A stretch of DNA of 50,767 nt from Chloroflexi bacterium OHK40 (GTDB lineage: Bacteria; Chloroflexota; Chloroflexia; Chloroflexales; Chloroflexaceae), in NCBI GenBank assembly GCA_004367505.1, contig SFCB01000060.1, positions 1 through 50,767 on the forward strand. Reading direction: 5' to 3'. Shown piece by piece: positions 1 to 50,767 of this stretch. The stretch's first letter is position 1. Each line of letters opens with the position of its first letter. Both the position numbers and the translations under genes were made by a program. The notes under the pieces are model-generated. The model made no database searches. It was not told the DNA's origin and saw only the letters and a program-made list of their open reading frames with translations.

Positions 1-546
1 CCCACCCGCGAGATCGCCCAGGCCCAGCCGCCGGCCCCTCCCGGCTACGTGCAGCCTCCAGGCTACCAGGATGGGGTGCCCTTCGGCGGGCAACCCGGCG
101 CGGTGCCCTCGGCGGGTCGCCCCGCCGGTGGCGTCAGCCGGCCCGCTAGCCCGACACGCCCTGCCGCGACGGCCTACATCGTGCGCGTCGGCGACACGCT
201 CACCGCGATTGCGTTTCGCTACTACGGGAGCGCGCGCTATGCCCCGGCGATCTGGGAAGCGAACTATGCCGTGATCGGCGCCAACCCCAACCGGATCTAC
301 CCTGGCCAGCGGCTCGTCCTCCCGAGTGTAACTCCGCGCCCCAGTGCCCCTACCGCGTTGCCCGCGCGTGGACCGATCGCCCAGCGCAGCTACTACACCA
401 TCCAGCCCCAGGACTACCTGCGCTGGATGGCGCAGCGCGCCTATGGCACCGAGGTGTTCTGGCCGGAGATCTACCACGCCAATCGGAATGTGCTCGGCCC
501 CAACCCCGACCTGATCTTCCCCGGCGTGAGGGTCTACATTCCGTAG
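1..546 (+). CDS. LysM-domain protein, 5'-truncated by window edge
   Basis: The frame is open from the first base, so the true start lies outside the window; a GTG at 49 is only an internal candidate. The visible part starts with a Pro/Gly/Gln-rich linker and then has two LysM-like repeats. The first begins YIVRVGDTLTAIAFRYYG and ends IYPGQRLVLP; the second begins YYTIQPQDYLRWMAQRAYG and ends IFPGVRVYIP at the C-terminus. LysM modules bind peptidoglycan or related N-acetylglucosamine polymers, so this is probably an envelope or secreted protein. The second repeat is degenerate: GDTL is replaced by QDYL. The missing N-terminus may hold a signal peptide, membrane segment or further domains. It ends convergently with the glycosidase operon. 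Confidence 0.85.
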   Translation, partial: PTREIAQAQPPAPPGYVQPPGYQDGVPFGGQPGAVPSAGRPAGGVSRPASPTRPAATAYIVRVGDTLTAIAFRYYGSARYAPAIWEANYAVIGANPNRIYPGQRLVLPSVTPRPSAPTALPARGPIAQRSYYTIQPQDYLRWMAQRAYGTEVFWPEIYHANRNVLGPNPDLIFPGVRVYIP

Positions 547-565
547 GGCGTAGAACGGCGAGACG

Positions 566-605
566 CCAGGCATCGGGAGGCGGCGCATTGCCTCTCGATG
601 CCTGG
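566..605. repeat. Dispersed palindromic repeat, copy 1 (REP-like, possible bidirectional terminator)
   Basis: Arms CCAGGCATCGGGAGGC and GCCTCTCGATGCCTGG form a 16-bp stem with one G-T pair around the 8-nt loop GGCGCATT. The 44 nt at 562-605 recur identically at 22248-22291. Both copies lie between convergent genes just after a stop codon. No T-tract follows. A second small palindrome (GTTCCTG-g-CAGGAAC, 623-637) follows, and I see no gene in 547-700. Confidence 0.8.
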
Positions 606-700
606 TATTACCTGCTGCTCGTGTTCCTGGCAGGAACAAGAGAGTGGCATTGTCCGCACGGAACACCCAGCGTGCAGGAGCGCGGTACCAGCGCAACGGT

Positions 701-3436
701 TTAGCGACGTACCTCCTGGCGCGTACTGAAGCAGTAATGCCCTGCCACTACCTCGTACACCGCAGCGCCGCGCTCGCGGCGTAGCAGGCGTACTCCCTCT
801 GCCTCTGCGGCAGGAGTCTCGCCCTCATGCACCTCAGCGCCATCGACGGTCGGTACATAGACTGTGGCGGTGGTATTCGCCGGCACGATGATCTCCCACT
901 CGAAGGCCTCATCCTTGAGCGTCCAGGCACTGCGGATCAGGCCGTAGGGCGAGCGGAGCTCCGCGCTGGCGCTCGTCAGCTCGCCGCCAGGCTGGGGGCG
1001 CATGATGATGTGCTTATAGCCTGGCCGTGCGGGGTCCGTATCGATACCGGCCACCACCGCGTAAAGCCACGCGCCGATCGCGCCATAGGCGTAGTGGTTG
1101 AAGGAGTTCATCGAGGGGTCCTGGAAGCCCCGGTCGTGGGTCCAGCCGTCCCAGCGCTCCCAGATCGTCGTTGCCCCCTGAGTCACCGAGTAGAGCCAGG
1201 AAGGCCAGGTGGTCTGGCGAAGTAGCCGGTAAGCCACATCGGTGCGGCCATTGTCGCTCAGTACCCGGTTGATGTAGGGCGTTCCGACGAACCCGGTGGA
1301 GAGGTGGTCACCACGGTGCTCGATGTCGCGCACCAACTCTTCCAGCGCTACGGGGCGTAGTTCATCGGGCAGCAGGTCGAAGTGAAGCGCCAGCACGTAG
1401 GAAGTCTGGGTAGCGCCGCCGATCAGGCCACGGCGAGTGACGAAGCGCTCCTGGAAGGCGTTGCGGATGGTCTGGAAACGGGCCTCGTAGCGTTCCGCGT
1501 CTTCGGTCTTGCCGAGGATGCGGGCAATCCGCCCAAGCAGCCTGGTGCTGTAGGCGAAGAAGGCCGTGCCGAGGAGCTCCTTGGAGGTGTTGCCGAAGCG
1601 ATCGCTTGAGCCATCGAGGGCGAGCCAATCGCCGAAGCCGTGCCAGCCCTCGTAGCCGGCGTAGCAGCGCAGGCCATCGCGGCTCGTCTCGTTGAGGAAC
1701 TCCACGTAGCGGCGCATGGAGTCGTAGCGCTCGGCGAGGATGGCGGTGTCGCCGTAGGCGAGGTAGATCGTCCAGGGGCAAATCACCCCGGCATCGGCCC
1801 ATGCCGGGCCACCGTCGATTGTGGCAGCGGGCCATGTGGAGCGACCGTTCTTGCGCACAACCGGGTTCGGCACCACCATTGGGTAGGCGCCCTGGGGCGA
1901 TTGCTCGTCCTCCACATCGCGCAGCCACTTGGTGAAGAACCCGGCCACGTCGAAGTTGAAGGCGGCGGTGGCAACAAAGACCTGGGCGTCACCTGTCCAG
2001 CCAAGGCGCTCATTGCGCTGCGGACAGTCGGTGGGTACATCAACGAAGTTGCCGCGCTGGCCCCACTCGATATTGTGCTGCAACTGGCTGATCAGTGGGT
2101 CGGAGCAGGTGAAGCTGCCTGTTTGATCCATGGCTGAGTGGAGTACCACACCGGTGATCGTGTCGCGGGTGGGCGTGCCGGTGAGGCCGCTCAGTTCCAC
2201 GTACTGGAAACCGTGGAAGGTGAAGCGTGGCTCCCAGATCTCTTCGCCCGTGCCCTTGAGGGTGTAGTGGTCCTCCTGTTTCGTGGTGCGCAGGTTGGTG
2301 AGGTAGAGCGTGCCGTCGGGGTTGAGCATCTCGGCGTGGCGCAGGGTGATCGTGCTGCCGGCATCGCCACTCACGCGGATGCGTAGCCGCCCGACCATGT
2401 TCTGGCCCATGTCGAAGATCCACTTCGAGCCATGGCCTTCCTTGAGCTCGCGGGGCTCGGCCACGGGCCGGATCTCGCTGATGCGCTGCACCGTCGGGCC
2501 GCGCATGGCGCTCAGGATGATGCCGGGGTCGGGAAAGGTTTCCACGGCCAGCCACTTTCCATCATCATAGCCGGGGGCATCCCACCCGGTGAGCTCACGG
2601 CGGGCGTCGTAGCTCTCACCCATGATGATGTCGGAGGCCAGGATGGGCCCATAGGCGCCCTTCCAGCCAGGGCCAGTAGCGATTGTCTCGCTGCTGCCGT
2701 CTGTGTAGTGCACCACGATCTGAGCCAGGAACTTCGGTCGGTCGCCATAGCGCTGGCGCTCCAGCCAGCCCACATGCCCGGCGTACCATCCATCGCCAAG
2801 GATGGCGCCCAGTACATTCTCGCCCTGGCGCAGTTGACCGGTGACATCGTACACCTGGTACTGCACGCGGGTGTGGTAGTCGGTCCAGCCCGGGGCGAGC
2901 ACGTCGGCACCGACTACGGCGCCGTTCAGGTGGGGCTCGTAGACGCCGAGGGCGGTGGCGTAGAGGCGCGCGCGCGCCACGGGCTTGCTCACGTTGAACC
3001 TGGTGCGTAGGAAGGGCGCGGGACTGGTTGTGAAGGGCCCGCCGACGATCAGCCCGCCAACCCACTCGCCTCGCCACTCGGCCCGATCGAGTAGCCCGGC
3101 CTCCCAGAAAGCTGGTTCGCTGTAGGCCGAGGGCTGCCCGTCGCCGTCCCACACTCGTACCGTCCACCAGACGCGCTCACCGCTCGCGAGGGCCGGGCCG
3201 CCATAGACGACACCGAGCGACTGGTCCGACACAACCTTACCGCTATCCCAGCGGTCGCCCTGTTCGGCCGCGAGGGCCTCGGGGCTGCTCGCTACCAGTA
3301 CCTGGTACGCGCTCTGCCGCGCCCCGCGCCGGTCGGACTCGATGACCCAGCTCAGGCGTGGGTGCGCTATGTCGAGACCGATGGGGTTGACGAGATGCTC
3401 GCAGCGCAGCCGGGTGATCTGAAGTTCTGTAGCCAT
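701..3436 (-). CDS. Alpha-L-rhamnosidase, GH78 family
   Basis: This 911-aa enzyme is predicted to release terminal alpha-L-rhamnose from glycans or glycosides. The N-terminal half has beta-sandwich modules typical of bacterial rhamnosidases. The catalytic (alpha/alpha)6-barrel domain carries the family motif DCPQRNERLGWTGDA from about residue 470, and a C-terminal beta domain follows. I chose the ATG at 3436 (MATELQ) because AGGAAG lies about five bases upstream. A GTG at 3451 would overlap the stop of the preceding gene but has no good ribosome site. No signal peptide is visible, so it is probably cytoplasmic and acts on imported oligosaccharides. It is the last gene of the minus-strand operon. 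Membership of GH78 is secure; the linkage it cleaves is not determined. Confidence 0.92.
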   Translation of the reverse strand: MATELQITRLRCEHLVNPIGLDIAHPRLSWVIESDRRGARQSAYQVLVASSPEALAAEQGDRWDSGKVVSDQSLGVVYGGPALASGERVWWTVRVWDGDGQPSAYSEPAFWEAGLLDRAEWRGEWVGGLIVGGPFTTSPAPFLRTRFNVSKPVARARLYATALGVYEPHLNGAVVGADVLAPGWTDYHTRVQYQVYDVTGQLRQGENVLGAILGDGWYAGHVGWLERQRYGDRPKFLAQIVVHYTDGSSETIATGPGWKGAYGPILASDIIMGESYDARRELTGWDAPGYDDGKWLAVETFPDPGIILSAMRGPTVQRISEIRPVAEPRELKEGHGSKWIFDMGQNMVGRLRIRVSGDAGSTITLRHAEMLNPDGTLYLTNLRTTKQEDHYTLKGTGEEIWEPRFTFHGFQYVELSGLTGTPTRDTITGVVLHSAMDQTGSFTCSDPLISQLQHNIEWGQRGNFVDVPTDCPQRNERLGWTGDAQVFVATAAFNFDVAGFFTKWLRDVEDEQSPQGAYPMVVPNPVVRKNGRSTWPAATIDGGPAWADAGVICPWTIYLAYGDTAILAERYDSMRRYVEFLNETSRDGLRCYAGYEGWHGFGDWLALDGSSDRFGNTSKELLGTAFFAYSTRLLGRIARILGKTEDAERYEARFQTIRNAFQERFVTRRGLIGGATQTSYVLALHFDLLPDELRPVALEELVRDIEHRGDHLSTGFVGTPYINRVLSDNGRTDVAYRLLRQTTWPSWLYSVTQGATTIWERWDGWTHDRGFQDPSMNSFNHYAYGAIGAWLYAVVAGIDTDPARPGYKHIIMRPQPGGELTSASAELRSPYGLIRSAWTLKDEAFEWEIIVPANTTATVYVPTVDGAEVHEGETPAAEAEGVRLLRRERGAAVYEVVAGHYCFSTRQEVRR

Positions 3437-3450
3437 GCCTCTTCCTGACA

Positions 3451-6081
3451 CTAGTGTGGAACCGACACTCTACCAGCGAACAGACGCACTGGACCCTGCA
3501 GGCCGCTCGGTTCCTGCGGGGCGTAGCGCGAGAAGAAATCGGGGTGTTGCTTCACCAGGGTGTTCGTCACCTCTACACGCAGCCTGTTCGTGCCGGGGCA
3601 CAGCAGGCCGCTAACCGCGAAGCGGTAGGGCGGGCAGATGCGCACGCCAGCATGGGCACCGTTCACCCAGACCTCGGCCGTTTCATGCACCGCCCCCAGG
3701 TCGATCACCGCCGGCCCATCCTGCGCCCAGGTGAAGCTCGTCTCATAGCGGAACGTGCCGGAGAAGGCCGGCAGCAGGTCGGGCGCGCTCATGTCGCGCA
3801 GCTCGGCCAGCGACTCCCGTGGCTCGAAGGCCGGGTAGCTGGTCGTGCTGGCGATCGCCAGCTCCCAGGGCCCTTCAAGTGTCTGCACGTGGGCAAGCTC
3901 TACGGGCGCATCTGCCGCCGGCAGAGCTCCTGCGCCGATCACCAGGAGCTGCGACTCGTAGGGGCTCAGCCGCAGCACGATGCGCTGACCCTCACCCTCG
4001 CGCTCGGCCAGGGCTGCAACCAGCCGGTTGGTGAAGGGGTCGTACACCAGCGGACGGCCCGTCAGCGGCAGATGCAGCGTGGTCGCGATCAAGGTGTGAG
4101 GGTGCTCGTTCACCAGCATGAATACGTCAAAGTCGGGGTGCCGTACGTGATAGTAGCGCAAGGAGGGGACCGCATCCGCCGCCGTGATCTCGTAGCAGCC
4201 GAGGTCGCGTAGTGTCTGCGCCAGGCTATCGAGGGCGATGACCCGCCCGGCTGTGGCCAGGCGCGCGCACAGCTCGGGGGCTGCGTCCTCGCTCGCCCGC
4301 TCCGGCAGGCGCTCCACAAACAGCAGCGGCAGGCCCGCCTCCGCCAGTTCGGCCAGGCGTGCCAGCAGCGCGCGGGGCAGCGCCTCGCTGGCGGGCACCA
4401 CGAGGCAGCCGTAGCGCTCATCGGCGGCCATGAGGTGTCCATCGGTTACGGCGACGCCATCCAGGAGCAAGTCGGCGGACAGCACGTCGCAATCGATCTG
4501 GTCGCGCAGCAGTGCCCGCACCGGTGTGTGGAAGGGCATCCAGGCGCCGGACCACTCGGCCTCGGCGTGGTAGAGCACGGCGGCCGGAGCGATATGGCGA
4601 CCGCCCGAGAGTAGGTGGGCCACACGGTTAGTGTAGAGGTTCAACTCGCGGTAGAAGCGGAACTGCGGGTTCTGGCCACGGGCGTACATGTGCGGCGGGC
4701 AGTCAGGGTCGGGGAACTCGGCCTGAGAGAAGGCGTGGGGCACGAAAAAGTTCACGCCTCGCACCAGCATGTGGTCAGTCATCCACTTCATCAGCCGCAG
4801 GCCCTCGCGCCAGCCGTAAGCGCCGAACACCTCACACATGGCCCGTCCGCGCTTCTTGGGGTCGAGGTGGGCGAGGGAGGAGGCCAGCTTGCCGAGGCCG
4901 TAGTGGAAGAAGGCGCCGTCGGCGTCGCCGGCCACTTGCGCGAAGGGCCCGCTGTCGAAGCCGGGCACCAGCTGCCAGAGCACCACATCGATCCCGGCCA
5001 TGTCCTGGCCCCAAAGCGCGCGGAAGAAGTGCCCCGCGCCGCAGCCCAGCCGTGCGTGGACCCCATTGTCCTCCAGCACGTGGCCGATGTACTCCACGCC
5101 CCGGGCCCGGCACCAGTCGCCGATCTGGGCAGTGAAGTTCTCGGCGTAGAGCCGGCTCACCACCTGCATATAGGCGAAGCGCACGGCATGGGTGCGCGTC
5201 CCGCCCTCGTGCCACAGGAGCGGCAGGAAGCTGCGCCACTCCGGGCCTAGCTCAGCCGCAAGCAGCTGGGGGAACTCGGCGCACCACGGCAGATCGAGCC
5301 CGGCCTTGCCCAGCTTCGACTCGTAGTCGAACACCTCGCGATCATTGTAGAAGCCAGGCTCGTCGGAGAAGAAGCCGGCGAAGGTCTGCCCGAAATCGTC
5401 CTTGTAGCGGGCGTAGAAGGACTCGTACACGGTGTCGATCAGAACGCGCACGGAGGGAGCCGACAGATAGTTGACGTAATCTTTGTGGCGCTCGCTACCG
5501 CCATCCGGGGTGGCGAAGAGCAGGAAGATTCGCCAGAAGCCGGCTGGCGCGTCCCAGCGCAGTACACCATCCTCGATGTGCTCGGTGATGTCGATCAACT
5601 CGCCGGTGAGCCGGTCGCTTGTCTCCTCCCGGGCGGCCGCTACCGCCGCCACCAGGGTGCTGTGGCGTATGCTCCGGCGCATCGGCTGGACCAGCCAGGG
5701 CGCAAGCGGCACGGCGGCACCCGACTGTGGCCCGAGCAGATCCAGGTGGCACTCCTGAAGGAAAAGCCGCCGCAGTTCCAGCGGGGCCGTGGCAAGGCGT
5801 CCGGCGGCGTGGCCGGTAGGGAAGTGGTCGTCGTCGAGCACCCAGACGCGCATCCCGAGGCGGCGGGCCTCGGCCATGATCAGGTCGAAGTCGCGCCACC
5901 AGTGCGCGCCGAGGAAGTCGGGGTGAGGGCGTGCCTCCACGCACACGGCGCGGATGCCCGATTCGGCCACGCGGGCCAGTTCCTCGGCGATCACCTCGGG
6001 GGGCTCGCCGCGCTGCCAGAGGAAAGGGGCGATGTAGTTAGCTTCTGCGCCGCGCAGTACTTCATGAAGACGGTCGCTCAT
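3451..6081 (-). CDS. GH106-like glycoside hydrolase (putative alpha-L-rhamnosidase)
   Basis: This 876-aa protein resembles the GH106 group of alpha-L-rhamnosidases. An N-terminal TIM-barrel region has the signature-like stretch VLDDDHFPTGHAAG near residue 80. Later acidic motifs GHVLED and CEVFGAYGW are candidates for catalytic glutamates. A C-terminal jelly-roll, sugar-binding-type domain includes WVNGAHAG. It is a divergent relative of the larger gene at 8833-11958. I prefer the ATG at 6081, preceded by AGAAAGAG, over the in-frame ATG at 6114. No secretion signal is visible. It sits directly upstream of the GH78 gene at 701 and downstream of a tandem repeat. GH106 members act on rhamnogalacturonan-type chains, but the substrate here is inferred only. 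Confidence 0.75.
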   Translation of the reverse strand: MSDRLHEVLRGAEANYIAPFLWQRGEPPEVIAEELARVAESGIRAVCVEARPHPDFLGAHWWRDFDLIMAEARRLGMRVWVLDDDHFPTGHAAGRLATAPLELRRLFLQECHLDLLGPQSGAAVPLAPWLVQPMRRSIRHSTLVAAVAAAREETSDRLTGELIDITEHIEDGVLRWDAPAGFWRIFLLFATPDGGSERHKDYVNYLSAPSVRVLIDTVYESFYARYKDDFGQTFAGFFSDEPGFYNDREVFDYESKLGKAGLDLPWCAEFPQLLAAELGPEWRSFLPLLWHEGGTRTHAVRFAYMQVVSRLYAENFTAQIGDWCRARGVEYIGHVLEDNGVHARLGCGAGHFFRALWGQDMAGIDVVLWQLVPGFDSGPFAQVAGDADGAFFHYGLGKLASSLAHLDPKKRGRAMCEVFGAYGWREGLRLMKWMTDHMLVRGVNFFVPHAFSQAEFPDPDCPPHMYARGQNPQFRFYRELNLYTNRVAHLLSGGRHIAPAAVLYHAEAEWSGAWMPFHTPVRALLRDQIDCDVLSADLLLDGVAVTDGHLMAADERYGCLVVPASEALPRALLARLAELAEAGLPLLFVERLPERASEDAAPELCARLATAGRVIALDSLAQTLRDLGCYEITAADAVPSLRYYHVRHPDFDVFMLVNEHPHTLIATTLHLPLTGRPLVYDPFTNRLVAALAEREGEGQRIVLRLSPYESQLLVIGAGALPAADAPVELAHVQTLEGPWELAIASTTSYPAFEPRESLAELRDMSAPDLLPAFSGTFRYETSFTWAQDGPAVIDLGAVHETAEVWVNGAHAGVRICPPYRFAVSGLLCPGTNRLRVEVTNTLVKQHPDFFSRYAPQEPSGLQGPVRLFAGRVSVPH

Positions 6082-6137
6082 GCTCTTTCTCGAATGCGCC
6101 TCGGCGGCGTGCATTGTGTGTATCCAGCGTGCAGGAA

Positions 6138-6303
6138 CAGGGCGGGGAAAGCCTTGTCAGATGGTATCCGGCATGCGGACCACCGCTGGCCCCCGCAGGG
6201 TGCGCTCCGGTGCGAAGGCGCAGGGCGGGGAAAGCCCTGTCAGGTGGTGTCCGGCATGCGGACCACTGCCGGCCCCCACAGGGTGCGCCGCGCACCGGCC
6301 TTC
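6138..6303. repeat. Two tandem copies of an 83-bp intergenic repeat
   Basis: Copy 1 runs from 6138 to 6220 and copy 2 from 6221 to about 6303. The first 70 or so bases match with about seven differences. Each copy holds two short palindromes. In copy 2 these are CAGGGC-N7-GCCCTG at 6221-6239 and GTCCG-gcatg-CGGAC at 6249-6263. A third, GGTGCG-ccg-CGCACC, is at 6282-6296. The repeat fills most of the 227-nt gap between two operon genes and codes for nothing I can recognise. It could act as an mRNA-processing or stability element. Confidence 0.8.
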
Positions 6304-6308
6304 ACCGG

Positions 6309-8828
6309 TCAGTCCACTCGGAGGGTGAGCTCGTGGCGCCCGGGGCCCAGCCTCTGCGACGGTTGCCCGGCGAGCTCAATCACGACCGGCACGGGCGACT
6401 CGACCAGCACTCGCTCGGCGTCTACTTCGACCGTGATCGGGCCGTAAGCCGTGGGGGCCGCGCCCTTCGCCCAGGTGAGAGGGCCGAGACGTGGGGCCAC
6501 GCGGGCCAGCGTGTAGCCGGGCTCAGCCGGGGTGATGCCCAGGGTGTAGAAGATCATATCGCGGGTTGGCGTGCAGCTCCAGCCGTGGACGTGGGTGCCC
6601 CACCCCCAGCACTCGCCGATGGTGTCGTAGCCGTTGGTCAGGAACTGCGTCCATCGCCGGTACAGGTTGGGGAGCATGTCGGCCCTGCCGGCCTGGGCCA
6701 CGGCGTCGTGCACGGTGTAGCTCATAAAGGGCTCGGCGATCACGATCTCCCGCTCGGCGTCCCAGTCGATCTCGTAGATCCCCTGGAACTGCTTCTGCAT
6801 CTTCTCTGGCGAGTAGTCGCCCTCTGCGCCGGTCCAGGAGCGCACCACCAGCCGCGCCGGGTCGGTGATTGTCGCCACGATGCGGCCCCAGCGCTCTGCT
6901 GGCGCAAGGCCCGAGACGATCGCCAGCGCGCCGGCCAGTTGGCTCATCTCCGGCCGCCGCTCGCCTTCCACGATGTGGTCCACATACGAGCCGCGCGCCT
7001 CGTCCCAGAAGACATCGAAGCCCGCCCTGGCTCGCTCGTAGAGGCCCTCGGCCCAGCGCTGGCTGCTGCGCTCCTCCAGCCAGGCGGCCATCTCGGCAAA
7101 CTCGCGCAACCCCCGCGCCCAGAGCGCCGTGAGGATCGAACTCGTGTCGTTGACCAGCACGCTGGACCAGTCCACCAGGTTCCACTCGGGTACATCCTTC
7201 AGCACACCTTCCGCCGTCTGGTAGGGGGTGTACCAGCGCAGCACCCGCTCCACTGTGGGCATCAGGGCCTTGACGGCGTCCCGGTCGCCGCTGAAGCGGT
7301 AGCGGTTGTAGACGCCGTGGACCCAGTTCAGTGCCCAGTCGGGGATGGTGAAGGCGCCGCCGGCCTCGATCTCGCCTACAACGCTCATCGGGAGGATGCC
7401 GTCGGAGCGGGGCGAGTTGCCGAGGGTGAGGTAGTGCCAGGCCAGGCGCCAATCGCCGTTGGTGGCCAGGTGTACCATCTGATGCACCACACCATCGCCT
7501 ACCCAGGCTCGCTGCTCGCGGGTGGGGCAATCAATGAAGGCGTCGTGGGAGTTGAGCTGCACGGTCCGCACACCCGCAGCGAAGATCCGGTTCAGCTCCT
7601 CGTCGTCGCACCTGAAGGCCGTTCCGTCCTGCCACGGGTAGAGCTGCTCGCGCACCGCAAAGCCCCGCAGCGTGATCTGCCCCGTGGTGCCGTGAGCCAG
7701 GATGTAGGCGTAGCGGAAGCCATTGGAGTCGAAGAGCTCGAAGCGATCGTGGGTACCCCGCGCGATGTAGCGCGTGCCGGCGTGCTGGGCGCCGAAGCGG
7801 CCAGGGCCTTTGATCGGCTCCTCCACGTAGGAGAGGTCGAGCATCGTGCCAGCGGGGGCCTCGAGCTCGAGCCCCACCAGGCCAGAGACGATCCGGCCCA
7901 TGTCCATGGTCAGCCGTGCGGCCCCGCCTGCGGGGATGTCGATGGTGAGCGGCAGCTGCGCGGCCTGGGCCGCCTGCGAGACTGGCAGGGTTAGCGCGGC
8001 CTCGACGCGCTTCACCGGGTTATTGATCGACACGTCTACCGTGCCTGCCAGGGTCTCGCGCTGAATAGCCGCAGGTGTCCTGAGCTCGCCGTCCAGGGGC
8101 GCGATCGGGCGCGGGAAGAGCGGCCCGTAGGGGTCGGTGGGCGGCTGGGTGCGGGCAAAGCCACCGATGTGTACGGCGGGCACCACCTGGGCTGCGCCCC
8201 AGTTGCTGTCGTCGAAGCCGCCCATGTGCCAGCCGTGGGGGAAGCGCCGGGCGTCGAACAGCTCGATCGGCACCCCACCGCCGAGCGGGTCGGCCTCACT
8301 AGCGGCCAGGCTGTCCCAGGCGTCGCACTTGCGGGCGCGCCAGCTGCCGTCGCTCACCACCCAGCCCGCCGGGCCGAGGTTGGCCTCGAAGACCAGCACC
8401 CCAGTTTTGCCCAGGGTGAGGTTGGGTGTGGCGGGCATCCAGAACGACTTCGGTGTGCCGTAGTACTTTACATAGATCGCGATCAGGTTCGCGCCGGGCC
8501 GCAGGTACGGGGCCAGGTCAACCAGGTCGTAGTGCAGCCGGCGGGGCTGGCTGCGCACGGGGCCACGGCTCACCTCCCGCCCGTTGACGTAGAGCAGGTA
8601 GCGCGAGTCGGCGCTGAGGCGGGCCGGCGCCCGCTCGGGCACGCTGTCGAGGTGAAAGGGCTTGCGGAAGAGACCGTGGGCCTCGGGGGCGTGCGGATCA
8701 CTACGCGCGGCCATGAAGCCGCTCGGCGCAATCGGTTCCTCGGGCACCCAGATCCAGTGGCCGCGCCAGCGTATGGGCGCAAAGTCATCGGGGGTGACTG
8801 GCGCCGGGTGAACGGCTATTTCCTGCAT
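6309..8828 (-). CDS. Alpha-L-rhamnosidase-like protein, GH78 family (second paralogue)
   Basis: This 839-aa protein is a divergent GH78 enzyme. The N-terminus has a jelly-roll region with YVNGREVSRGPVR. The six-hairpin catalytic domain includes DCPTREQRAWVGDG near residue 433 and WALNWVHGVY further on, and a short beta domain closes the chain. The chosen ATG at 8828 (MQEIAVHP) follows GAGGA by nine bases and lies four bases after the upstream stop; the longer ORF start at 8957 lies inside that upstream gene. No signal peptide is seen. It differs strongly from the GH78 gene at 701, so the two probably act on different linkages or chain positions. Rhamnosidase activity is inferred from family only. 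Confidence 0.82.
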   Translation of the reverse strand: MQEIAVHPAPVTPDDFAPIRWRGHWIWVPEEPIAPSGFMAARSDPHAPEAHGLFRKPFHLDSVPERAPARLSADSRYLLYVNGREVSRGPVRSQPRRLHYDLVDLAPYLRPGANLIAIYVKYYGTPKSFWMPATPNLTLGKTGVLVFEANLGPAGWVVSDGSWRARKCDAWDSLAASEADPLGGGVPIELFDARRFPHGWHMGGFDDSNWGAAQVVPAVHIGGFARTQPPTDPYGPLFPRPIAPLDGELRTPAAIQRETLAGTVDVSINNPVKRVEAALTLPVSQAAQAAQLPLTIDIPAGGAARLTMDMGRIVSGLVGLELEAPAGTMLDLSYVEEPIKGPGRFGAQHAGTRYIARGTHDRFELFDSNGFRYAYILAHGTTGQITLRGFAVREQLYPWQDGTAFRCDDEELNRIFAAGVRTVQLNSHDAFIDCPTREQRAWVGDGVVHQMVHLATNGDWRLAWHYLTLGNSPRSDGILPMSVVGEIEAGGAFTIPDWALNWVHGVYNRYRFSGDRDAVKALMPTVERVLRWYTPYQTAEGVLKDVPEWNLVDWSSVLVNDTSSILTALWARGLREFAEMAAWLEERSSQRWAEGLYERARAGFDVFWDEARGSYVDHIVEGERRPEMSQLAGALAIVSGLAPAERWGRIVATITDPARLVVRSWTGAEGDYSPEKMQKQFQGIYEIDWDAEREIVIAEPFMSYTVHDAVAQAGRADMLPNLYRRWTQFLTNGYDTIGECWGWGTHVHGWSCTPTRDMIFYTLGITPAEPGYTLARVAPRLGPLTWAKGAAPTAYGPITVEVDAERVLVESPVPVVIELAGQPSQRLGPGRHELTLRVD

Positions 8829-8832
8829 GGGG

Positions 8833-11800
8833 TTATTCCTCTTCGCGCAGCAGCCGCGGTGCCGCCAGCAGCCCTGCTGGCTTGAGTCGGTACTCGTAGC
8901 TCCAGTCGTCGCCGGTGGTGCGCCAGGCGTTGGGGCCGAACCAGAAGGCGCGCTCATCGGCGTTGTGGACGCAGCCGAAGGTATTCACCCGGCTGCCGTA
9001 GGCGGTGATGTCGAGACGATGCTCGCCCGGCGCCAGCGCGCCCAGCGCAAGCTCAAAGGGCGCGAAGGCGATTGGCCCCAGGCGTCGCCCGTCGAGGTTC
9101 GCCGCAAGCAGCGGAGCCTGGAACTTCGCGGCCCGCAGCGTGAGCGGAGCACCTCGCCCCTCCACGGTGCAGTGATAGGTGACATTGCCGCCGTAGAACG
9201 GCAACCCCTGGCTCGTCCAGTCGCCGAAGGCCAGTTCGCGAACCGGGGCGACAACCCGTGCCCGGCTGCCTGCCACCACAACGCCGAAGTCGCCGAGGAG
9301 GTAGCCGTACTCCAGCGAGCTCTTGCGCCGGTAGGGCAGCGTAAGCACCAGCTCGTGGGCCCCGGCCTCAAGTCGCGGGAGGGGCAGTGCCTGGATGGCC
9401 TCGTCAACGTACCAGCCTGTGGCTTCGGCCGCCACCGGTGCGCCGTCGAGGGTAATCGTCATCTCCCCGGGCCGTTCCACGGCGAGTAGCGGCGCCTCCA
9501 CGGGCGCGTCCACCTGGAGGGCAAAGCGCAGGCTCAGGCTCTGGGCCGGTGGCCCCTCAGGCTCCACCCAGGGCTGGGCAATGCGGTTGATGCGGATGGG
9601 GTAGCCGAGTCGGGCCCGCACCAGGTTGTCGATGCGCAGCAGTTCCTCGGCCGGCTGCCACGCGTCATCGCCCAGGCGCCACTCGGCCTGGTCGAGCAGC
9701 AGCACATTGGGCTCGGAGAGCGTCACGGGCACGGGGCCAGTGAGGCGGCCGACCTCGATGAGGCGGGGCCTGGCGTGGGCGGCGGGGCGCCTGGCCTTCA
9801 CCTCCAGCCCTGCTGCATGGGCTGGCGCGGGCTCCAGGGCGAGCAGTAGGTGGCCGTGCGCTGTGAAGTCCCACTCCAGCAGAGTCTTCCCATCGCGGTG
9901 GCTGGAGGCCAGCAGCTGAGTCTCGCCGGTCAGTGTATCGAGCAGCGTAGTCTGCCATTCGCCCCGCAGGGTGATCAGCACGCCCTCGCGGGGCCGCTCG
10001 CGGTCGAGGTTGCAGAGGAACACATAGCGCCGTGTGCCGTCCACGCGGATCTGGTGAAGCAGTGAGTCCGCGCGGCGACCGTCGGCGAGTTGGGCACCTA
10101 TGTCGCGCAGGTGCTCCACGGCCGCCAGGATCGCCTCGCGTTCCAGCGGCACCCATGTAGAGCGGGTGGCCAGTTCCTGCGCCCGCGCCGAAGGCTCGGC
10201 ATCCACCAGGGAGGGCACCTCACCGGCGAAGATTACCAGTCCGCCGGCCTCACGGAAGCGCTCCAGCCGCTCCAGCGTCGTCGCACGGATCGTGCGCATC
10301 CCTGGCACAATCACCGCGTCATAGCTGGCCTCGCCCACCACAAACAGCGCGCCCTGGGCGTCCCCTGCCCCCTGTGTTGGCAGCAGCGACTCCGCCACAT
10401 AATCGAAGTCGATCAGGCCGTGGAGCAGCCACTCTGCCAGGCCAGCGAAGACCCGCTCGCGCGCCTCACGCTCGACGGCGGTATGCTCCAGGGGGCCGTA
10501 GCAGAGCCAGTAGGACTCGATCGGATGCACAACAGCGACACGAGCGAGGCCATGGCCACGGGTAAGGGCGGTGTTCAGGCGGGCGAAGTGGTCCTCAACC
10601 AGGCGGTATTCACGCCACCAGGGGGCGTGATCGCCGATCGATGCCGGGTAATCGCGCTTGGCCTCGCCGCCCATGGAGACCCAGGTGAGGTGATGGACGC
10701 GTACGGTCACGCCGAGGGCCGCCTGCCAGTCGCCCTGGGCCTTATGACCCACGAAGTCGTAGTCCCAGTTCGTCACGCCGTAGAGCTCGCTGAGCACGCC
10801 AGGACGCCCATACTGGCGGGCGACACTCTGGGCCTGCTTGGCGGTGGTGTACTCGCGGCGGTCGCAGAGCATGTCGATGCCGGGAAGTTGGAAGAAGGCC
10901 AGGGAGTGCATCGCCTCGCCGATCGCGGCCGTCTGCGACTCCAGAGTCGGTTCCTCCATCATGTGGCCGGTGAGGGCGATGCCGTGGTCGGCGCACCACG
11001 CAGACAGAGTGCCAGCGAAGGTCCTGGCGAAGCGGTCGGTCACGTGGGCGTGATAGCGGTAGCGGGCCAGCGAGGCCTGCCCTCCAGGCAACTCCCAGAA
11101 GAGCTCGGGCAGCACATCTTCGAGGCGCTGGCCATAGCTGGCTGCGAAGCTTTCCGGGAGGTCGTCGGTCCAGGGGAGAATGCAATCGCGTGGTTCGTCG
11201 GCGCGGCCCAGGCCCTGTTTGCGGGTGAGCTGGGGCTCATCGGTAAAAATCGCGGGCACCAGCCCCCCAAAGTCGTCGCCCAGCAGTTCGTAGTAGGGCT
11301 CGTGGGTCGTTTGGATAAAGCGCTCAATCGCCGGGCGACTCAGGGTGTCTACGTAGCTCTGGTAGTTGTAGCGCGCACTCGTGGCCTCCGTCTCCACGTA
11401 GGCGTACCATACCGTGGTGCCCGCCGGCGGCGCCTCGCCCGCGCCAAGGCGGCCATAGCTTGCGAGTCGCCCCTGTTTAAGATTGACATAATACTTGGCG
11501 AGTAATGAACCTTGCTCGGTGCGGGTGGCGGGCGCAGGGCCAATCACCGCTTGCTCGGGCCCACGCGCCTCAGCGGCGCCGTAGGGCCTGGGGGTAAAGC
11601 GCAGATATTTCGCGCGGTGCTGATGCTCGGCGGTTACCAGCCCACCGCCAAAGCCGGAGGGCCAGCAATCCTCGTCGTAGAGCCAGGCGAGCAGCCCTTC
11701 GCGGCGGGCGTGTTCGGCGCAGGCCCGCACCAGCCGAAGCCACTCAGGGCCCATGTAGGGCGTCTCCAGGCCAGTGCGAGAATGGATGTGGAAGCCGCCC

Positions 11801-11958
11801 ATGCCCATCGTCTTGAGCACATCGATCTGTTGGAGCAGGCGGCGTTCGGTGAGCGCACAGTTCCAGGACCAGAAGGGCGCCCCACGGTACTCGGCGCTGG
11901 GCGTACGGAAGAGCTCGGGGTTAAGCACTGGCTCAACACTTCTGGGGTAGAGGTTCAT
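8833..11958 (-). CDS. GH106-family alpha-L-rhamnosidase
   Basis: This 1,041-aa protein carries canonical GH106-type features. An N-terminal catalytic barrel begins with FHIHSRTGLETPYMG and LYDEDCWPSGFGGG (about residues 91-104). Candidate acidic residues lie in GHMMEEPTLESQ and VLSELYGVTNWDYD. The C-terminal half is beta-rich with GH2-like binding modules. Known GH106 enzymes cleave alpha-L-rhamnosyl bonds in pectic rhamnogalacturonans. The start at 11958 (MNLYPRSVEP) overlaps the stop of the ABC ATPase gene as ATGA, so translation is coupled to the transporter; the longer ORF start at 12102 lies within the ATPase gene. No signal peptide is visible, in line with cytoplasmic digestion of imported oligosaccharides. 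Confidence 0.86.
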   Translation of the reverse strand: MNLYPRSVEPVLNPELFRTPSAEYRGAPFWSWNCALTERRLLQQIDVLKTMGMGGFHIHSRTGLETPYMGPEWLRLVRACAEHARREGLLAWLYDEDCWPSGFGGGLVTAEHQHRAKYLRFTPRPYGAAEARGPEQAVIGPAPATRTEQGSLLAKYYVNLKQGRLASYGRLGAGEAPPAGTTVWYAYVETEATSARYNYQSYVDTLSRPAIERFIQTTHEPYYELLGDDFGGLVPAIFTDEPQLTRKQGLGRADEPRDCILPWTDDLPESFAASYGQRLEDVLPELFWELPGGQASLARYRYHAHVTDRFARTFAGTLSAWCADHGIALTGHMMEEPTLESQTAAIGEAMHSLAFFQLPGIDMLCDRREYTTAKQAQSVARQYGRPGVLSELYGVTNWDYDFVGHKAQGDWQAALGVTVRVHHLTWVSMGGEAKRDYPASIGDHAPWWREYRLVEDHFARLNTALTRGHGLARVAVVHPIESYWLCYGPLEHTAVEREARERVFAGLAEWLLHGLIDFDYVAESLLPTQGAGDAQGALFVVGEASYDAVIVPGMRTIRATTLERLERFREAGGLVIFAGEVPSLVDAEPSARAQELATRSTWVPLEREAILAAVEHLRDIGAQLADGRRADSLLHQIRVDGTRRYVFLCNLDRERPREGVLITLRGEWQTTLLDTLTGETQLLASSHRDGKTLLEWDFTAHGHLLLALEPAPAHAAGLEVKARRPAAHARPRLIEVGRLTGPVPVTLSEPNVLLLDQAEWRLGDDAWQPAEELLRIDNLVRARLGYPIRINRIAQPWVEPEGPPAQSLSLRFALQVDAPVEAPLLAVERPGEMTITLDGAPVAAEATGWYVDEAIQALPLPRLEAGAHELVLTLPYRRKSSLEYGYLLGDFGVVVAGSRARVVAPVRELAFGDWTSQGLPFYGGNVTYHCTVEGRGAPLTLRAAKFQAPLLAANLDGRRLGPIAFAPFELALGALAPGEHRLDITAYGSRVNTFGCVHNADERAFWFGPNAWRTTGDDWSYEYRLKPAGLLAAPRLLREEE

Positions 11959-13007
11959 GAGGCCTTTGTGCTGGCTACTGGCGTAAGCGGAATTGCCCCG
12001 CCGGCACGGTGCTTCTGTGCCGCAGGGATCGCTGGGTCGTAGAGGTGACACTTGACCATACGCCCATCGGGCACGAGATTCGTGGGTGCCACGCGTGAGC
12101 ATACATCCATCGCGAAGGGACAGCGGGTGGCGAACTTGCAGCCGGTGGCCGAGAACTCATCCAGTTCCTGGCGGGCGAGCGCCACTTTCTCCGTCCAGCG
12201 CATGCGCGGGTCTGGTTCGGGCACCGAGCTTTTCAGGATCTGGGTGTAGGGATGGAGCGGGTTGCCAAGGACTTGTTCGGCCGGGCCCAGTTCTACCACC
12301 CAGCCTCGCAGCATCACCGCAATACGGTCGGCGGCGTAATACGCAGTGGCCAGATCATGGGTAATGTAGATAACACTCACGCCCTGCTGCTGCTTCAGAT
12401 CGCGGAAGGAGTTAACGATCGCCATGCGCAGCGAGGCATCGAGCATAGAAACAGGCTCGTCGGCCACCAGCAGCGAGGGGTTCGTAGTAAGGGCGCGGGC
12501 AATCGCGGTACGCTGCATCTGGCCACCCGAGAGCTCGTTCGGGTAGCGGCCCTTGATCTCCTTCAGTGAGAGGCCAACCGTGTGCAGCGCCTGGTCGATA
12601 TGCGCATCCACCGTCGCCCTGGTGGCAGTGCCAAAGTTTAAGGCTGTTTCGTAGAGGTAGCTCTCAATCTTCTTGAGCGGGCTAAAGGCAGCGAAGGGAT
12701 CCTGGAAGATCGGCTGAACCTCTTTCATGAACCAGATGCGTCGCTCCCGGGCCGAGAGGCGTGTCATATCGCGGCCCTTGAAATGCAAGTGCCCGGCGGA
12801 AGGCACGACCTGACCGAGGATCATCCGGGCCAGGGTTGTCTTGCCGCTCCCGCTCTCGCCCACCACGGCCAGAATCTCGGGGCGGTCGGCTGCGATCGCG
12901 AGCGTCACATCGTCTACGGCCACGAAGCGAGAGGTGGCCAGCCCACGGCGAACGGTGAAGACTCTGGAGAGCTGTTCGAGTTTCAGCAGCGCCTCGGAGG
13001 TCGTCAT
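11955..13007 (-). CDS. Opp/Dpp-type ABC transporter ATP-binding protein (DppF/OppF-like)
   Basis: This 350-aa ATPase powers import through the two permeases encoded upstream. Walker A GESGSGKTT is at residues 50-58, the signature LSGGQ at 159-163 and Walker B LLVADEP at 179-185. The C-terminal extension has the Cys-containing motif CKFATRCPFAMDVC of oligopeptide/dipeptide transporter ATPases (oligo_HPY region). The start and stop overlap both neighbours by four bases (ATGA), so the transporter and hydrolase genes form one coupled operon. Although the family is named for peptides, many members import oligosaccharides. Beside four putative rhamnosidases, a rhamnose-containing oligosaccharide is the likelier cargo. 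Confidence 0.93.
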   Translation of the reverse strand: MTTSEALLKLEQLSRVFTVRRGLATSRFVAVDDVTLAIAADRPEILAVVGESGSGKTTLARMILGQVVPSAGHLHFKGRDMTRLSARERRIWFMKEVQPIFQDPFAAFSPLKKIESYLYETALNFGTATRATVDAHIDQALHTVGLSLKEIKGRYPNELSGGQMQRTAIARALTTNPSLLVADEPVSMLDASLRMAIVNSFRDLKQQQGVSVIYITHDLATAYYAADRIAVMLRGWVVELGPAEQVLGNPLHPYTQILKSSVPEPDPRMRWTEKVALARQELDEFSATGCKFATRCPFAMDVCSRVAPTNLVPDGRMVKCHLYDPAIPAAQKHRAGGAIPLTPVASTKAS

Positions 13008-14119
13008 CGTATCGCTCCTTCCGGGCCGCCAGCCGACCGAGCACCGCCGGGTGATGGTCGCTGGGGCGTGAGCTGCGTGTCGGTGGCCAGTGGGCGAGGT
13101 TCAGCATTTGCAAGGCGTGCGGCAATCCGGCCCATACGCTCCTCGTTTATGAGCCAGCAAGCCACACGGTGGTTGGGGCCTACCTGCTCGATCAGAGGCA
13201 CCTCGGTTTTGCATACCTCCATCGCGTAGGGGCAACGGGGGTGGAAACGGCAACCGCCGGGTGGGTTGTCGAGGGCCGGAGGGCGACCGGGGATGCTCAC
13301 CCGCTCGGAGCGATCATCAATCTTTGGCAGCGAGCGGATGAGGTGCTGGGTGTAGGGGTGGCGGGGTTGGGCGAAGATCGTAGGCGTGTCGGCCTCCTCC
13401 ATCAACTGGCCGGCGTAGAGCACCGCCACGCGGTCGGTGAGATTGGCATGCACGCCCATGTCGTGAGTTACCACAACCATGGTATTACCTGCGCGCTCGC
13501 GGATCTCCTGGAGCAGCTGGATCACTCCGCGCTGTACCACCACATCGAGGGCCGTGGTGGGCTCGTCGGCCACGATCAGGCGTGGCGAAAGGATCGTCGC
13601 TAGCGCGATCGTGACCCGCTGGCGCATGCCGCCAGAGAGCTGATGCGGAAAGGATCCGAGTACTTTGTCGGGCAGCCCGAGCTCGACGAGGTAGGCTCGC
13701 ACCCGCTCGTCGATCTCGCGCCTGGGGGCGCGCACATGGGCGCCGATGAAATCGCGGAAGGTATCGCGGATGCGGCGCACCGGGTTCAGCACGTGCATCG
13801 AGCCCTGCGGCACGTAGGAGAGCTCTTTCCAGCGCATGGCCCGCAGCTCGGCCTGGCTGAGTGAGGCCATGTCCACCGGTTCACCCTCGAAGTTGTAGGT
13901 GACCGAGCCACCTACGATCGTCAGCGGGGGGGTGAGCATGCCGAGTAGCACCTTGAGCAGGGTTGACTTGCCGCAGCCCGACTCGCCCGCGATGCCGTAG
14001 ATCTCATTCTGGCGGATGGCGATCGACAGCCCATCCACCGCCTTCACCGTGCGTCGCACACCATAGGCTTCCGTAATGTAGTAAGCGCGCAGATCGTTAA
14101 TATTGGCGACGATATGCAT
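13004..14119 (-). CDS. Opp/Dpp-type ABC transporter ATP-binding protein (DppD/OppD-like)
   Basis: This 371-aa protein is the partner ATPase of the importer. Walker A GESGCGKST is at residues 45-53, LSGGMRQRVTIALA at 161-174 and Walker B IVADEPTTALD at 182-192. The C-terminal Cys motif GCRFHPRCPYAMEVC follows. The ATG at 14119 shares its A with the TGA stop of the permease gene (TGATG), and its own stop overlaps the next ATPase start (ATGA). The longer frame reaching 14437 only runs antiparallel-free inside the permease gene and was rejected. Two distinct ATPases are usual for this transporter class. Confidence 0.93.
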   Translation of the reverse strand: MHIVANINDLRAYYITEAYGVRRTVKAVDGLSIAIRQNEIYGIAGESGCGKSTLLKVLLGMLTPPLTIVGGSVTYNFEGEPVDMASLSQAELRAMRWKELSYVPQGSMHVLNPVRRIRDTFRDFIGAHVRAPRREIDERVRAYLVELGLPDKVLGSFPHQLSGGMRQRVTIALATILSPRLIVADEPTTALDVVVQRGVIQLLQEIRERAGNTMVVVTHDMGVHANLTDRVAVLYAGQLMEEADTPTIFAQPRHPYTQHLIRSLPKIDDRSERVSIPGRPPALDNPPGGCRFHPRCPYAMEVCKTEVPLIEQVGPNHRVACWLINEERMGRIAARLANAEPRPLATDTQLTPQRPSPGGARSAGGPEGAIR

Positions 14120-14988
14120 CAGGCACCTGTCCCTTTCGCTGCCAGGTTCTTCAGGCGCGTTCGCGGGTCGAGGAAGACTGCGAGGGCGCTGGAGACCAGG
14201 TAGAAGGCTACCACGACCACGATCGTGATCCCGATCGGTGCAAGCAGCCACCACCAGCGGTTGGCCAGCAGGGCCTGGTAGTAGTTGGCCCAGTAGATCA
14301 TGGTGCCAATCGTGGGCAGCGAGACATTCGAGAGGCCGAGAATGGCGAGGGTGATCTCCAGGCCGATCGCGTAGAGAAATCCGCTCACCATGTCGGCGAG
14401 CGTGAAGGGGATGAGAAATGGAAAGTGCTCGTGCCAAATGATCTTCAAGCGGCCCATGCCCGAGAAGATGGCTGTCTGGGTGAACTCCTCCTCGCGCAGA
14501 GCCAGGATCTGAGCGCGGTAGCGCTTGGATGGCCAGGCCCAGTCAAGCAGGCCGAGCAGCACCCCGAGTTGCACCATGCCCAGGTTACCCTGGAGGATCG
14601 TGGCGATCAGAATGATCAGCGGCAGTACCGGGATGACAATAAATGTATCAGTAAAAGCTGAGAGCACCCGGTCGGTGAGGCCGCCCACATATCCCGCAAA
14701 GGTGCCAATCAGCACTGCGATCGCTCGGCTCACCAGCACCGCAATCCCGGCGATGATCAGCGTGTTGCGGATGGCAAAGGTCGCCTGCCAGAAGACATCC
14801 TGGCCGAGGGCAGTGGTGCCAAAGACATACTCCCGCGAGGGGGGGCGGTTGTTTGGCACCTCGCGCCGGGCGAACTGGTCGTAGGGTGAGACAAAAGAGA
14901 GTGCTACCAGCACCAGGATCAGCAGGAGCATCCCCGCTCCCCAGCGAAAGGAGGGGCTGAACCTGAACATGTCACGGATGACTGTCAT
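14119..14988 (-). CDS. ABC transporter permease (DppC/OppC-like)
   Basis: This 289-aa inner-membrane protein has about six hydrophobic segments. The first is MLLLILVLVALSFVS near the N-terminus, followed by the periplasmic-loop motif FGTTALGQDVFWQ that is typical of DppC-type permeases. The cytoplasmic coupling region lies around the EEEFTQTAIFSGM stretch, with the ATPase-contacting loop after it. The ATG at 14988 (MTVIRDMF) was chosen because the reading frame upstream of it is not membrane-like and overlaps a degenerate region. The ribosome site is weak (AAGG about nine bases upstream). A 217-nt gap with a regulator remnant separates it from the partner permease gene, which is unusual in these operons. 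Confidence 0.92.
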   Translation of the reverse strand: MTVIRDMFRFSPSFRWGAGMLLLILVLVALSFVSPYDQFARREVPNNRPPSREYVFGTTALGQDVFWQATFAIRNTLIIAGIAVLVSRAIAVLIGTFAGYVGGLTDRVLSAFTDTFIVIPVLPLIILIATILQGNLGMVQLGVLLGLLDWAWPSKRYRAQILALREEEFTQTAIFSGMGRLKIIWHEHFPFLIPFTLADMVSGFLYAIGLEITLAILGLSNVSLPTIGTMIYWANYYQALLANRWWWLLAPIGITIVVVVAFYLVSSALAVFLDPRTRLKNLAAKGTGA

Positions 14989-15091
14989 AAGCGGAGCCTT
15001 TTTCAGCAACCTGCTATCAAACCTTGTGCAAGAGGTGGTATGATTGCCTGCCTCTGGCGCTACCGACTCAACTCCCCGCCCCACCACGGGA

Positions 15092-15205
15092 TCACCACGG
15101 TGATTTCGCGGCCTCGCGATCCCGCGCAAACGCCCCTGGGGCCGTTTGATCCCGCACGATCAGTGTGGTCGGCCACTCCCCGGTGTCGGATTCGCGGTTC
15201 TGCAC
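15092..15205 (-). pseudogene. C-terminal remnant resembling a LacI-family transcriptional regulator
   Basis: Read on the minus strand directly after the permease stop, this frame gives about 37 codons and ends with TGA at 15092-15094. It contains GEWPTTLIVRDQTAPG, which closely resembles the conserved C-terminal end of LacI/GalR sensor domains (typically PTTLVVRxSTAP). There is no start codon with a ribosome site and no DNA-binding domain. The fragment is in frame with the permease's TGA stop. I read it as the tail of a lost sugar-responsive repressor. The call rests on one short motif and could be chance. The rest of the gap (14989-15091) holds a short palindrome, ATCACC-ac-GGTGAT at 15091-15104, and no gene. 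Confidence 0.45.
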
Positions 15206-16204
15206 TCACTGGTAGCGTACCCGTGGGTCAAGCAATGGATAGATCAGATCGGCGATCAACACCGCAGTGGCAATGCCGATGATCGAGAAGATCGTCACGC
15301 CCATGATCAGGTTGAAGTCGGCCTGCAGGATGGCGGTGTAGAGCTGGAAACCGATGCCGGGGTATGAGAAGACCACCTCGGTAATCAGGGCACCGTTGAA
15401 GAGCGCACCGAGCGAGAGGGCCAGGTCGGTGACCTGGGGTAGCAGGCTATTGCGCAGCACATAGCGCCCGATAATCCTGGGGGTGGGCACAGCGGCCAGC
15501 TCGGCGTAACTCACATAGCTGCTAGCGATCACCCGGCCGGCGAGGGCCTTGGCGATCAGGAAGCGGAAGGAGGTGCCGAGCAACACCAGCGAGAGTGCGG
15601 GGAGGAAGGCGTGGCGCAGGATGCTGCCGATGTAGGCCAGGGTAAAGCCGGGCCGCCCGGTGGCACCACCAACCAGTGGGAAGATCGGGAGATAGTAGGC
15701 GAAGGCCATCACGAGCAGCAGCGAGAGAATAAAGTAAGGCACCGGGTAGATGACAATCAGGATTTTGTCGAGCGTCTGCGACCAGAGCTTGTTTGGGTAG
15801 TAGGCGGCGAGGGTGCCGAGCAGGATGCCCAGGGTCCACGAGATCAGGATGGACGTACCGAGCAGTCCTATCGTCCAGGGCAGACCGTTGGCGATGATGG
15901 TCGTAACGGGCGTAGGAAAGGCGCCGAGTGAGGGACCGAGATCGCCCTGGAACAACCGGCCCCAGAAGCGGAAATATTGCTCGACGGGTGAGCCCTGGAG
16001 CCCATACATATCGCGGATAGCATTCTGGAAGCTCTCCATGGCCCGTGGGTCGATGGCGGTGTTGGCGGTCACCCGTCGCAGTGTCTGCTCCACCGGATCG
16101 CCGGGAAGCAACCGGGGGATGGTAAAGGTGATCGTTACGCCAATCACAATCACGACCAGCCACTGGAGCAAGCGAGGCAGGATGTATGTTTTGAGCAGAT
16201 CCAT
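15206..16204 (-). CDS. ABC transporter permease (DppB/OppB-like)
   Basis: This 332-aa membrane protein has the family layout: an N-terminal helix (LLQWLVVIVIGVTITFTIPR), the conserved LLPGDPVEQ segment, a large periplasmic loop, then five helices. The C-terminal coupling region includes AELAAVPTPRIIGRYVLRN and the late motif EVVFSYPGIGFQLY. It pairs with the DppC-like permease to form the translocation pore. The ATG at 16204 has an excellent AGGAGG six bases upstream. The gene lies 59 nt downstream of the binding-protein gene and is followed in frame by the LacI-like remnant. Confidence 0.93.
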   Translation of the reverse strand: MDLLKTYILPRLLQWLVVIVIGVTITFTIPRLLPGDPVEQTLRRVTANTAIDPRAMESFQNAIRDMYGLQGSPVEQYFRFWGRLFQGDLGPSLGAFPTPVTTIIANGLPWTIGLLGTSILISWTLGILLGTLAAYYPNKLWSQTLDKILIVIYPVPYFILSLLLVMAFAYYLPIFPLVGGATGRPGFTLAYIGSILRHAFLPALSLVLLGTSFRFLIAKALAGRVIASSYVSYAELAAVPTPRIIGRYVLRNSLLPQVTDLALSLGALFNGALITEVVFSYPGIGFQLYTAILQADFNLIMGVTIFSIIGIATAVLIADLIYPLLDPRVRYQ

Positions 16205-16263
16205 CGTGTGCCTCCTGGAGCCCTGCCAGGCGCGCTGGTGCACCTGGCAGGGCTGCTAGCAGC

Positions 16264-18270
16264 CTACTGCTTCGGTTTCAGGTCGGCGAAGGTGAAGCGC
16301 CCGCCCATGAACCAGTAGAGCGGCTGGCGCGTTGGGTTCTCGTTGGTGGGCCAGCCGGTCCAGTAGGTGTCGTCGAAGGAGGTGAACTTCTTGAAGCTGA
16401 TGGTGTTCGTGGTGAGCATATTCTCCACCCAGTACTTCATGGCCTCCTGGCCGAGCTCCGGCACACGTGGATCATCGGGTGAGAGCGTCGCCAGTTCGTC
16501 GATGATCGCGTCGAGCTCAGGGGCCTTGAAGCGCACCGAGTTGGTGCTGCCCATCGTGGTCGCGTCGGTGCCGATTGGCGCCAGGTTGCGGCCGTGAACG
16601 TTATTCAGGGCCTGCCAGAGGTCGGAGTTGGCATTCACCGGCAGCATGCCCCACGAAGAGGTGGCTTCGAAGTCGCCGGTGCTCTGGCGTGTGGTGTAGG
16701 GATTGCGCTCCAGCGCCTCGATCTCTACCTCGATGCCGAAGGCCTGCATCTGGTCCTCGAAGCCAGTAGCCAGGCGATAGACATCATTCTCATCAGGTGC
16801 GGCCAGCATGCGGATCACGAAGGGCTCGCCGTCGGGCTTGCGCCACATGTTGTCGCTACCCCTGGTGAAGCCGGCTTTGAGCAGGAGCTTCTCGGCGGCC
16901 TCCGGATCGTACTTCCACCAGCCCATGCCGAAGCGGTTGCGCAGGCCCTCGGTGTCGCTGTCCTCGGGCACATTGTAGCCCTGCTCGCGGGCCCAGGCAG
17001 CGATCTTCTTTGGCACATCAGGGTCGTAGGGCTGGTAGCTCTCGCCATTGCCCAGGTCGATCGTCAGCTCCTTCAGCCAGGGCTCCAGCGGCACGTGGTA
17101 GAGCTCCATCAGCAGGGTGGTGGCCGGCAGCGGCAGCGGGGTGACGCGGGTGACGCCGCCGATATAGTTCGTCTGCAGGTCCACAATGTCGGTGGCCAGG
17201 GTCAAGGCCCAGCGCACGTCTTTGTTGTCGAAGGGGGCTACGGTGTGGTTGAAGCCGAAGAAGCGGTAGTCGAGCTCGTTGGGGTAGGCCCAGGGGAAGT
17301 CGGCGAACCAGGAGCGCATGGTGGGCGTGCTGCCCTGGATGGCCTGGAAGGCTTCGATGTCGGCGTCGAAGAGAATGTCGAGGTTATGGCGCGAAGCCGC
17401 GATGGCCTTCTTGGCGCTGTCGCCGTAGAAGATCGTCAGGATGTACTCGGGGCCGGGGTTGCCGGTCACCATGCCCACCGTGGTCGCCTGCCAGTCTTCG
17501 CGGCGCTTCCAGAGTTCCCAGAAGCCGTTCGGGTCACGCTCCTGGGGCACGTAGGCACCCAGAGAGACCGGCGGGTTGAAGGTGAAGGTGAGCGGGTCCT
17601 CCGCCGTCTCCCAGATATGCTTGGGCATGATGTAGACGGCATTGTAGCGAGCGGTGAAGAAGGTGTGGAAGCGGGGGTTGGCCTCCTTGAGCGTAAAGAC
17701 CACAGTGGTGGGGTCGCTCGCGACTACGCGCTCGGTGTAGAGGCCGAGGTTCGTGCCAAAGAGCATGCCGGGGGTGTTGATCAGCGTCTCAACGGTGAAG
17801 ACGACATCGTCTGCCGTGAATGCGACCCCGTCCGACCACATTACGCCCTCCCGCAGCTTCACCGTCATCTCGGTGAAATCGTCGTTGTATGTGGGCGGCT
17901 CGGCAGCCAAGCCGTTGATCCACGTGCCGGTCTCCTGATCGAGGTACCAGAGCGTGTCGTAGAGCAGGCCCTGGCGGGTGGGTGTGGGCGGGCCAGGTAC
18001 AAAGAAGTTGTAGTTGTCTACTACGCTATAGCGGAAGATCTGGTCCACCACCAGCACACTCTCGCGGGGCACATCCACGGGCAGGTCGGAGCTGGCCGAG
18101 GGTTCGGCCGGGGCGGGGGGCTGGGTGGCAGGCGCGGCTGGGGCGGCGGTTGCTTCGCCCGCTGGGGTATCTGGCTCGGCTGTGCTCTGGGCGGCGGGTG
18201 GGGTGCTGCATGCGGCGAGCAGTACACTCAGCGCGAACAGCATGGCCAGCAGGACGCGGAATCGACCCAT
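16264..18270 (-). CDS. ABC transporter substrate-binding lipoprotein (SBP_bac_5 family)
   Basis: This 668-aa extracytoplasmic solute-binding protein feeds the importer. It begins with a lipoprotein signal peptide (MGRFRVLLAMLFALSVLLAAC) whose lipobox LAAC places the lipidated Cys at residue 21. A Pro/Ala-rich linker follows, then a family-5 binding domain with typical stretches VKLREGVMWSDGVAFTADDV and NHTVAPFDNKDVRWALT. The start at 18270 follows AAGGAGG with six bases between; the longer frame to 18495 has no signal peptide at its start. It is longer than many peptide-binding members, in keeping with a large or branched glycan ligand. It is the first gene of the operon, and a 657-nt regulatory gap separates it from the divergent two-component genes. 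Confidence 0.93.
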   Translation of the reverse strand: MGRFRVLLAMLFALSVLLAACSTPPAAQSTAEPDTPAGEATAAPAAPATQPPAPAEPSASSDLPVDVPRESVLVVDQIFRYSVVDNYNFFVPGPPTPTRQGLLYDTLWYLDQETGTWINGLAAEPPTYNDDFTEMTVKLREGVMWSDGVAFTADDVVFTVETLINTPGMLFGTNLGLYTERVVASDPTTVVFTLKEANPRFHTFFTARYNAVYIMPKHIWETAEDPLTFTFNPPVSLGAYVPQERDPNGFWELWKRREDWQATTVGMVTGNPGPEYILTIFYGDSAKKAIAASRHNLDILFDADIEAFQAIQGSTPTMRSWFADFPWAYPNELDYRFFGFNHTVAPFDNKDVRWALTLATDIVDLQTNYIGGVTRVTPLPLPATTLLMELYHVPLEPWLKELTIDLGNGESYQPYDPDVPKKIAAWAREQGYNVPEDSDTEGLRNRFGMGWWKYDPEAAEKLLLKAGFTRGSDNMWRKPDGEPFVIRMLAAPDENDVYRLATGFEDQMQAFGIEVEIEALERNPYTTRQSTGDFEATSSWGMLPVNANSDLWQALNNVHGRNLAPIGTDATTMGSTNSVRFKAPELDAIIDELATLSPDDPRVPELGQEAMKYWVENMLTTNTISFKKFTSFDDTYWTGWPTNENPTRQPLYWFMGGRFTFADLKPKQ

Positions 18271-18927
18271 TCTGAACCTCCTTGTCGCAGGAGACGATCG
18301 CACCGGACCATTCCGGAGCGAGAGCGGTGGGTTGGGTGCGCCGGGGGCGTGGCCGCACGAGTCAGGCCTGGCTTGCACGGAGCAGGGCCGGGGCTGCGTG
18401 CAGGAGCGCCCGTGGGTGATAGCGTGGTGCCAGTTGGCGGCACAGCAAAGCCTACCGTGCGCCTCACGGTCGCCGGCGTGTCTGCGATGGACCACAGCGT
18501 AGCCCGTAACCGCACGAAGCCAGGTTCCGCACGGTGAGCAGGCACTGTCCGGGAGCGCTACGCTCCCGGTGCTGGTGGCCCGAAAGCCCTGTGGACGACC
18601 GTAACGTGGTACGAGATCAAAGGTGCGCCCTCGCGGCGTCTATCGATTCACGGCGAACGGTATGCTGGCAGTATAGCCGCCCGGCCGTCGGGATATGGTA
18701 TGCTAATTTGACGTTTCGGGTTGACGATTTTGCTGTCTTTTGACCGCGCGCACTGACGCGCTGGGAGGTGCTATGGTCGCTGCGAGGCCGTCGTACGCGC
18801 TTCTGGTCGGGCTGCATCAGCTCATCCATCCCGCAGGTGCTCGTGGTAGACGGTATCTTGCAGCCTGGTCCTAGCCGTGGGTCAGCCAGGGGCCATGGGA
18901 CGGTCATAGACAGGGCGGAGGTGGGCG
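18271..18927. promoter_or_regulatory. Divergent intergenic control region (transport operon / two-component system)
   Basis: This 657-nt gap between the binding-protein and sensor-kinase starts has no convincing gene. It contains a perfect hairpin, CCGGGAGCG-cta-CGCTCCCGG (18549-18569), which would lie in the operon leader. A direct repeat of TTGACG starts at 18708 and 18721 (13 bp apart), a candidate response-regulator site. A minus-strand TATACT at 18670-18675 could be a -10 box, but I find no matching -35, so the promoters are not resolved. Confidence 0.45.
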
Positions 18928-20769
18928 GTGCTGCGAGGGCTCTGGCAACGTTGGGGTTTCCAGGCACGCCTGCTGCTGAGTATTCTGCTGGTGCTGGCTG
19001 TGACGATCGCGGCCAGCGGTCTGCTCTTCTACCTCAGCTCGGCGGCCACGATCGATCGTCAAACCTTCGATCTCACCGGCAATACGGTGAGCCAGATGAC
19101 CCGCAGCGTCGATCTCTACATCGAGAATATCGACCGGCTCTCGCGCAGTATCCACAGCGATGCGATCGTCCAGCGGGTACTGCGCGTCTCCGATCCGGCG
19201 CTGCGTGGTGTGCGTTTGCCCGATGATGATGAAGATGTAGCCTATCGCCTGCTTACGCTGGCGATCTCATGGCCATCCATTCAGGGCCTTTACCTGTACG
19301 CGAACGACGGCTCACTCTTCTACTTTACCCGTGGGCAGAGTCCTCGGCGGGATATGGCGGTGACCGACGAACCCTGGGCGCCGCGCATGCGCCAGTATGC
19401 AGCCCCGCCAGTCTTGCTCTGGCCTACGGGCCCGGAGAGCACGGTCGGCGCTGGGGGCGAGCCAGTCTTTTCCTTCGTGCGTCTGATCAAGAATACCTCC
19501 ACCGGCCGTCGTCTTGGCTTCCTCAAGATCGACATGGATGTGGCCGTGATGGAAGATCTCCTCGCCCTGGCCGAGCCAGCGGCGCGGGGTCGCCAGGTGC
19601 TGCTGATCGACGACGGTGGTCATGTGATCTACGACAGTAGTGCGGCTCTCACCGGCGGCCAGCTCGCCGACCTCAGCCTGAACGGTCTGGCACTGGGCCA
19701 GGGCCGCCTTGAGTGGCGCGGCACAAGCTACCTCTACACCGCCCAGCGCTCCACCCGCACCGGCTGGACGATCTGGGTGCTCACACCGGTCCAGTTGCTT
19801 GGTCGCGAGACGCGGCAGACCGGGCTGCTCGTGCTGGCCCTTTGCACGGGGGCGATGCTCGTCCTTGGCGCGCTCTTCTATGTTGTCACCAAGCGCATTA
19901 CCCGGCCCTTGCGCCTCATGGCCCTCACCATGGCGCGGGTCGAGCACGGCGACCTCAGCGTGCGGGTGCCACTTACCCCCGCACCCCACGAGCTTGGCCG
20001 CCTGAGCCGTGTCTTCAATACCATGCTCGATAGCATTGAGCGCCTGGTGGTGCAGGTCTACGAGGCTCGCCTGCGCGAGAAGGATGCTCAGTTGCTGGCC
20101 CTGCAGTCGCAGATCAACCCTCACTTCCTCTTCAACACGCTCAACAGCGTGCGTGCCCTTAGCCGGCGTGGGGAGACTGCAACCGTTGAGGCCGTGGCCG
20201 AGTCGCTTGCCGATCTGTTTCGTTATAGCATGAGCAATTGGAACGAGTTGGTAGCACTTCGCGAGGAGTTGGAGCATGTCGAGAACTATGTGACCATTCA
20301 GCGGGCGCGCTTCGGCAACCGCATTCAGTTTACGTGTGCCGTCCCCGATGAGCTGCGCGAGGCGCTGGTGGTGAAGCTCTCCCTCCAGCCGCTGGTGGAG
20401 AACGCGATTGCTCACGGCCTCGGCCAGCGCGCCGAGCTTCTGAAGGTTACCGTGGGGGCGCAGCTCGATGCTGGCGCGCTGCGGATCACCGTCACCGACG
20501 ATGGGGGCGGGATAGAGCTGGCGACGCTGACGCGGCTGCGTGCGGCCCTGGCCCGCCCGGTTGCGGCCGAGAAGCTGCCCACCGCCGACGTGGGGATCGG
20601 GATCACCAATATCGACCGGCGGATCAAGCTGCTCTTTGGCGAGCAGTATGGACTGCACATCCAGGTGTATCCCGAGGTCGGTACGACCGTGACGTTGCAT
20701 CTGCCGTGTCAATGGCGAGACGGCTACGGCGAACTGGAGTCACAGGGACGTGAAACTGCTCGTTGTTGA
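18928..20769 (+). CDS. Sensor histidine kinase, YesM-like (His_kinase family)
   Basis: This 613-aa membrane sensor has an N-terminal membrane helix (about residues 13-38), an extracytoplasmic sensing domain, a second helix near residue 295 (LLVLALCTGAMLVLGALFYV), and a HAMP linker (RITRPLRLMALTMARVEHGD). The kinase core has its phosphoacceptor in QSQINPHFLFNTLNS (His about 399). The ATPase domain has VENAIAHGLGQ and DDGGGIEL. This layout is that of YesM-type kinases that control glycan-utilisation genes. The GTG start follows GGAGGTG. It overlaps the response-regulator gene by 20 nt and diverges from the rhamnoside operon, so it probably senses a related sugar outside the cell. Confidence 0.92.
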   Translation: MLRGLWQRWGFQARLLLSILLVLAVTIAASGLLFYLSSAATIDRQTFDLTGNTVSQMTRSVDLYIENIDRLSRSIHSDAIVQRVLRVSDPALRGVRLPDDDEDVAYRLLTLAISWPSIQGLYLYANDGSLFYFTRGQSPRRDMAVTDEPWAPRMRQYAAPPVLLWPTGPESTVGAGGEPVFSFVRLIKNTSTGRRLGFLKIDMDVAVMEDLLALAEPAARGRQVLLIDDGGHVIYDSSAALTGGQLADLSLNGLALGQGRLEWRGTSYLYTAQRSTRTGWTIWVLTPVQLLGRETRQTGLLVLALCTGAMLVLGALFYVVTKRITRPLRLMALTMARVEHGDLSVRVPLTPAPHELGRLSRVFNTMLDSIERLVVQVYEARLREKDAQLLALQSQINPHFLFNTLNSVRALSRRGETATVEAVAESLADLFRYSMSNWNELVALREELEHVENYVTIQRARFGNRIQFTCAVPDELREALVVKLSLQPLVENAIAHGLGQRAELLKVTVGAQLDAGALRITVTDDGGGIELATLTRLRAALARPVAAEKLPTADVGIGITNIDRRIKLLFGEQYGLHIQVYPEVGTTVTLHLPCQWRDGYGELESQGRETARC

Positions 20770-22246
20770 AGATGAGCGCCTGGCCCTCGATGATCTGCTC
20801 GCGATGCTGCGCCCCCTGGCCGTGGCCCACACGATTGTGGGTTGTAGCAGCGCAGCCGAGGCACTGCGCGAGGCCGAGCGCGCGATGCCCGATCTGGTCA
20901 TTACCGATATTCGTATGCCGGGAATGGATGGGCTTGAGTTGGTGCGCCACCTGAAGGGCCTCAGCCCTGACTTTGTGGCGGTGATCCTGAGCGGCCATAG
21001 CGAGTTCGAGTACGCCCGCGAGGGCATGCGTCTCGGTATCACCGACTACCTGCTGAAGCCAGTACGTACCGAGGCGCTGCTCCAGACGGTTACCGACGCG
21101 CTGCGGGCTCTGAGCGAGGAGCGGGCCAGAGAGAACCAGTTGCGCGAGGCCAGGATGGTACGTCTGCTGCTCGGTGGCCAGCGCGCCGCCAAGGACGATG
21201 CTGAGCTACTGGCCGGGCGTTGGGGCCTGATTATCAGCCTCTGCGAAAATTGGGAGAGTCCGGTCGTCTGGCGCGATACCACGATCGACCGGGAGCGCAT
21301 GGCCCGCTGGCTGGGCGAGGCGGGGCTCAGTCCTTGCCATATCGTTGGTATCGACGGCCACATCCGCGTGAGTCTGGTGCCGCTTCAGGGGGTGCCGCAC
21401 GTGCTCCTCGAACGTGGTGCCATGGGGCTCCACCGTGCATTGCTCTCCTTCGGCCTGGTGATCCATACCACCTGCGCCGTTAAAGAGGCGGACGAGAGCC
21501 CGGCGATGCCCCTGGCGGAAGGGCTCCGCCGGCTCGGGCAGGCCATTCGCTTTGCGGTGCCTACCTTCCTGCCCGCTGATCTATCCGGAGATGTGCCGGT
21601 GAGCGTGGCATCGGAGCAGTTGCGGTTGATGGAGCGGGCCCTTGCCGATGGCAAGATCGCTACGGCGGTAGCTCAAGTGCATACCGCCCTTGCTCTGTTG
21701 CGCCAGCAGCAGGCTAGCCAGATGGCCATCGTCGAGATCCTCACGACAGCCTTCCAGCTCTTCCAGCGGTACGCCAGGCCCGGCCATGGTGAAACGCTCC
21801 CGGAGCGTGCCGCTCTGGTGACTCTGCTGCGGCGCCTGCGCTCCTACGACGAGTTGGCTACCTGGGTGGATTTGCAGCTGCAACCGCTGCTCGAAGGACA
21901 GCGGGGTACCACAACCCCACGGCTCCTGGTACGTTCGCTGGTTGCCCGCGTGCATGCAGGTTATGCCGAGGATATCTCGCTGCAGAGCTTCGCAGCTGAG
22001 CACGGCGTGAGTCTGGCCTACTTCTCGCGGCTCTTCAAGGACGAGGTTGGCATGACCTTCTCGGAGTACCTGACCCACATCCGTATTGAGAAGGCGAAAG
22101 AGTTACTGGCTCGCGGCGACCTGCGGCCAGGCGAGATCAGTGCCCTGGTGGGCTATGAGGACCCGAAATACTTTAGCCAGATCTTTCGGCGTGCGGCCGG
22201 TATGTCGCCGTTGGACTACCAACGTAGCCACCAGCGGGAGGCGTAG
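20750..22246 (+). CDS. AraC-family response regulator, YesN-like
   Basis: This 498-aa regulator has an N-terminal receiver domain with the acidic pocket VVEDER, the phosphoacceptor Asp53 in ITDIRMPGMDG and the conserved Lys in LLKPV near residue 101. A long middle region follows. The C-terminal AraC double helix-turn-helix includes GVSLAYFSRLFKDEVGMTFS and GYEDPKYFSQIFRRAAGMSP. The GTG start at 20750 overlaps the kinase gene by 20 nt, so the two are co-translated. Phosphorylation by the neighbouring kinase probably switches on the divergent transporter/rhamnosidase operon. Direct TTGACG repeats in the shared intergenic region are candidate binding sites. Confidence 0.92.
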   Translation: MKLLVVEDERLALDDLLAMLRPLAVAHTIVGCSSAAEALREAERAMPDLVITDIRMPGMDGLELVRHLKGLSPDFVAVILSGHSEFEYAREGMRLGITDYLLKPVRTEALLQTVTDALRALSEERARENQLREARMVRLLLGGQRAAKDDAELLAGRWGLIISLCENWESPVVWRDTTIDRERMARWLGEAGLSPCHIVGIDGHIRVSLVPLQGVPHVLLERGAMGLHRALLSFGLVIHTTCAVKEADESPAMPLAEGLRRLGQAIRFAVPTFLPADLSGDVPVSVASEQLRLMERALADGKIATAVAQVHTALALLRQQQASQMAIVEILTTAFQLFQRYARPGHGETLPERAALVTLLRRLRSYDELATWVDLQLQPLLEGQRGTTTPRLLVRSLVARVHAGYAEDISLQSFAAEHGVSLAYFSRLFKDEVGMTFSEYLTHIRIEKAKELLARGDLRPGEISALVGYEDPKYFSQIFRRAAGMSPLDYQRSHQREA

Positions 22247-22251
22247 GGACG

Positions 22252-22291
22252 CCAGGCATCGGGAGGCGGCGCATTGCCTCTCGATGCCTGG
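22252..22291. repeat. Dispersed palindromic repeat, copy 2
   Basis: This copy is identical over 44 nt (22248-22291) to the one at 562-605. Here the flanks ACG and CGT extend the stem to 19 bp. It follows the response-regulator stop by five bases and faces the convergent homogentisate dioxygenase gene, so it may end transcription from both sides. No T-tract is present. Confidence 0.8.
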
Positions 22292-22319
22292 CGTTGACCC
22301 GTACCCGGCTTCCTGCGCG

Positions 22320-23489
22320 CTACCCCTCCGGCCCCCCCACGCTCCACGAGGCCATGTACTCAGGCTTCTCAAACTCCAGGGCCGCCGTCGTCACGTGGAG
22401 CGGGTGGAAGGTGTCCACCATCACCGCGAGCTCAGCCGTCTCCCGGGCGCCGATGCTCGCCTCGGTACTGCCGGGCTGTGGCCCGTGCGGCAACCCGTAC
22501 GGATGCAGGGTGATGTCGGCCACGCCAATGCCTCTACGCGACATAAAGTTTCCGTCGCAGTAGTAGATCACCTCGTCGGAGTTGACGTTCGAGTGGTTAT
22601 ACGGCGCGGGGATGGCCTGGGGATGATAGTCGAAGAGCCGTGGCACAAATGAGCAGACCACGAAGTTGTGGCCTTCGAACGTCTGGTGGACCGGCGGCGG
22701 CTGATGGATCCGCCCGGTGATCGGCTCGAAGTCGTGGATGCTGAACGTCCAGGGGTAGAGGTACCCGTCCCAGCCCACCACATCGAAGGGGTGATGGTCG
22801 AGCACGTGCCGCGTCAGCTGATCGCGAACCTTCACATGCACCTCGAACTCGCCCGTCTCGGTGTGGGTCTCCAGTTCCTGCGGTGCCCGGATATCGCGCT
22901 CGCAGTAGGGCGCGTGCTCCAGGAGTTGCCCGAACTGGTTGCGGTAGCGGCGCGGCGCCACGATCTGGCTCTTCGACTCGATCACGAAGAAACGTGCCTC
23001 CGGCGTGGCGAGCTCCATCTGCCAGGTTGTCCCGAAGGGGATCACAAGATAGTCGCCGCTGGTGAAGGGGAGCCGGCCGAACTGTGAGCGGAGCACACCC
23101 TGGCCCTGGTGGGCAAACCAGACCTCGTAGGCCTGGGCGTTGCGGTAGAAGTGGGTCATACTCCGGGTCGGGCGGCTGACCCCGAGCGTCACGTCGTTAT
23201 TGCCCAGCAGCGTAACCCGGGCGGCCACCGGGTCGCCCCCGGCGGGCAGGTTGGCGGTGCCGAAGGCCCGGTGGCGAATGGGGCCAAAGTCGGCGTACTC
23301 TACCCGCGCCGGGCCGATCAGCTCGGCCCGTAGTACCCGTGGCGGCAGAAAATGGTGGTAGAGGATCGACTGGATGCCGTGGAACCCTTCGAGCCCCATC
23401 AGTTCCTCGCGGTAGAGACCCCCGTCGGGCTTGCGGAACTGCGTATGGCGCTTGTGGGGGATCTGACCGAGCCGGTGATAGTAAGTCAT
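22320..23489 (-). CDS. hmgA: Homogentisate 1,2-dioxygenase family protein
   Basis: This 389-aa cupin-fold enzyme matches homogentisate dioxygenases, which open the aromatic ring of homogentisate to maleylacetoacetate in tyrosine breakdown using Fe(II). The iron-ligand region is visible: HSNVNSDE (His299, Glu306) and HPYGLPHGPQPG (His329, His335). The protein is shorter than eukaryotic and many proteobacterial members (about 430-445 aa). The ATG at 23489 follows GGAGG. An extended -10 promoter lies about 45 bp upstream. No maleylacetoacetate isomerase or fumarylacetoacetase gene is next to it, so the rest of the pathway must lie elsewhere or the substrate may differ. Confidence 0.85.
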   Translation of the reverse strand: MTYYHRLGQIPHKRHTQFRKPDGGLYREELMGLEGFHGIQSILYHHFLPPRVLRAELIGPARVEYADFGPIRHRAFGTANLPAGGDPVAARVTLLGNNDVTLGVSRPTRSMTHFYRNAQAYEVWFAHQGQGVLRSQFGRLPFTSGDYLVIPFGTTWQMELATPEARFFVIESKSQIVAPRRYRNQFGQLLEHAPYCERDIRAPQELETHTETGEFEVHVKVRDQLTRHVLDHHPFDVVGWDGYLYPWTFSIHDFEPITGRIHQPPPVHQTFEGHNFVVCSFVPRLFDYHPQAIPAPYNHSNVNSDEVIYYCDGNFMSRRGIGVADITLHPYGLPHGPQPGSTEASIGARETAELAVMVDTFHPLHVTTAALEFEKPEYMASWSVGGPEG

Positions 23490-23533
23490 CGCGAAACCTC
23501 CGTTGGTTGCGCTGATCGTCGCCGCTCACATGC

Positions 23534-23542
23534 ATTGTACCA
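23534..23542 (-). promoter_or_regulatory. Candidate extended -10 promoter for the homogentisate dioxygenase gene
   Basis: On the minus strand the sequence TGgTACAAT matches an extended -10 element about 45 bp upstream of the ATG at 23489. There is no good -35 hexamer, as is common with extended -10 promoters. Confidence 0.4.
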
Positions 23543-23575
23543 GCCCTGGGTGCGGGCGCGGGGCTCATGCACCAC

Positions 23576-23656
23576 GCCCCGGTGCCAGGAGGGTACCGGG
23601 GCGCATCAGGTGCCAGGCTGCAACATCGGAGGGCCGCAGCAGGCTGCGGCCCTCCG
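23576..23656 (-). terminator. Paired hairpins downstream of nuoM
   Basis: A perfect 13-bp stem CGGAGGGCCGCAG-cagg-CTGCGGCCCTCCG (23627-23656) starts 30 nt after the nuoM stop. A second stem, GCCCCGGT/ACCGGGGC with an 11-nt loop, lies at 23576-23602. No T-tract follows, so termination may be non-canonical; the hairpins may also protect the mRNA 3' end. Confidence 0.6.
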
Positions 23657-23686
23657 GCGCGGTGCCGACACGATCGTTGTTCCGAC

Positions 23687-25282
23687 CTACAGCCCGGCCA
23701 CCCGCCCGAGGATGGGGGCCACGTTGGCGATCAGGCCCTCCACACTGCCACCAGTGAGGGCAAGCACCAGGTTCGGGAAGAGGCCGCCGATGACCACTGC
23801 GGCCGCCAGGCTGCCCAGGGCCAGCCGCTCACGCCGGGTCAGGTCGGCCAGGGCCAGGTTGGCCGAATTCTCCACCTCGCCCATAAAGGCGGCGCGGAAC
23901 CAGCGCAGCGCGTAGACGGCGGCGAGAACCACCCCCACAGCCGCGCCGAGCGCGAAGGGCCAGCCGAGCACGGGCGACAGAAAGACGCCCTGCATAATCG
24001 TGAACTCGCCGACGAAGCCGACCAGCCCGGGCAGTCCCGCTGCCGCGAGCAGGGCGAGCAGCGTCAGGCTGCTGTAGGCCGGCATCACCTTCCAGAGGCC
24101 CCCGAACGACGAGAGCTCACGAATGCCACGGCGCTCATAGAGTGCCGCCACCAGCAGCAGGAGCAGCGCCGTGATGATCCCGTGGGCCACCATCTGGAAG
24201 AGCGCGCCATTGAGCCCGATCGTGTTCAGCGCGAAGATGCCGAGCACGATGAAGTTCATATGGCTGACCGAGCTGTACGCAACCATCCGCTGCAGGTCGC
24301 TCTGGGCGAAGGCCACCATCGCGGCATAGATGATCCCGATCACCGCCAGCACGGCGATTGCTGGTGCCGCCCACTCCGCCGCCTGGGGGAAGAGCGCCAG
24401 GTTGAAGCGGATGAGGCCATACGTGCCGAACTTCGACATCACCGCCGCCAGCATCAGGACCGCCGGGGTGGGCGCCGCGCCGTAGGCATCGGGCAGCCAG
24501 GTGTGCAGCGGCCAGAGCGCCAGCTTCACAGCAAAAGCGGCGAAGAAGGCCCCGAAGAGCAGCCGCTCCGCCACGGGGGCGAGCACGAAGGCCCCACTGC
24601 GCATGTCGGCCACGATCTGGGCCAGGTTGAACGTACCGGGGTAGCCGGGGGTGAGGGCGGCCATCGCGTCGCGGTGCAGCACGTAGAGGGCGATGATGCC
24701 GACGAGCATCAGCACCGAGCCGGCGAAGGTGTAGAGGAAGAGCTTCATCGCGGCCGCTGTGCGCCCCGCGCCACCCCACACCCCCACGAGGAAGACGAGC
24801 GGCACCAGAGCCAGCTCGTAGAACACATAGAAGAGCAGCATGTCCTGGGCCAGGAACACGCCGAGGAAGGCCGTCTCGGCGAGCAGGAGCAGCCCGAGCA
24901 TAGCGCGCGACTGGCGGGTGAAACGGCTGGCGGTGGCGGCCACGGCAAACGGGGCGAGGAGCGCCGTCAGCAGCATCAGCCACAGGTTCAGCCCATCAAC
25001 GCCGACCACGTACGAAGCCCCCCAGCTCGGCAACCAGGCGACCCGGTCGACGAGCTGCAAGGGGGGGTTGGTAACGGCGCCATTCTGGCCCAGGGGGCCG
25101 TAGGGGCCGGTGGCAACAACGAACGCGACAGTGAGGGCGAGGACAGCGGTGATCCCGGTAACGGCCAGGCTAAACCAGCGGTGGAGCGTTGCCCGCCCGG
25201 CGGGCAGGGCCAGGAGCAGAAGCGCGCCGAGGGCCGGAGTCCACAACAGCACCGACAGGAGCGGAAAGCCGAGCAGGTTCAT
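23687..25282 (-). CDS. nuoM: NADH-quinone oxidoreductase subunit M (orphan copy)
   Basis: This 531-aa protein is an antiporter-like membrane subunit of respiratory complex I and has about 14 hydrophobic segments. Recognisable family stretches include PLHTWLPDAYGAAPTPAVL, SKFGTYGLIRFNLALFP and AFAQSDLQRMVAYSSVSH, with the conserved loop residues of proton-pumping subunits. The ATG at 25282 follows AAGGTGG. No other nuo gene flanks it; the neighbours are homogentisate dioxygenase and Nudix genes. It also has its own strong promoter at 25366-25394. It may serve a complex I encoded elsewhere or a paralogous complex. The family call is firm; the partner complex is unknown. Confidence 0.93.
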   Translation of the reverse strand: MNLLGFPLLSVLLWTPALGALLLLALPAGRATLHRWFSLAVTGITAVLALTVAFVVATGPYGPLGQNGAVTNPPLQLVDRVAWLPSWGASYVVGVDGLNLWLMLLTALLAPFAVAATASRFTRQSRAMLGLLLLAETAFLGVFLAQDMLLFYVFYELALVPLVFLVGVWGGAGRTAAAMKLFLYTFAGSVLMLVGIIALYVLHRDAMAALTPGYPGTFNLAQIVADMRSGAFVLAPVAERLLFGAFFAAFAVKLALWPLHTWLPDAYGAAPTPAVLMLAAVMSKFGTYGLIRFNLALFPQAAEWAAPAIAVLAVIGIIYAAMVAFAQSDLQRMVAYSSVSHMNFIVLGIFALNTIGLNGALFQMVAHGIITALLLLLVAALYERRGIRELSSFGGLWKVMPAYSSLTLLALLAAAGLPGLVGFVGEFTIMQGVFLSPVLGWPFALGAAVGVVLAAVYALRWFRAAFMGEVENSANLALADLTRRERLALGSLAAAVVIGGLFPNLVLALTGGSVEGLIANVAPILGRVAGL

Positions 25283-25365
25283 AGGGAACGGCCACCTTCC
25301 TTGCGTTCGCCGGCCGCGCCTTTGCGACGCCGAAACCTTTGCAAAAGGCTTACAACTGACAGCTT

Positions 25366-25394
25366 ACTATAGGACTCTGCACAGTGTTTGTCAA
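25366..25394 (-). promoter_or_regulatory. Sigma-70-type promoter for nuoM
   Basis: Minus-strand TTGACA (25389-25394), a 17-bp spacer and TATAGT (25366-25371) form a near-consensus promoter. The start would lie near 25360, giving a 5' leader of about 75 nt before the ATG at 25282. Confidence 0.75.
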
Positions 25395-25491
25395 CCCTCG
25401 ATCGGTCGCATCACAACCAACCGGGCCGCGCCATTGCCGGCCACTTCTGTACCGAGCCCCAGTGCCGCGTGAAGTATATCACAAGTTGTTT

Positions 25492-25507
25492 CGTGATGCA
25501 AGTCACA
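25492..25507. promoter_or_regulatory. CRP/FNR-like palindrome upstream of nuoM
   Basis: The sequence cGTGA-tgcaag-TCACa matches the CRP consensus TGTGA-N6-TCACA in nine of ten arm bases. It lies about 100 bp upstream of the nuoM -35 box, in a 524-nt stretch (25283-25806) without a convincing gene. A related inverted pair, ATCAC and GTGAT, overlaps it on the left. A regulatory role is inferred. Confidence 0.4.
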
Positions 25508-25806
25508 ATTTGCTCATCGAACGGAGTTGGCTCGGGTCCCGCAGCGCCCCCGGTCGTAGCCGCCGTGCCGAGGAGCGCGCTATCGGTTACTATGACCATT
25601 GCCGCGCAGCGTCGGCAGCCTGACCGGGCCAGGCGTCCAGCGAGCCTGGATGGCGGCCAGTAGGCGAGGGCGCGGACTGCCTTCAGGCTGAGGCTGTGGC
25701 AGCACGCCGTGAGAGCGGGGAGCAATCGGGCCAATCCCGCGCACGCGGGGAGGGATCACGGAGCCGGGTGGCGCACGGGCTGCGACGCTGGGCAGAGGGA
25801 GGAGCC

Positions 25807-26358
25807 GTGGAGACGTGGGTCGAGCGGGAGCGGATATTCAGCGGGCCGATCTTTTCGGTAGCGACGGGGCGCGCGCGCCTTGCGGACGGGCAGACGGCCC
25901 GGCGCGATGTGGTGGAGCACCGGGGCGGCGTGGGGATCGTCCCCGTCCAGGATGGGCGGGTGCTGCTGGTGCGGCAGTATCGGATCGCGGCGGGGCGGGA
26001 GCTGCTGGAGATCCCGGCGGGGCTACGGGAGGTGGGGGAGGCGCCGGAGGCCACGGCGGCGCGTGAACTGGCGGAGGAGCTGGGCTACGCAGCGGGGCGG
26101 CTGGTGCCCCTGGGGAGCTACTACAGCTCGCCGGGCTTCACCGATGAGCAGACCCACCTGTTTCTGGCGCTGGATCTGCGGCCTGTAACCGGTACGCCCG
26201 ACTGGGACGAGCGGCTCCACGCGGAGGAGCGCCGTCTGGACGACGTGCCGGCTATGCTGGCAGCAGGCGAGATCCTCGACGGCAAGACGCTCGTGGGGCT
26301 CTATGCGGCCCTGGCATGGCTGAAGCGAAGCCCCCAGGGCGCCATCCGGGAGCCATAG
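25807..26358 (+). CDS. Nudix hydrolase (ADP-ribose pyrophosphatase-like)
   Basis: This 183-aa protein contains a complete Nudix box, GLREVGEAPEATAAREL followed by AEELGY, matching GX5EX7REUXEEXGU. The pattern around it (LLVRQYRIAAGRELLEIPAG before, YYSSPGFTDEQTHLF after) is that of ADP-ribose or ADP-sugar pyrophosphatases, which hydrolyse nucleoside diphosphate sugars with Mg2+. I chose the GTG at 25807 (ETWVERERIF follows), which has GGAGG about four bases upstream. The longer frame from 25696 begins with low-complexity, Arg/Gly-rich sequence. It stands alone, with a strong hairpin across its stop codon. Confidence 0.88.
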   Translation: METWVERERIFSGPIFSVATGRARLADGQTARRDVVEHRGGVGIVPVQDGRVLLVRQYRIAAGRELLEIPAGLREVGEAPEATAARELAEELGYAAGRLVPLGSYYSSPGFTDEQTHLFLALDLRPVTGTPDWDERLHAEERRLDDVPAMLAAGEILDGKTLVGLYAALAWLKRSPQGAIREP

Positions 26359-26368
26359 GCCCTGGGGG
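26331..26368 (+). terminator. Hairpin spanning the Nudix stop codon
   Basis: Arms CCCCCAGGGC (26331-26340) and GCCCTGGGGG (26359-26368) form a perfect 10-bp GC-rich stem with the TAG stop in the loop. No T-tract follows. In the following 254 nt (26370-26623) I see no supported gene. Confidence 0.55.
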
Positions 26369-26623
26369 GACGCCACGCTGGCGAAGGCGTAGGAGAGGCG
26401 CGCGGCGGTCCGTCGGACGATTGGCTCGGACAGGAAGCGCTGCGCGGGTTGGCTCGAACACTGCTACCCTTTGTTGGGGAGATTGCCTGGTGTGATGAGG
26501 AGATTGCCCGGTGGCACGTCCCGACCTGGCCGGAGACGAGCCACCGGAGGGTGCGCGGCGGGCTGCGCGAGGCCGAGGCGCTAGCGTTGCAACAAGGAGG
26601 GCGATCCGGCCTGCGGGCACGGA

Positions 26624-27478
26624 TCAGGCCGGAGTGACTCTCAGGCCGAGGGTGGCGAAGGCCCAGCTAATACCAGCCTTTAGATTGGCCCGGGTCACCA
26701 CCTCATTGAGATCGACTTCGAGGCCCACCAGCGTCTGAGCGATCTCGCTGCCGACGCCGACGAGCACGACCTGGCTGCCGAGTAGTTTGACGGCGCGGGC
26801 GGCCTGCATCAGCGCGGCGGCGACCGTAGTATCGACCACGGGGACACCGGTGATATCGAGGATGACAATATCGGCCTGATACTCGACAATTGCCTCAAGG
26901 ATGCGCTCGGTGATCGCCATCGCCCGGCGAGCGTCAACGTGTCCGACGAGCGGGACCGTGAGGATGCCATCCCAGACCTGGATAACCGGGCTGGAGAGCG
27001 CGTCGATCGCCTCGCGTTGCTGGACAATCTCCTCGCGGGCGGCGCTGATCGCCGCCTGCTGCTCCATCCTGGCGGTGACATTCTGATGCATCAGAACGAC
27101 ATGGGAAGGCTGAGCATCGGCATCGTAGAGCGGAAAGATCGTCGCCTGGATCCAGATCCGCCGATCCTCGCGGGAGTCAATGGCAGCGCCAAGATCAACC
27201 TGGGCCGTATCGTAGATGACCGGATCGGTCGTGAAGCGCTCGCCGGCAAGGGCGCGGGCGAAGAGCTCCCGACTGCCCTGTGCCACGCTCTGGGGATCGT
27301 TGAGCAGGTTAAACTGCCCGACGATGGCCGCGCGGGGCGCTCCCCAGAACTCTTCAGCCTCGCGATTCATCGCAATGAGCACACCATCGTGCTGGTAGAT
27401 CATCAGTGGGACGGGGAGATCATCGAGGAGGCGGATGGTTGCTGGCTGAGCGAGGAAAGTGGCGAGGGGTTCAGCCAT
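26624..27478 (-). CDS. PAS-STAS domain protein (RsbR-like)
   Basis: This 284-aa soluble protein has an N-terminal PAS domain (about residues 15-130, including VPLMIYQHDGVLIAMNREAE), a short helical linker (REEIVQQREAIDALSSPVI) and a C-terminal STAS domain with VILDITGVPVVDTTVAAAL. This order is that of RsbR/RsbS-type stressosome or blue-light-like sensors that pass signals to anti-sigma or diguanylate partners. The STAS loop has Thr-Thr after the Asp, at the position of the usual phosphorylatable Ser/Thr. The ATG at 27478 has AGGAG eight bases upstream. The divergent photolyase gene starts 77 nt away, and a PAS-coupled light or redox input is an attractive but unproven link. Confidence 0.82.
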   Translation of the reverse strand: MAEPLATFLAQPATIRLLDDLPVPLMIYQHDGVLIAMNREAEEFWGAPRAAIVGQFNLLNDPQSVAQGSRELFARALAGERFTTDPVIYDTAQVDLGAAIDSREDRRIWIQATIFPLYDADAQPSHVVLMHQNVTARMEQQAAISAAREEIVQQREAIDALSSPVIQVWDGILTVPLVGHVDARRAMAITERILEAIVEYQADIVILDITGVPVVDTTVAAALMQAARAVKLLGSQVVLVGVGSEIAQTLVGLEVDLNEVVTRANLKAGISWAFATLGLRVTPA

Positions 27479-27504
27479 ACGGCATACTCCTGAGATCGGA
27501 CGAG

Positions 27505-27531
27505 CGACGCTTTCGAGTGTAGCAAGCGTCG
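27505..27531. promoter_or_regulatory. Inverted repeat between divergent PAS-STAS and photolyase genes
   Basis: Perfect 8-bp arms CGACGCTT and AAGCGTCG flank an 11-bp spacer in the 77-nt divergent gap. On the minus strand the spacer region includes TGcTACACT, an extended -10-like element. It could be an operator shared by both genes. Confidence 0.4.
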
Positions 27532-27555
27532 ATTACCACTGGAAAGCGACAGAGC

Positions 27556-29031
27556 ATGGCCCCGATTGTACACTGGTTCCGGCGCGACCTGCGCCTGAGC
27601 GACAATACCGCGCTGGCGGCGGCAGCTCAGGCGAGCGGCGGCGCAGTGGTACCGCTCTACATTCTCGACGACGCCATCCTCTTTGGGCGCTGGGCGAGCC
27701 CCGGTCGAACCGCCTTTCTGCTGGCGAGCCTGCGGGCGCTCGATCAGGCCTTGCGCGAGCGGGGCTCCAGGCTGATCCTGCGCCGGGGGGAGCCGCTGCG
27801 CGAACTGCTCGATGTTGCCCGAACCAGTGGTGCCGCAGGCGTCTACTGGAATCGCGACTACACCCCGTACGCTGTCGCGCGCGACACAGCCGTCAAGGCG
27901 GAGCTGAGGGCGGCGGGGCTTGAGGCGCGGAGCTACAAGGACGCCGTCATCTTCGAGATGGACGAGGTGGTGACCCGCGACGGGCGACCGTACACCGTGT
28001 ACACGCCCTACGCCCGGAGCTGGCGACAGCGGCTGGCGGCAGAGGGCATCGTGGGAGCGGCGGCGCCCGCGCTGGCGGCGCCGGGGCAGTGGCCGGCGGG
28101 CGAGGCGATACCGGAGTTGCACACCTTCGGCATGGCGCTCCCCCATCCTCTGCCGGCGGCCGGAGAGGTAGCTGCCGCCGAAGGACTAGCGCGCTTCGCG
28201 GCGTTGCGGGCGGGCGCGGGGATCGGGGCGTATGCCGAACGCCGCGACCAGCCGGGGATCGACGGGACCTCGCGGCTCTCGCCGCACCTGCGACTCGGCT
28301 CGCTCTCGCCACGGCAGTGTCTGCGGGCCATCGCCGCGTGCCGGTTGCAGCTTGAGTCTGGGCGCCTGCCGACGAAGACCACCGCCGGGAGCTTGCTGTC
28401 GGGGATCGAGACGTGGGAGGGAGAACTGATCTGGCGCGACTTCTACGTGCAGGTGCTCTACCACCACCCGTATGTCCTGCGAGGGGCCTTCCGGCGCGAG
28501 TACGACGGGCTGGCGTGGGAGAATGATGCCGAGCTCTTCGTGGCGTGGACGGAAGGGCGCACCGGGTACCCGATCGTCGATGCGGGGATGCGGCAGTTGC
28601 GCCAGGAGGGATGGATGCACAACCGGGTACGAATGATCGTCGCCTCCTTCCTGACGAAAGACCTGCTGGTAGACTGGCGGTGGGGTGAAGCCCACTTCAT
28701 GCGGCATCTGCTCGACGGCGACCCGGCGGCGAATAACGGCGGGTGGCAGTGGGCGGCAGGCACCGGCACCGACGCACAGCCCTACTTCCGCATCTTCAAC
28801 CCGACAAGCCAGGGCAAGCGCTTCGATCCGGACGGCGCCTACGTGCGGCGCTACGTGCCAGAGCTGGCCAACGTGCCGAGTCGCTTCGTCCACGAGCCGC
28901 ACCTGATGGCGCCAGCCGAGCAGGTGCGGGCCGACGTGCACATCGGCCGCGACTACCCGCTGCCAGTGGTCGATCACAAGGTGCAGCGTGAGCGGGCGCT
29001 GGCGCTCTACGGCGCTGTTCGGGGTGGGTAG
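27556..29031 (+). CDS. phr: Deoxyribodipyrimidine photolyase (class I)
   Basis: This 491-aa protein matches class I DNA photolyases, which use FAD and blue light to split cyclobutane pyrimidine dimers. The N-terminal antenna-binding domain starts IVHWFRRDLRLSDNTAL. The C-terminal FAD domain holds WEGELIWRDFYVQVLYHHP, GYPIVDAGMRQLRQEGWMHN and NNGGWQWAAGTGTDAQPYFR, all conserved in this class. The ATG at 27556 sits at the very start of the conserved domain; the ribosome site is weak. It diverges from a PAS-STAS gene and is followed within 42 nt by a tRNA gene. Confidence 0.95.
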   Translation: MAPIVHWFRRDLRLSDNTALAAAAQASGGAVVPLYILDDAILFGRWASPGRTAFLLASLRALDQALRERGSRLILRRGEPLRELLDVARTSGAAGVYWNRDYTPYAVARDTAVKAELRAAGLEARSYKDAVIFEMDEVVTRDGRPYTVYTPYARSWRQRLAAEGIVGAAAPALAAPGQWPAGEAIPELHTFGMALPHPLPAAGEVAAAEGLARFAALRAGAGIGAYAERRDQPGIDGTSRLSPHLRLGSLSPRQCLRAIAACRLQLESGRLPTKTTAGSLLSGIETWEGELIWRDFYVQVLYHHPYVLRGAFRREYDGLAWENDAELFVAWTEGRTGYPIVDAGMRQLRQEGWMHNRVRMIVASFLTKDLLVDWRWGEAHFMRHLLDGDPAANNGGWQWAAGTGTDAQPYFRIFNPTSQGKRFDPDGAYVRRYVPELANVPSRFVHEPHLMAPAEQVRADVHIGRDYPLPVVDHKVQRERALALYGAVRGG

Positions 29032-29072
29032 GGCTTGTGCGGCGCGCGCGCCTGTGGTAGAGTAGGGGGCGT

Positions 29073-29147
29073 GCGGGCGTAGCTCAGGGGTAGAGCATCT
29101 GCCTTCCAAGCAGATGGTCGCGCGTTCGAATCGCGTCGCCCGCTCCA
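29073..29147 (+). tRNA. tRNA-Gly (anticodon TCC)
   Basis: A cloverleaf can be drawn by eye: acceptor arms GCGGGCG/CGCCCGC, a D arm TAGCTCAGGGGTAGAGCA, an anticodon stem TCTGC/GCAGA around CTTCCAA (anticodon TCC), a variable TGGTC, and a T arm GCGCG-TTCGAAT-CGCGT. The 3' end reads TCCA, so CCA is encoded. It decodes GGA (and GGG by wobble) codons. An antisense ORF through it is the usual spurious reading of this gene. Confidence 0.96.
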
Positions 29148-29168
29148 ACAGCTTAAGGCATCAGAAAG

Positions 29169-29201
29169 CGAAATCCCGTCGGGGCTCCCGGCGGGATTTC
29201 G
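29169..29201 (+). terminator. Strong hairpin after tRNA-Gly
   Basis: Arms CGAAATCCCG and CGGGATTTCG, with inner CGGG-gct-CCCG and one T-G pair, form a 15-bp stem with a 3-nt loop. It lies 22 nt after the tRNA and is a plausible terminator. The rest of the gap up to 29419 shows no gene. Confidence 0.6.
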
Positions 29202-29419
29202 TGTCGATGTAGCCAAAATACTGCCTAAGTTACTGCCAAACTCACAGGGCGCGATCATCGTCCTCCGCACTGTAAAGCCTTCCGTCGCCCTTGGTGTTAA
29301 GCCTTTCCACAGCCGTGTCTAGCTGTTTCTCACCGTCCGTGGGCTCCGCGCGGCTGGCTGAGGAGAACGCGGTATGCCTGCGCTTTGCCTCATCCTGGTT
29401 ACCTCTGAAGGTGCGGGAG

Positions 29420-30067
29420 CTACGCCCCGTCGAACGTCGCCAGCCGCTCGGCGAAATACGACCGCCAGCCCTCGGCGAGCGCCGGTATTGTTACGAGCCG
29501 GCGCATTGTCGCACGATCCTGTTTGTCGAAGGCGTAGATGCGGGTGATGTCGGCGATGGTGACGCCAGCCGGGTCACGGGCGAGGACCGTGAGCGGATCG
29601 CCGGCTGCGATCAGACCTTCCTTTACCACGGCGAAGTAGAAGCCGGTGCGCCGGCTCGCCAGAAAGCGCCGCACCATGTCGGCCCGGTTGAAGCGCAGGT
29701 TGAGCTTGAAGCATGGCAGGCGCGGCTGAGTGACCACGAGCTCAGCCTCGCCGACGCGGAGCCGGTCGCCGATGTGCAGGCTGTTCTCGTCCAGTCCGCT
29801 CGTCGTGAGGTTCTCGCCGAAGGCGCCCCAGGGAAACGCCTCGCCCAGCTGCTCGCGCCAGAAGGCGTAGTGCTCGGCGGGGTAGCCATACACCGCCTTC
29901 TCGACTCCGCCATGCACGGCCAGATCAGCCTGGCGGTCGCCGTCGAGATTCAGGGTGCGCACCATCACTGGTTCCGTCACGGGTGCCTTGAAGATGCCGG
30001 TGTGGACATCCTCGCCACGCCAGGCGGCCACACGCGGGAGGCCAACGTTCACCGAACGCAGATGCAT
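29420..30067 (-). CDS. MOSC domain protein (YiiM-like)
   Basis: This 215-aa protein has a MOSC domain (DLAVHGGVEKAVYGYPAEHY, FGENLTTSGLDENSLHIGDRLRVG) with the conserved Cys in QPRLPCFKL near residue 121, then a C-terminal 3-alpha helical region. MOSC proteins bind or transfer the sulfur or molybdenum of molybdenum cofactor. YiiM-type members reduce N-hydroxylated compounds together with flavin or ferredoxin reductases. The ATG at 30067 follows AAGGGG. It is the last of the minus-strand genes before the tRNA and may be read with the DUF4267-like gene 66 nt upstream. The substrate is unknown. Confidence 0.85.
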   Translation of the reverse strand: MHLRSVNVGLPRVAAWRGEDVHTGIFKAPVTEPVMVRTLNLDGDRQADLAVHGGVEKAVYGYPAEHYAFWREQLGEAFPWGAFGENLTTSGLDENSLHIGDRLRVGEAELVVTQPRLPCFKLNLRFNRADMVRRFLASRRTGFYFAVVKEGLIAAGDPLTVLARDPAGVTIADITRIYAFDKQDRATMRRLVTIPALAEGWRSYFAERLATFDGA

Positions 30068-30133
30068 GGTCGTGCCCCTTGTACGGCGATCGGCCCTCGC
30101 TCCGGCGGCAGAGGGCGCTCGCCACTGTGAGGA

Positions 30134-30580
30134 TCAGGCCCCAGCTGCGGACGCCCGGCTCACCCAGCGGCTCGTGAGGAACCAGGTGAGCAGGACGATG
30201 CCAGTGATCGCGATGTGGCGCGCGATCGTCGCGGGCTCGCCGCCGCGCTGCCAAACGAGCAGGGCGTCGCCGATCGGCATCACCGTGGCCACCAGGAGGA
30301 AGAGTGCCAAGGCCGCGTAGCTCCGGCGCACCAGCAGGGCCAGGCCGAACAGGCCGAGGAACAGCGTGCGGATCGCGTAGACCAGCACGAAGGCGTCGTC
30401 ACCCGGGTTGGCCAGCGGGATACCGAAAGAGGCGGCGAAGCCCGCCGGGTCGGCCGTGGCGCGCAGGACGTTGAAGAAGAGGTAGGCGATGAGCAGGGCG
30501 CTCATCCAGAGGCCGACTGAGCGCCAGGGCGAAGCGGCGCTCTGCACGGGGCGGGTGGACACGGGCGTGGTGGCGGACAT
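30134..30580 (-). CDS. Four-helix membrane protein, DUF4267-like
   Basis: This 148-aa protein has four hydrophobic segments: VGLWMSALLIAYLFFNV, VYAIRTLFLGLFGLALLV, AALALFLLVATVMPIGDALL and IAITGIVLLTWFLTS. The pattern, with an Arg in YAIR and a Pro-Ile-Gly-Asp motif in the third helix, resembles DUF4267 proteins of unknown function. The ATG at 30580 follows AAAGGA. It lies 47 nt downstream of the ECF sigma factor gene on the same strand, so the two are probably co-transcribed. No enzymatic motif is visible. Confidence 0.65.
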   Translation of the reverse strand: MSATTPVSTRPVQSAASPWRSVGLWMSALLIAYLFFNVLRATADPAGFAASFGIPLANPGDDAFVLVYAIRTLFLGLFGLALLVRRSYAALALFLLVATVMPIGDALLVWQRGGEPATIARHIAITGIVLLTWFLTSRWVSRASAAGA

Positions 30581-30627
30581 GGTGATGGTCCTTTCAGGTA
30601 TGTCCCAGGGCTCGTCATCACAGTGCG

Positions 30628-31482
30628 CTACGCGGTCGGCGGGTGCTGGGTGCCGAGGCGGCCGGCGGTGACGATGCGCTCGATGCGGGCGGCGAGGTCG
30701 GCGCGGGCGATATAGGTGGGGTGGGCGCGCAGGAGCGCGACGGCCCGCTCGTCGGCGGGGAGGTCGGCTCGGTGAGCCTGGCCCAACTCACGGCCACCCG
30801 CCTCGCCGAGGGGTTGCTCGTACTGGAGCCGGTCGGGGCCGAGCAGGCCGGCCTCACGCCTGGCGCGAGCCAGTTTGTGGCAGCGGCAGGGGCTCGCCGG
30901 GTTGACAATGCCGCAGTGGTCGGCGACAAACGCGACCAGCGCCTGGCGGGCGCGCGAAAGGCGCTTGCGGTAGGCCGCCGGGCTGAGGCCGGTAATTGCG
31001 GCGCCCTCAGCGCCGCTAACCTCCAGGATGTCGGCCAGGATCACCGCCAGGCGCTCGTCCGGGTCGAGGCACTGGAGCATGCCGAGTGTGCAGCTGCGGC
31101 GGGTCTCCTCGATCAGCTCAGCTTGCTCGTAGACCTCGTCAGGCCCGTCCTCCTGGGAGGCCAGTCCCTCTGCCAGGCGCTCGGCAAGGGCATCGAACGA
31201 GACGCGGCGGGCGTCCGCGTCGCGCCGGCGCTGGTTGAGCAGGTGGTTGCTCGCCACCCGGTACATCCAGGTCGAGAAGGCGCTCTCGCCACGGAACTGG
31301 GCAAGGTGGGTCACCAGCTTGATCAGGATCTCCTGGGTCGCGTCCTCGGCGTCGGCGGGCCGCTGCAGCATGCGCAGGGCCAGGTTGTAGATCGGCCGCT
31401 GCACGGTGCGCACGAGGCCGTCGAGAGCCTCGTGGCTTCCCGCCTGTGCCGCCGCGGCCAGCTCGCTCAGGTCATCGCTCAT
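30628..31482 (-). CDS. ECF-type RNA polymerase sigma factor with C-terminal extension
   Basis: This 284-aa protein has sigma region 2 (IYNLALRMLQRPADAEDATQ, then STWMYRVASNHLLNQRRR) and region 4 (LDPDERLAVILADILEVSG, then SPAAYRKRLSRARQALVAF). About 100 further residues begin with a Cys-rich stretch, CGIVNPASPCRCHKLARARR. That extension is seen in a subset of ECF factors and may bind metal or take over the anti-sigma role; no anti-sigma gene is adjacent. The ATG at 31482 follows AAGGAG; the longer frame from 31581 crosses the divergent promoter and was rejected. It diverges from the MarR gene and precedes the DUF4267-like gene. Its target promoters are not known. Confidence 0.88.
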   Translation of the reverse strand: MSDDLSELAAAAQAGSHEALDGLVRTVQRPIYNLALRMLQRPADAEDATQEILIKLVTHLAQFRGESAFSTWMYRVASNHLLNQRRRDADARRVSFDALAERLAEGLASQEDGPDEVYEQAELIEETRRSCTLGMLQCLDPDERLAVILADILEVSGAEGAAITGLSPAAYRKRLSRARQALVAFVADHCGIVNPASPCRCHKLARARREAGLLGPDRLQYEQPLGEAGGRELGQAHRADLPADERAVALLRAHPTYIARADLAARIERIVTAGRLGTQHPPTA

Positions 31483-31563
31483 CACCGCTCCTTCTCCCGC
31501 GCTTTCGGCTCCTATAGTAGTAGACACCGGCCAAGACGTGTTGTGACCGAATAAGGGAAAATG

Positions 31564-31583
31564 GTGTGTCGCGCTTGACACAC
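31564..31583. promoter_or_regulatory. Palindrome over the -35 box of the MarR promoter
   Basis: Perfect 7-bp arms GTGTGTC and GACACAC flank GCGCTT. The right arm overlaps the TTGACA -35 box at 31575-31580. A bound protein would block the promoter. Which regulator binds is unknown; it may be distinct from MarR because the arm sequence differs from the downstream palindrome. Confidence 0.5.
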
Positions 31584-31603
31584 GCCCATATCAGGCTTAT
31601 AGT
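31575..31603 (+). promoter_or_regulatory. Sigma-70-type promoter for the MarR operon
   Basis: TTGACA (31575-31580), a 17-bp spacer and TATAGT (31598-31603) form a near-consensus promoter. The start site would be near 31610, about 40 nt before the marR-type ATG at 31651. Confidence 0.78.
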
Positions 31604-31620
31604 TAGTATGCTAAATATAA
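31597..31620. promoter_or_regulatory. Probable MarR operator over the -10 box
   Basis: Arms TTATAGTTAG and CTAAATATAA match in nine of ten paired positions around the centre TATG. The site covers the -10 box and start. Size, symmetry and position fit an autorepressing MarR-family operator. Confidence 0.6.
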
Positions 31621-31650
31621 GCAGGCTAAACACCTTCAAGGATTACACAT

Positions 31651-32100
31651 ATGGGTGACCAGATCCTCCGCCAGGCGAACTGCGCACTGCTCGGGCAGAT
31701 CTGCAAACGCTACCAGGGGCAGACCAACAGCATGCTTCAAGCGGTGCAGCTCCACCGCGGCCAGGAGCTGATCCTCGCCCAGCTCTGGCAGCAGGACGGC
31801 CTGACCCCTTCCGAACTTGCCGAGCGGCTGCTGGTGCAGCCGGCGACAATCACCAACGCCCTGCAGGCCATGGAGCGCAGCGGCATGGTCGAGCGGCGGC
31901 GCGCCACCCACGACCAGCGCGTGGTGGAGGTATTTCTGACCCCCGCCGGCCGCGCCAGCCAGGCGCCCGTCGAGGCGATCTGGCGCACGGTCGAGGAGTG
32001 CGCCTTCAGCGACTTCAGCGCCGACGAGGAGCACGAGCTTCACCGGCTGCTGAGCAAGCTGGACGCCAACCTCGTCCGGCTCGCCGAGCAGCGCGCCTGA
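31651..32100 (+). CDS. MarR-family transcriptional regulator
   Basis: This 149-aa protein has the winged helix-turn-helix of MarR repressors: ILAQLWQQDGLTPSELAERL, then VQPATITNALQAMERSGMVE and the wing RRRATHDQRVVEVFLT. Helices at both ends would form the dimer interface. Such proteins release DNA on binding phenolic ligands or on Cys oxidation. Two Cys residues lie near the N-terminus (NCALLGQICKRY) and one in the C-terminal helix (EECAF). The ATG at 31651 follows AAGGAT. It leads a plus-strand run of pirin, GNAT, PPOX and SRPBCC genes, and the palindromes over its promoter suggest autoregulation. Confidence 0.92.
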   Translation: MGDQILRQANCALLGQICKRYQGQTNSMLQAVQLHRGQELILAQLWQQDGLTPSELAERLLVQPATITNALQAMERSGMVERRRATHDQRVVEVFLTPAGRASQAPVEAIWRTVEECAFSDFSADEEHELHRLLSKLDANLVRLAEQRA

Positions 32101-32185
32101 GCGACGACGGGCCGTCGGGCCGGGGAGACGGTGTGGATTTCGACGGGCTCGCGTGGTGCGCGGCCCAGATAGCATGGAGGTTACG

Positions 32186-33109
32186 ATGATCGAGGAGCTG
32201 CGGGAGCGCGAGAGCGGAAGCGAGGGCGAGGCGCGCGCGCGCGGGGTGGCCGCGCTGGTCACGCTCCAGCTTGGAGCACACGGGCGGGGCTTCACCGACT
32301 ACACGCTCGGCCCCGAGAGCGGGCTGGCGATCGACCCCTTCCTGGTGCTCAGCGACTTTCAGATGCCGCAGCCCTTCTTCCCGCCCCACCCGCACGCCGG
32401 CTTCTCGGTGATGACCTACATGTTCCCCGACTCCGCCGGCGCCTTCATCAATCGTGACAGCCTGGGCGACCACAGCCGGATCGAGCCGGGCGCCCTGCAC
32501 TGGACGCAGGCGGCCCGCGGCATCCAGCACGAGGAGGTGCCCGAGATTCCCGGCCAGGCCTGCCACGGCCTGCAGATGTGGGTCAACCTCGGCGCGCAGC
32601 ACAAGCTCGCCGACCCCGGCGCCGCCCATGTTAGCGCCGCCGACGTGCCCGAGCCGCGGCCCGCGCCAGGCGTGCGGCTGCGGGTCGTCGCGGGCAGCTA
32701 TGGTGACGTACGGGCCGGCTACGACACCCTGACCGAGTTCACGCTGCTCGACGTGTATCTGGAGCCCGGGGCATCGCTGATACACACGCTGCCGGCAGGC
32801 GACAACGCCTTCCTGATGGCGATCGACGGCGATGGCCTGGTGGTGAGCGCGGCGGGTCGCACGGCGGTGGGCGAGCACGCGGTGGCGCTGTTCGACCACA
32901 GCGGGGAGCGGCTGCGCGTGCAGGCGGGCGAGCGGCCCTTTCACTTCCTGCTCGCCAACGGCCGGCCGCTCGGCGAGCCTGTGGTCTTCGGCGGGCCGTT
33001 TGTGATGAACACGCCCGAGCAGATCAGCGCCGCGCGCGCACGCTTCAGCCGCGGCGAGATGGGCCGGCTGGAGCCCTCGGCGGACTTTGGCCGCTCAGGC
33101 CGTGGGTAG
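32186..33109 (+). CDS. Pirin family protein
   Basis: This 307-aa bicupin protein has the pirin N-terminal signature region (DPFLVLSDFQMPQPFFPPHPHAG), with metal-binding His residues in PPHPHAGF and in the later LHWTQAARGIQHEEVP. A C-terminal pirin domain carries the FGGPFVMNTPEQI stretch. Pirins bind a single metal and can act as quercetin-type dioxygenases or redox-sensing regulators. I chose the ATG at 32186, which has GGAGG five bases upstream, over in-frame ATGs at 32153 and 32174. It is 85 nt downstream of the marR-type gene and probably in its operon. Confidence 0.92.
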   Translation: MIEELRERESGSEGEARARGVAALVTLQLGAHGRGFTDYTLGPESGLAIDPFLVLSDFQMPQPFFPPHPHAGFSVMTYMFPDSAGAFINRDSLGDHSRIEPGALHWTQAARGIQHEEVPEIPGQACHGLQMWVNLGAQHKLADPGAAHVSAADVPEPRPAPGVRLRVVAGSYGDVRAGYDTLTEFTLLDVYLEPGASLIHTLPAGDNAFLMAIDGDGLVVSAAGRTAVGEHAVALFDHSGERLRVQAGERPFHFLLANGRPLGEPVVFGGPFVMNTPEQISAARARFSRGEMGRLEPSADFGRSGRG

Positions 33110-33155
33110 CCCCAGCGTGGACGGGGTTGATACGAGCAAGACAAGGAGTTTGGCA

Positions 33156-33461
33156 ATGAGCGAGCAGTCCGAGACGCTTCAGATCGTCGACAACCCGGAG
33201 GCGAGCCGCTATGAGACGCGAGTCGGCGGCCAGCTCGCCTTCGCCGAGTACATGCTGACCGGCCCGAACATCACCTTCACCCACACCGAGGTGCCCGAGG
33301 AGCTGGAGGGCCGGGGCATCGCCAGCCAGCTCGCCCGCTTCGCCCTGGAGGACGCGCGCGCCCGCGGGCTCGCGGTCATCCCGCTCTGCCCGTTCATCAG
33401 CGCCTACATCCGGCGCCAACGCGAGTACCAGCCGCTGGTCTTTGGCTACCCCGGCCCATAG
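33156..33461 (+). CDS. GNAT-like N-acetyltransferase (YjdJ type)
   Basis: This 101-aa protein fits the small GNAT subfamily typified by YjdJ. It shows the acetyl-CoA-binding pattern EELEGRGIASQLARFALEDA and the downstream VIPLCPFISAYIRRQREYQ that is common to this group, with the Cys-Pro-Phe motif. The substrate is unknown. The ATG at 33156 follows AAGGAG. It lies 46 nt after the pirin gene. Confidence 0.88.
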   Translation: MSEQSETLQIVDNPEASRYETRVGGQLAFAEYMLTGPNITFTHTEVPEELEGRGIASQLARFALEDARARGLAVIPLCPFISAYIRRQREYQPLVFGYPGP

Positions 33462-33540
33462 CGCTGCCGGCTATGACAGCGGTCGCGCGTTTCTTGCCGC
33501 CTTTTTGCAGACGAGCATTGAGATACACAGGAGCATTGTG

Positions 33541-33951
33541 ATGTTCACCGAGCGCGAGCTCGCCTTCCTCAAGACGCAGCGGCTGCTGCGTCTGGCCACG
33601 GTCGCCGCCGACGGGCAGCCCGACGCCGACGCGGTCGGCTTTGTCTTCGACGGCAGCGTGTTCGTCATCGGCGGCCACAAGCTGGCCCAGTCGCGCAAGT
33701 ACCGCAACGTCCACGGCGGCAACCACAAGGTCTCGCTGATCCTCGACGACCTGGCGAGCGTCGACCCGTGGACGCCGCGGGGGATCAAGGTGCATGGGGT
33801 CGCGACGGCTGAGACCCGTGTGGGGCAGTTCGGCCCGGGCGACTATCTGATCATCCGGCCGGCGACCACCTGGAGCTGGGGCATCGAGGGCGAGAGCTTC
33901 CAGGGCGGGCGCTTCCGGCCGCACAAGACGATCTGGGCCAGCGATGTTTGA
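33541..33951 (+). CDS. PPOX-class flavin/F420-binding oxidoreductase
   Basis: This 136-aa split-barrel protein resembles the pyridoxamine 5'-phosphate oxidase-like, PPOX-class F420-dependent family. It shows the core pattern FLKTQRLLRLATVAADGQPD, VGFVFDGSVFVIGG and KVSLILDDLASVDPWTPRGI. Such proteins reduce or oxidise small substrates with F420 or FMN. The ATG at 33541 follows AGGAG. Its 3' end overlaps the next gene by eight bases, so the two are coupled. Presence of this class agrees with an F420-using Chloroflexota or Actinomycetota host, though binding of F420 rather than FMN is not shown. Confidence 0.86.
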   Translation: MFTERELAFLKTQRLLRLATVAADGQPDADAVGFVFDGSVFVIGGHKLAQSRKYRNVHGGNHKVSLILDDLASVDPWTPRGIKVHGVATAETRVGQFGPGDYLIIRPATTWSWGIEGESFQGGRFRPHKTIWASDV

Positions 33952-34438
33952 GGTGCAGGCCGAAACCGAGGTCGACGCGCCCGTGGCAGTGGTCTGGGCG
34001 GTGCTGACCGATTTGAGCGCGTACCGCGCCTGGAGCACGATGCTGCACTACCGCGGCGGCATCTTGGCCGAGGGCGGCACGGTGCAGCTCCGGCTGACGC
34101 TCCCGAATGGCCCGAGCTACAACTTCGCGCCGCAGGTGATCGCGCTCGAGCCGGAGCGGCGCTTTACCTGGCGGGCGATCTCCGGAGTACGGGGGGTCTT
34201 CGACGGCGAGCACAGCTTCGAGCTCGCCCCGCTCGCCGGCGGGAGGACGCGGCTGCGCAACCGCGAGCTGTATCGCGGGCTGCTGGCGCCGCTGTTCCAG
34301 CGCCTGCCCATGATGCGCGATGCGCCGGCCGGATTCCGGGCCATGAACGAGGAGATCCGCGCCCGGGCCGAGGCGCTGAGCGGCGCGGCCCGGGGTGAAC
34401 CCTCAGCAGTGCCACCGAGGGTTCGCGCTGAGTCGTGA
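33944..34438 (+). CDS. SRPBCC (START-like) domain protein
   Basis: This 164-aa protein shows the SRPBCC pattern: an N-terminal VQAETEVDAPVAVVWAVLTD strand-helix, YRAWSTMLHYRGG, then ALEPERRFTWRAISG and a long C-terminal helix. The fold forms a deep hydrophobic pocket used for lipid, polyketide or aromatic ligands. It overlaps the PPOX gene and is probably the last gene of the MarR-led operon. The C-terminal 20 residues look disordered. Its stop marks roughly the left limit of the putative integrated element. The ligand is unknown. Confidence 0.85.
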   Translation: MFEVQAETEVDAPVAVVWAVLTDLSAYRAWSTMLHYRGGILAEGGTVQLRLTLPNGPSYNFAPQVIALEPERRFTWRAISGVRGVFDGEHSFELAPLAGGRTRLRNRELYRGLLAPLFQRLPMMRDAPAGFRAMNEEIRARAEALSGAARGEPSAVPPRVRAES

Positions 34439-34461
34439 ACTGCGCCTCCTGCGTCCGTTGC

Positions 34462-35067
34462 TCAGAAGCGCATCGTCTTCGCCGCGATGTAGGCTGCTTT
34501 CAGGCGCGGACTGTCGAGCGCTTTGCGCCGGGCCTTGAGCGGGTCGAAGACCGGCATCGCCATTCCACCGGGCAACATCAGCGTGGTTGTCCCTTGCGGC
34601 TGTGGCTCGCCTGGGGGCACCGGCTCGCGGGCCGGCACGGGCCACACCAGAAACGAGCCGTCCGCCAGCCGCTCCTGCCAGCACGACCGCCGTGCCAGCC
34701 GGAACGCTCGAAGCTGTTCAGCCGTGATGCTCGCCGTGCCGTTTAAGGGCTGGCCGAAGTCGTACGCCCAGCCCCCCCAGTAGTACGTGCCGTGCGGCGT
34801 CGCCTGGTACGCCGGTAGCGCGACTGGCCCGCAGAACACGCTGATCGGTCCGTCGTGCGAGCGCTCGCTGTACTGCGTGATCTGCGCCGCAGTGAGCATT
34901 CGATCGGCGACGACCGCTAATCCCTCGCACGCGCCCGGAACCCGGAAGGTCAGATCATCGGCCCCGACGTACTCCCACGAGAGCTTGAGCGTGTCGAGGA
35001 AGACCGCCCAGCGGGCGTGAAGGGCGGTTCGGAACACCTGGCCAGCGTAACTGACCACTCCTGGCAT
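34462..35067 (-). CDS. Hypothetical element protein with ARWAVFLDTL motif
   Basis: This 201-aa soluble protein has no function I can name. Its N-terminal stretch FRTALHARWAVFLDTLKLSWEY resembles a motif found in many phage and actinobacterial or Chloroflexota mobile-element proteins (RSRLEARWAVFFDALGxxWEYEPE), sometimes linked to restriction-endonuclease-like folds. The usual following catalytic-looking residues are not evident here. The middle is Gly/Tyr-rich (HGTYYWGGWAYDF). The ATG at 35067 follows GAGGAGAGG. It lies 90 nt beyond the integrase stop with a 15-bp hairpin between them. Confidence 0.65.
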   Translation of the reverse strand: MPGVVSYAGQVFRTALHARWAVFLDTLKLSWEYVGADDLTFRVPGACEGLAVVADRMLTAAQITQYSERSHDGPISVFCGPVALPAYQATPHGTYYWGGWAYDFGQPLNGTASITAEQLRAFRLARRSCWQERLADGSFLVWPVPAREPVPPGEPQPQGTTTLMLPGGMAMPVFDPLKARRKALDSPRLKAAYIAAKTMRF

Positions 35068-35081
35068 CGTGCGCCTCTCCT

Positions 35082-35122
35082 CAGGCTGCCTCAGCACCTC
35101 CACACGATGCTGAGGCAGCCTG
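35082..35122 (-). terminator. 15-bp perfect hairpin after the integrase gene
   Basis: Arms CAGGCTGCCTCAGCA (35082-35096) and TGCTGAGGCAGCCTG (35108-35122) are fully complementary around 11 bases. It lies between the integrase stop and the ribosome site of the next gene. No T-tract follows, so it could be an attenuator or an integrase/attachment-related inverted repeat instead. Confidence 0.55.
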
Positions 35123-35157
35123 CTACGTGCGGACATCGCCCGCACATTACGGTCGGT

Positions 35158-36444
35158 TCAGCTGCCTGGCTCGTGCGGCTCATCGGTGGGCGGGTCGGAC
35201 GACTCTTCCTCGTGCTCCCCCTCCTCGGGCGTTGCCTCCGTTTTGTCCCCCAGATTTGCGCTTGCCCCCTTCTGCTCCTCGCCGGACGGCGCCTCAGGCG
35301 TCTGCCCCGGCTTGCCGAACAGATCGGCCACCTTGGTCGTCGCATCGCGCTGGGTCTCGGGGAGCACGTGGCCGTAGGTATTCATGGTCAGGCTGATCTG
35401 GCTGTGGCCGAGGATCTCCATGACCACCCGCGGGTGGACGCCCTGGGCGATCAGGAAGGTCGCGCAGCTGTGGCGCAGGTCGTGGAAGCGCGTCGTCAGC
35501 GGCAGGCCTGCGCGCTTGAGCGCCAGCTTGAAATGGCGGTGCAGGTTGCTCGGCTCCATCGGCGTGCCGCGCTCGGCGGGGAAGACGAGGTCGTGCTCCT
35601 TCCACGCCGCGCCCCAGACCGCGCGCTCTTCGGCCTGCCGGCGCTGGTGCTCGGCGAGCAGCTCGACCAGCACATCGGGCAGGAGTAGGGTGCGCGCCCC
35701 CGCCCGCGTCTTCGGCTCCGAGCGCTCCAGCTTGCCCTGCACGCGCTGGAGCGCGCCAGATACGCGCAGCGTCTTCTTGTTGAAGTCGATGTCGGCCCAC
35801 AGCAGGCCAAGCACTTCGCCACGGCGCAGGCCAAGTGAGAGCGCGATGCGGTAGAGCGCCTCCAGCCGGTGACCGGCGACGGCCACAAGCAAGCGCCGCG
35901 CTTCTGCCTCGGAAAGCGGCGTGATCACCCTCGCCCTGCTCGTGGGCGGGTCGGTGGCCAGGACGACGTTGCGGGTGACGAGCTCCCACTTCACCGCCCG
36001 GTTGAGCGCACGCTGGAGCACCGCTCGGGCGTACTGGGTGGTGCGGGCGCCGCTGGCAGCTGCGAGGCTGTTGATCATGCTCTGGACGTGGGCGGCGGTG
36101 AGCTTCGTCAGCTGATGATGGCCGAGGCGCGGCTTGAGGTGGAGCCGGATGGTGTCGGCGTAGCTGCGGTAGGTGCGGGCGCGCCGGTGGGGCTTGATCA
36201 CCTCGTCCAGCCAGCGGTCGAGGAACTCGCCCACGGTGAGGCGCTCGGGGTCGACGTTGACGCCCTGCTGCTGCTGGTGGAGCAGCTGCTTGAGCTTCTC
36301 GGCCACCTCCTTGCGCGAGCTGCCGTAGATGAACTTGCGCTTGCGCTTGCCGTTGACCATGCCGAGGTCAATGATCGCGCACCAGGAGCCGTCAGCGCGC
36401 TGATAAATGCTGCCTTCACCGGCGCCACGTCGTCGCTTACTCAT
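35158..36444 (-). CDS. Tyrosine recombinase / integrase
   Basis: This 428-aa integrase probably moves the element. An N-terminal AP2-like arm-binding segment (GSIYQRADGSWCAIIDLG) is followed by a SAM-like core-binding domain and the catalytic domain. The catalytic residues are Arg207 (SLGLRRGEV), His321-x-x-Arg324 (HDLRHSCATF), His347 (LGHSQ) and Tyr357 (MNTYGHV). The C-terminal 50 residues are acidic and Pro-rich, probably disordered. The ATG at 36444 has GGAGGG upstream. All catalytic residues are intact, so it may be active. An excisionase-like gene lies 138 nt upstream. Confidence 0.95.
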   Translation of the reverse strand: MSKRRRGAGEGSIYQRADGSWCAIIDLGMVNGKRKRKFIYGSSRKEVAEKLKQLLHQQQQGVNVDPERLTVGEFLDRWLDEVIKPHRRARTYRSYADTIRLHLKPRLGHHQLTKLTAAHVQSMINSLAAASGARTTQYARAVLQRALNRAVKWELVTRNVVLATDPPTSRARVITPLSEAEARRLLVAVAGHRLEALYRIALSLGLRRGEVLGLLWADIDFNKKTLRVSGALQRVQGKLERSEPKTRAGARTLLLPDVLVELLAEHQRRQAEERAVWGAAWKEHDLVFPAERGTPMEPSNLHRHFKLALKRAGLPLTTRFHDLRHSCATFLIAQGVHPRVVMEILGHSQISLTMNTYGHVLPETQRDATTKVADLFGKPGQTPEAPSGEEQKGASANLGDKTEATPEEGEHEEESSDPPTDEPHEPGS

Positions 36445-36582
36445 CGCACCCTCCGTGGGCAGAGCCTGTCATTGCTATACAAGCTCTATCCTTTTACGTG
36501 TTGAAGCAGGCACGCCGAACAGACCGCGGTGTGCTGAACCGTCGGCGATGATCGAACTGCTATCAGTAGTTCGAGAAGAGCC

Positions 36583-36813
36583 CTATGACACCGAGGATGG
36601 TGCTGTCTGACGGGCGACCCACTCGCGCAGCGCGGCGACCGGGATGCGCCGGGCCGTCCCGCGCCGGATGGAGGGGAGCTCGCCGGCGTCCATCATCTCG
36701 TAGATCGTCGAGCGGCTGAGGCTGAGGATGCGCGCGGCCTCCTCGACCCGCACCAGCAGGGGCTCGACTGCCGGCTCCGCTCTCGGCTGTTCACGTTCCG
36801 GCTGCTCGCTCAT
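36583..36813 (-). CDS. Excisionase-like helix-turn-helix protein (HTH_17)
   Basis: This 76-aa protein matches MerR-like excisionase DNA-binding domains: LLVRVEEAARILSLSRSTIY, EMMDAGELPSIRRGTARRIP and AALREWVARQ. Such proteins bend DNA at attachment sites and steer integrases toward excision, or act as small regulators. The ATG at 36813 has GAGGAGG upstream; the longer frame from 36906 lacks one. It directly precedes the integrase gene on the same strand. The 159-nt gap upstream of it (36814-36972) shows no gene. Confidence 0.88.
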   Translation of the reverse strand: MSEQPEREQPRAEPAVEPLLVRVEEAARILSLSRSTIYEMMDAGELPSIRRGTARRIPVAALREWVARQTAPSSVS

Positions 36814-36972
36814 GCCTATCCTCCTCGTTTCCCTCGCGCTGAATGCCTGTATCAATCCACCTGCAACTGTGCTGTACCGTGTGGACAGCATACGGGATAC
36901 TGGCATATTTGCGAAGGGGACAGTCGAGGGGACAAATTGAGGGCATGAGTGGGGACATGACAGGGGGCCAAA

Positions 36973-37638
36973 CTAGCCTGGAAAGCCGAGGCCGCGCTCG
37001 CGAAGCGAAACATAGCGCCCGCCCGCTATTACAAGGTGGTCGAGACACTCGCAGTCAAGGAGTTTCCCCGCCTCAACAATCTGGCGCGTGACCAGAATAT
37101 CCTCCGGCGATGGAGTAGGGTCGCTCGTCGGATGATTATGCGCCACGATGATACTGGTCGCGTTCACCCGCAGCGCCTCCTTGAACACCTCCCCCACCCT
37201 GATCATGGCCGTGTTGACCGAGCCGCGGTAGACCTTCGATACTTTGATCAGGCGATTTTTTGTATCAAGGGCGGCGACCCAGAGTTCTTCCTGGTCGAGG
37301 GCCATCATCTCGATCATAAACAGCTTGGCGACGTCGGCGGGCGACTTGACCTGAAAGCGGTCGTGGTAGCCGGCGATTGCCAGGCGCCGGCCGATCTCCA
37401 GCGCGGCCTTGAGGCTCGCGGCCTTGCGCGGTGTGCCGATGCTGGCGGCGACGGCGCGAATGTCGGCGCGGAGCAGGCCGACCCAGCCCTGGTAGTCGCG
37501 CAGGCACTGCGTGCAGATCTCGAGGTCGTGCTGGCCGGAGACCAGAGCGAGCAGCTCGGCGTCGCTGAGCACGTCGGGGCCGTGGCGGGTGATGCGGCTA
37601 GCTGGCCGCTCGTCGGCGGGAAGCTCGCGGATACGCAT
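36973..37638 (-). CDS. radC: RadC family protein (JAB/MPN domain)
   Basis: This 221-aa protein has an N-terminal helix-hairpin region (SDAELLALVSGQ) and a C-terminal JAB/MPN domain with the metalloprotease-like motif AHNHPTSDPTPSPED near residues 163-177. Mobile-element RadC proteins are common and are linked to DNA metabolism or anti-restriction, but their activity is unsettled. The Zn-binding His-x-His, Ser and Asp are all present. The ATG at 37638 shares a base with the stop of the small gene upstream (TGATG). A longer frame to 37965 was rejected because it reads through that gene. Confidence 0.9.
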   Translation of the reverse strand: MRIRELPADERPASRITRHGPDVLSDAELLALVSGQHDLEICTQCLRDYQGWVGLLRADIRAVAASIGTPRKAASLKAALEIGRRLAIAGYHDRFQVKSPADVAKLFMIEMMALDQEELWVAALDTKNRLIKVSKVYRGSVNTAMIRVGEVFKEALRVNATSIIVAHNHPTSDPTPSPEDILVTRQIVEAGKLLDCECLDHLVIAGGRYVSLRERGLGFPG

Positions 37639-37850
37639 CAGCGGCCCCCTTCGTTCATCCGGTTGACGAGCCTGACCACCCGCAGCGCCAGTATGAGCCG
37701 GTGGCCCTGGTGGATGAGCTGTGCGACCCGCTCGGCCGCCGAAGGGTTGGACAACACCAGGTCGGCGTACTGCCGCTCCAGATGCTGATGCGACTGCTGC
37801 CCGCCGCGCCGGCCGTGCTCGACGGCGTTCTCGCTGGTAAACCGTGCCAT
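37638..37850 (-). CDS. Small hypothetical protein (GRRGG motif)
   Basis: This 70-aa protein begins MARFTSENAVEHGRRGGQQS, which resembles the short basic N-termini of many small phage and element proteins with a KGG/RGG-like motif. A helical, Leu/Val-rich C-terminal part follows. The ATG at 37850 follows GGGAGGG. It overlaps the radC start by one base, so the two are translated together. I cannot assign a function. Confidence 0.65.
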   Translation of the reverse strand: MARFTSENAVEHGRRGGQQSHQHLERQYADLVLSNPSAAERVAQLIHQGHRLILALRVVRLVNRMNEGGR

Positions 37851-37960
37851 CTGTGTGCCCTCCCGGTTCGTGTCGAATTGGGGGCACACCACACCAGCCG
37901 CCGGGCGGCTGGTAAGCACTGGGCGAGCGCGCAGCGAAACAGGCTGCCGCAGAGGCAGGC

Positions 37961-37992
37961 AACAAAACAGCCCCAGCAGGCGGCTGAGGCTG
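37961..37992 (-). terminator. Rho-independent terminator of the Rpn unit
   Basis: On the minus strand the stem CAGCC-t-CAGC / GCTG-g-GGCTG (one mismatch, 5-nt loop) is followed directly by TTTTGTT. It lies 32 nt after the stop of the last C-terminal-module ORF. The rest of the gap to 37851 holds nothing I can name. Confidence 0.75.
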
Positions 37993-38023
37993 TGGAGCGG
38001 ACTATGGGGGGCTGAAGCAGTTG

Positions 38024-38269
38024 CTACGCTTCTGAGGCGTGGTCTTGCTGGTCAAGCCAGGCGAGCAGATCGGACTGGGAGGTGAAATCGAGCAACGCCT
38101 CGCTAAGTGTCAGGAGCGTGTCGGGAGCAAGCACCGCTACACGCACCTGTAGCTTGTTGGCGAGCGGTCCTATTTTTCGGTTCAACAGGCGCAGCACCAG
38201 CGCCTGGCGCTCTTCAAGCCGGCCTTCCGCCCGACCGATCTCCTCAAAACTGGTGACGAAGTGGGTCAC
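38024..38269 (-). CDS. Stand-alone Rpn C-terminal domain, copy 3 (DUF4351-like)
   Basis: This 81-aa protein is homologous to the last 77 residues of the Rpn nuclease encoded at 38496-39440. It shares FVTSFEEIGRAEG, VLRLLNRKIGPL, TLSEALLDF and AWLDQQD, with a four-residue insert (RLEERQAL region). The start is GTG and overlaps the stop of copy 2 as GTGA, so it depends on coupling to the upstream ORF; its own ribosome site is weak. It has no nuclease core. By analogy with intragenic C-terminal Rpn fragments in E. coli, it may bind and restrain the nuclease. A decayed duplicate is the alternative, but the intact frame argues against that. Confidence 0.8.
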   Translation of the reverse strand: MTHFVTSFEEIGRAEGRLEERQALVLRLLNRKIGPLANKLQVRVAVLAPDTLLTLSEALLDFTSQSDLLAWLDQQDHASEA

Positions 38270-38499
38270 GATGCTTGCCTGGCGTCTTGCTGGTCGAGCC
38301 AGGCTCGCAAGTCCGCCTGCTCCGTAAAGTCGAGCAGGGCCTCGCTGAGAGAAAGCAGCATTTCAGGGGAAAGTGCGGTGACACGGGTCCGAAGCTCATG
38401 GGTAAGAGGGCCAACTTTGCGGTTCAGCAGGCGCAGAACGATCTCGCGTTGTCCTTCCGCTCTGCCGAGCTTCTCGAAGCTGGTCACGAAGCGGGTCAT
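38266..38499 (-). CDS. Stand-alone Rpn C-terminal domain, copy 2 (DUF4351-like)
   Basis: This 77-aa protein is exactly as long as the C-terminal module of the upstream Rpn gene and aligns without gaps, with about two thirds of residues identical by eye: FVTSFEKLGRAEGQREIVLR, LNRK, SEALLDF, WLDQQDA. The ATG at 38499 overlaps the Rpn stop as ATGA and has AAGGA just upstream. It ends in a GTGA overlap with copy 3. The longer frame reaching 39042 runs through the Rpn gene out of frame and is a shadow. Probable role: binding partner or antitoxin of the Rpn nuclease (inference). Confidence 0.82.
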   Translation of the reverse strand: MTRFVTSFEKLGRAEGQREIVLRLLNRKVGPLTHELRTRVTALSPEMLLSLSEALLDFTEQADLRAWLDQQDARQAS

Positions 38500-38729
38500 G
38501 TTCCTTGCCCAGCGTCTTGCTGGTCGAGCCAGACGCTCAGGTCGCTTTGTGTAGCGAAGTCGAGCAGCGCCTCGCTGAGTGCCAAAAGGGCTTCGGGAAC
38601 AAGCACCACCACACGCGCTTGAAGTCCTTCGGGCAGCTGGCCAAGCTTTCGGTTCAACTGACGCAGAACGATCTCGCGTTGTCCTTCCGCTCGGCCAATC
38701 TCCTCGAAACTGGTCACAAAGGTGTCCAT
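38496..38729 (-). CDS. Intragenic ORF: Rpn C-terminal fragment with its own ribosome site
   Basis: Within the rpn frame, ATG at 38729 (MDTFVTSFEE) is preceded by GGAGGT at 38737-38742 with seven bases between, a better site than most gene starts here. Initiation there would yield a 77-aa protein equal in length and start position to stand-alone copies 2 and 3 (MTRFVTSFEK, MTHFVTSFEE). For E. coli Rpn genes, intragenic C-terminal products that neutralise the full-length nuclease have been described. The sequence supports the same arrangement here; expression is inferred. Confidence 0.65.
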   Translation of the reverse strand: MDTFVTSFEEIGRAEGQREIVLRQLNRKLGQLPEGLQARVVVLVPEALLALSEALLDFATQSDLSVWLDQQDAGQGT

Positions 38730-39440
38730 ACCCGTTACCTCCAGTTCCACTTGCCGCATTGTAGCACGCGCCTCCTGAGCAAGGGTAGGGTCCAGGCGCA
38801 GGAGATGCTCCATCAGCCGCAGCAGGGCGCGCACGTCCGGTGCGGTATACCCCTGCACCAGCAACGCGCGGTAGCGGGCAGCCTTGCGGAGCACGCGCTC
38901 CGTTGGCTTGCCACGCGTCTCCTGGGCGTCGCGGTGGAGCAGTGCCAGCGTCGCGAAGGGGTTTCGCGTCTGCTTGAGCCAGGCTGCGTCCAGGTCGAGG
39001 AGCTTCACCGTGGGGAAGCGCAGGGCCAGCTCGCACCCCCACAGCGCATAGCCGAAGCGGTCAGGGCGCCAGCCGGCCTCCTCGTCGCCGAGTACGGCCA
39101 GGCTGACCACAGGAACGCGGTCACGATCGTACAGTCGCGCGTGGTACCTGAACATGCGCTCCGAAAAGGCGACATCCCGCTGGGACTGGACCTCGATGTG
39201 TACAAAGACCCAGGCCGGGGTGCCGTCGAGGCGCCGAACCTGGACCAGCTTGTCGACGCGCTGCTTGCCTTCCTGGTCCTCGGGGGCGATCTGCTGGAGC
39301 TCGGTGTCGCGGAAAGCGACGGGCTCGCTCCAGTCGATGGCGGCGAAGGCGTCCGGGAAGAAGAGCTCAAGGAAGGGCGCAAAGTACTGCTCCAGGGCGT
39401 ACTTCCACGCGCCGTCGAAGTCCGAGGCTGGCTGCTCCAT
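38496..39440 (-). CDS. Rpn family recombination-promoting nuclease / PD-(D/E)XK nuclease
   Basis: This 314-aa protein has an N-terminal PD-(D/E)XK-like nuclease core with VDKLVQVRRLDG and WVFVHIEVQSQRD (the E-x-Q element), a helical middle part and a C-terminal DUF4351-like domain from residue 238. Rpn proteins are DNA endonucleases often annotated as transposases, and in E. coli several act as anti-phage toxins. The ATG at 39440 follows GGAGG. An internal ATG (codon 238) has a perfect GGAGGT seven bases upstream. Its own promoter with a LexA-like palindrome lies at 39492-39520. Two further copies of the C-terminal domain follow, each overlapping by four bases. Confidence 0.88.
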   Translation of the reverse strand: MEQPASDFDGAWKYALEQYFAPFLELFFPDAFAAIDWSEPVAFRDTELQQIAPEDQEGKQRVDKLVQVRRLDGTPAWVFVHIEVQSQRDVAFSERMFRYHARLYDRDRVPVVSLAVLGDEEAGWRPDRFGYALWGCELALRFPTVKLLDLDAAWLKQTRNPFATLALLHRDAQETRGKPTERVLRKAARYRALLVQGYTAPDVRALLRLMEHLLRLDPTLAQEARATMRQVELEVTGMDTFVTSFEEIGRAEGQREIVLRQLNRKLGQLPEGLQARVVVLVPEALLALSEALLDFATQSDLSVWLDQQDAGQGT

Positions 39441-39491
39441 TGCTCCCTCCGCTCGGTGCCATCAGGCTTGGATGTCGTGGTCGATGGGAAG

Positions 39492-39520
39492 AGTATACAT
39501 ACAAACGAACATATGTTCAA
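39492..39520 (-). promoter_or_regulatory. Promoter of the Rpn unit with LexA-box-like palindrome
   Basis: On the minus strand TTGAAC (39515-39520), a 17-bp spacer and TATACT (39492-39497) form a good sigma-70 promoter about 50 bp upstream of the rpn ATG. The perfect palindrome GAACATATGTTC (39507-39518) overlaps the -35 box and matches the Gram-positive-type LexA consensus CGAAC-N4-GTTCG core. SOS control is inferred. Confidence 0.65.
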
Positions 39521-39530
39521 TCGCGCGAAG

Positions 39531-40100
39531 CTACATTCGGTTCTTCTCCGGCTGCTCCACCTCGCTGAACAGCAGCAGTTGGACAGGCTTCACGCTGGCG
39601 GACGCGGCTTCTCCCGGGCAACCAGGTGTGGGAAGTTGTCGATCATCGGCGGGCAGATCGTCCCGCACGGCCTGCGCCTTTTGCACCATGCGCCCCGCCG
39701 CGACGACCTGGAGCCAGCGCACGCCGCGCAGGAAGCAGTGATACCAGCCGTGCTCCGTAATGCTACCGCTGCCCAGTCGTTGAGTGCGCCGGCCGAAGCG
39801 CTGGATCTCGCCGGCGTCGCCAACCCGGAAGTAGCCACCGCGCCTGGTTTGGACGTAGAGCCAGGGCTGCAGCGGCCGGCGCGCGCCACCGTTGTGCGGC
39901 AGGATGTAGGCGACGCGGGTGGCCTTGAGCAGCTCGACTTCGCGCCGGAGCTTGCGGCGTTCACCTACGGTCATCCCCAGGTCGGCGAATGGCGAGGCGA
40001 AGCGGTAGAGCAGGATGTCGGCGGCGACGAGCAGCTCCCAGACCGTTCCCTCTGCCCAGGTGCGTCTGCGCAGCTCCGGTGGGATGCGACGACGGGCCAT
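39531..40100 (-). CDS. Hypothetical protein with C-terminal QLLLF (beta-clamp-like) motif
   Basis: This 189-aa protein has no family I recognise. The N-terminal part is basic (MARRRIPPELRRRTW) and is followed by hydrophobic helices (VWELLVAADILLYRF). The centre is Arg/Gly/Tyr-rich (RRGGYFRVGDAGEIQRFGRR). Near the C-terminus KPVQLLLFSEVEQ contains QLLLF, close to the sliding-clamp-binding consensus QL(S/D)LF. The ATG at 40100 has a GGAG/AAAGGG region upstream. It lies between the methylase-helicase gene (83 nt upstream) and the Rpn promoter, so it is probably the last gene of the large operon and may act on replicating DNA. Confidence 0.65.
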   Translation of the reverse strand: MARRRIPPELRRRTWAEGTVWELLVAADILLYRFASPFADLGMTVGERRKLRREVELLKATRVAYILPHNGGARRPLQPWLYVQTRRGGYFRVGDAGEIQRFGRRTQRLGSGSITEHGWYHCFLRGVRWLQVVAAGRMVQKAQAVRDDLPADDRQLPTPGCPGEAASASVKPVQLLLFSEVEQPEKNRM

Positions 40101-40183
40101 GACAGTGCCCTTTCTCCGCAGCACGAGGGGCACCAGCACCGTCTGGAGCCCCCTGCGTGAATCATCGAGCCGTCGGACGGCGC

Positions 40184-41276
40184 TCAAAAAAGCGACAGCT
40201 GGCTCACCTCGACCTCGTCGGCAGGAGCGGCGGGAACGGGCGGCTTCACAGCCCGCCGCTGGGTTGGCACGTCGCCGAACTGGGCACGGCCCGTGCTCGG
40301 CGTGCGGCATCGCCCCACCTCAGCTGCTAGCCTCGGCGCGGCTTCCGCTTCGGGCAGCGCTCCGACGAGCGGCTCGGCCAGGAGCGGGGTACGAACAGCC
40401 TGCCGCTCAACCTCGGCGGCCATCCAGGTGAGCGAGGCCGGCGCCGGCGGGATGATCGTCGCCCACTCGTTCCAACCCTCCTCGGCCCGCTCCTGCTGAG
40501 CGAGCGTGAGCAGCAGGTCGGCCAGCGACGGCTCGTCCTCTGCTGTCGCGCGGGCTGGCTGAGCGGCTCCTTCCGGCCCCGTCGCGTGTGCCCCGCCGGA
40601 CTCGGGGTCGGCCTGGGCCTCGGCGGCGGCGAAGGCGGCGTTGATCGCCTGGAGCTCGCCCATCGCCGCGTCGTAGGTCGCCTGCCCATCCCACTCCTCC
40701 AGCCGAACGAGCTCGCGGTCGATGGTGGCGATGCGCTCGTGCGCTTCAGCGATGCGCCTGTGCAGCCGCTCCAAGATGCTGGGAATGTCGCTCACGGTGT
40801 GGCCGACGCTCTGCCAGACGCCGGTGTCGGTGGAGGCGTTCACCGTGTCGAGGGTGGCACCGCCGGGGAGCGCGAGGCTCAGGTCGGCCGCGAACACGGC
40901 GTGGGCCTGGACGACCAGGTCGAGACCCCGGTAGCGGGCGACCACGCCCCGAAGCCGCTGGCGCTGGAAGGCCGCCGCGCTCTGGTAGCCGTGCACGAGC
41001 CGCCGTACGGCTGAACCCGCTTCGGCCCGCGCCGTCATTGTTTGGCCTGGTTCCGCGCCTATCGTCGCTGCTACCTCGGCGCAGAACGGCTCGTGCGGAT
41101 GGGCAACGACGAGCGCCTCGGCCCGCTCCCATTGGGCGCGTCGGCCCTCGACCCGGCGGATCTCCTCCTCGGTGAAGTGGCGCTCCAGCTGAAGGTTGCG
41201 GCGGGTGTCGAGCCAGACCCCGCGCACCCGCTCAAGGCGGGCGACCTCGGCCTCCAGCTGCACCTTGCGAACGATC
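40184..41276 (-). pseudogene. 3' fragment of the methylase-helicase gene (cut off by IS)
   Basis: This is the C-terminal part of the giant gene that starts at 47056. It is separated from the rest by the IS at 41277-42771. The ORF as it stands opens at 41263 (MQLEAEVARLERVRG), but this ATG-like codon is created near the IS edge rather than being a native start. Removing the IS and one target copy joins GNPQIV directly to RKVQLEAEVARLE in frame. The fragment is helical, with coiled-coil-like stretches and an acidic Ala-rich linker. It ends in SQLSLF at the very C-terminus, the consensus beta-clamp-binding pentapeptide. The fragment alone contains no catalytic motif. Confidence 0.85.
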
Positions 41277-42771
41277 TGTATGGCTTTCTTACATCGGCAC
41301 CTGATGATGTTGCTACATCGTGCCCCTTTCTGTCAGCGAAGTGTCAACCGTTTCCAATGGCAGTCGAAGCTGTTGCCCAATCGGCCGCCCAGCTACGGCT
41401 TGACCGCGGGCTGCCTGCGTCATCACGTCGAGATAGGCTGAGAGCGGCATGGGGTCGCCGAGTAACCCGCGAATTGGCAGCTGCTTGATCGCTTCTTCCC
41501 GATACTCCACACTGAACGCACGGCTCGGCGCATCGACGCATAGGCTTACGTATCTCCCCGCCCAATGGCGGTCGATGTAATACAACCGGTTATCGACCGT
41601 GACCGTGCCGTTCGTGCGCACTTTGCGCACATAGCGTTCGCCGTGGAGGACGTCCAACCAGCGATCCGGGTCCACCGTTGCTGGCAAAGCCGGGAGGACA
41701 GGCAGCTCCGGAAAGGCGACCGCCGGCGGTTGGTTGCCACAGCTGAGCGCCTGGTTGGGCCGCTCCTGGTTGTAATGCTGCCGGAAGGTCGCGGTCACCG
41801 TGTGTGCGCTGGCGAGGTCGCTGGGCCGCTGCACGCGCAGACACTCCTGCTCAAACGTCCGATGATAGCGCTCAACGAACGCATTCTTGTCTGGGCGCTG
41901 CGGCGGGCAGATCGTGACCTGGATGCCGAGGCAGTGCAGAACCCGCAGCAACGGTGCGGGAAAGTCGGCCTGATGGCCTCCGCCGACAAAGCGGGGGTCG
42001 CGATCCACGGTGATCTGAGCAGGCAGGCCATTAGTCCGCAGGGTCTGCACCACCGCCGTCAGCGTAGTTTCGGCCGTAAAGTCGGGACGCACCTGGGCAT
42101 CAACAAGCAGGGACGTGCCAACATCGACGATATCCAAGACTTCCACCACGTGCTGCTGCTTGCCGTCCGGGTCAGCAGGCACCGTCGAGACATCCTTGAA
42201 GTCGAGTTGCCAGGAGCTCATGGGTGCCGGTCGTTCCACGGGGTGGTGGACACGCTGGCCGCGCGGTGGAATGCGTCCGGCCGCCTGAAGGATCAGCCAG
42301 ATGGTGCGCGAGGAGTGGGGGAGGCGGAGGCCACTCGCCTGGAGGAGCGGGTCACGGGCGAGGTAGTAGAGGATGGCTTTGGGCCCTGGGACGCGCTGGA
42401 GATGCTCCGGTGGGGCATCACGGATGGCCAGTACCTGGTCGATGACCTGCGGGTCAAGTTTGGGCGGGGGATGCAGACGTGCCCGTGAGCGGCTGTGCAG
42501 GGCCTGGTCCTCCTCTGGTGCGGCGCGAATACGTTTGCGCCACTTCTTCACCCAACTCTCGGAGCGCTTGAGTGCGGCGGCAAGGTCGGCCGTGGTCCAG
42601 GTTGGCTGCGTGCGCAACAGGATGCGGAGTTGTGTCCGATCTGCGAACCACTCGGCGTCGGTGCCCATAGGTCCACCTCCTGTCCTCGTGACGAAAACCG
42701 TTGACACTGTTCCGTCAGAAACCGACACGATGATACTACCCGATCGGGTGCCGATGTAAGAAAGCCATACA
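41277..42771 (-). mobile_element. Complete insertion sequence, IS481/IS3-like (1,495 bp)
   Basis: Both ends carry the same 25-bp perfect terminal inverted repeat, beginning TGTATGGCTTTC and continuing TTACATCGGCACC. The termini are TG...CA. A 5-bp direct repeat CGATC flanks it (41272-41276 and 42772-42776), the expected target duplication. Imperfect sub-terminal repeats (CATCGTG... and GTGTCAAC... blocks) lie inside each end. One transposase gene fills it. It interrupts the methylase-helicase gene at about codon 1427. The intact ends and transposase suggest a recent insertion. Confidence 0.93.
41313..42668 (-). CDS. DDE transposase with integrase core (IS481-like)
   Basis: This 451-aa transposase starts with a helix-turn-helix (TTADLAAALKRSESWVKKWR), followed by an rve integrase core. 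The DDE residues are seen in SSWQLDFKDVSTVP (Asp), QITVDRDPRFVGGG (Asp) and DKNAFVERYHRTFEQECLR (Glu). A C-terminal beta domain (VRTNGTVTVDNRLYYIDRHW) follows. The ATG at 42668 has GGAGGTG upstream; an earlier frame start at 42728 lacks one. The gene is intact. IS481 is favoured by domain order, but a related IS3-superfamily group is possible. Confidence 0.9.
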   Translation of the reverse strand: MGTDAEWFADRTQLRILLRTQPTWTTADLAAALKRSESWVKKWRKRIRAAPEEDQALHSRSRARLHPPPKLDPQVIDQVLAIRDAPPEHLQRVPGPKAILYYLARDPLLQASGLRLPHSSRTIWLILQAAGRIPPRGQRVHHPVERPAPMSSWQLDFKDVSTVPADPDGKQQHVVEVLDIVDVGTSLLVDAQVRPDFTAETTLTAVVQTLRTNGLPAQITVDRDPRFVGGGHQADFPAPLLRVLHCLGIQVTICPPQRPDKNAFVERYHRTFEQECLRVQRPSDLASAHTVTATFRQHYNQERPNQALSCGNQPPAVAFPELPVLPALPATVDPDRWLDVLHGERYVRKVRTNGTVTVDNRLYYIDRHWAGRYVSLCVDAPSRAFSVEYREEAIKQLPIRGLLGDPMPLSAYLDVMTQAARGQAVAGRPIGQQLRLPLETVDTSLTERGTM

Positions 42772-44476
42772 CGATCTGCGGGTTGCCGCTGGCGATCGCC
42801 TTGATCTCGGCGGCCGACAGCACCACGTCGGACGTATCCTCGACGGTGCGAGCGGTGATCTCACCGGCCATCGCCTGCTCGATGAAGCGGGCTTTGGACT
42901 CCACGAGCTGGTAGAGGTAGGCGTCGAAGGAGCCTTCGGTAAGGTAGCTGAAGATATAGCAGGTTGGCCACTGGTTGCCCTGGCGCAGGATGCGGCCGTG
43001 GCGCTGCTCAAGGTCGCCAGGGCGCCAGGGGCAGTCCAGGTTGTGGAGCGCGATGAGCCGCTGCTGGACGTTCATCCCGACCGACATCTTGCCGGTGGAG
43101 CCGAGCAGTACACGGACGCGGCCCTCGTTCACTGCGGCGAAGAGCGCGTCGCGCTGGGCCTTGGTGGCGCAATCGTGGATGAAGGCGATCTCGTGGCGGG
43201 CAACCCCCGAGGCGACCAGGCCATCACGGATCTCGTAGTAGACGAAGTTGCTCAGCCATCGCTCCTCGGCGGTCTCGACCTCCTGCGCTCCCTCAGAGGC
43301 CTCGCCCTGCGGCTCAGCCAACGTGATGCGAGTCGGCGGCTCTTCCGCGCCCCGCCCGCTGCCCTTGGGGGTGGCCAAGTCGCAGAAGACCAGCTGCGTG
43401 CCACGGAGCGGCACGTAGGTGTGGTAGAGCTGGGCGACGTTGGCGACAAGTGCGCCGATCTTACTCCGCCGGGTTCGCGGGGCCTTCGGTACGACCAGGC
43501 GAATGTCGAGCGCGGCTTTGTGCCCGTCACCGACCACGCGCAGCATATTGTCGACGCTCGGGTCAACCCGGCCGCTCCGCACATCGTCGGCGCGGGCGAC
43601 AAGGGACTGGACGTAGCGCTTCAGGGCGGCCGAAGGCGGCACCACGACCGGGATGACCTTGCCGGTGACCAGCTCCGGCTCGGGCAGGCCCATCTGCGCC
43701 TTGGTGCGCAGGTTAAGCACCTGCCGCCACAGCGCCGACATCTCCGGCAGGTTCACGAAGGTTGCCAGCCGCGTGTTCATCCTGAAGCCGCCGCCGTCCG
43801 GCTTCATCTCAAACGCCATCTTTGGCTGGGCGTAGAGCGACACCCACTCGTCGAAGTGGTGGATGCCGACGGCCTCCAGCTGCTGCTCCTGGAGGTACAG
43901 CTGCATAACATACGCCTCACCGATCGTGTTCATAATCGGCGTCGCTGTCAGGAAGACGACCTTCTTCTGGCGCTGGAGCAGGTCCCAGGTCTTGATGCGC
44001 ATGTCGAGCGCGCGCTGGCTGTGGGCCGAGGGCAGGCCAGCGATGTTGGTCAGCCGGGTTGGGACGAACAGGTTCTTGTAGGCATGAGCCTCGTCGACGA
44101 TGAGCATGTCGAGGCCGAGCTCCTCCCAGGCGATGGTACGGGCGCTGTCGCGGGCGATGCTGTCGGCCATTGATTGCAGCCGCTCCTCCAGCCGCTTGAT
44201 CGCCCGCTCGATCTGCTTCAAGGAGCGCTTCTCGTCGCTTGATGTGGCGGTGGCCCGCTGCTCCTCGAGGTAGGCCCGCAGGCGGTCGGTCTCCTTGTCG
44301 CGAAACGCGGTCACGAGGTCGGCGCTGAGCGGCAGCATGGTGAAACTGGAGTGCGCGATGACGACCAGATCCCAGTCGCCGGTGGCGATGCGGCTCAGCA
44401 CGATACCCCGGCGCTGCCTGGCGAAGTCCTCGGGGGCCATCGCCAACACTTTGATGCCGGGGTAGAGCCGTCGGGC
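42772..44476 (-). pseudogene. Middle fragment of the methylase-helicase gene (helicase domain)
   Basis: This segment lies between the amber codon at 44477-44479 and the IS. It carries helicase motifs: DEAH-type LDMLIVDEAHAYKNL, FLTATPIMN and motif VI QRHGRILRQGNQ, which identify an SNF2-like superfamily 2 helicase. A possible restart GTG at 44449 (MLAMAPEDFARQR) would give a protein lacking the Walker A motif, and it would run into the IS, ending at 42548. Codons before and after the amber are in one frame and conserved in character (QWAN-stop-ARRLYPGIKV). As it stands, no complete helicase can be made from this piece. Confidence 0.85.
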
Positions 44477-47056
44477 CTAGTTGGCCCACTGGCCCACGAG
44501 ATTGTTCGGCACGACGGCGAGCGCTTTGGTGCAGAGGCCGAGGCGGCGGGCCTCGACCGCGGCCGCGATCGCGGTAAAGGTCTTGCCGCCGCCGACGGCG
44601 AAGCCGAGCAGCGTGCTGGGTCGCTGGAGAATCTGCCAGACCGCGCCCTTCTGGTAGTCGGCCAGATCACCACCGCGTAGGAGCGAGGCATTGATGCCAG
44701 GGAAGGAGAGGTGGCTCCCGTCGTACACCCGCATGCGGTGGCTGTTAAAGCGCTCGTTATACAGCCGGCAGAGCTCGTCGGCGCGGGCGGGGTCGTCCCA
44801 GATCCAGCGCTGGAAGGCCTGATTGATCTCCTGCTGCTTCTCCTGCGCAGCGACCGTCTCGGCCGGGTTGAGCACGCGCCGCTCCTGGTCGCCGACGGTG
44901 ATCAGGTCGAACACCGTGACCGGCACTCCGCGTAGGGAGGCTTGGAGGATGTCGATCGCATCCGCCCGCTTCGTGCCCCAGCGGGTGGTCGCTTCGACGG
45001 CGAACGCGCCCTGCTTGCCGGGGTCGGTGAGTGCCCATTCGCCCAGCGACATGCGGTACGCCGCCTCGCCGACCCAGGCAGGGAGCAGGCTTTTGATGAA
45101 GGCGGTGACGATCGGGCCAGGGAGCCAGAAGGCGTTCAGGTTGACGATGATGTCACGCGGGCCGAGCGGTTCGGGCTGGACGGCTTGGAGCGACGCGACG
45201 TTCCGCTCAAACGCCGGGTCGCGCTCGGCCCAGGCGCGGGCGTCACGGAGCTTGGCGACGACGTCACCGCTGAGGTAGATGTCGGCGAGCTCGTAGTTGT
45301 TCGTGCCGGGGAGGCGGTAGACCCGCTCGCCCAGCGCCTCAACCACCGCCTCAGACGACTGCCCAGCCAACGTGGCGATGTAGCCGATGTCGAGGCCACC
45401 GCGCTCGTCGAGGCAGCGCAGCAGCGCCTCGGTCGGATTCAGCGTGCCGGGGAGAGACTGCTGGTGGGGGCGCAGGGTGCGCTCACGGAAGATGCGCTCG
45501 CGGTCGGCGAGCCAGCGCCCGCTCGGCGTGCGGCGCGGGTTGCGCTCCAGGGCGAGCAGGAACTGCAGCTCGGGCAGGTCGCCAAAGAGCCGCTGGTTGC
45601 GCGGGTTATGGATGACGCCGTATTGCCAGACGAAGCCTTGGTAGACCCGATTGAGCTCGGCTCGGGCCGTGTCCACATCGGGCTCGTCGTTCAACTCGGC
45701 GCGGATGAGCGCCTTGGCGGCGTTGTAGATGCTCACCAGGCCCGCAGCGCGTTCCTGGGCGACACCGCCAAGCGCGGGGATGGCGATCTGCGCGGCCCGG
45801 CGCTCGTGGAGGGGCGACGGCGCGGCTGTTACAGGAGCCACCGCGATCTCGTCCGGCGTGAAGGGGACGATCACGCCTGAGGGCAGCAGCGTGGCGAGGC
45901 GCGCCTGAAGTGTTGTGGCCAGGTCGCCGGCGGGCGGCTGCACCTGAAGCCACAGGCTGTTGTCACTGGTGACGACGACCGGCTGACCGATCACGCGCTC
46001 AGGCTGATCGAGCCAGCATTGGTTGACGGCCAGGCGGGCCGCGGCGAGCTCCTCGGGGTCCTTGATCTCGCGGGTGTAACGCGAGCCGACGGTCATCGAG
46101 CGGTGGTTGGCGGAACGCGGGTAGTCTGCCTCGGCGATCGTGAGCCAGCCAGGCTGTTCGGCCTCGGGCCGCGATTTCTTCTGAAGGATGAGCAGGTCGG
46201 TGGCGCTCTCCGAGCCGCTGATGCGGCGGAACACCCCGTTGGGCAAGCGGAAGGCACCCAGGAGCGTGGCCTGCTCGGCCAGGAAGGAACGCACGGCGCG
46301 GGTCTGCTTGTCGAGCGTGCCCCAGCTGGTAAGGAAGACGACCAGGCCGCCGGGGCGCACCAGGCGCAGGGCCTTGGCGATGAAGTAGTCATGAATTTGC
46401 CCCCGAAGGGCTGCGGGGACGTGGGGATCGTGGACACTCATCTCGCCAAACGGGACGTTGGAGATCGCCAGGTCGAAGCCGTTGGAGGGCAGGTCGACGC
46501 GCTCGAAGCCCACGCCGCCGTGCAGCGTGATGTCGGGATGGATGTGGCCGAGGATGCGTGCGGTGACCGGGTCGAGCTCGACGGCGGTGATCTCGGCCCG
46601 TGCCCGCAGCTCGGGCGGCATCGCGGAGATGAAGTGGCCGACGCCGGCGGCCGGCTCGATGATGCACGGGCGCTCCAGGCTGCCGAGGCCGAGCTGCTCG
46701 ACGGCCTGCCAGATCGCGGCGACGATATCGAGCGGCGTGTAGAAGGCGGTCAGCGCGGCGACACGGAGGTGCCGGGCGTCCTCGGAGGAAAGGAATGCGG
46801 CGTAGCTGTCGTGGAGCAGGTAGCGGCCAGCGGCGTGATCGAAGCGGAAGAGCCGGTTCAGCAGGGCCAACTCGCCAAACGCGCTGTAGTGCGCCAGGAT
46901 CAGCCGCTCCCCGTCGGTCGCGGGGCGGCCCTCGGCCTCCAGCTGGTGGACGAGCGTGAGCGCGGCAAGATTCTTCTGGAAGCGATCACCAGGCCCGGTG
47001 AAGCACAGGGCCTCGGGCGTGAGGTGGAAGGCCGACGGGCAGGACAGTATCGCCAC
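44477..47056 (-). pseudogene. 5' part of a giant N6-adenine methylase / SNF2-like helicase gene, ended by an amber codon
   Basis: The GTG start at 47056 follows GAGGAG. The open part encodes 859 aa. An N-terminal methyltransferase-like domain has AVELDPVTARILGHIHP and motif IV-like LAISNVPFGEMSVHDPHVP near residue 200. The helicase start has GFAVGGGKTFTAIAAA (Walker A-like GGGKT, about residue 822). Then TAG at 44477-44479 replaces what is probably GAG, after VVPNNLVGQWAN. Without the IS and with the amber as sense, the gene would encode about 1,790 aa. Similar methylase-helicase giants occur on phages and integrative elements (DarB-like, anti-restriction). The truncated protein might retain methylase function. 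Confidence 0.85.
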
Positions 47057-47097
47057 AGCAGTGCTCCTCTCGGGTGAAGGAAGACTGCGGTGGCGGC

Positions 47098-47119
47098 ATC
47101 ACGCCGCGGGCGGCGTGAT
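47098..47119. other. Perfect palindrome upstream of the methylase-helicase gene
   Basis: ATCACGCCGC and GCGGCGTGAT pair fully around GG (or six loop bases). It lies 42 nt upstream of the GTG start, within the 170-nt gap before the next gene. It could be a terminator hairpin for the 129-aa gene or an operator. Confidence 0.5.
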
Positions 47120-47226
47120 ACATCCAGGGGGCGGGTACGTGTGGGGAGTCGCCGGGAGGTGATTCCGATGGGCGTCGGCTCGCGCGCTCCTGTTGCCCAG
47201 GCCGGCGCCCATTGGGAGCGCGGGTG

Positions 47227-47616
47227 CTACGCGGCGCTAACGGGGATGTAGTCGAGCTGCAGATAGGTGCACAGCTCGACCGGCAACGTGGGCACACTGA
47301 TATCGAAGCGCCGCCGTGGGCTGCTGAGCGTAAGCGTGAGTGGGCGTCGGCTGCGTAGCAGCTGAGCGATATGCGCCGCCTCATCGTCGTTGATGCACCA
47401 GGCGACGTGGAACTGCCCGAGGCTGAGGATGACGACGATGCAATTGGTGATCGGCCCGGTCACCACCCGCCAGGCAGTCCGATGGTCGGCGCGGAGCACG
47501 TCGTATTCGGGTTCCGAGACATGGACCAACACGGTGTCCGTCACCTCGTTGGGGAGCGAGACGGCCAGCAGGTCGTCGATATCAAACTCCCGTTGTTCGG
47601 CTGCGGTATACCTCAT
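47227..47616 (-). CDS. Hypothetical 129-aa element protein
   Basis: I recognise no family. The protein is soluble and mixed alpha/beta, with patches such as VTGPITNCIVVILSLGQFHVAW, an acidic helix INDDEAAHIAQLLRSRRPL and a C-terminal VELCTYLQLDYIPVSAA. It has two Cys in the second half. The ATG at 47616 follows GGAGGGG. It sits between the sigma factor gene and the methylase gene, 170 nt upstream of the latter. Its codon usage is like its neighbours, and the frame is protected by a good ribosome site. Confidence 0.65.
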   Translation of the reverse strand: MRYTAAEQREFDIDDLLAVSLPNEVTDTVLVHVSEPEYDVLRADHRTAWRVVTGPITNCIVVILSLGQFHVAWCINDDEAAHIAQLLRSRRPLTLTLSSPRRRFDISVPTLPVELCTYLQLDYIPVSAA

Positions 47617-47722
47617 CGTGCCCCTCCTCGCTCGTATGTTCGATAGCGAAGAGGATACACGAAGTCAGGTAGATTGGCAAGGGTTAGACGGGATGGAAGA
47701 AGGGGCGGAAGCAGGACTCGCG

Positions 47723-48628
47723 CTACTCGTCGAGCAGCGAGGCGCCGTAGGCCTGGATGACGGGGTCGTCGCGCAGCTTGTCCAGTGCGCCGACGATCAC
47801 CTGTCGCACGCGCTCGCGTGTGAGGCCGGCCTGCTGGCCGATCACGTCGAGCGTCAGCTTCTGCCCGGTGCCGAAGCCGAAGTGGGCGTGCACAAACTGC
47901 CGCTCGCGCTCGGTGAGCAGCCGCGCCATCGCCTCGCGGACGTCCGCCTGGAAGGCGCCTTCCAACGCGTGGCCCTCGGGGTCGAAGCGCGTGTCAGGCA
48001 GCAGCTCGCCGACCTCGCTGCTATCCGCGTCGACACCCATCCGCACGTTGAGCGAGCCGGCATCCTGGAGGTCGGCTGTTACTGAGGCCGTTTTCGCCCG
48101 TGACCAACCGAGGGCGGCGCCGAGCTCCTCCGGCGTGGGCTCGCGGCCGAGCTGCTGGGTCAGCCGCGAGGAGACCCGCCGCTTCACCGCGAGGCGCTCG
48201 TGGAGGTGGATGGGCAGCGCAATGAGCCGGCCCTCGTCCATGATGCCGCGCGTGATCGCCTGCCGCACCCACCAGGTCGCGTAGGTCGAGAGCTTGTTGG
48301 CCTTGCGCGGGTCGAACCTGTCGATGGCCTGAAGCAGGCCGATCGTGCCGAAGCCGATCAGGTCTTCGAGTGAGAGGTGCTCGCCGGCGACGTGCTGGTA
48401 GCGCCGGGCGAGGTTGACCACCAACCGCAGGTTGTGACGGGCCAGGGTGGCCCGCGCTTCCTCGCCCGCAGCGACCTGGTGAGCAGCAGCGGGCTCGTTG
48501 GCTAGGAGCGTCGCGCGAGCGGCAAACCCTGCGCGCATTGTGGCGATCAGGGCGGCCTCCACCTCGTGCGAGAGGACAGGGTGACTGGTCAGGGCGGCGA
48601 GCGGGTTGGTGAAGGGGTCAGGCGACAT
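47723..48628 (-). CDS. Element-encoded sigma-70 family RNA polymerase sigma factor
   Basis: This 301-aa protein has a sigma region 1.2-like N-terminus and region 2 (NLRLVVNLARRYQHVAGEHL, DLIGFGTIGLLQAIDRFDPR, STYATWWVRQAITRGI). Region 3 includes LPIHLHERLAVKRRVSSRLT, and region 4 includes LTLDVIGQQAGLTRERVRQV. It is close to group 2/SigA-type factors rather than ECF. The ATG at 48628 has GGAGG upstream and overlaps the nuclease-like gene by 11 bases. Carriage of a private sigma factor suggests the element reads its own promoters with host polymerase, possibly the operon running to lower coordinates. Confidence 0.92.
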   Translation of the reverse strand: MSPDPFTNPLAALTSHPVLSHEVEAALIATMRAGFAARATLLANEPAAAHQVAAGEEARATLARHNLRLVVNLARRYQHVAGEHLSLEDLIGFGTIGLLQAIDRFDPRKANKLSTYATWWVRQAITRGIMDEGRLIALPIHLHERLAVKRRVSSRLTQQLGREPTPEELGAALGWSRAKTASVTADLQDAGSLNVRMGVDADSSEVGELLPDTRFDPEGHALEGAFQADVREAMARLLTERERQFVHAHFGFGTGQKLTLDVIGQQAGLTRERVRQVIVGALDKLRDDPVIQAYGASLLDE

Positions 48629-49262
48629 AGCGGGCCTCCAGGAGCTGCTCGAAGAGCCGGTCGGCCTCGCTCTGGAAAACCTGCTCGTTCGTGAGGGTGA
48701 GCACGGACAATCCCTGCGCCTCGATAGTGACCAGGCGGGCGGCGTCGCGCTCAGCGGTGAGGGCGTGAATGCCGCCGACAACCTCGATCACCAGCGCGTG
48801 GGCGGGCAGCAGTAGGTCGCAGGCGTAGCTGAGCACGCGGGCCTCGATAATGGCGTCGGTGGAGGCCCATTGCCAGTCCGCAGGCGCGGCCCGGTACGCC
48901 GTCCACTCCCAGGCACCACTTAGATCAGCGTGGAGGGTGAGGCCTGCCTCGAGCGCGAGCCAGTGGAGCAGTTCCTCGGCGGGGGTAGGGTTGGCAATGC
49001 GCCAGCGTCGGCGCCGCTCGTGGGCGGCGGTGAGGATGGCCTGCATCTTCGCCGCCCCGTGCTTCTGGACGGCCCGCCGGTAGAGCGAGCGCTGGTAGGT
49101 GCAGTAGCCACTATCACCGAGGGCCGCCCGAAGCTGAGCCTGGCGCGCAACGCCGCCGGCACGGGCAAGGGCCTGCTGGTAGCGCTTATAGCCACTCTCC
49201 CCGAGCACAGCCTTGATCTGTGCCTGACGCGCGCGCCCTCCGGCGCTCTGCCGGGCGCTCAC
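48618..49262 (-). CDS. DUF559/VSR-like endonuclease-fold protein with N-terminal repeats
   Basis: This 214-aa protein has two parts. The N-terminus holds two similar 25-residue units (ARQAQIKAVLGESGYKRYQQ and ARQAQLRAALGDSGYCTYQR). The C-terminus resembles DUF559/very-short-patch-repair endonuclease folds: YACDLLLPAHALVIEVVGGI, then ERDAARLVTIEAQGLSVLTL. Those domains carry a PD-(D/E)XK site (Asp, Glu-x-Val here) and are common in mobile DNA. The start is GTG at 49262 and overlaps the preceding gene as GTGA. Its end overlaps the sigma factor gene. Its position suggests a joint regulatory or DNA-processing role. Catalysis is not shown. Confidence 0.75.
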   Translation of the reverse strand: MSARQSAGGRARQAQIKAVLGESGYKRYQQALARAGGVARQAQLRAALGDSGYCTYQRSLYRRAVQKHGAAKMQAILTAAHERRRRWRIANPTPAEELLHWLALEAGLTLHADLSGAWEWTAYRAAPADWQWASTDAIIEARVLSYACDLLLPAHALVIEVVGGIHALTAERDAARLVTIEAQGLSVLTLTNEQVFQSEADRLFEQLLEARYVA

Positions 49263-49507
49263 GACGCCATCTCGTCGGCGAGGCGGCCGACGGCCTGGAG
49301 GAAGCGGCGAACGTCGTCACGGTTGCGCAGGCGAAAGCGCTCCCCGTTGAGCGCGGTCACGCGTATGACGACGACCTGGTCGAGTTCGGCGGTATCGTTG
49401 CTGTCAGCGTCGAGGAGGACGTAGCTGCAAAGGTGAAGGGGGAAGCCGCCGGCACGGCTATGGAACAGGGCAGTGCCAGTCAGCGGCGCGTCGAGCGTCG
49501 TGTGCAT
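49259..49507 (-). CDS. Small hypothetical protein, first gene of the sigma-factor operon
   Basis: This 82-aa protein has no recognisable domain. It starts MHTTLDAPLTGTALFHSRAGG and has a central acidic stretch (DADSNDTAELDQVVVIRVTAL) and an Arg-rich helical end (FRLRNRDDVRRFLQAVGRL). The ATG at 49507 follows AGGGG; an in-frame ATG at 49531 lacks a site. Its stop overlaps the nuclease-like gene's GTG start by four bases. Upstream lie the terminators of the neighbouring secreted-protein gene, so this is probably the promoter-proximal gene of the operon. Confidence 0.6.
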   Translation of the reverse strand: MHTTLDAPLTGTALFHSRAGGFPLHLCSYVLLDADSNDTAELDQVVVIRVTALNGERFRLRNRDDVRRFLQAVGRLADEMAS

Positions 49508-49544
49508 GCAGATCCCCTTCGTTGAAGGCAAGTATCTGCACGCG

Positions 49545-49568
49545 AAAAAACCACCGTCCCGCGGTGGT
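49545..49568 (-). terminator. Rho-independent terminator
   Basis: On the minus strand ACCACCG-cggga-CGGTGGT is followed by TTTTTT. It lies about 90 nt after the stop of the secreted LGFP/lamin-tail gene and separates it from the element's sigma operon. Confidence 0.85.
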
Positions 49569-49590
49569 ACTGTCCGACGAGAATCACAAT

Positions 49591-49621
49591 GCCGACCTCC
49601 TCTATCCCAGAGGAGGCCGGC
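49591..49621 (-). terminator. Second hairpin after the secreted-protein gene
   Basis: CCTCCTCT-atccc-AGAGGAGG, extended by GCCG/CGGC beyond one mismatch, forms a stem of about 12 bp. It lies 38 nt after the stop at 49659, just before the T-tract terminator. Confidence 0.65.
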
Positions 49622-49658
49622 TCAGGTCAGGGGGTGGGATTGTGGATCTGCCGGAGGC

Positions 49659-50648
49659 TCAATCCTGCCAGTAGCTGATCAGCTGCCCCTGTGTGTTGTA
49701 GAGCGCCCCATCATCTCGGTCGCCGTTGCTCCAGATGTTGCCGGCCGGTCCCGAAAACACCTTCGTCTCACCCGGTCCCAACGCACCGCCGACCGGATGC
49801 TGCTGATTGCCTCTGATACTGCACATGATCCAGCCATCCAGGCTGACACCCTCGCCGCTCACGTTTCGGAGCGTCACCGTCTCGGCCCCCTTATCGATTG
49901 CTACGATCTTGACCGGGAAGTTCGGCGCAGCGCCGGCGTTCGGGTCGGCCTGGCAGTTGTTGTAGCTCGGGGCAGGCGGCTGAGTGGCGGGTGGCTGCGG
50001 GACGGGTGGCTGGGGTGCAGGAGGCTGTGGCACGACGGGCTGCGGCTGCCCCTGGCGCGCGGTGAGTACCTCGCGGCCGAGGAGGCCGAGCAGCACGGCA
50101 TCTGGCCCGATCTCCGGGTGCAGCTCGAAGCGCCGGCGCTCGAAGTACTGCACCGTGTACGGGCGGCCCTCCAGCTCGGCGGTGAACTCGCCGGTGACAG
50201 GGAAACCGAAGCGCTCCAGCCCGCCATTCGCCCGCCAGTAGGCAGCAAACGCGCCACACATCTGGTAGCCCGTCTCGGGGAAGGCTGTGCAGCCGGGGCC
50301 GGCCTCGGCACCTTGCCCGACGCCCCAGGGCGTGCCGAGCTGCTCCAGGCGCTCCACGCCGAGGCGCCCGGCCGTCACCTGCCCGTCGGGCTGGATCTCA
50401 AGCCGGTCGCGCTCGAACCACTGCACCTGGAGCGGCGTCCCTTCCACCGTCTCGGCTGCCTGAGCGGTGACTGGAAAGCCGAAGACGGCGAGGCCGCCGT
50501 TCCGCTCCCAGTACGCGCGGATCAAGCCGGCAATGCACTGCCCCGTCTCGGGGAAGCAGCGCTGATCGTTCTGTGCCTGGGCGGGGACGGCGAAAGGAGT
50601 GATCGCGAGGAGAATGAGTGCGAGGAGGACGGATCGTGTCGGGCGCAT
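49659..50648 (-). CDS. Secreted protein with LGFP-like repeats and lamin-tail domain
   Basis: This 329-aa protein begins with a signal peptide (MRPTRSVLLALILLAITPFA, cleavage probably after AQA). Two similar repeats follow: one starting CFPETGQCIAGLIRAYWERN with GLAVFGFPVT, the other starting AFPETGYQMCGAFAAYWRAN with GLERFGFPVT. A Pro/Gln-rich linker (near residues 205-235) leads to a C-terminal lamin-tail (LTD) domain with VTLRNVSGEGVSLDGWIMCS. Such proteins are exported and thought to bind cell-surface or matrix components. The ATG at 50648 follows AAAGGA. The gene is probably chromosomal, beside the element's end. The last 119 bases of the window show no gene. Confidence 0.88.
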   Translation of the reverse strand: MRPTRSVLLALILLAITPFAVPAQAQNDQRCFPETGQCIAGLIRAYWERNGGLAVFGFPVTAQAAETVEGTPLQVQWFERDRLEIQPDGQVTAGRLGVERLEQLGTPWGVGQGAEAGPGCTAFPETGYQMCGAFAAYWRANGGLERFGFPVTGEFTAELEGRPYTVQYFERRRFELHPEIGPDAVLLGLLGREVLTARQGQPQPVVPQPPAPQPPVPQPPATQPPAPSYNNCQADPNAGAAPNFPVKIVAIDKGAETVTLRNVSGEGVSLDGWIMCSIRGNQQHPVGGALGPGETKVFSGPAGNIWSNGDRDDGALYNTQGQLISYWQD

Positions 50649-50767
50649 GACTGTCCTTTCCGTTGCGCCGATGCGACGGTCTACCTGCACTGACCATAGC
50701 ACGGAAAGGTGTACGGGCCGTAGCTACGAAACCAGATCGGAGATGACAATTACTTCAGCGCGTCGCC

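Follow-up and report, generated by a model that had tools for sequence, protein, structure and literature searches.

A predicted clamp-binding motif on a DarB-like methylase-helicase and on its small neighbour in Chloroflexota mobile elements

RESULTS

Genes of the element and the broken methylase-helicase gene

The window, by which we mean the whole stretch of DNA that was analysed, covers 50,767 nucleotides of Chloroflexi bacterium OHK40 (assembly GCA_004367505.1, contig SFCB01000060.1, positions 1 to 50,767). The features of the mobile element and its surroundings that matter here are the following.

35158..36444, minus strand: tyrosine recombinase (integrase) of the element
36973..37965, minus strand: RadC-family protein; of the 8 loci matching the window, 7 align here and the eighth ends before the gene
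38496..39440, minus strand: Rpn-like/DUF4351 protein of the element
39534..40100 plus stop, minus strand: 189-aa protein; intact ORF with a conserved core (about residues 1-137) and a variable tail predicted to be disordered
39567..39581, minus strand: QLLLF, predicted clamp-binding motif; residues 174-178 of the 189-aa protein, in its disordered tail
40187..41277, minus strand: C-terminal piece of the methylase-helicase; predicted folded helical/beta domain, then a disordered tail
41278..42770, minus strand: insertion sequence, IS481-like, within the methylase-helicase gene; 1493 bp
41313..42728, minus strand: DDE transposase ORF of the insertion (rve_3); QLRLPL, of the hexameric clamp-motif type, near its C-terminus
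42778..44476, minus strand: helicase piece up to the insertion; DEAH, TATP, GMN, QRxGRxxRQGN; Helicase_C; phrog_10089, E 1.2e-156
44477..44479, minus strand: in-frame TAG splitting the gene; the copy on contig C199 reads through without a stop
44480..47056, minus strand: N-terminal piece of the DarB-like methylase-helicase; 859 codons; TP...NVPF methylase, Walker A GGGKT; phrog_10089, E 7.3e-178
47723..48781, minus strand: RpoD-like sigma factor, upstream of the methylase-helicase; aligns in 5 loci
48618..49262, minus strand: DUF559 protein; aligns in 4 loci

The large gene is broken twice, by the in-frame TAG and by the insertion sequence of about 1.5 kb, and the window copy is an inactivated pseudogene. 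A frameshift at 44477 was the first idea for the upstream break and was ruled out, the break being the TAG itself. The ORF of the helicase piece runs on into the insertion, which is flanked by the direct repeat AGATCGT (41271-41277 and 42771-42777) and has inverted ends of 77 nt (78%). Its transposase scores 124.1 bits against NCBIfam NF033577, below the curated cut-off of 224, and is thus IS481-like at most; its QLRLPL resembles the Hda clamp motif QLSLPL. Alignments of the window to the copies on contigs C199 and C41 and in genomes G030, G011 and G031 break off at 41278 and start again at 42770, so the insertion is absent from those copies. On the minus strand, QLSLF occupies 40187-40201, the last five codons ahead of TGA (40184-40186). 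A preliminary description of this DNA had the methylase-helicase end exactly in QLSLF; the peptide does lie right before the stop codon, but the coding region is in three pieces here, and the TAG and the insertion sequence have left QLSLF on a detached C-terminal piece.

Two further observations concern the surroundings. Between the window (38042-38721) and locus L023 (9054-9597), several overlapping alignments of 71-85% identity cluster where the Rpn-like/DUF4351 gene ends, which looks like a partial duplication of that gene. Outside the element, window positions 701-14437 hold four consecutive alpha-L-rhamnosidase-type genes, one of them under the Pfam cut-off, and genes for a peptide-type ABC transporter.

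Identity of the methylase-helicase and its intact copies

The N-terminal and middle pieces match the PHROGs family phrog_10089, 'DarB-like antirestriction' (E 7.3e-178 and 1.2e-156). Two more copies are present in the same genome, on contigs C199 and C41, as open frames of 1803 and 1804 codons; over the C-terminal piece they match the window at 76% and 66%, and they end in QLSLF and QLPLF, respectively. The C199 protein, P0005 (1789 aa), has the methylase motifs TAFYTP at 103 and NVPF at 200-203, the latter differing from the NPPF motif at its second position, and the SWI2/SNF2-type SF2 helicase motifs GGGKT, DEAH, TATP, GMN and QRHGRILRQGN. Judged by these motifs, the large gene is a methylase-helicase dyad as described in PMC5512222, with an adenine-type methylase and a C-terminal SWI2/SNF2 helicase. 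A DNMT1-type cytosine-5 methylase was considered and set aside, as adenine-type motifs and the DarB profile were found instead.

Elsewhere among DarB-like genes a recurrent split was seen. The gene is divided at one place in L123, L126, L128, L131, L094 and L070, just past ..IFCDLATPKGK, which is the start of the second helicase lobe; by eye, a hairpin lies between the halves in L126, L131 and L094, and the gene is unsplit in L124 and L125, which belong with L126 to one family. Programmed frameshifting was a first impression and was dropped; two genes are likelier, since the relative frame of the halves varies and, in some cases, inspection by eye shows a hairpin and a new start separating them. 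On the Sulfuricystis plasmid pSTJ2 (L143 2219-7274) the DarB-like match spans two annotated genes, an upstream hypothetical protein and a DEAD/DEAH box helicase; a RadC gene lies close by on the upstream side.

The motif is kept at the tail of the methylase-helicase

A clamp-type pentapeptide stands at the C-terminus, or within 16 residues of it, in 15 of the 17 members of the Chloroflexota group whose end is visible, and 11 of these 15 carry strict QLxLF. The very end reads QLSLF in the window, C199, G030:C554 and G030:C1633, QLPLF in C41, G011 and G031, and QLPLW, QMRMF and QTSMF in G003, G020 and G024. More distant relatives make up family f19, whose matched pieces show 34-41% identity to P0005: G452 has QLTLF at the very end, and in G162 (QLSLF), G485 (QFDLF), G299 (QLDLF) and G207 (QLSLF) another 12-16 residues, a basic stretch among them, come after the motif. 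The second residue is not aliphatic in G024 and G485. Replacement of Phe by Trp, as in the QLPLW of G003, weakens one known clamp motif (PMC11139829). The two misses are G028, which is degraded, and G016, whose motif-less ORF ends ..RAPIRS about 20 bases short of the contig end. Three copies were counted despite flaws, namely the broken window copy, the fragmented gene of G020 and G030:C1633, a tail fragment only. Copies whose C-terminus lies off the contig were left uncounted: G030:C804 (frame still open at the contig end, reading ..HQLQPERG), G030:C866, G016:C136, G023, G485:C133 and the N-terminal fragments of G020 and G022.

Outside this group, the pattern Q[LIVMAFT]x[LM][FLWY] was found in the last 40 residues of 0 of 34 other DarB-like proteins with a visible C-terminus, which are not independent of one another because some are close, and the hexameric motif was found in the last 300 residues of none of the 34. 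The idea that the motif is general to DarB-like proteins was ruled out on these counts. In the tree were 21 of the 34; the remainder were called outside by identity and source.

In a core tree of 37 rows the 11 labelled motif bearers require one change (support 99/99). Motif-less Chloroflexota (G237 with G286; G219 with G465) adjoin the bearer clade with support of 90/95 and 81/92, and G016 would represent one loss within it. A single gain is the simplest reading of these sequences, but not proof, because of the weaker support of those joining branches and the midpoint root. The tree contains 14 rows of unusual letter make-up, four unlabelled rows (G030, G485b, G016 and G023) and one, L155, labelled motif-less although its true C-terminus lies beyond the stretch compared; the window, G020, G028, G030:C554 and G030:C1633 are absent from the tree and were assigned by identity.

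Conservation is concentrated in the peptide. Across eight aligned C-terminal regions, with gaps scored as mismatches, the last five columns have a mean pairwise identity of 74%, the three preceding 30-column blocks 16%, 9% and 19%, and the part upstream 45%. In an AlphaFold model of the C-terminal piece, confidence holds up to about residue 222, and pLDDT falls below 50 over residues 296-360 of 363. By alignment and model, the tail of the methylase-helicase is a linear motif on a tether predicted to be disordered.

The 189-aa neighbour carries the same type of motif

The preliminary description had placed QLLLF 14 residues from the end of the 189-aa protein; its position (39567-39581) is as given there, but 11 residues (SEVEQPEKNRM), not 14, follow the motif. 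Six homologues were aligned, the window protein included, to which the others are 58-65% identical; their tails align poorly. Four have QLxLF, the tails reading QLLLF+11, QLTLF+16, QLRLF+1 and QLRLF+1, where the figure is the number of residues that follow. G031 has the hexameric form QLTLGI at the very end, and the C41 homologue stops before the tail and so lacks the motif. Conservation of the motif among homologues, a test proposed for the clamp idea at the outset, is therefore seen for both proteins, in 15 of 17 ends of the large protein and 5 of 6 homologues of the small one (one of them hexameric).

At each of the four places with a visible upstream side (window, C41, G031 and G030:C1633) the small gene directly follows the methylase-helicase, and no homologue was detected beside the methylase-helicase at C199, G011, G003 and G024. 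Clear homologues occur in 3 of the 158 genomes of the class and, in a phylum-level sample, in 2 of 400; a weak, stop-containing match in G009 (29%) was dropped from the count. Neither Pfam, NCBIfam nor PHROGs gave a family match. The AlphaFold model, built from 6 sequences, shows a folded core, with pLDDT below 50 over residues 149-189; of the five models, the best two reached a mean pLDDT of 71.9 and 67.6 and the remaining three 34-39. No PDB or viral structure matched it at E 0.001 or better, and the best VIA-align Z was 3.2.

How often would such a motif arise by chance?

The background came from 13 chosen sequences, the window plus 12 loci, which gave 419 stop-to-stop ORFs of 150 aa or longer, spurious ones included. 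QLxLF falls in the last 30 residues of 4 of these ORFs, all belonging to the methylase-helicase family or the 189-aa protein, and anywhere in 6. The looser Q[LIVM]x[LM][FL] occurs in the last 30 residues of 6 ORFs, the two extra lying outside both families, and the single hexameric form is that of the insertion's transposase. When 13 tails of 95 residues were shuffled, the per-sequence P of meeting Q[LIVMFT]x[LM][FLW] exactly at the C-terminus was 5e-5 to 8e-4, and that of meeting it anywhere in the tail was 0.006 to 0.056. Because of the latter values it is conservation, not any single occurrence, that carries the argument.

Clamp proteins of the host and a second methylase-helicase

The host encodes two DnaN proteins, on contigs C123 and C231 (L160 384-1514 and L161 2955-4106), which are 48% identical and each match all three clamp domains. 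Both end in MPM plus at most three residues, as in the clamp pocket of E. coli. The DnaE on C295 has QSSLF at residue 943 of its ORF, which we take to be about the same place as the clamp motif of E. coli DnaE; in the other DnaE-family protein of the host, on C220, the scanned stretch contains no Q-type motif. The E. coli DnaE motif is QADMF (PMC11139829). Among 82 genomes of the order, DnaN matches number two in 8, one in 69 and none in 5.

Contig C231 of the same genome (L161 2198-8183) encodes a second putative methylase-helicase, P0006 (1332 aa), directly followed by a DnaN paralogue and then by RadC. P0006 has, by eye, NPPF, a GTGKS Walker A motif and a DEFH box; it gave no Pfam match. 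Relatives of P0006 are present in 11 of the 158 genomes of the class, and tblastn relatives bear annotations as DEAD/DEAH box, SNF2-related or helicase-related proteins. The order P0006, DnaN, RadC is kept in all five Chloroflexales genomes showing the region (G000, G003, G012, G018 and G026), with RadC interrupted in G018 and P0006 and DnaN in pieces in G012; all five are among the eight genomes with two DnaN matches. A sixth Chloroflexales genome, G030, stands outside this count, having only N-terminal P0006 fragments near a contig end. At the six loci of family f3, DnaN is absent from the stretch examined in all six and RadC comes next in five. The ends of P0006-type proteins read ..VQFAFL (4), ..IQYSFVAE (own genome) and ..QFAMVL (5 f3 loci), with none such in one; they loosely resemble clamp motifs by eye, but the motif patterns used did not match them.

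DISCUSSION

A model for clamp docking

The peptides of both proteins fit the clamp-binding consensus Q-aliphatic-x-[LM]-[FL], lie in tails that modelling predicts to be disordered, and are conserved in homologues. We propose a model in which this family of elements carries a DarB-like protein, an adenine-type methylase joined to a SWI2/SNF2 translocase, with a clamp-binding motif on a disordered tail, and a small neighbour protein that carries the same type of motif on a disordered tail of its own. Both would dock on the host sliding clamp left by the replicase on newly made duplex. Docking would put the methylase-translocase on DNA that has just been synthesised, either incoming element DNA as it becomes double-stranded or newly replicated strands, and the enzyme may then mark or remodel this DNA ahead of host restriction. 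We consider it probable that both proteins dock on the clamp and are thereby placed on DNA. Besides the motifs, their conservation and their place on tails predicted to be disordered, this reading draws on their confinement to one branch of the family, on the QSSLF of a host DnaE and the ends of the two host DnaN proteins, and on the gene order that joins P0006 to its own DnaN in 5 of 5 genomes. That guided methylation of new DNA is what follows from docking is a possible outcome, to which we would give somewhat less than an even chance. The binding, the methylation activity, the antirestriction outcome and the role of the 189-aa core are steps that we infer.

The model can hold for the relatives and for the two intact copies, on C199 and C41. 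It had been suggested for the window that both proteins are tethered to the replication clamp; this does not apply to the window copy, because its methylase-helicase is a pseudogene, and it is the intact copies and the relatives that could qualify. Against docking stands the fact that DarB-like proteins outside the motif branch persist without the motif.

When would clamps be available on element DNA? During conjugative entry the incoming single strand must become double-stranded in the recipient (PMC9849209), and this second-strand synthesis could load clamps on the element. Such loading is conjecture, because the localisation of DnaN was unchanged during entry of the F plasmid (PMC9849209). 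The antirestriction mechanism of DarB itself is undefined, and plasmid-borne DNA can by itself relieve EcoKI restriction (PMC11109961). Tentatively, Chloroflexota elements may have coupled a methylase-translocase to a sliding clamp twice, once through tails on a DarB-like protein and its small partner that dock on the host clamp, and once through a private DnaN paralogue in the operon-like order methylase-helicase, DnaN, RadC; a loaded clamp would mark newly copied DNA as the landing place of the element's own modification enzyme, and the element would mark itself in step with replication.

Alternative readings of the motif

The two proteins might instead bind the clamp as competitors of its host partners, which would slow replication or repair in the host or release clamps for replication of the element, with no guided methylation or remodelling. 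The motif would fit sequestration equally well and the 189-aa protein has no recognisable enzyme domain; the peptide also ends a 1789-aa enzyme with intact methylase and helicase motifs, however, which would be an odd vehicle for a competitor, and we regard this alternative as unlikely. Rather doubtful, too, is the proposal that the C-terminal pentapeptide is another kind of signal, clamp-like by resemblance, for example a tag for a protease, or a site of contact within the methylase-helicase or with its 189-aa neighbour. Its place at the very C-terminus in all ten Chloroflexales bearers would suit such a signal, but in four of the five family f19 bearers it lies 12-16 residues inside the end, a poor fit to a tag recognised at the end. 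Moreover, the unrelated 189-aa protein has the same motif, with QLTLGI as a hexameric variant, as would be expected of the clamp consensus, which has two forms, the pentameric Q-aliphatic-x-[LM]-[FL] and a hexameric one (PMC11139829). Chance resemblance, or inheritance without function in a decaying element, has on its side the pseudogene of the window and the ease with which short motifs arise (P up to 0.056 anywhere in a shuffled tail), but it is very improbable given that QLxLF stands near the end of 0 of 415 other ORFs, is retained beside flanks only 9-19% identical, is carried by two unrelated adjacent proteins and is kept in relatives 34-41% identical. We retain docking on the clamp as the preferred reading.

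Comparison with known systems

The methylase-helicase family and the clamp motif are both already known; among the matches listed from the open-access literature, a clamp motif on a DarB-like methylase-helicase did not turn up, and the combination appears new. A close counterpart is DarB of phage P1 and the polyvalent-protein dyad (PMC5512222), likewise an adenine-type methylase with a SWI2/SNF2 translocase, borne on mobile elements and linked to the present protein by the phrog_10089 match. What sets the present proteins apart is the clamp-type peptide on their disordered C-terminal tail; each of the 34 other DarB-like proteins examined lacks one in its last 40 residues. The main text of that study (Iyer et al. 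2017) contains no word starting with 'clamp', and that of a 2024 review of beta-clamp partners (PMC11139829) none starting with 'methyl'.

Use of the host clamp by mobile-element proteins has precedents. Clamp-binding transposases, mostly with a C-terminal QLxLF-type motif, and TnsE bind the beta clamp (PMC4549789, PMC9690074). The likeness to these systems (PMC4549789, PMC9690074) lies in mobile-element proteins using the host clamp. The clamp users described there serve transposition, whereas the cargo here would consist of a methylase-translocase together with a small protein. Individual peptides also have parallels in unrelated proteins: QLTLGI of the G031 homologue of the 189-aa protein may be compared with QLVLGL of E. 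coli Pol IV, a C-terminal hexameric form, and QLRLPL of the insertion transposase with QLSLPL of E. coli Hda (PMC11139829). The eukaryotic pair DNMT1-PCNA (PMC9690074) would work alike, a sliding clamp bringing a DNA methylase to newly replicated DNA, although methylase class, clamp and peptide are all different and no homology is claimed.

What would a clamp tether mean? For one branch of the DarB-like methylase-helicases, it would be a specific, testable answer to how they reach their DNA. The DnaN paralogue beside the second methylase-helicase gives an independent handle on the idea of clamp coupling. If the model is true, a sliding clamp delivers a methylase to new DNA in bacteria too, and mobile elements pirate clamps for more than transposition.
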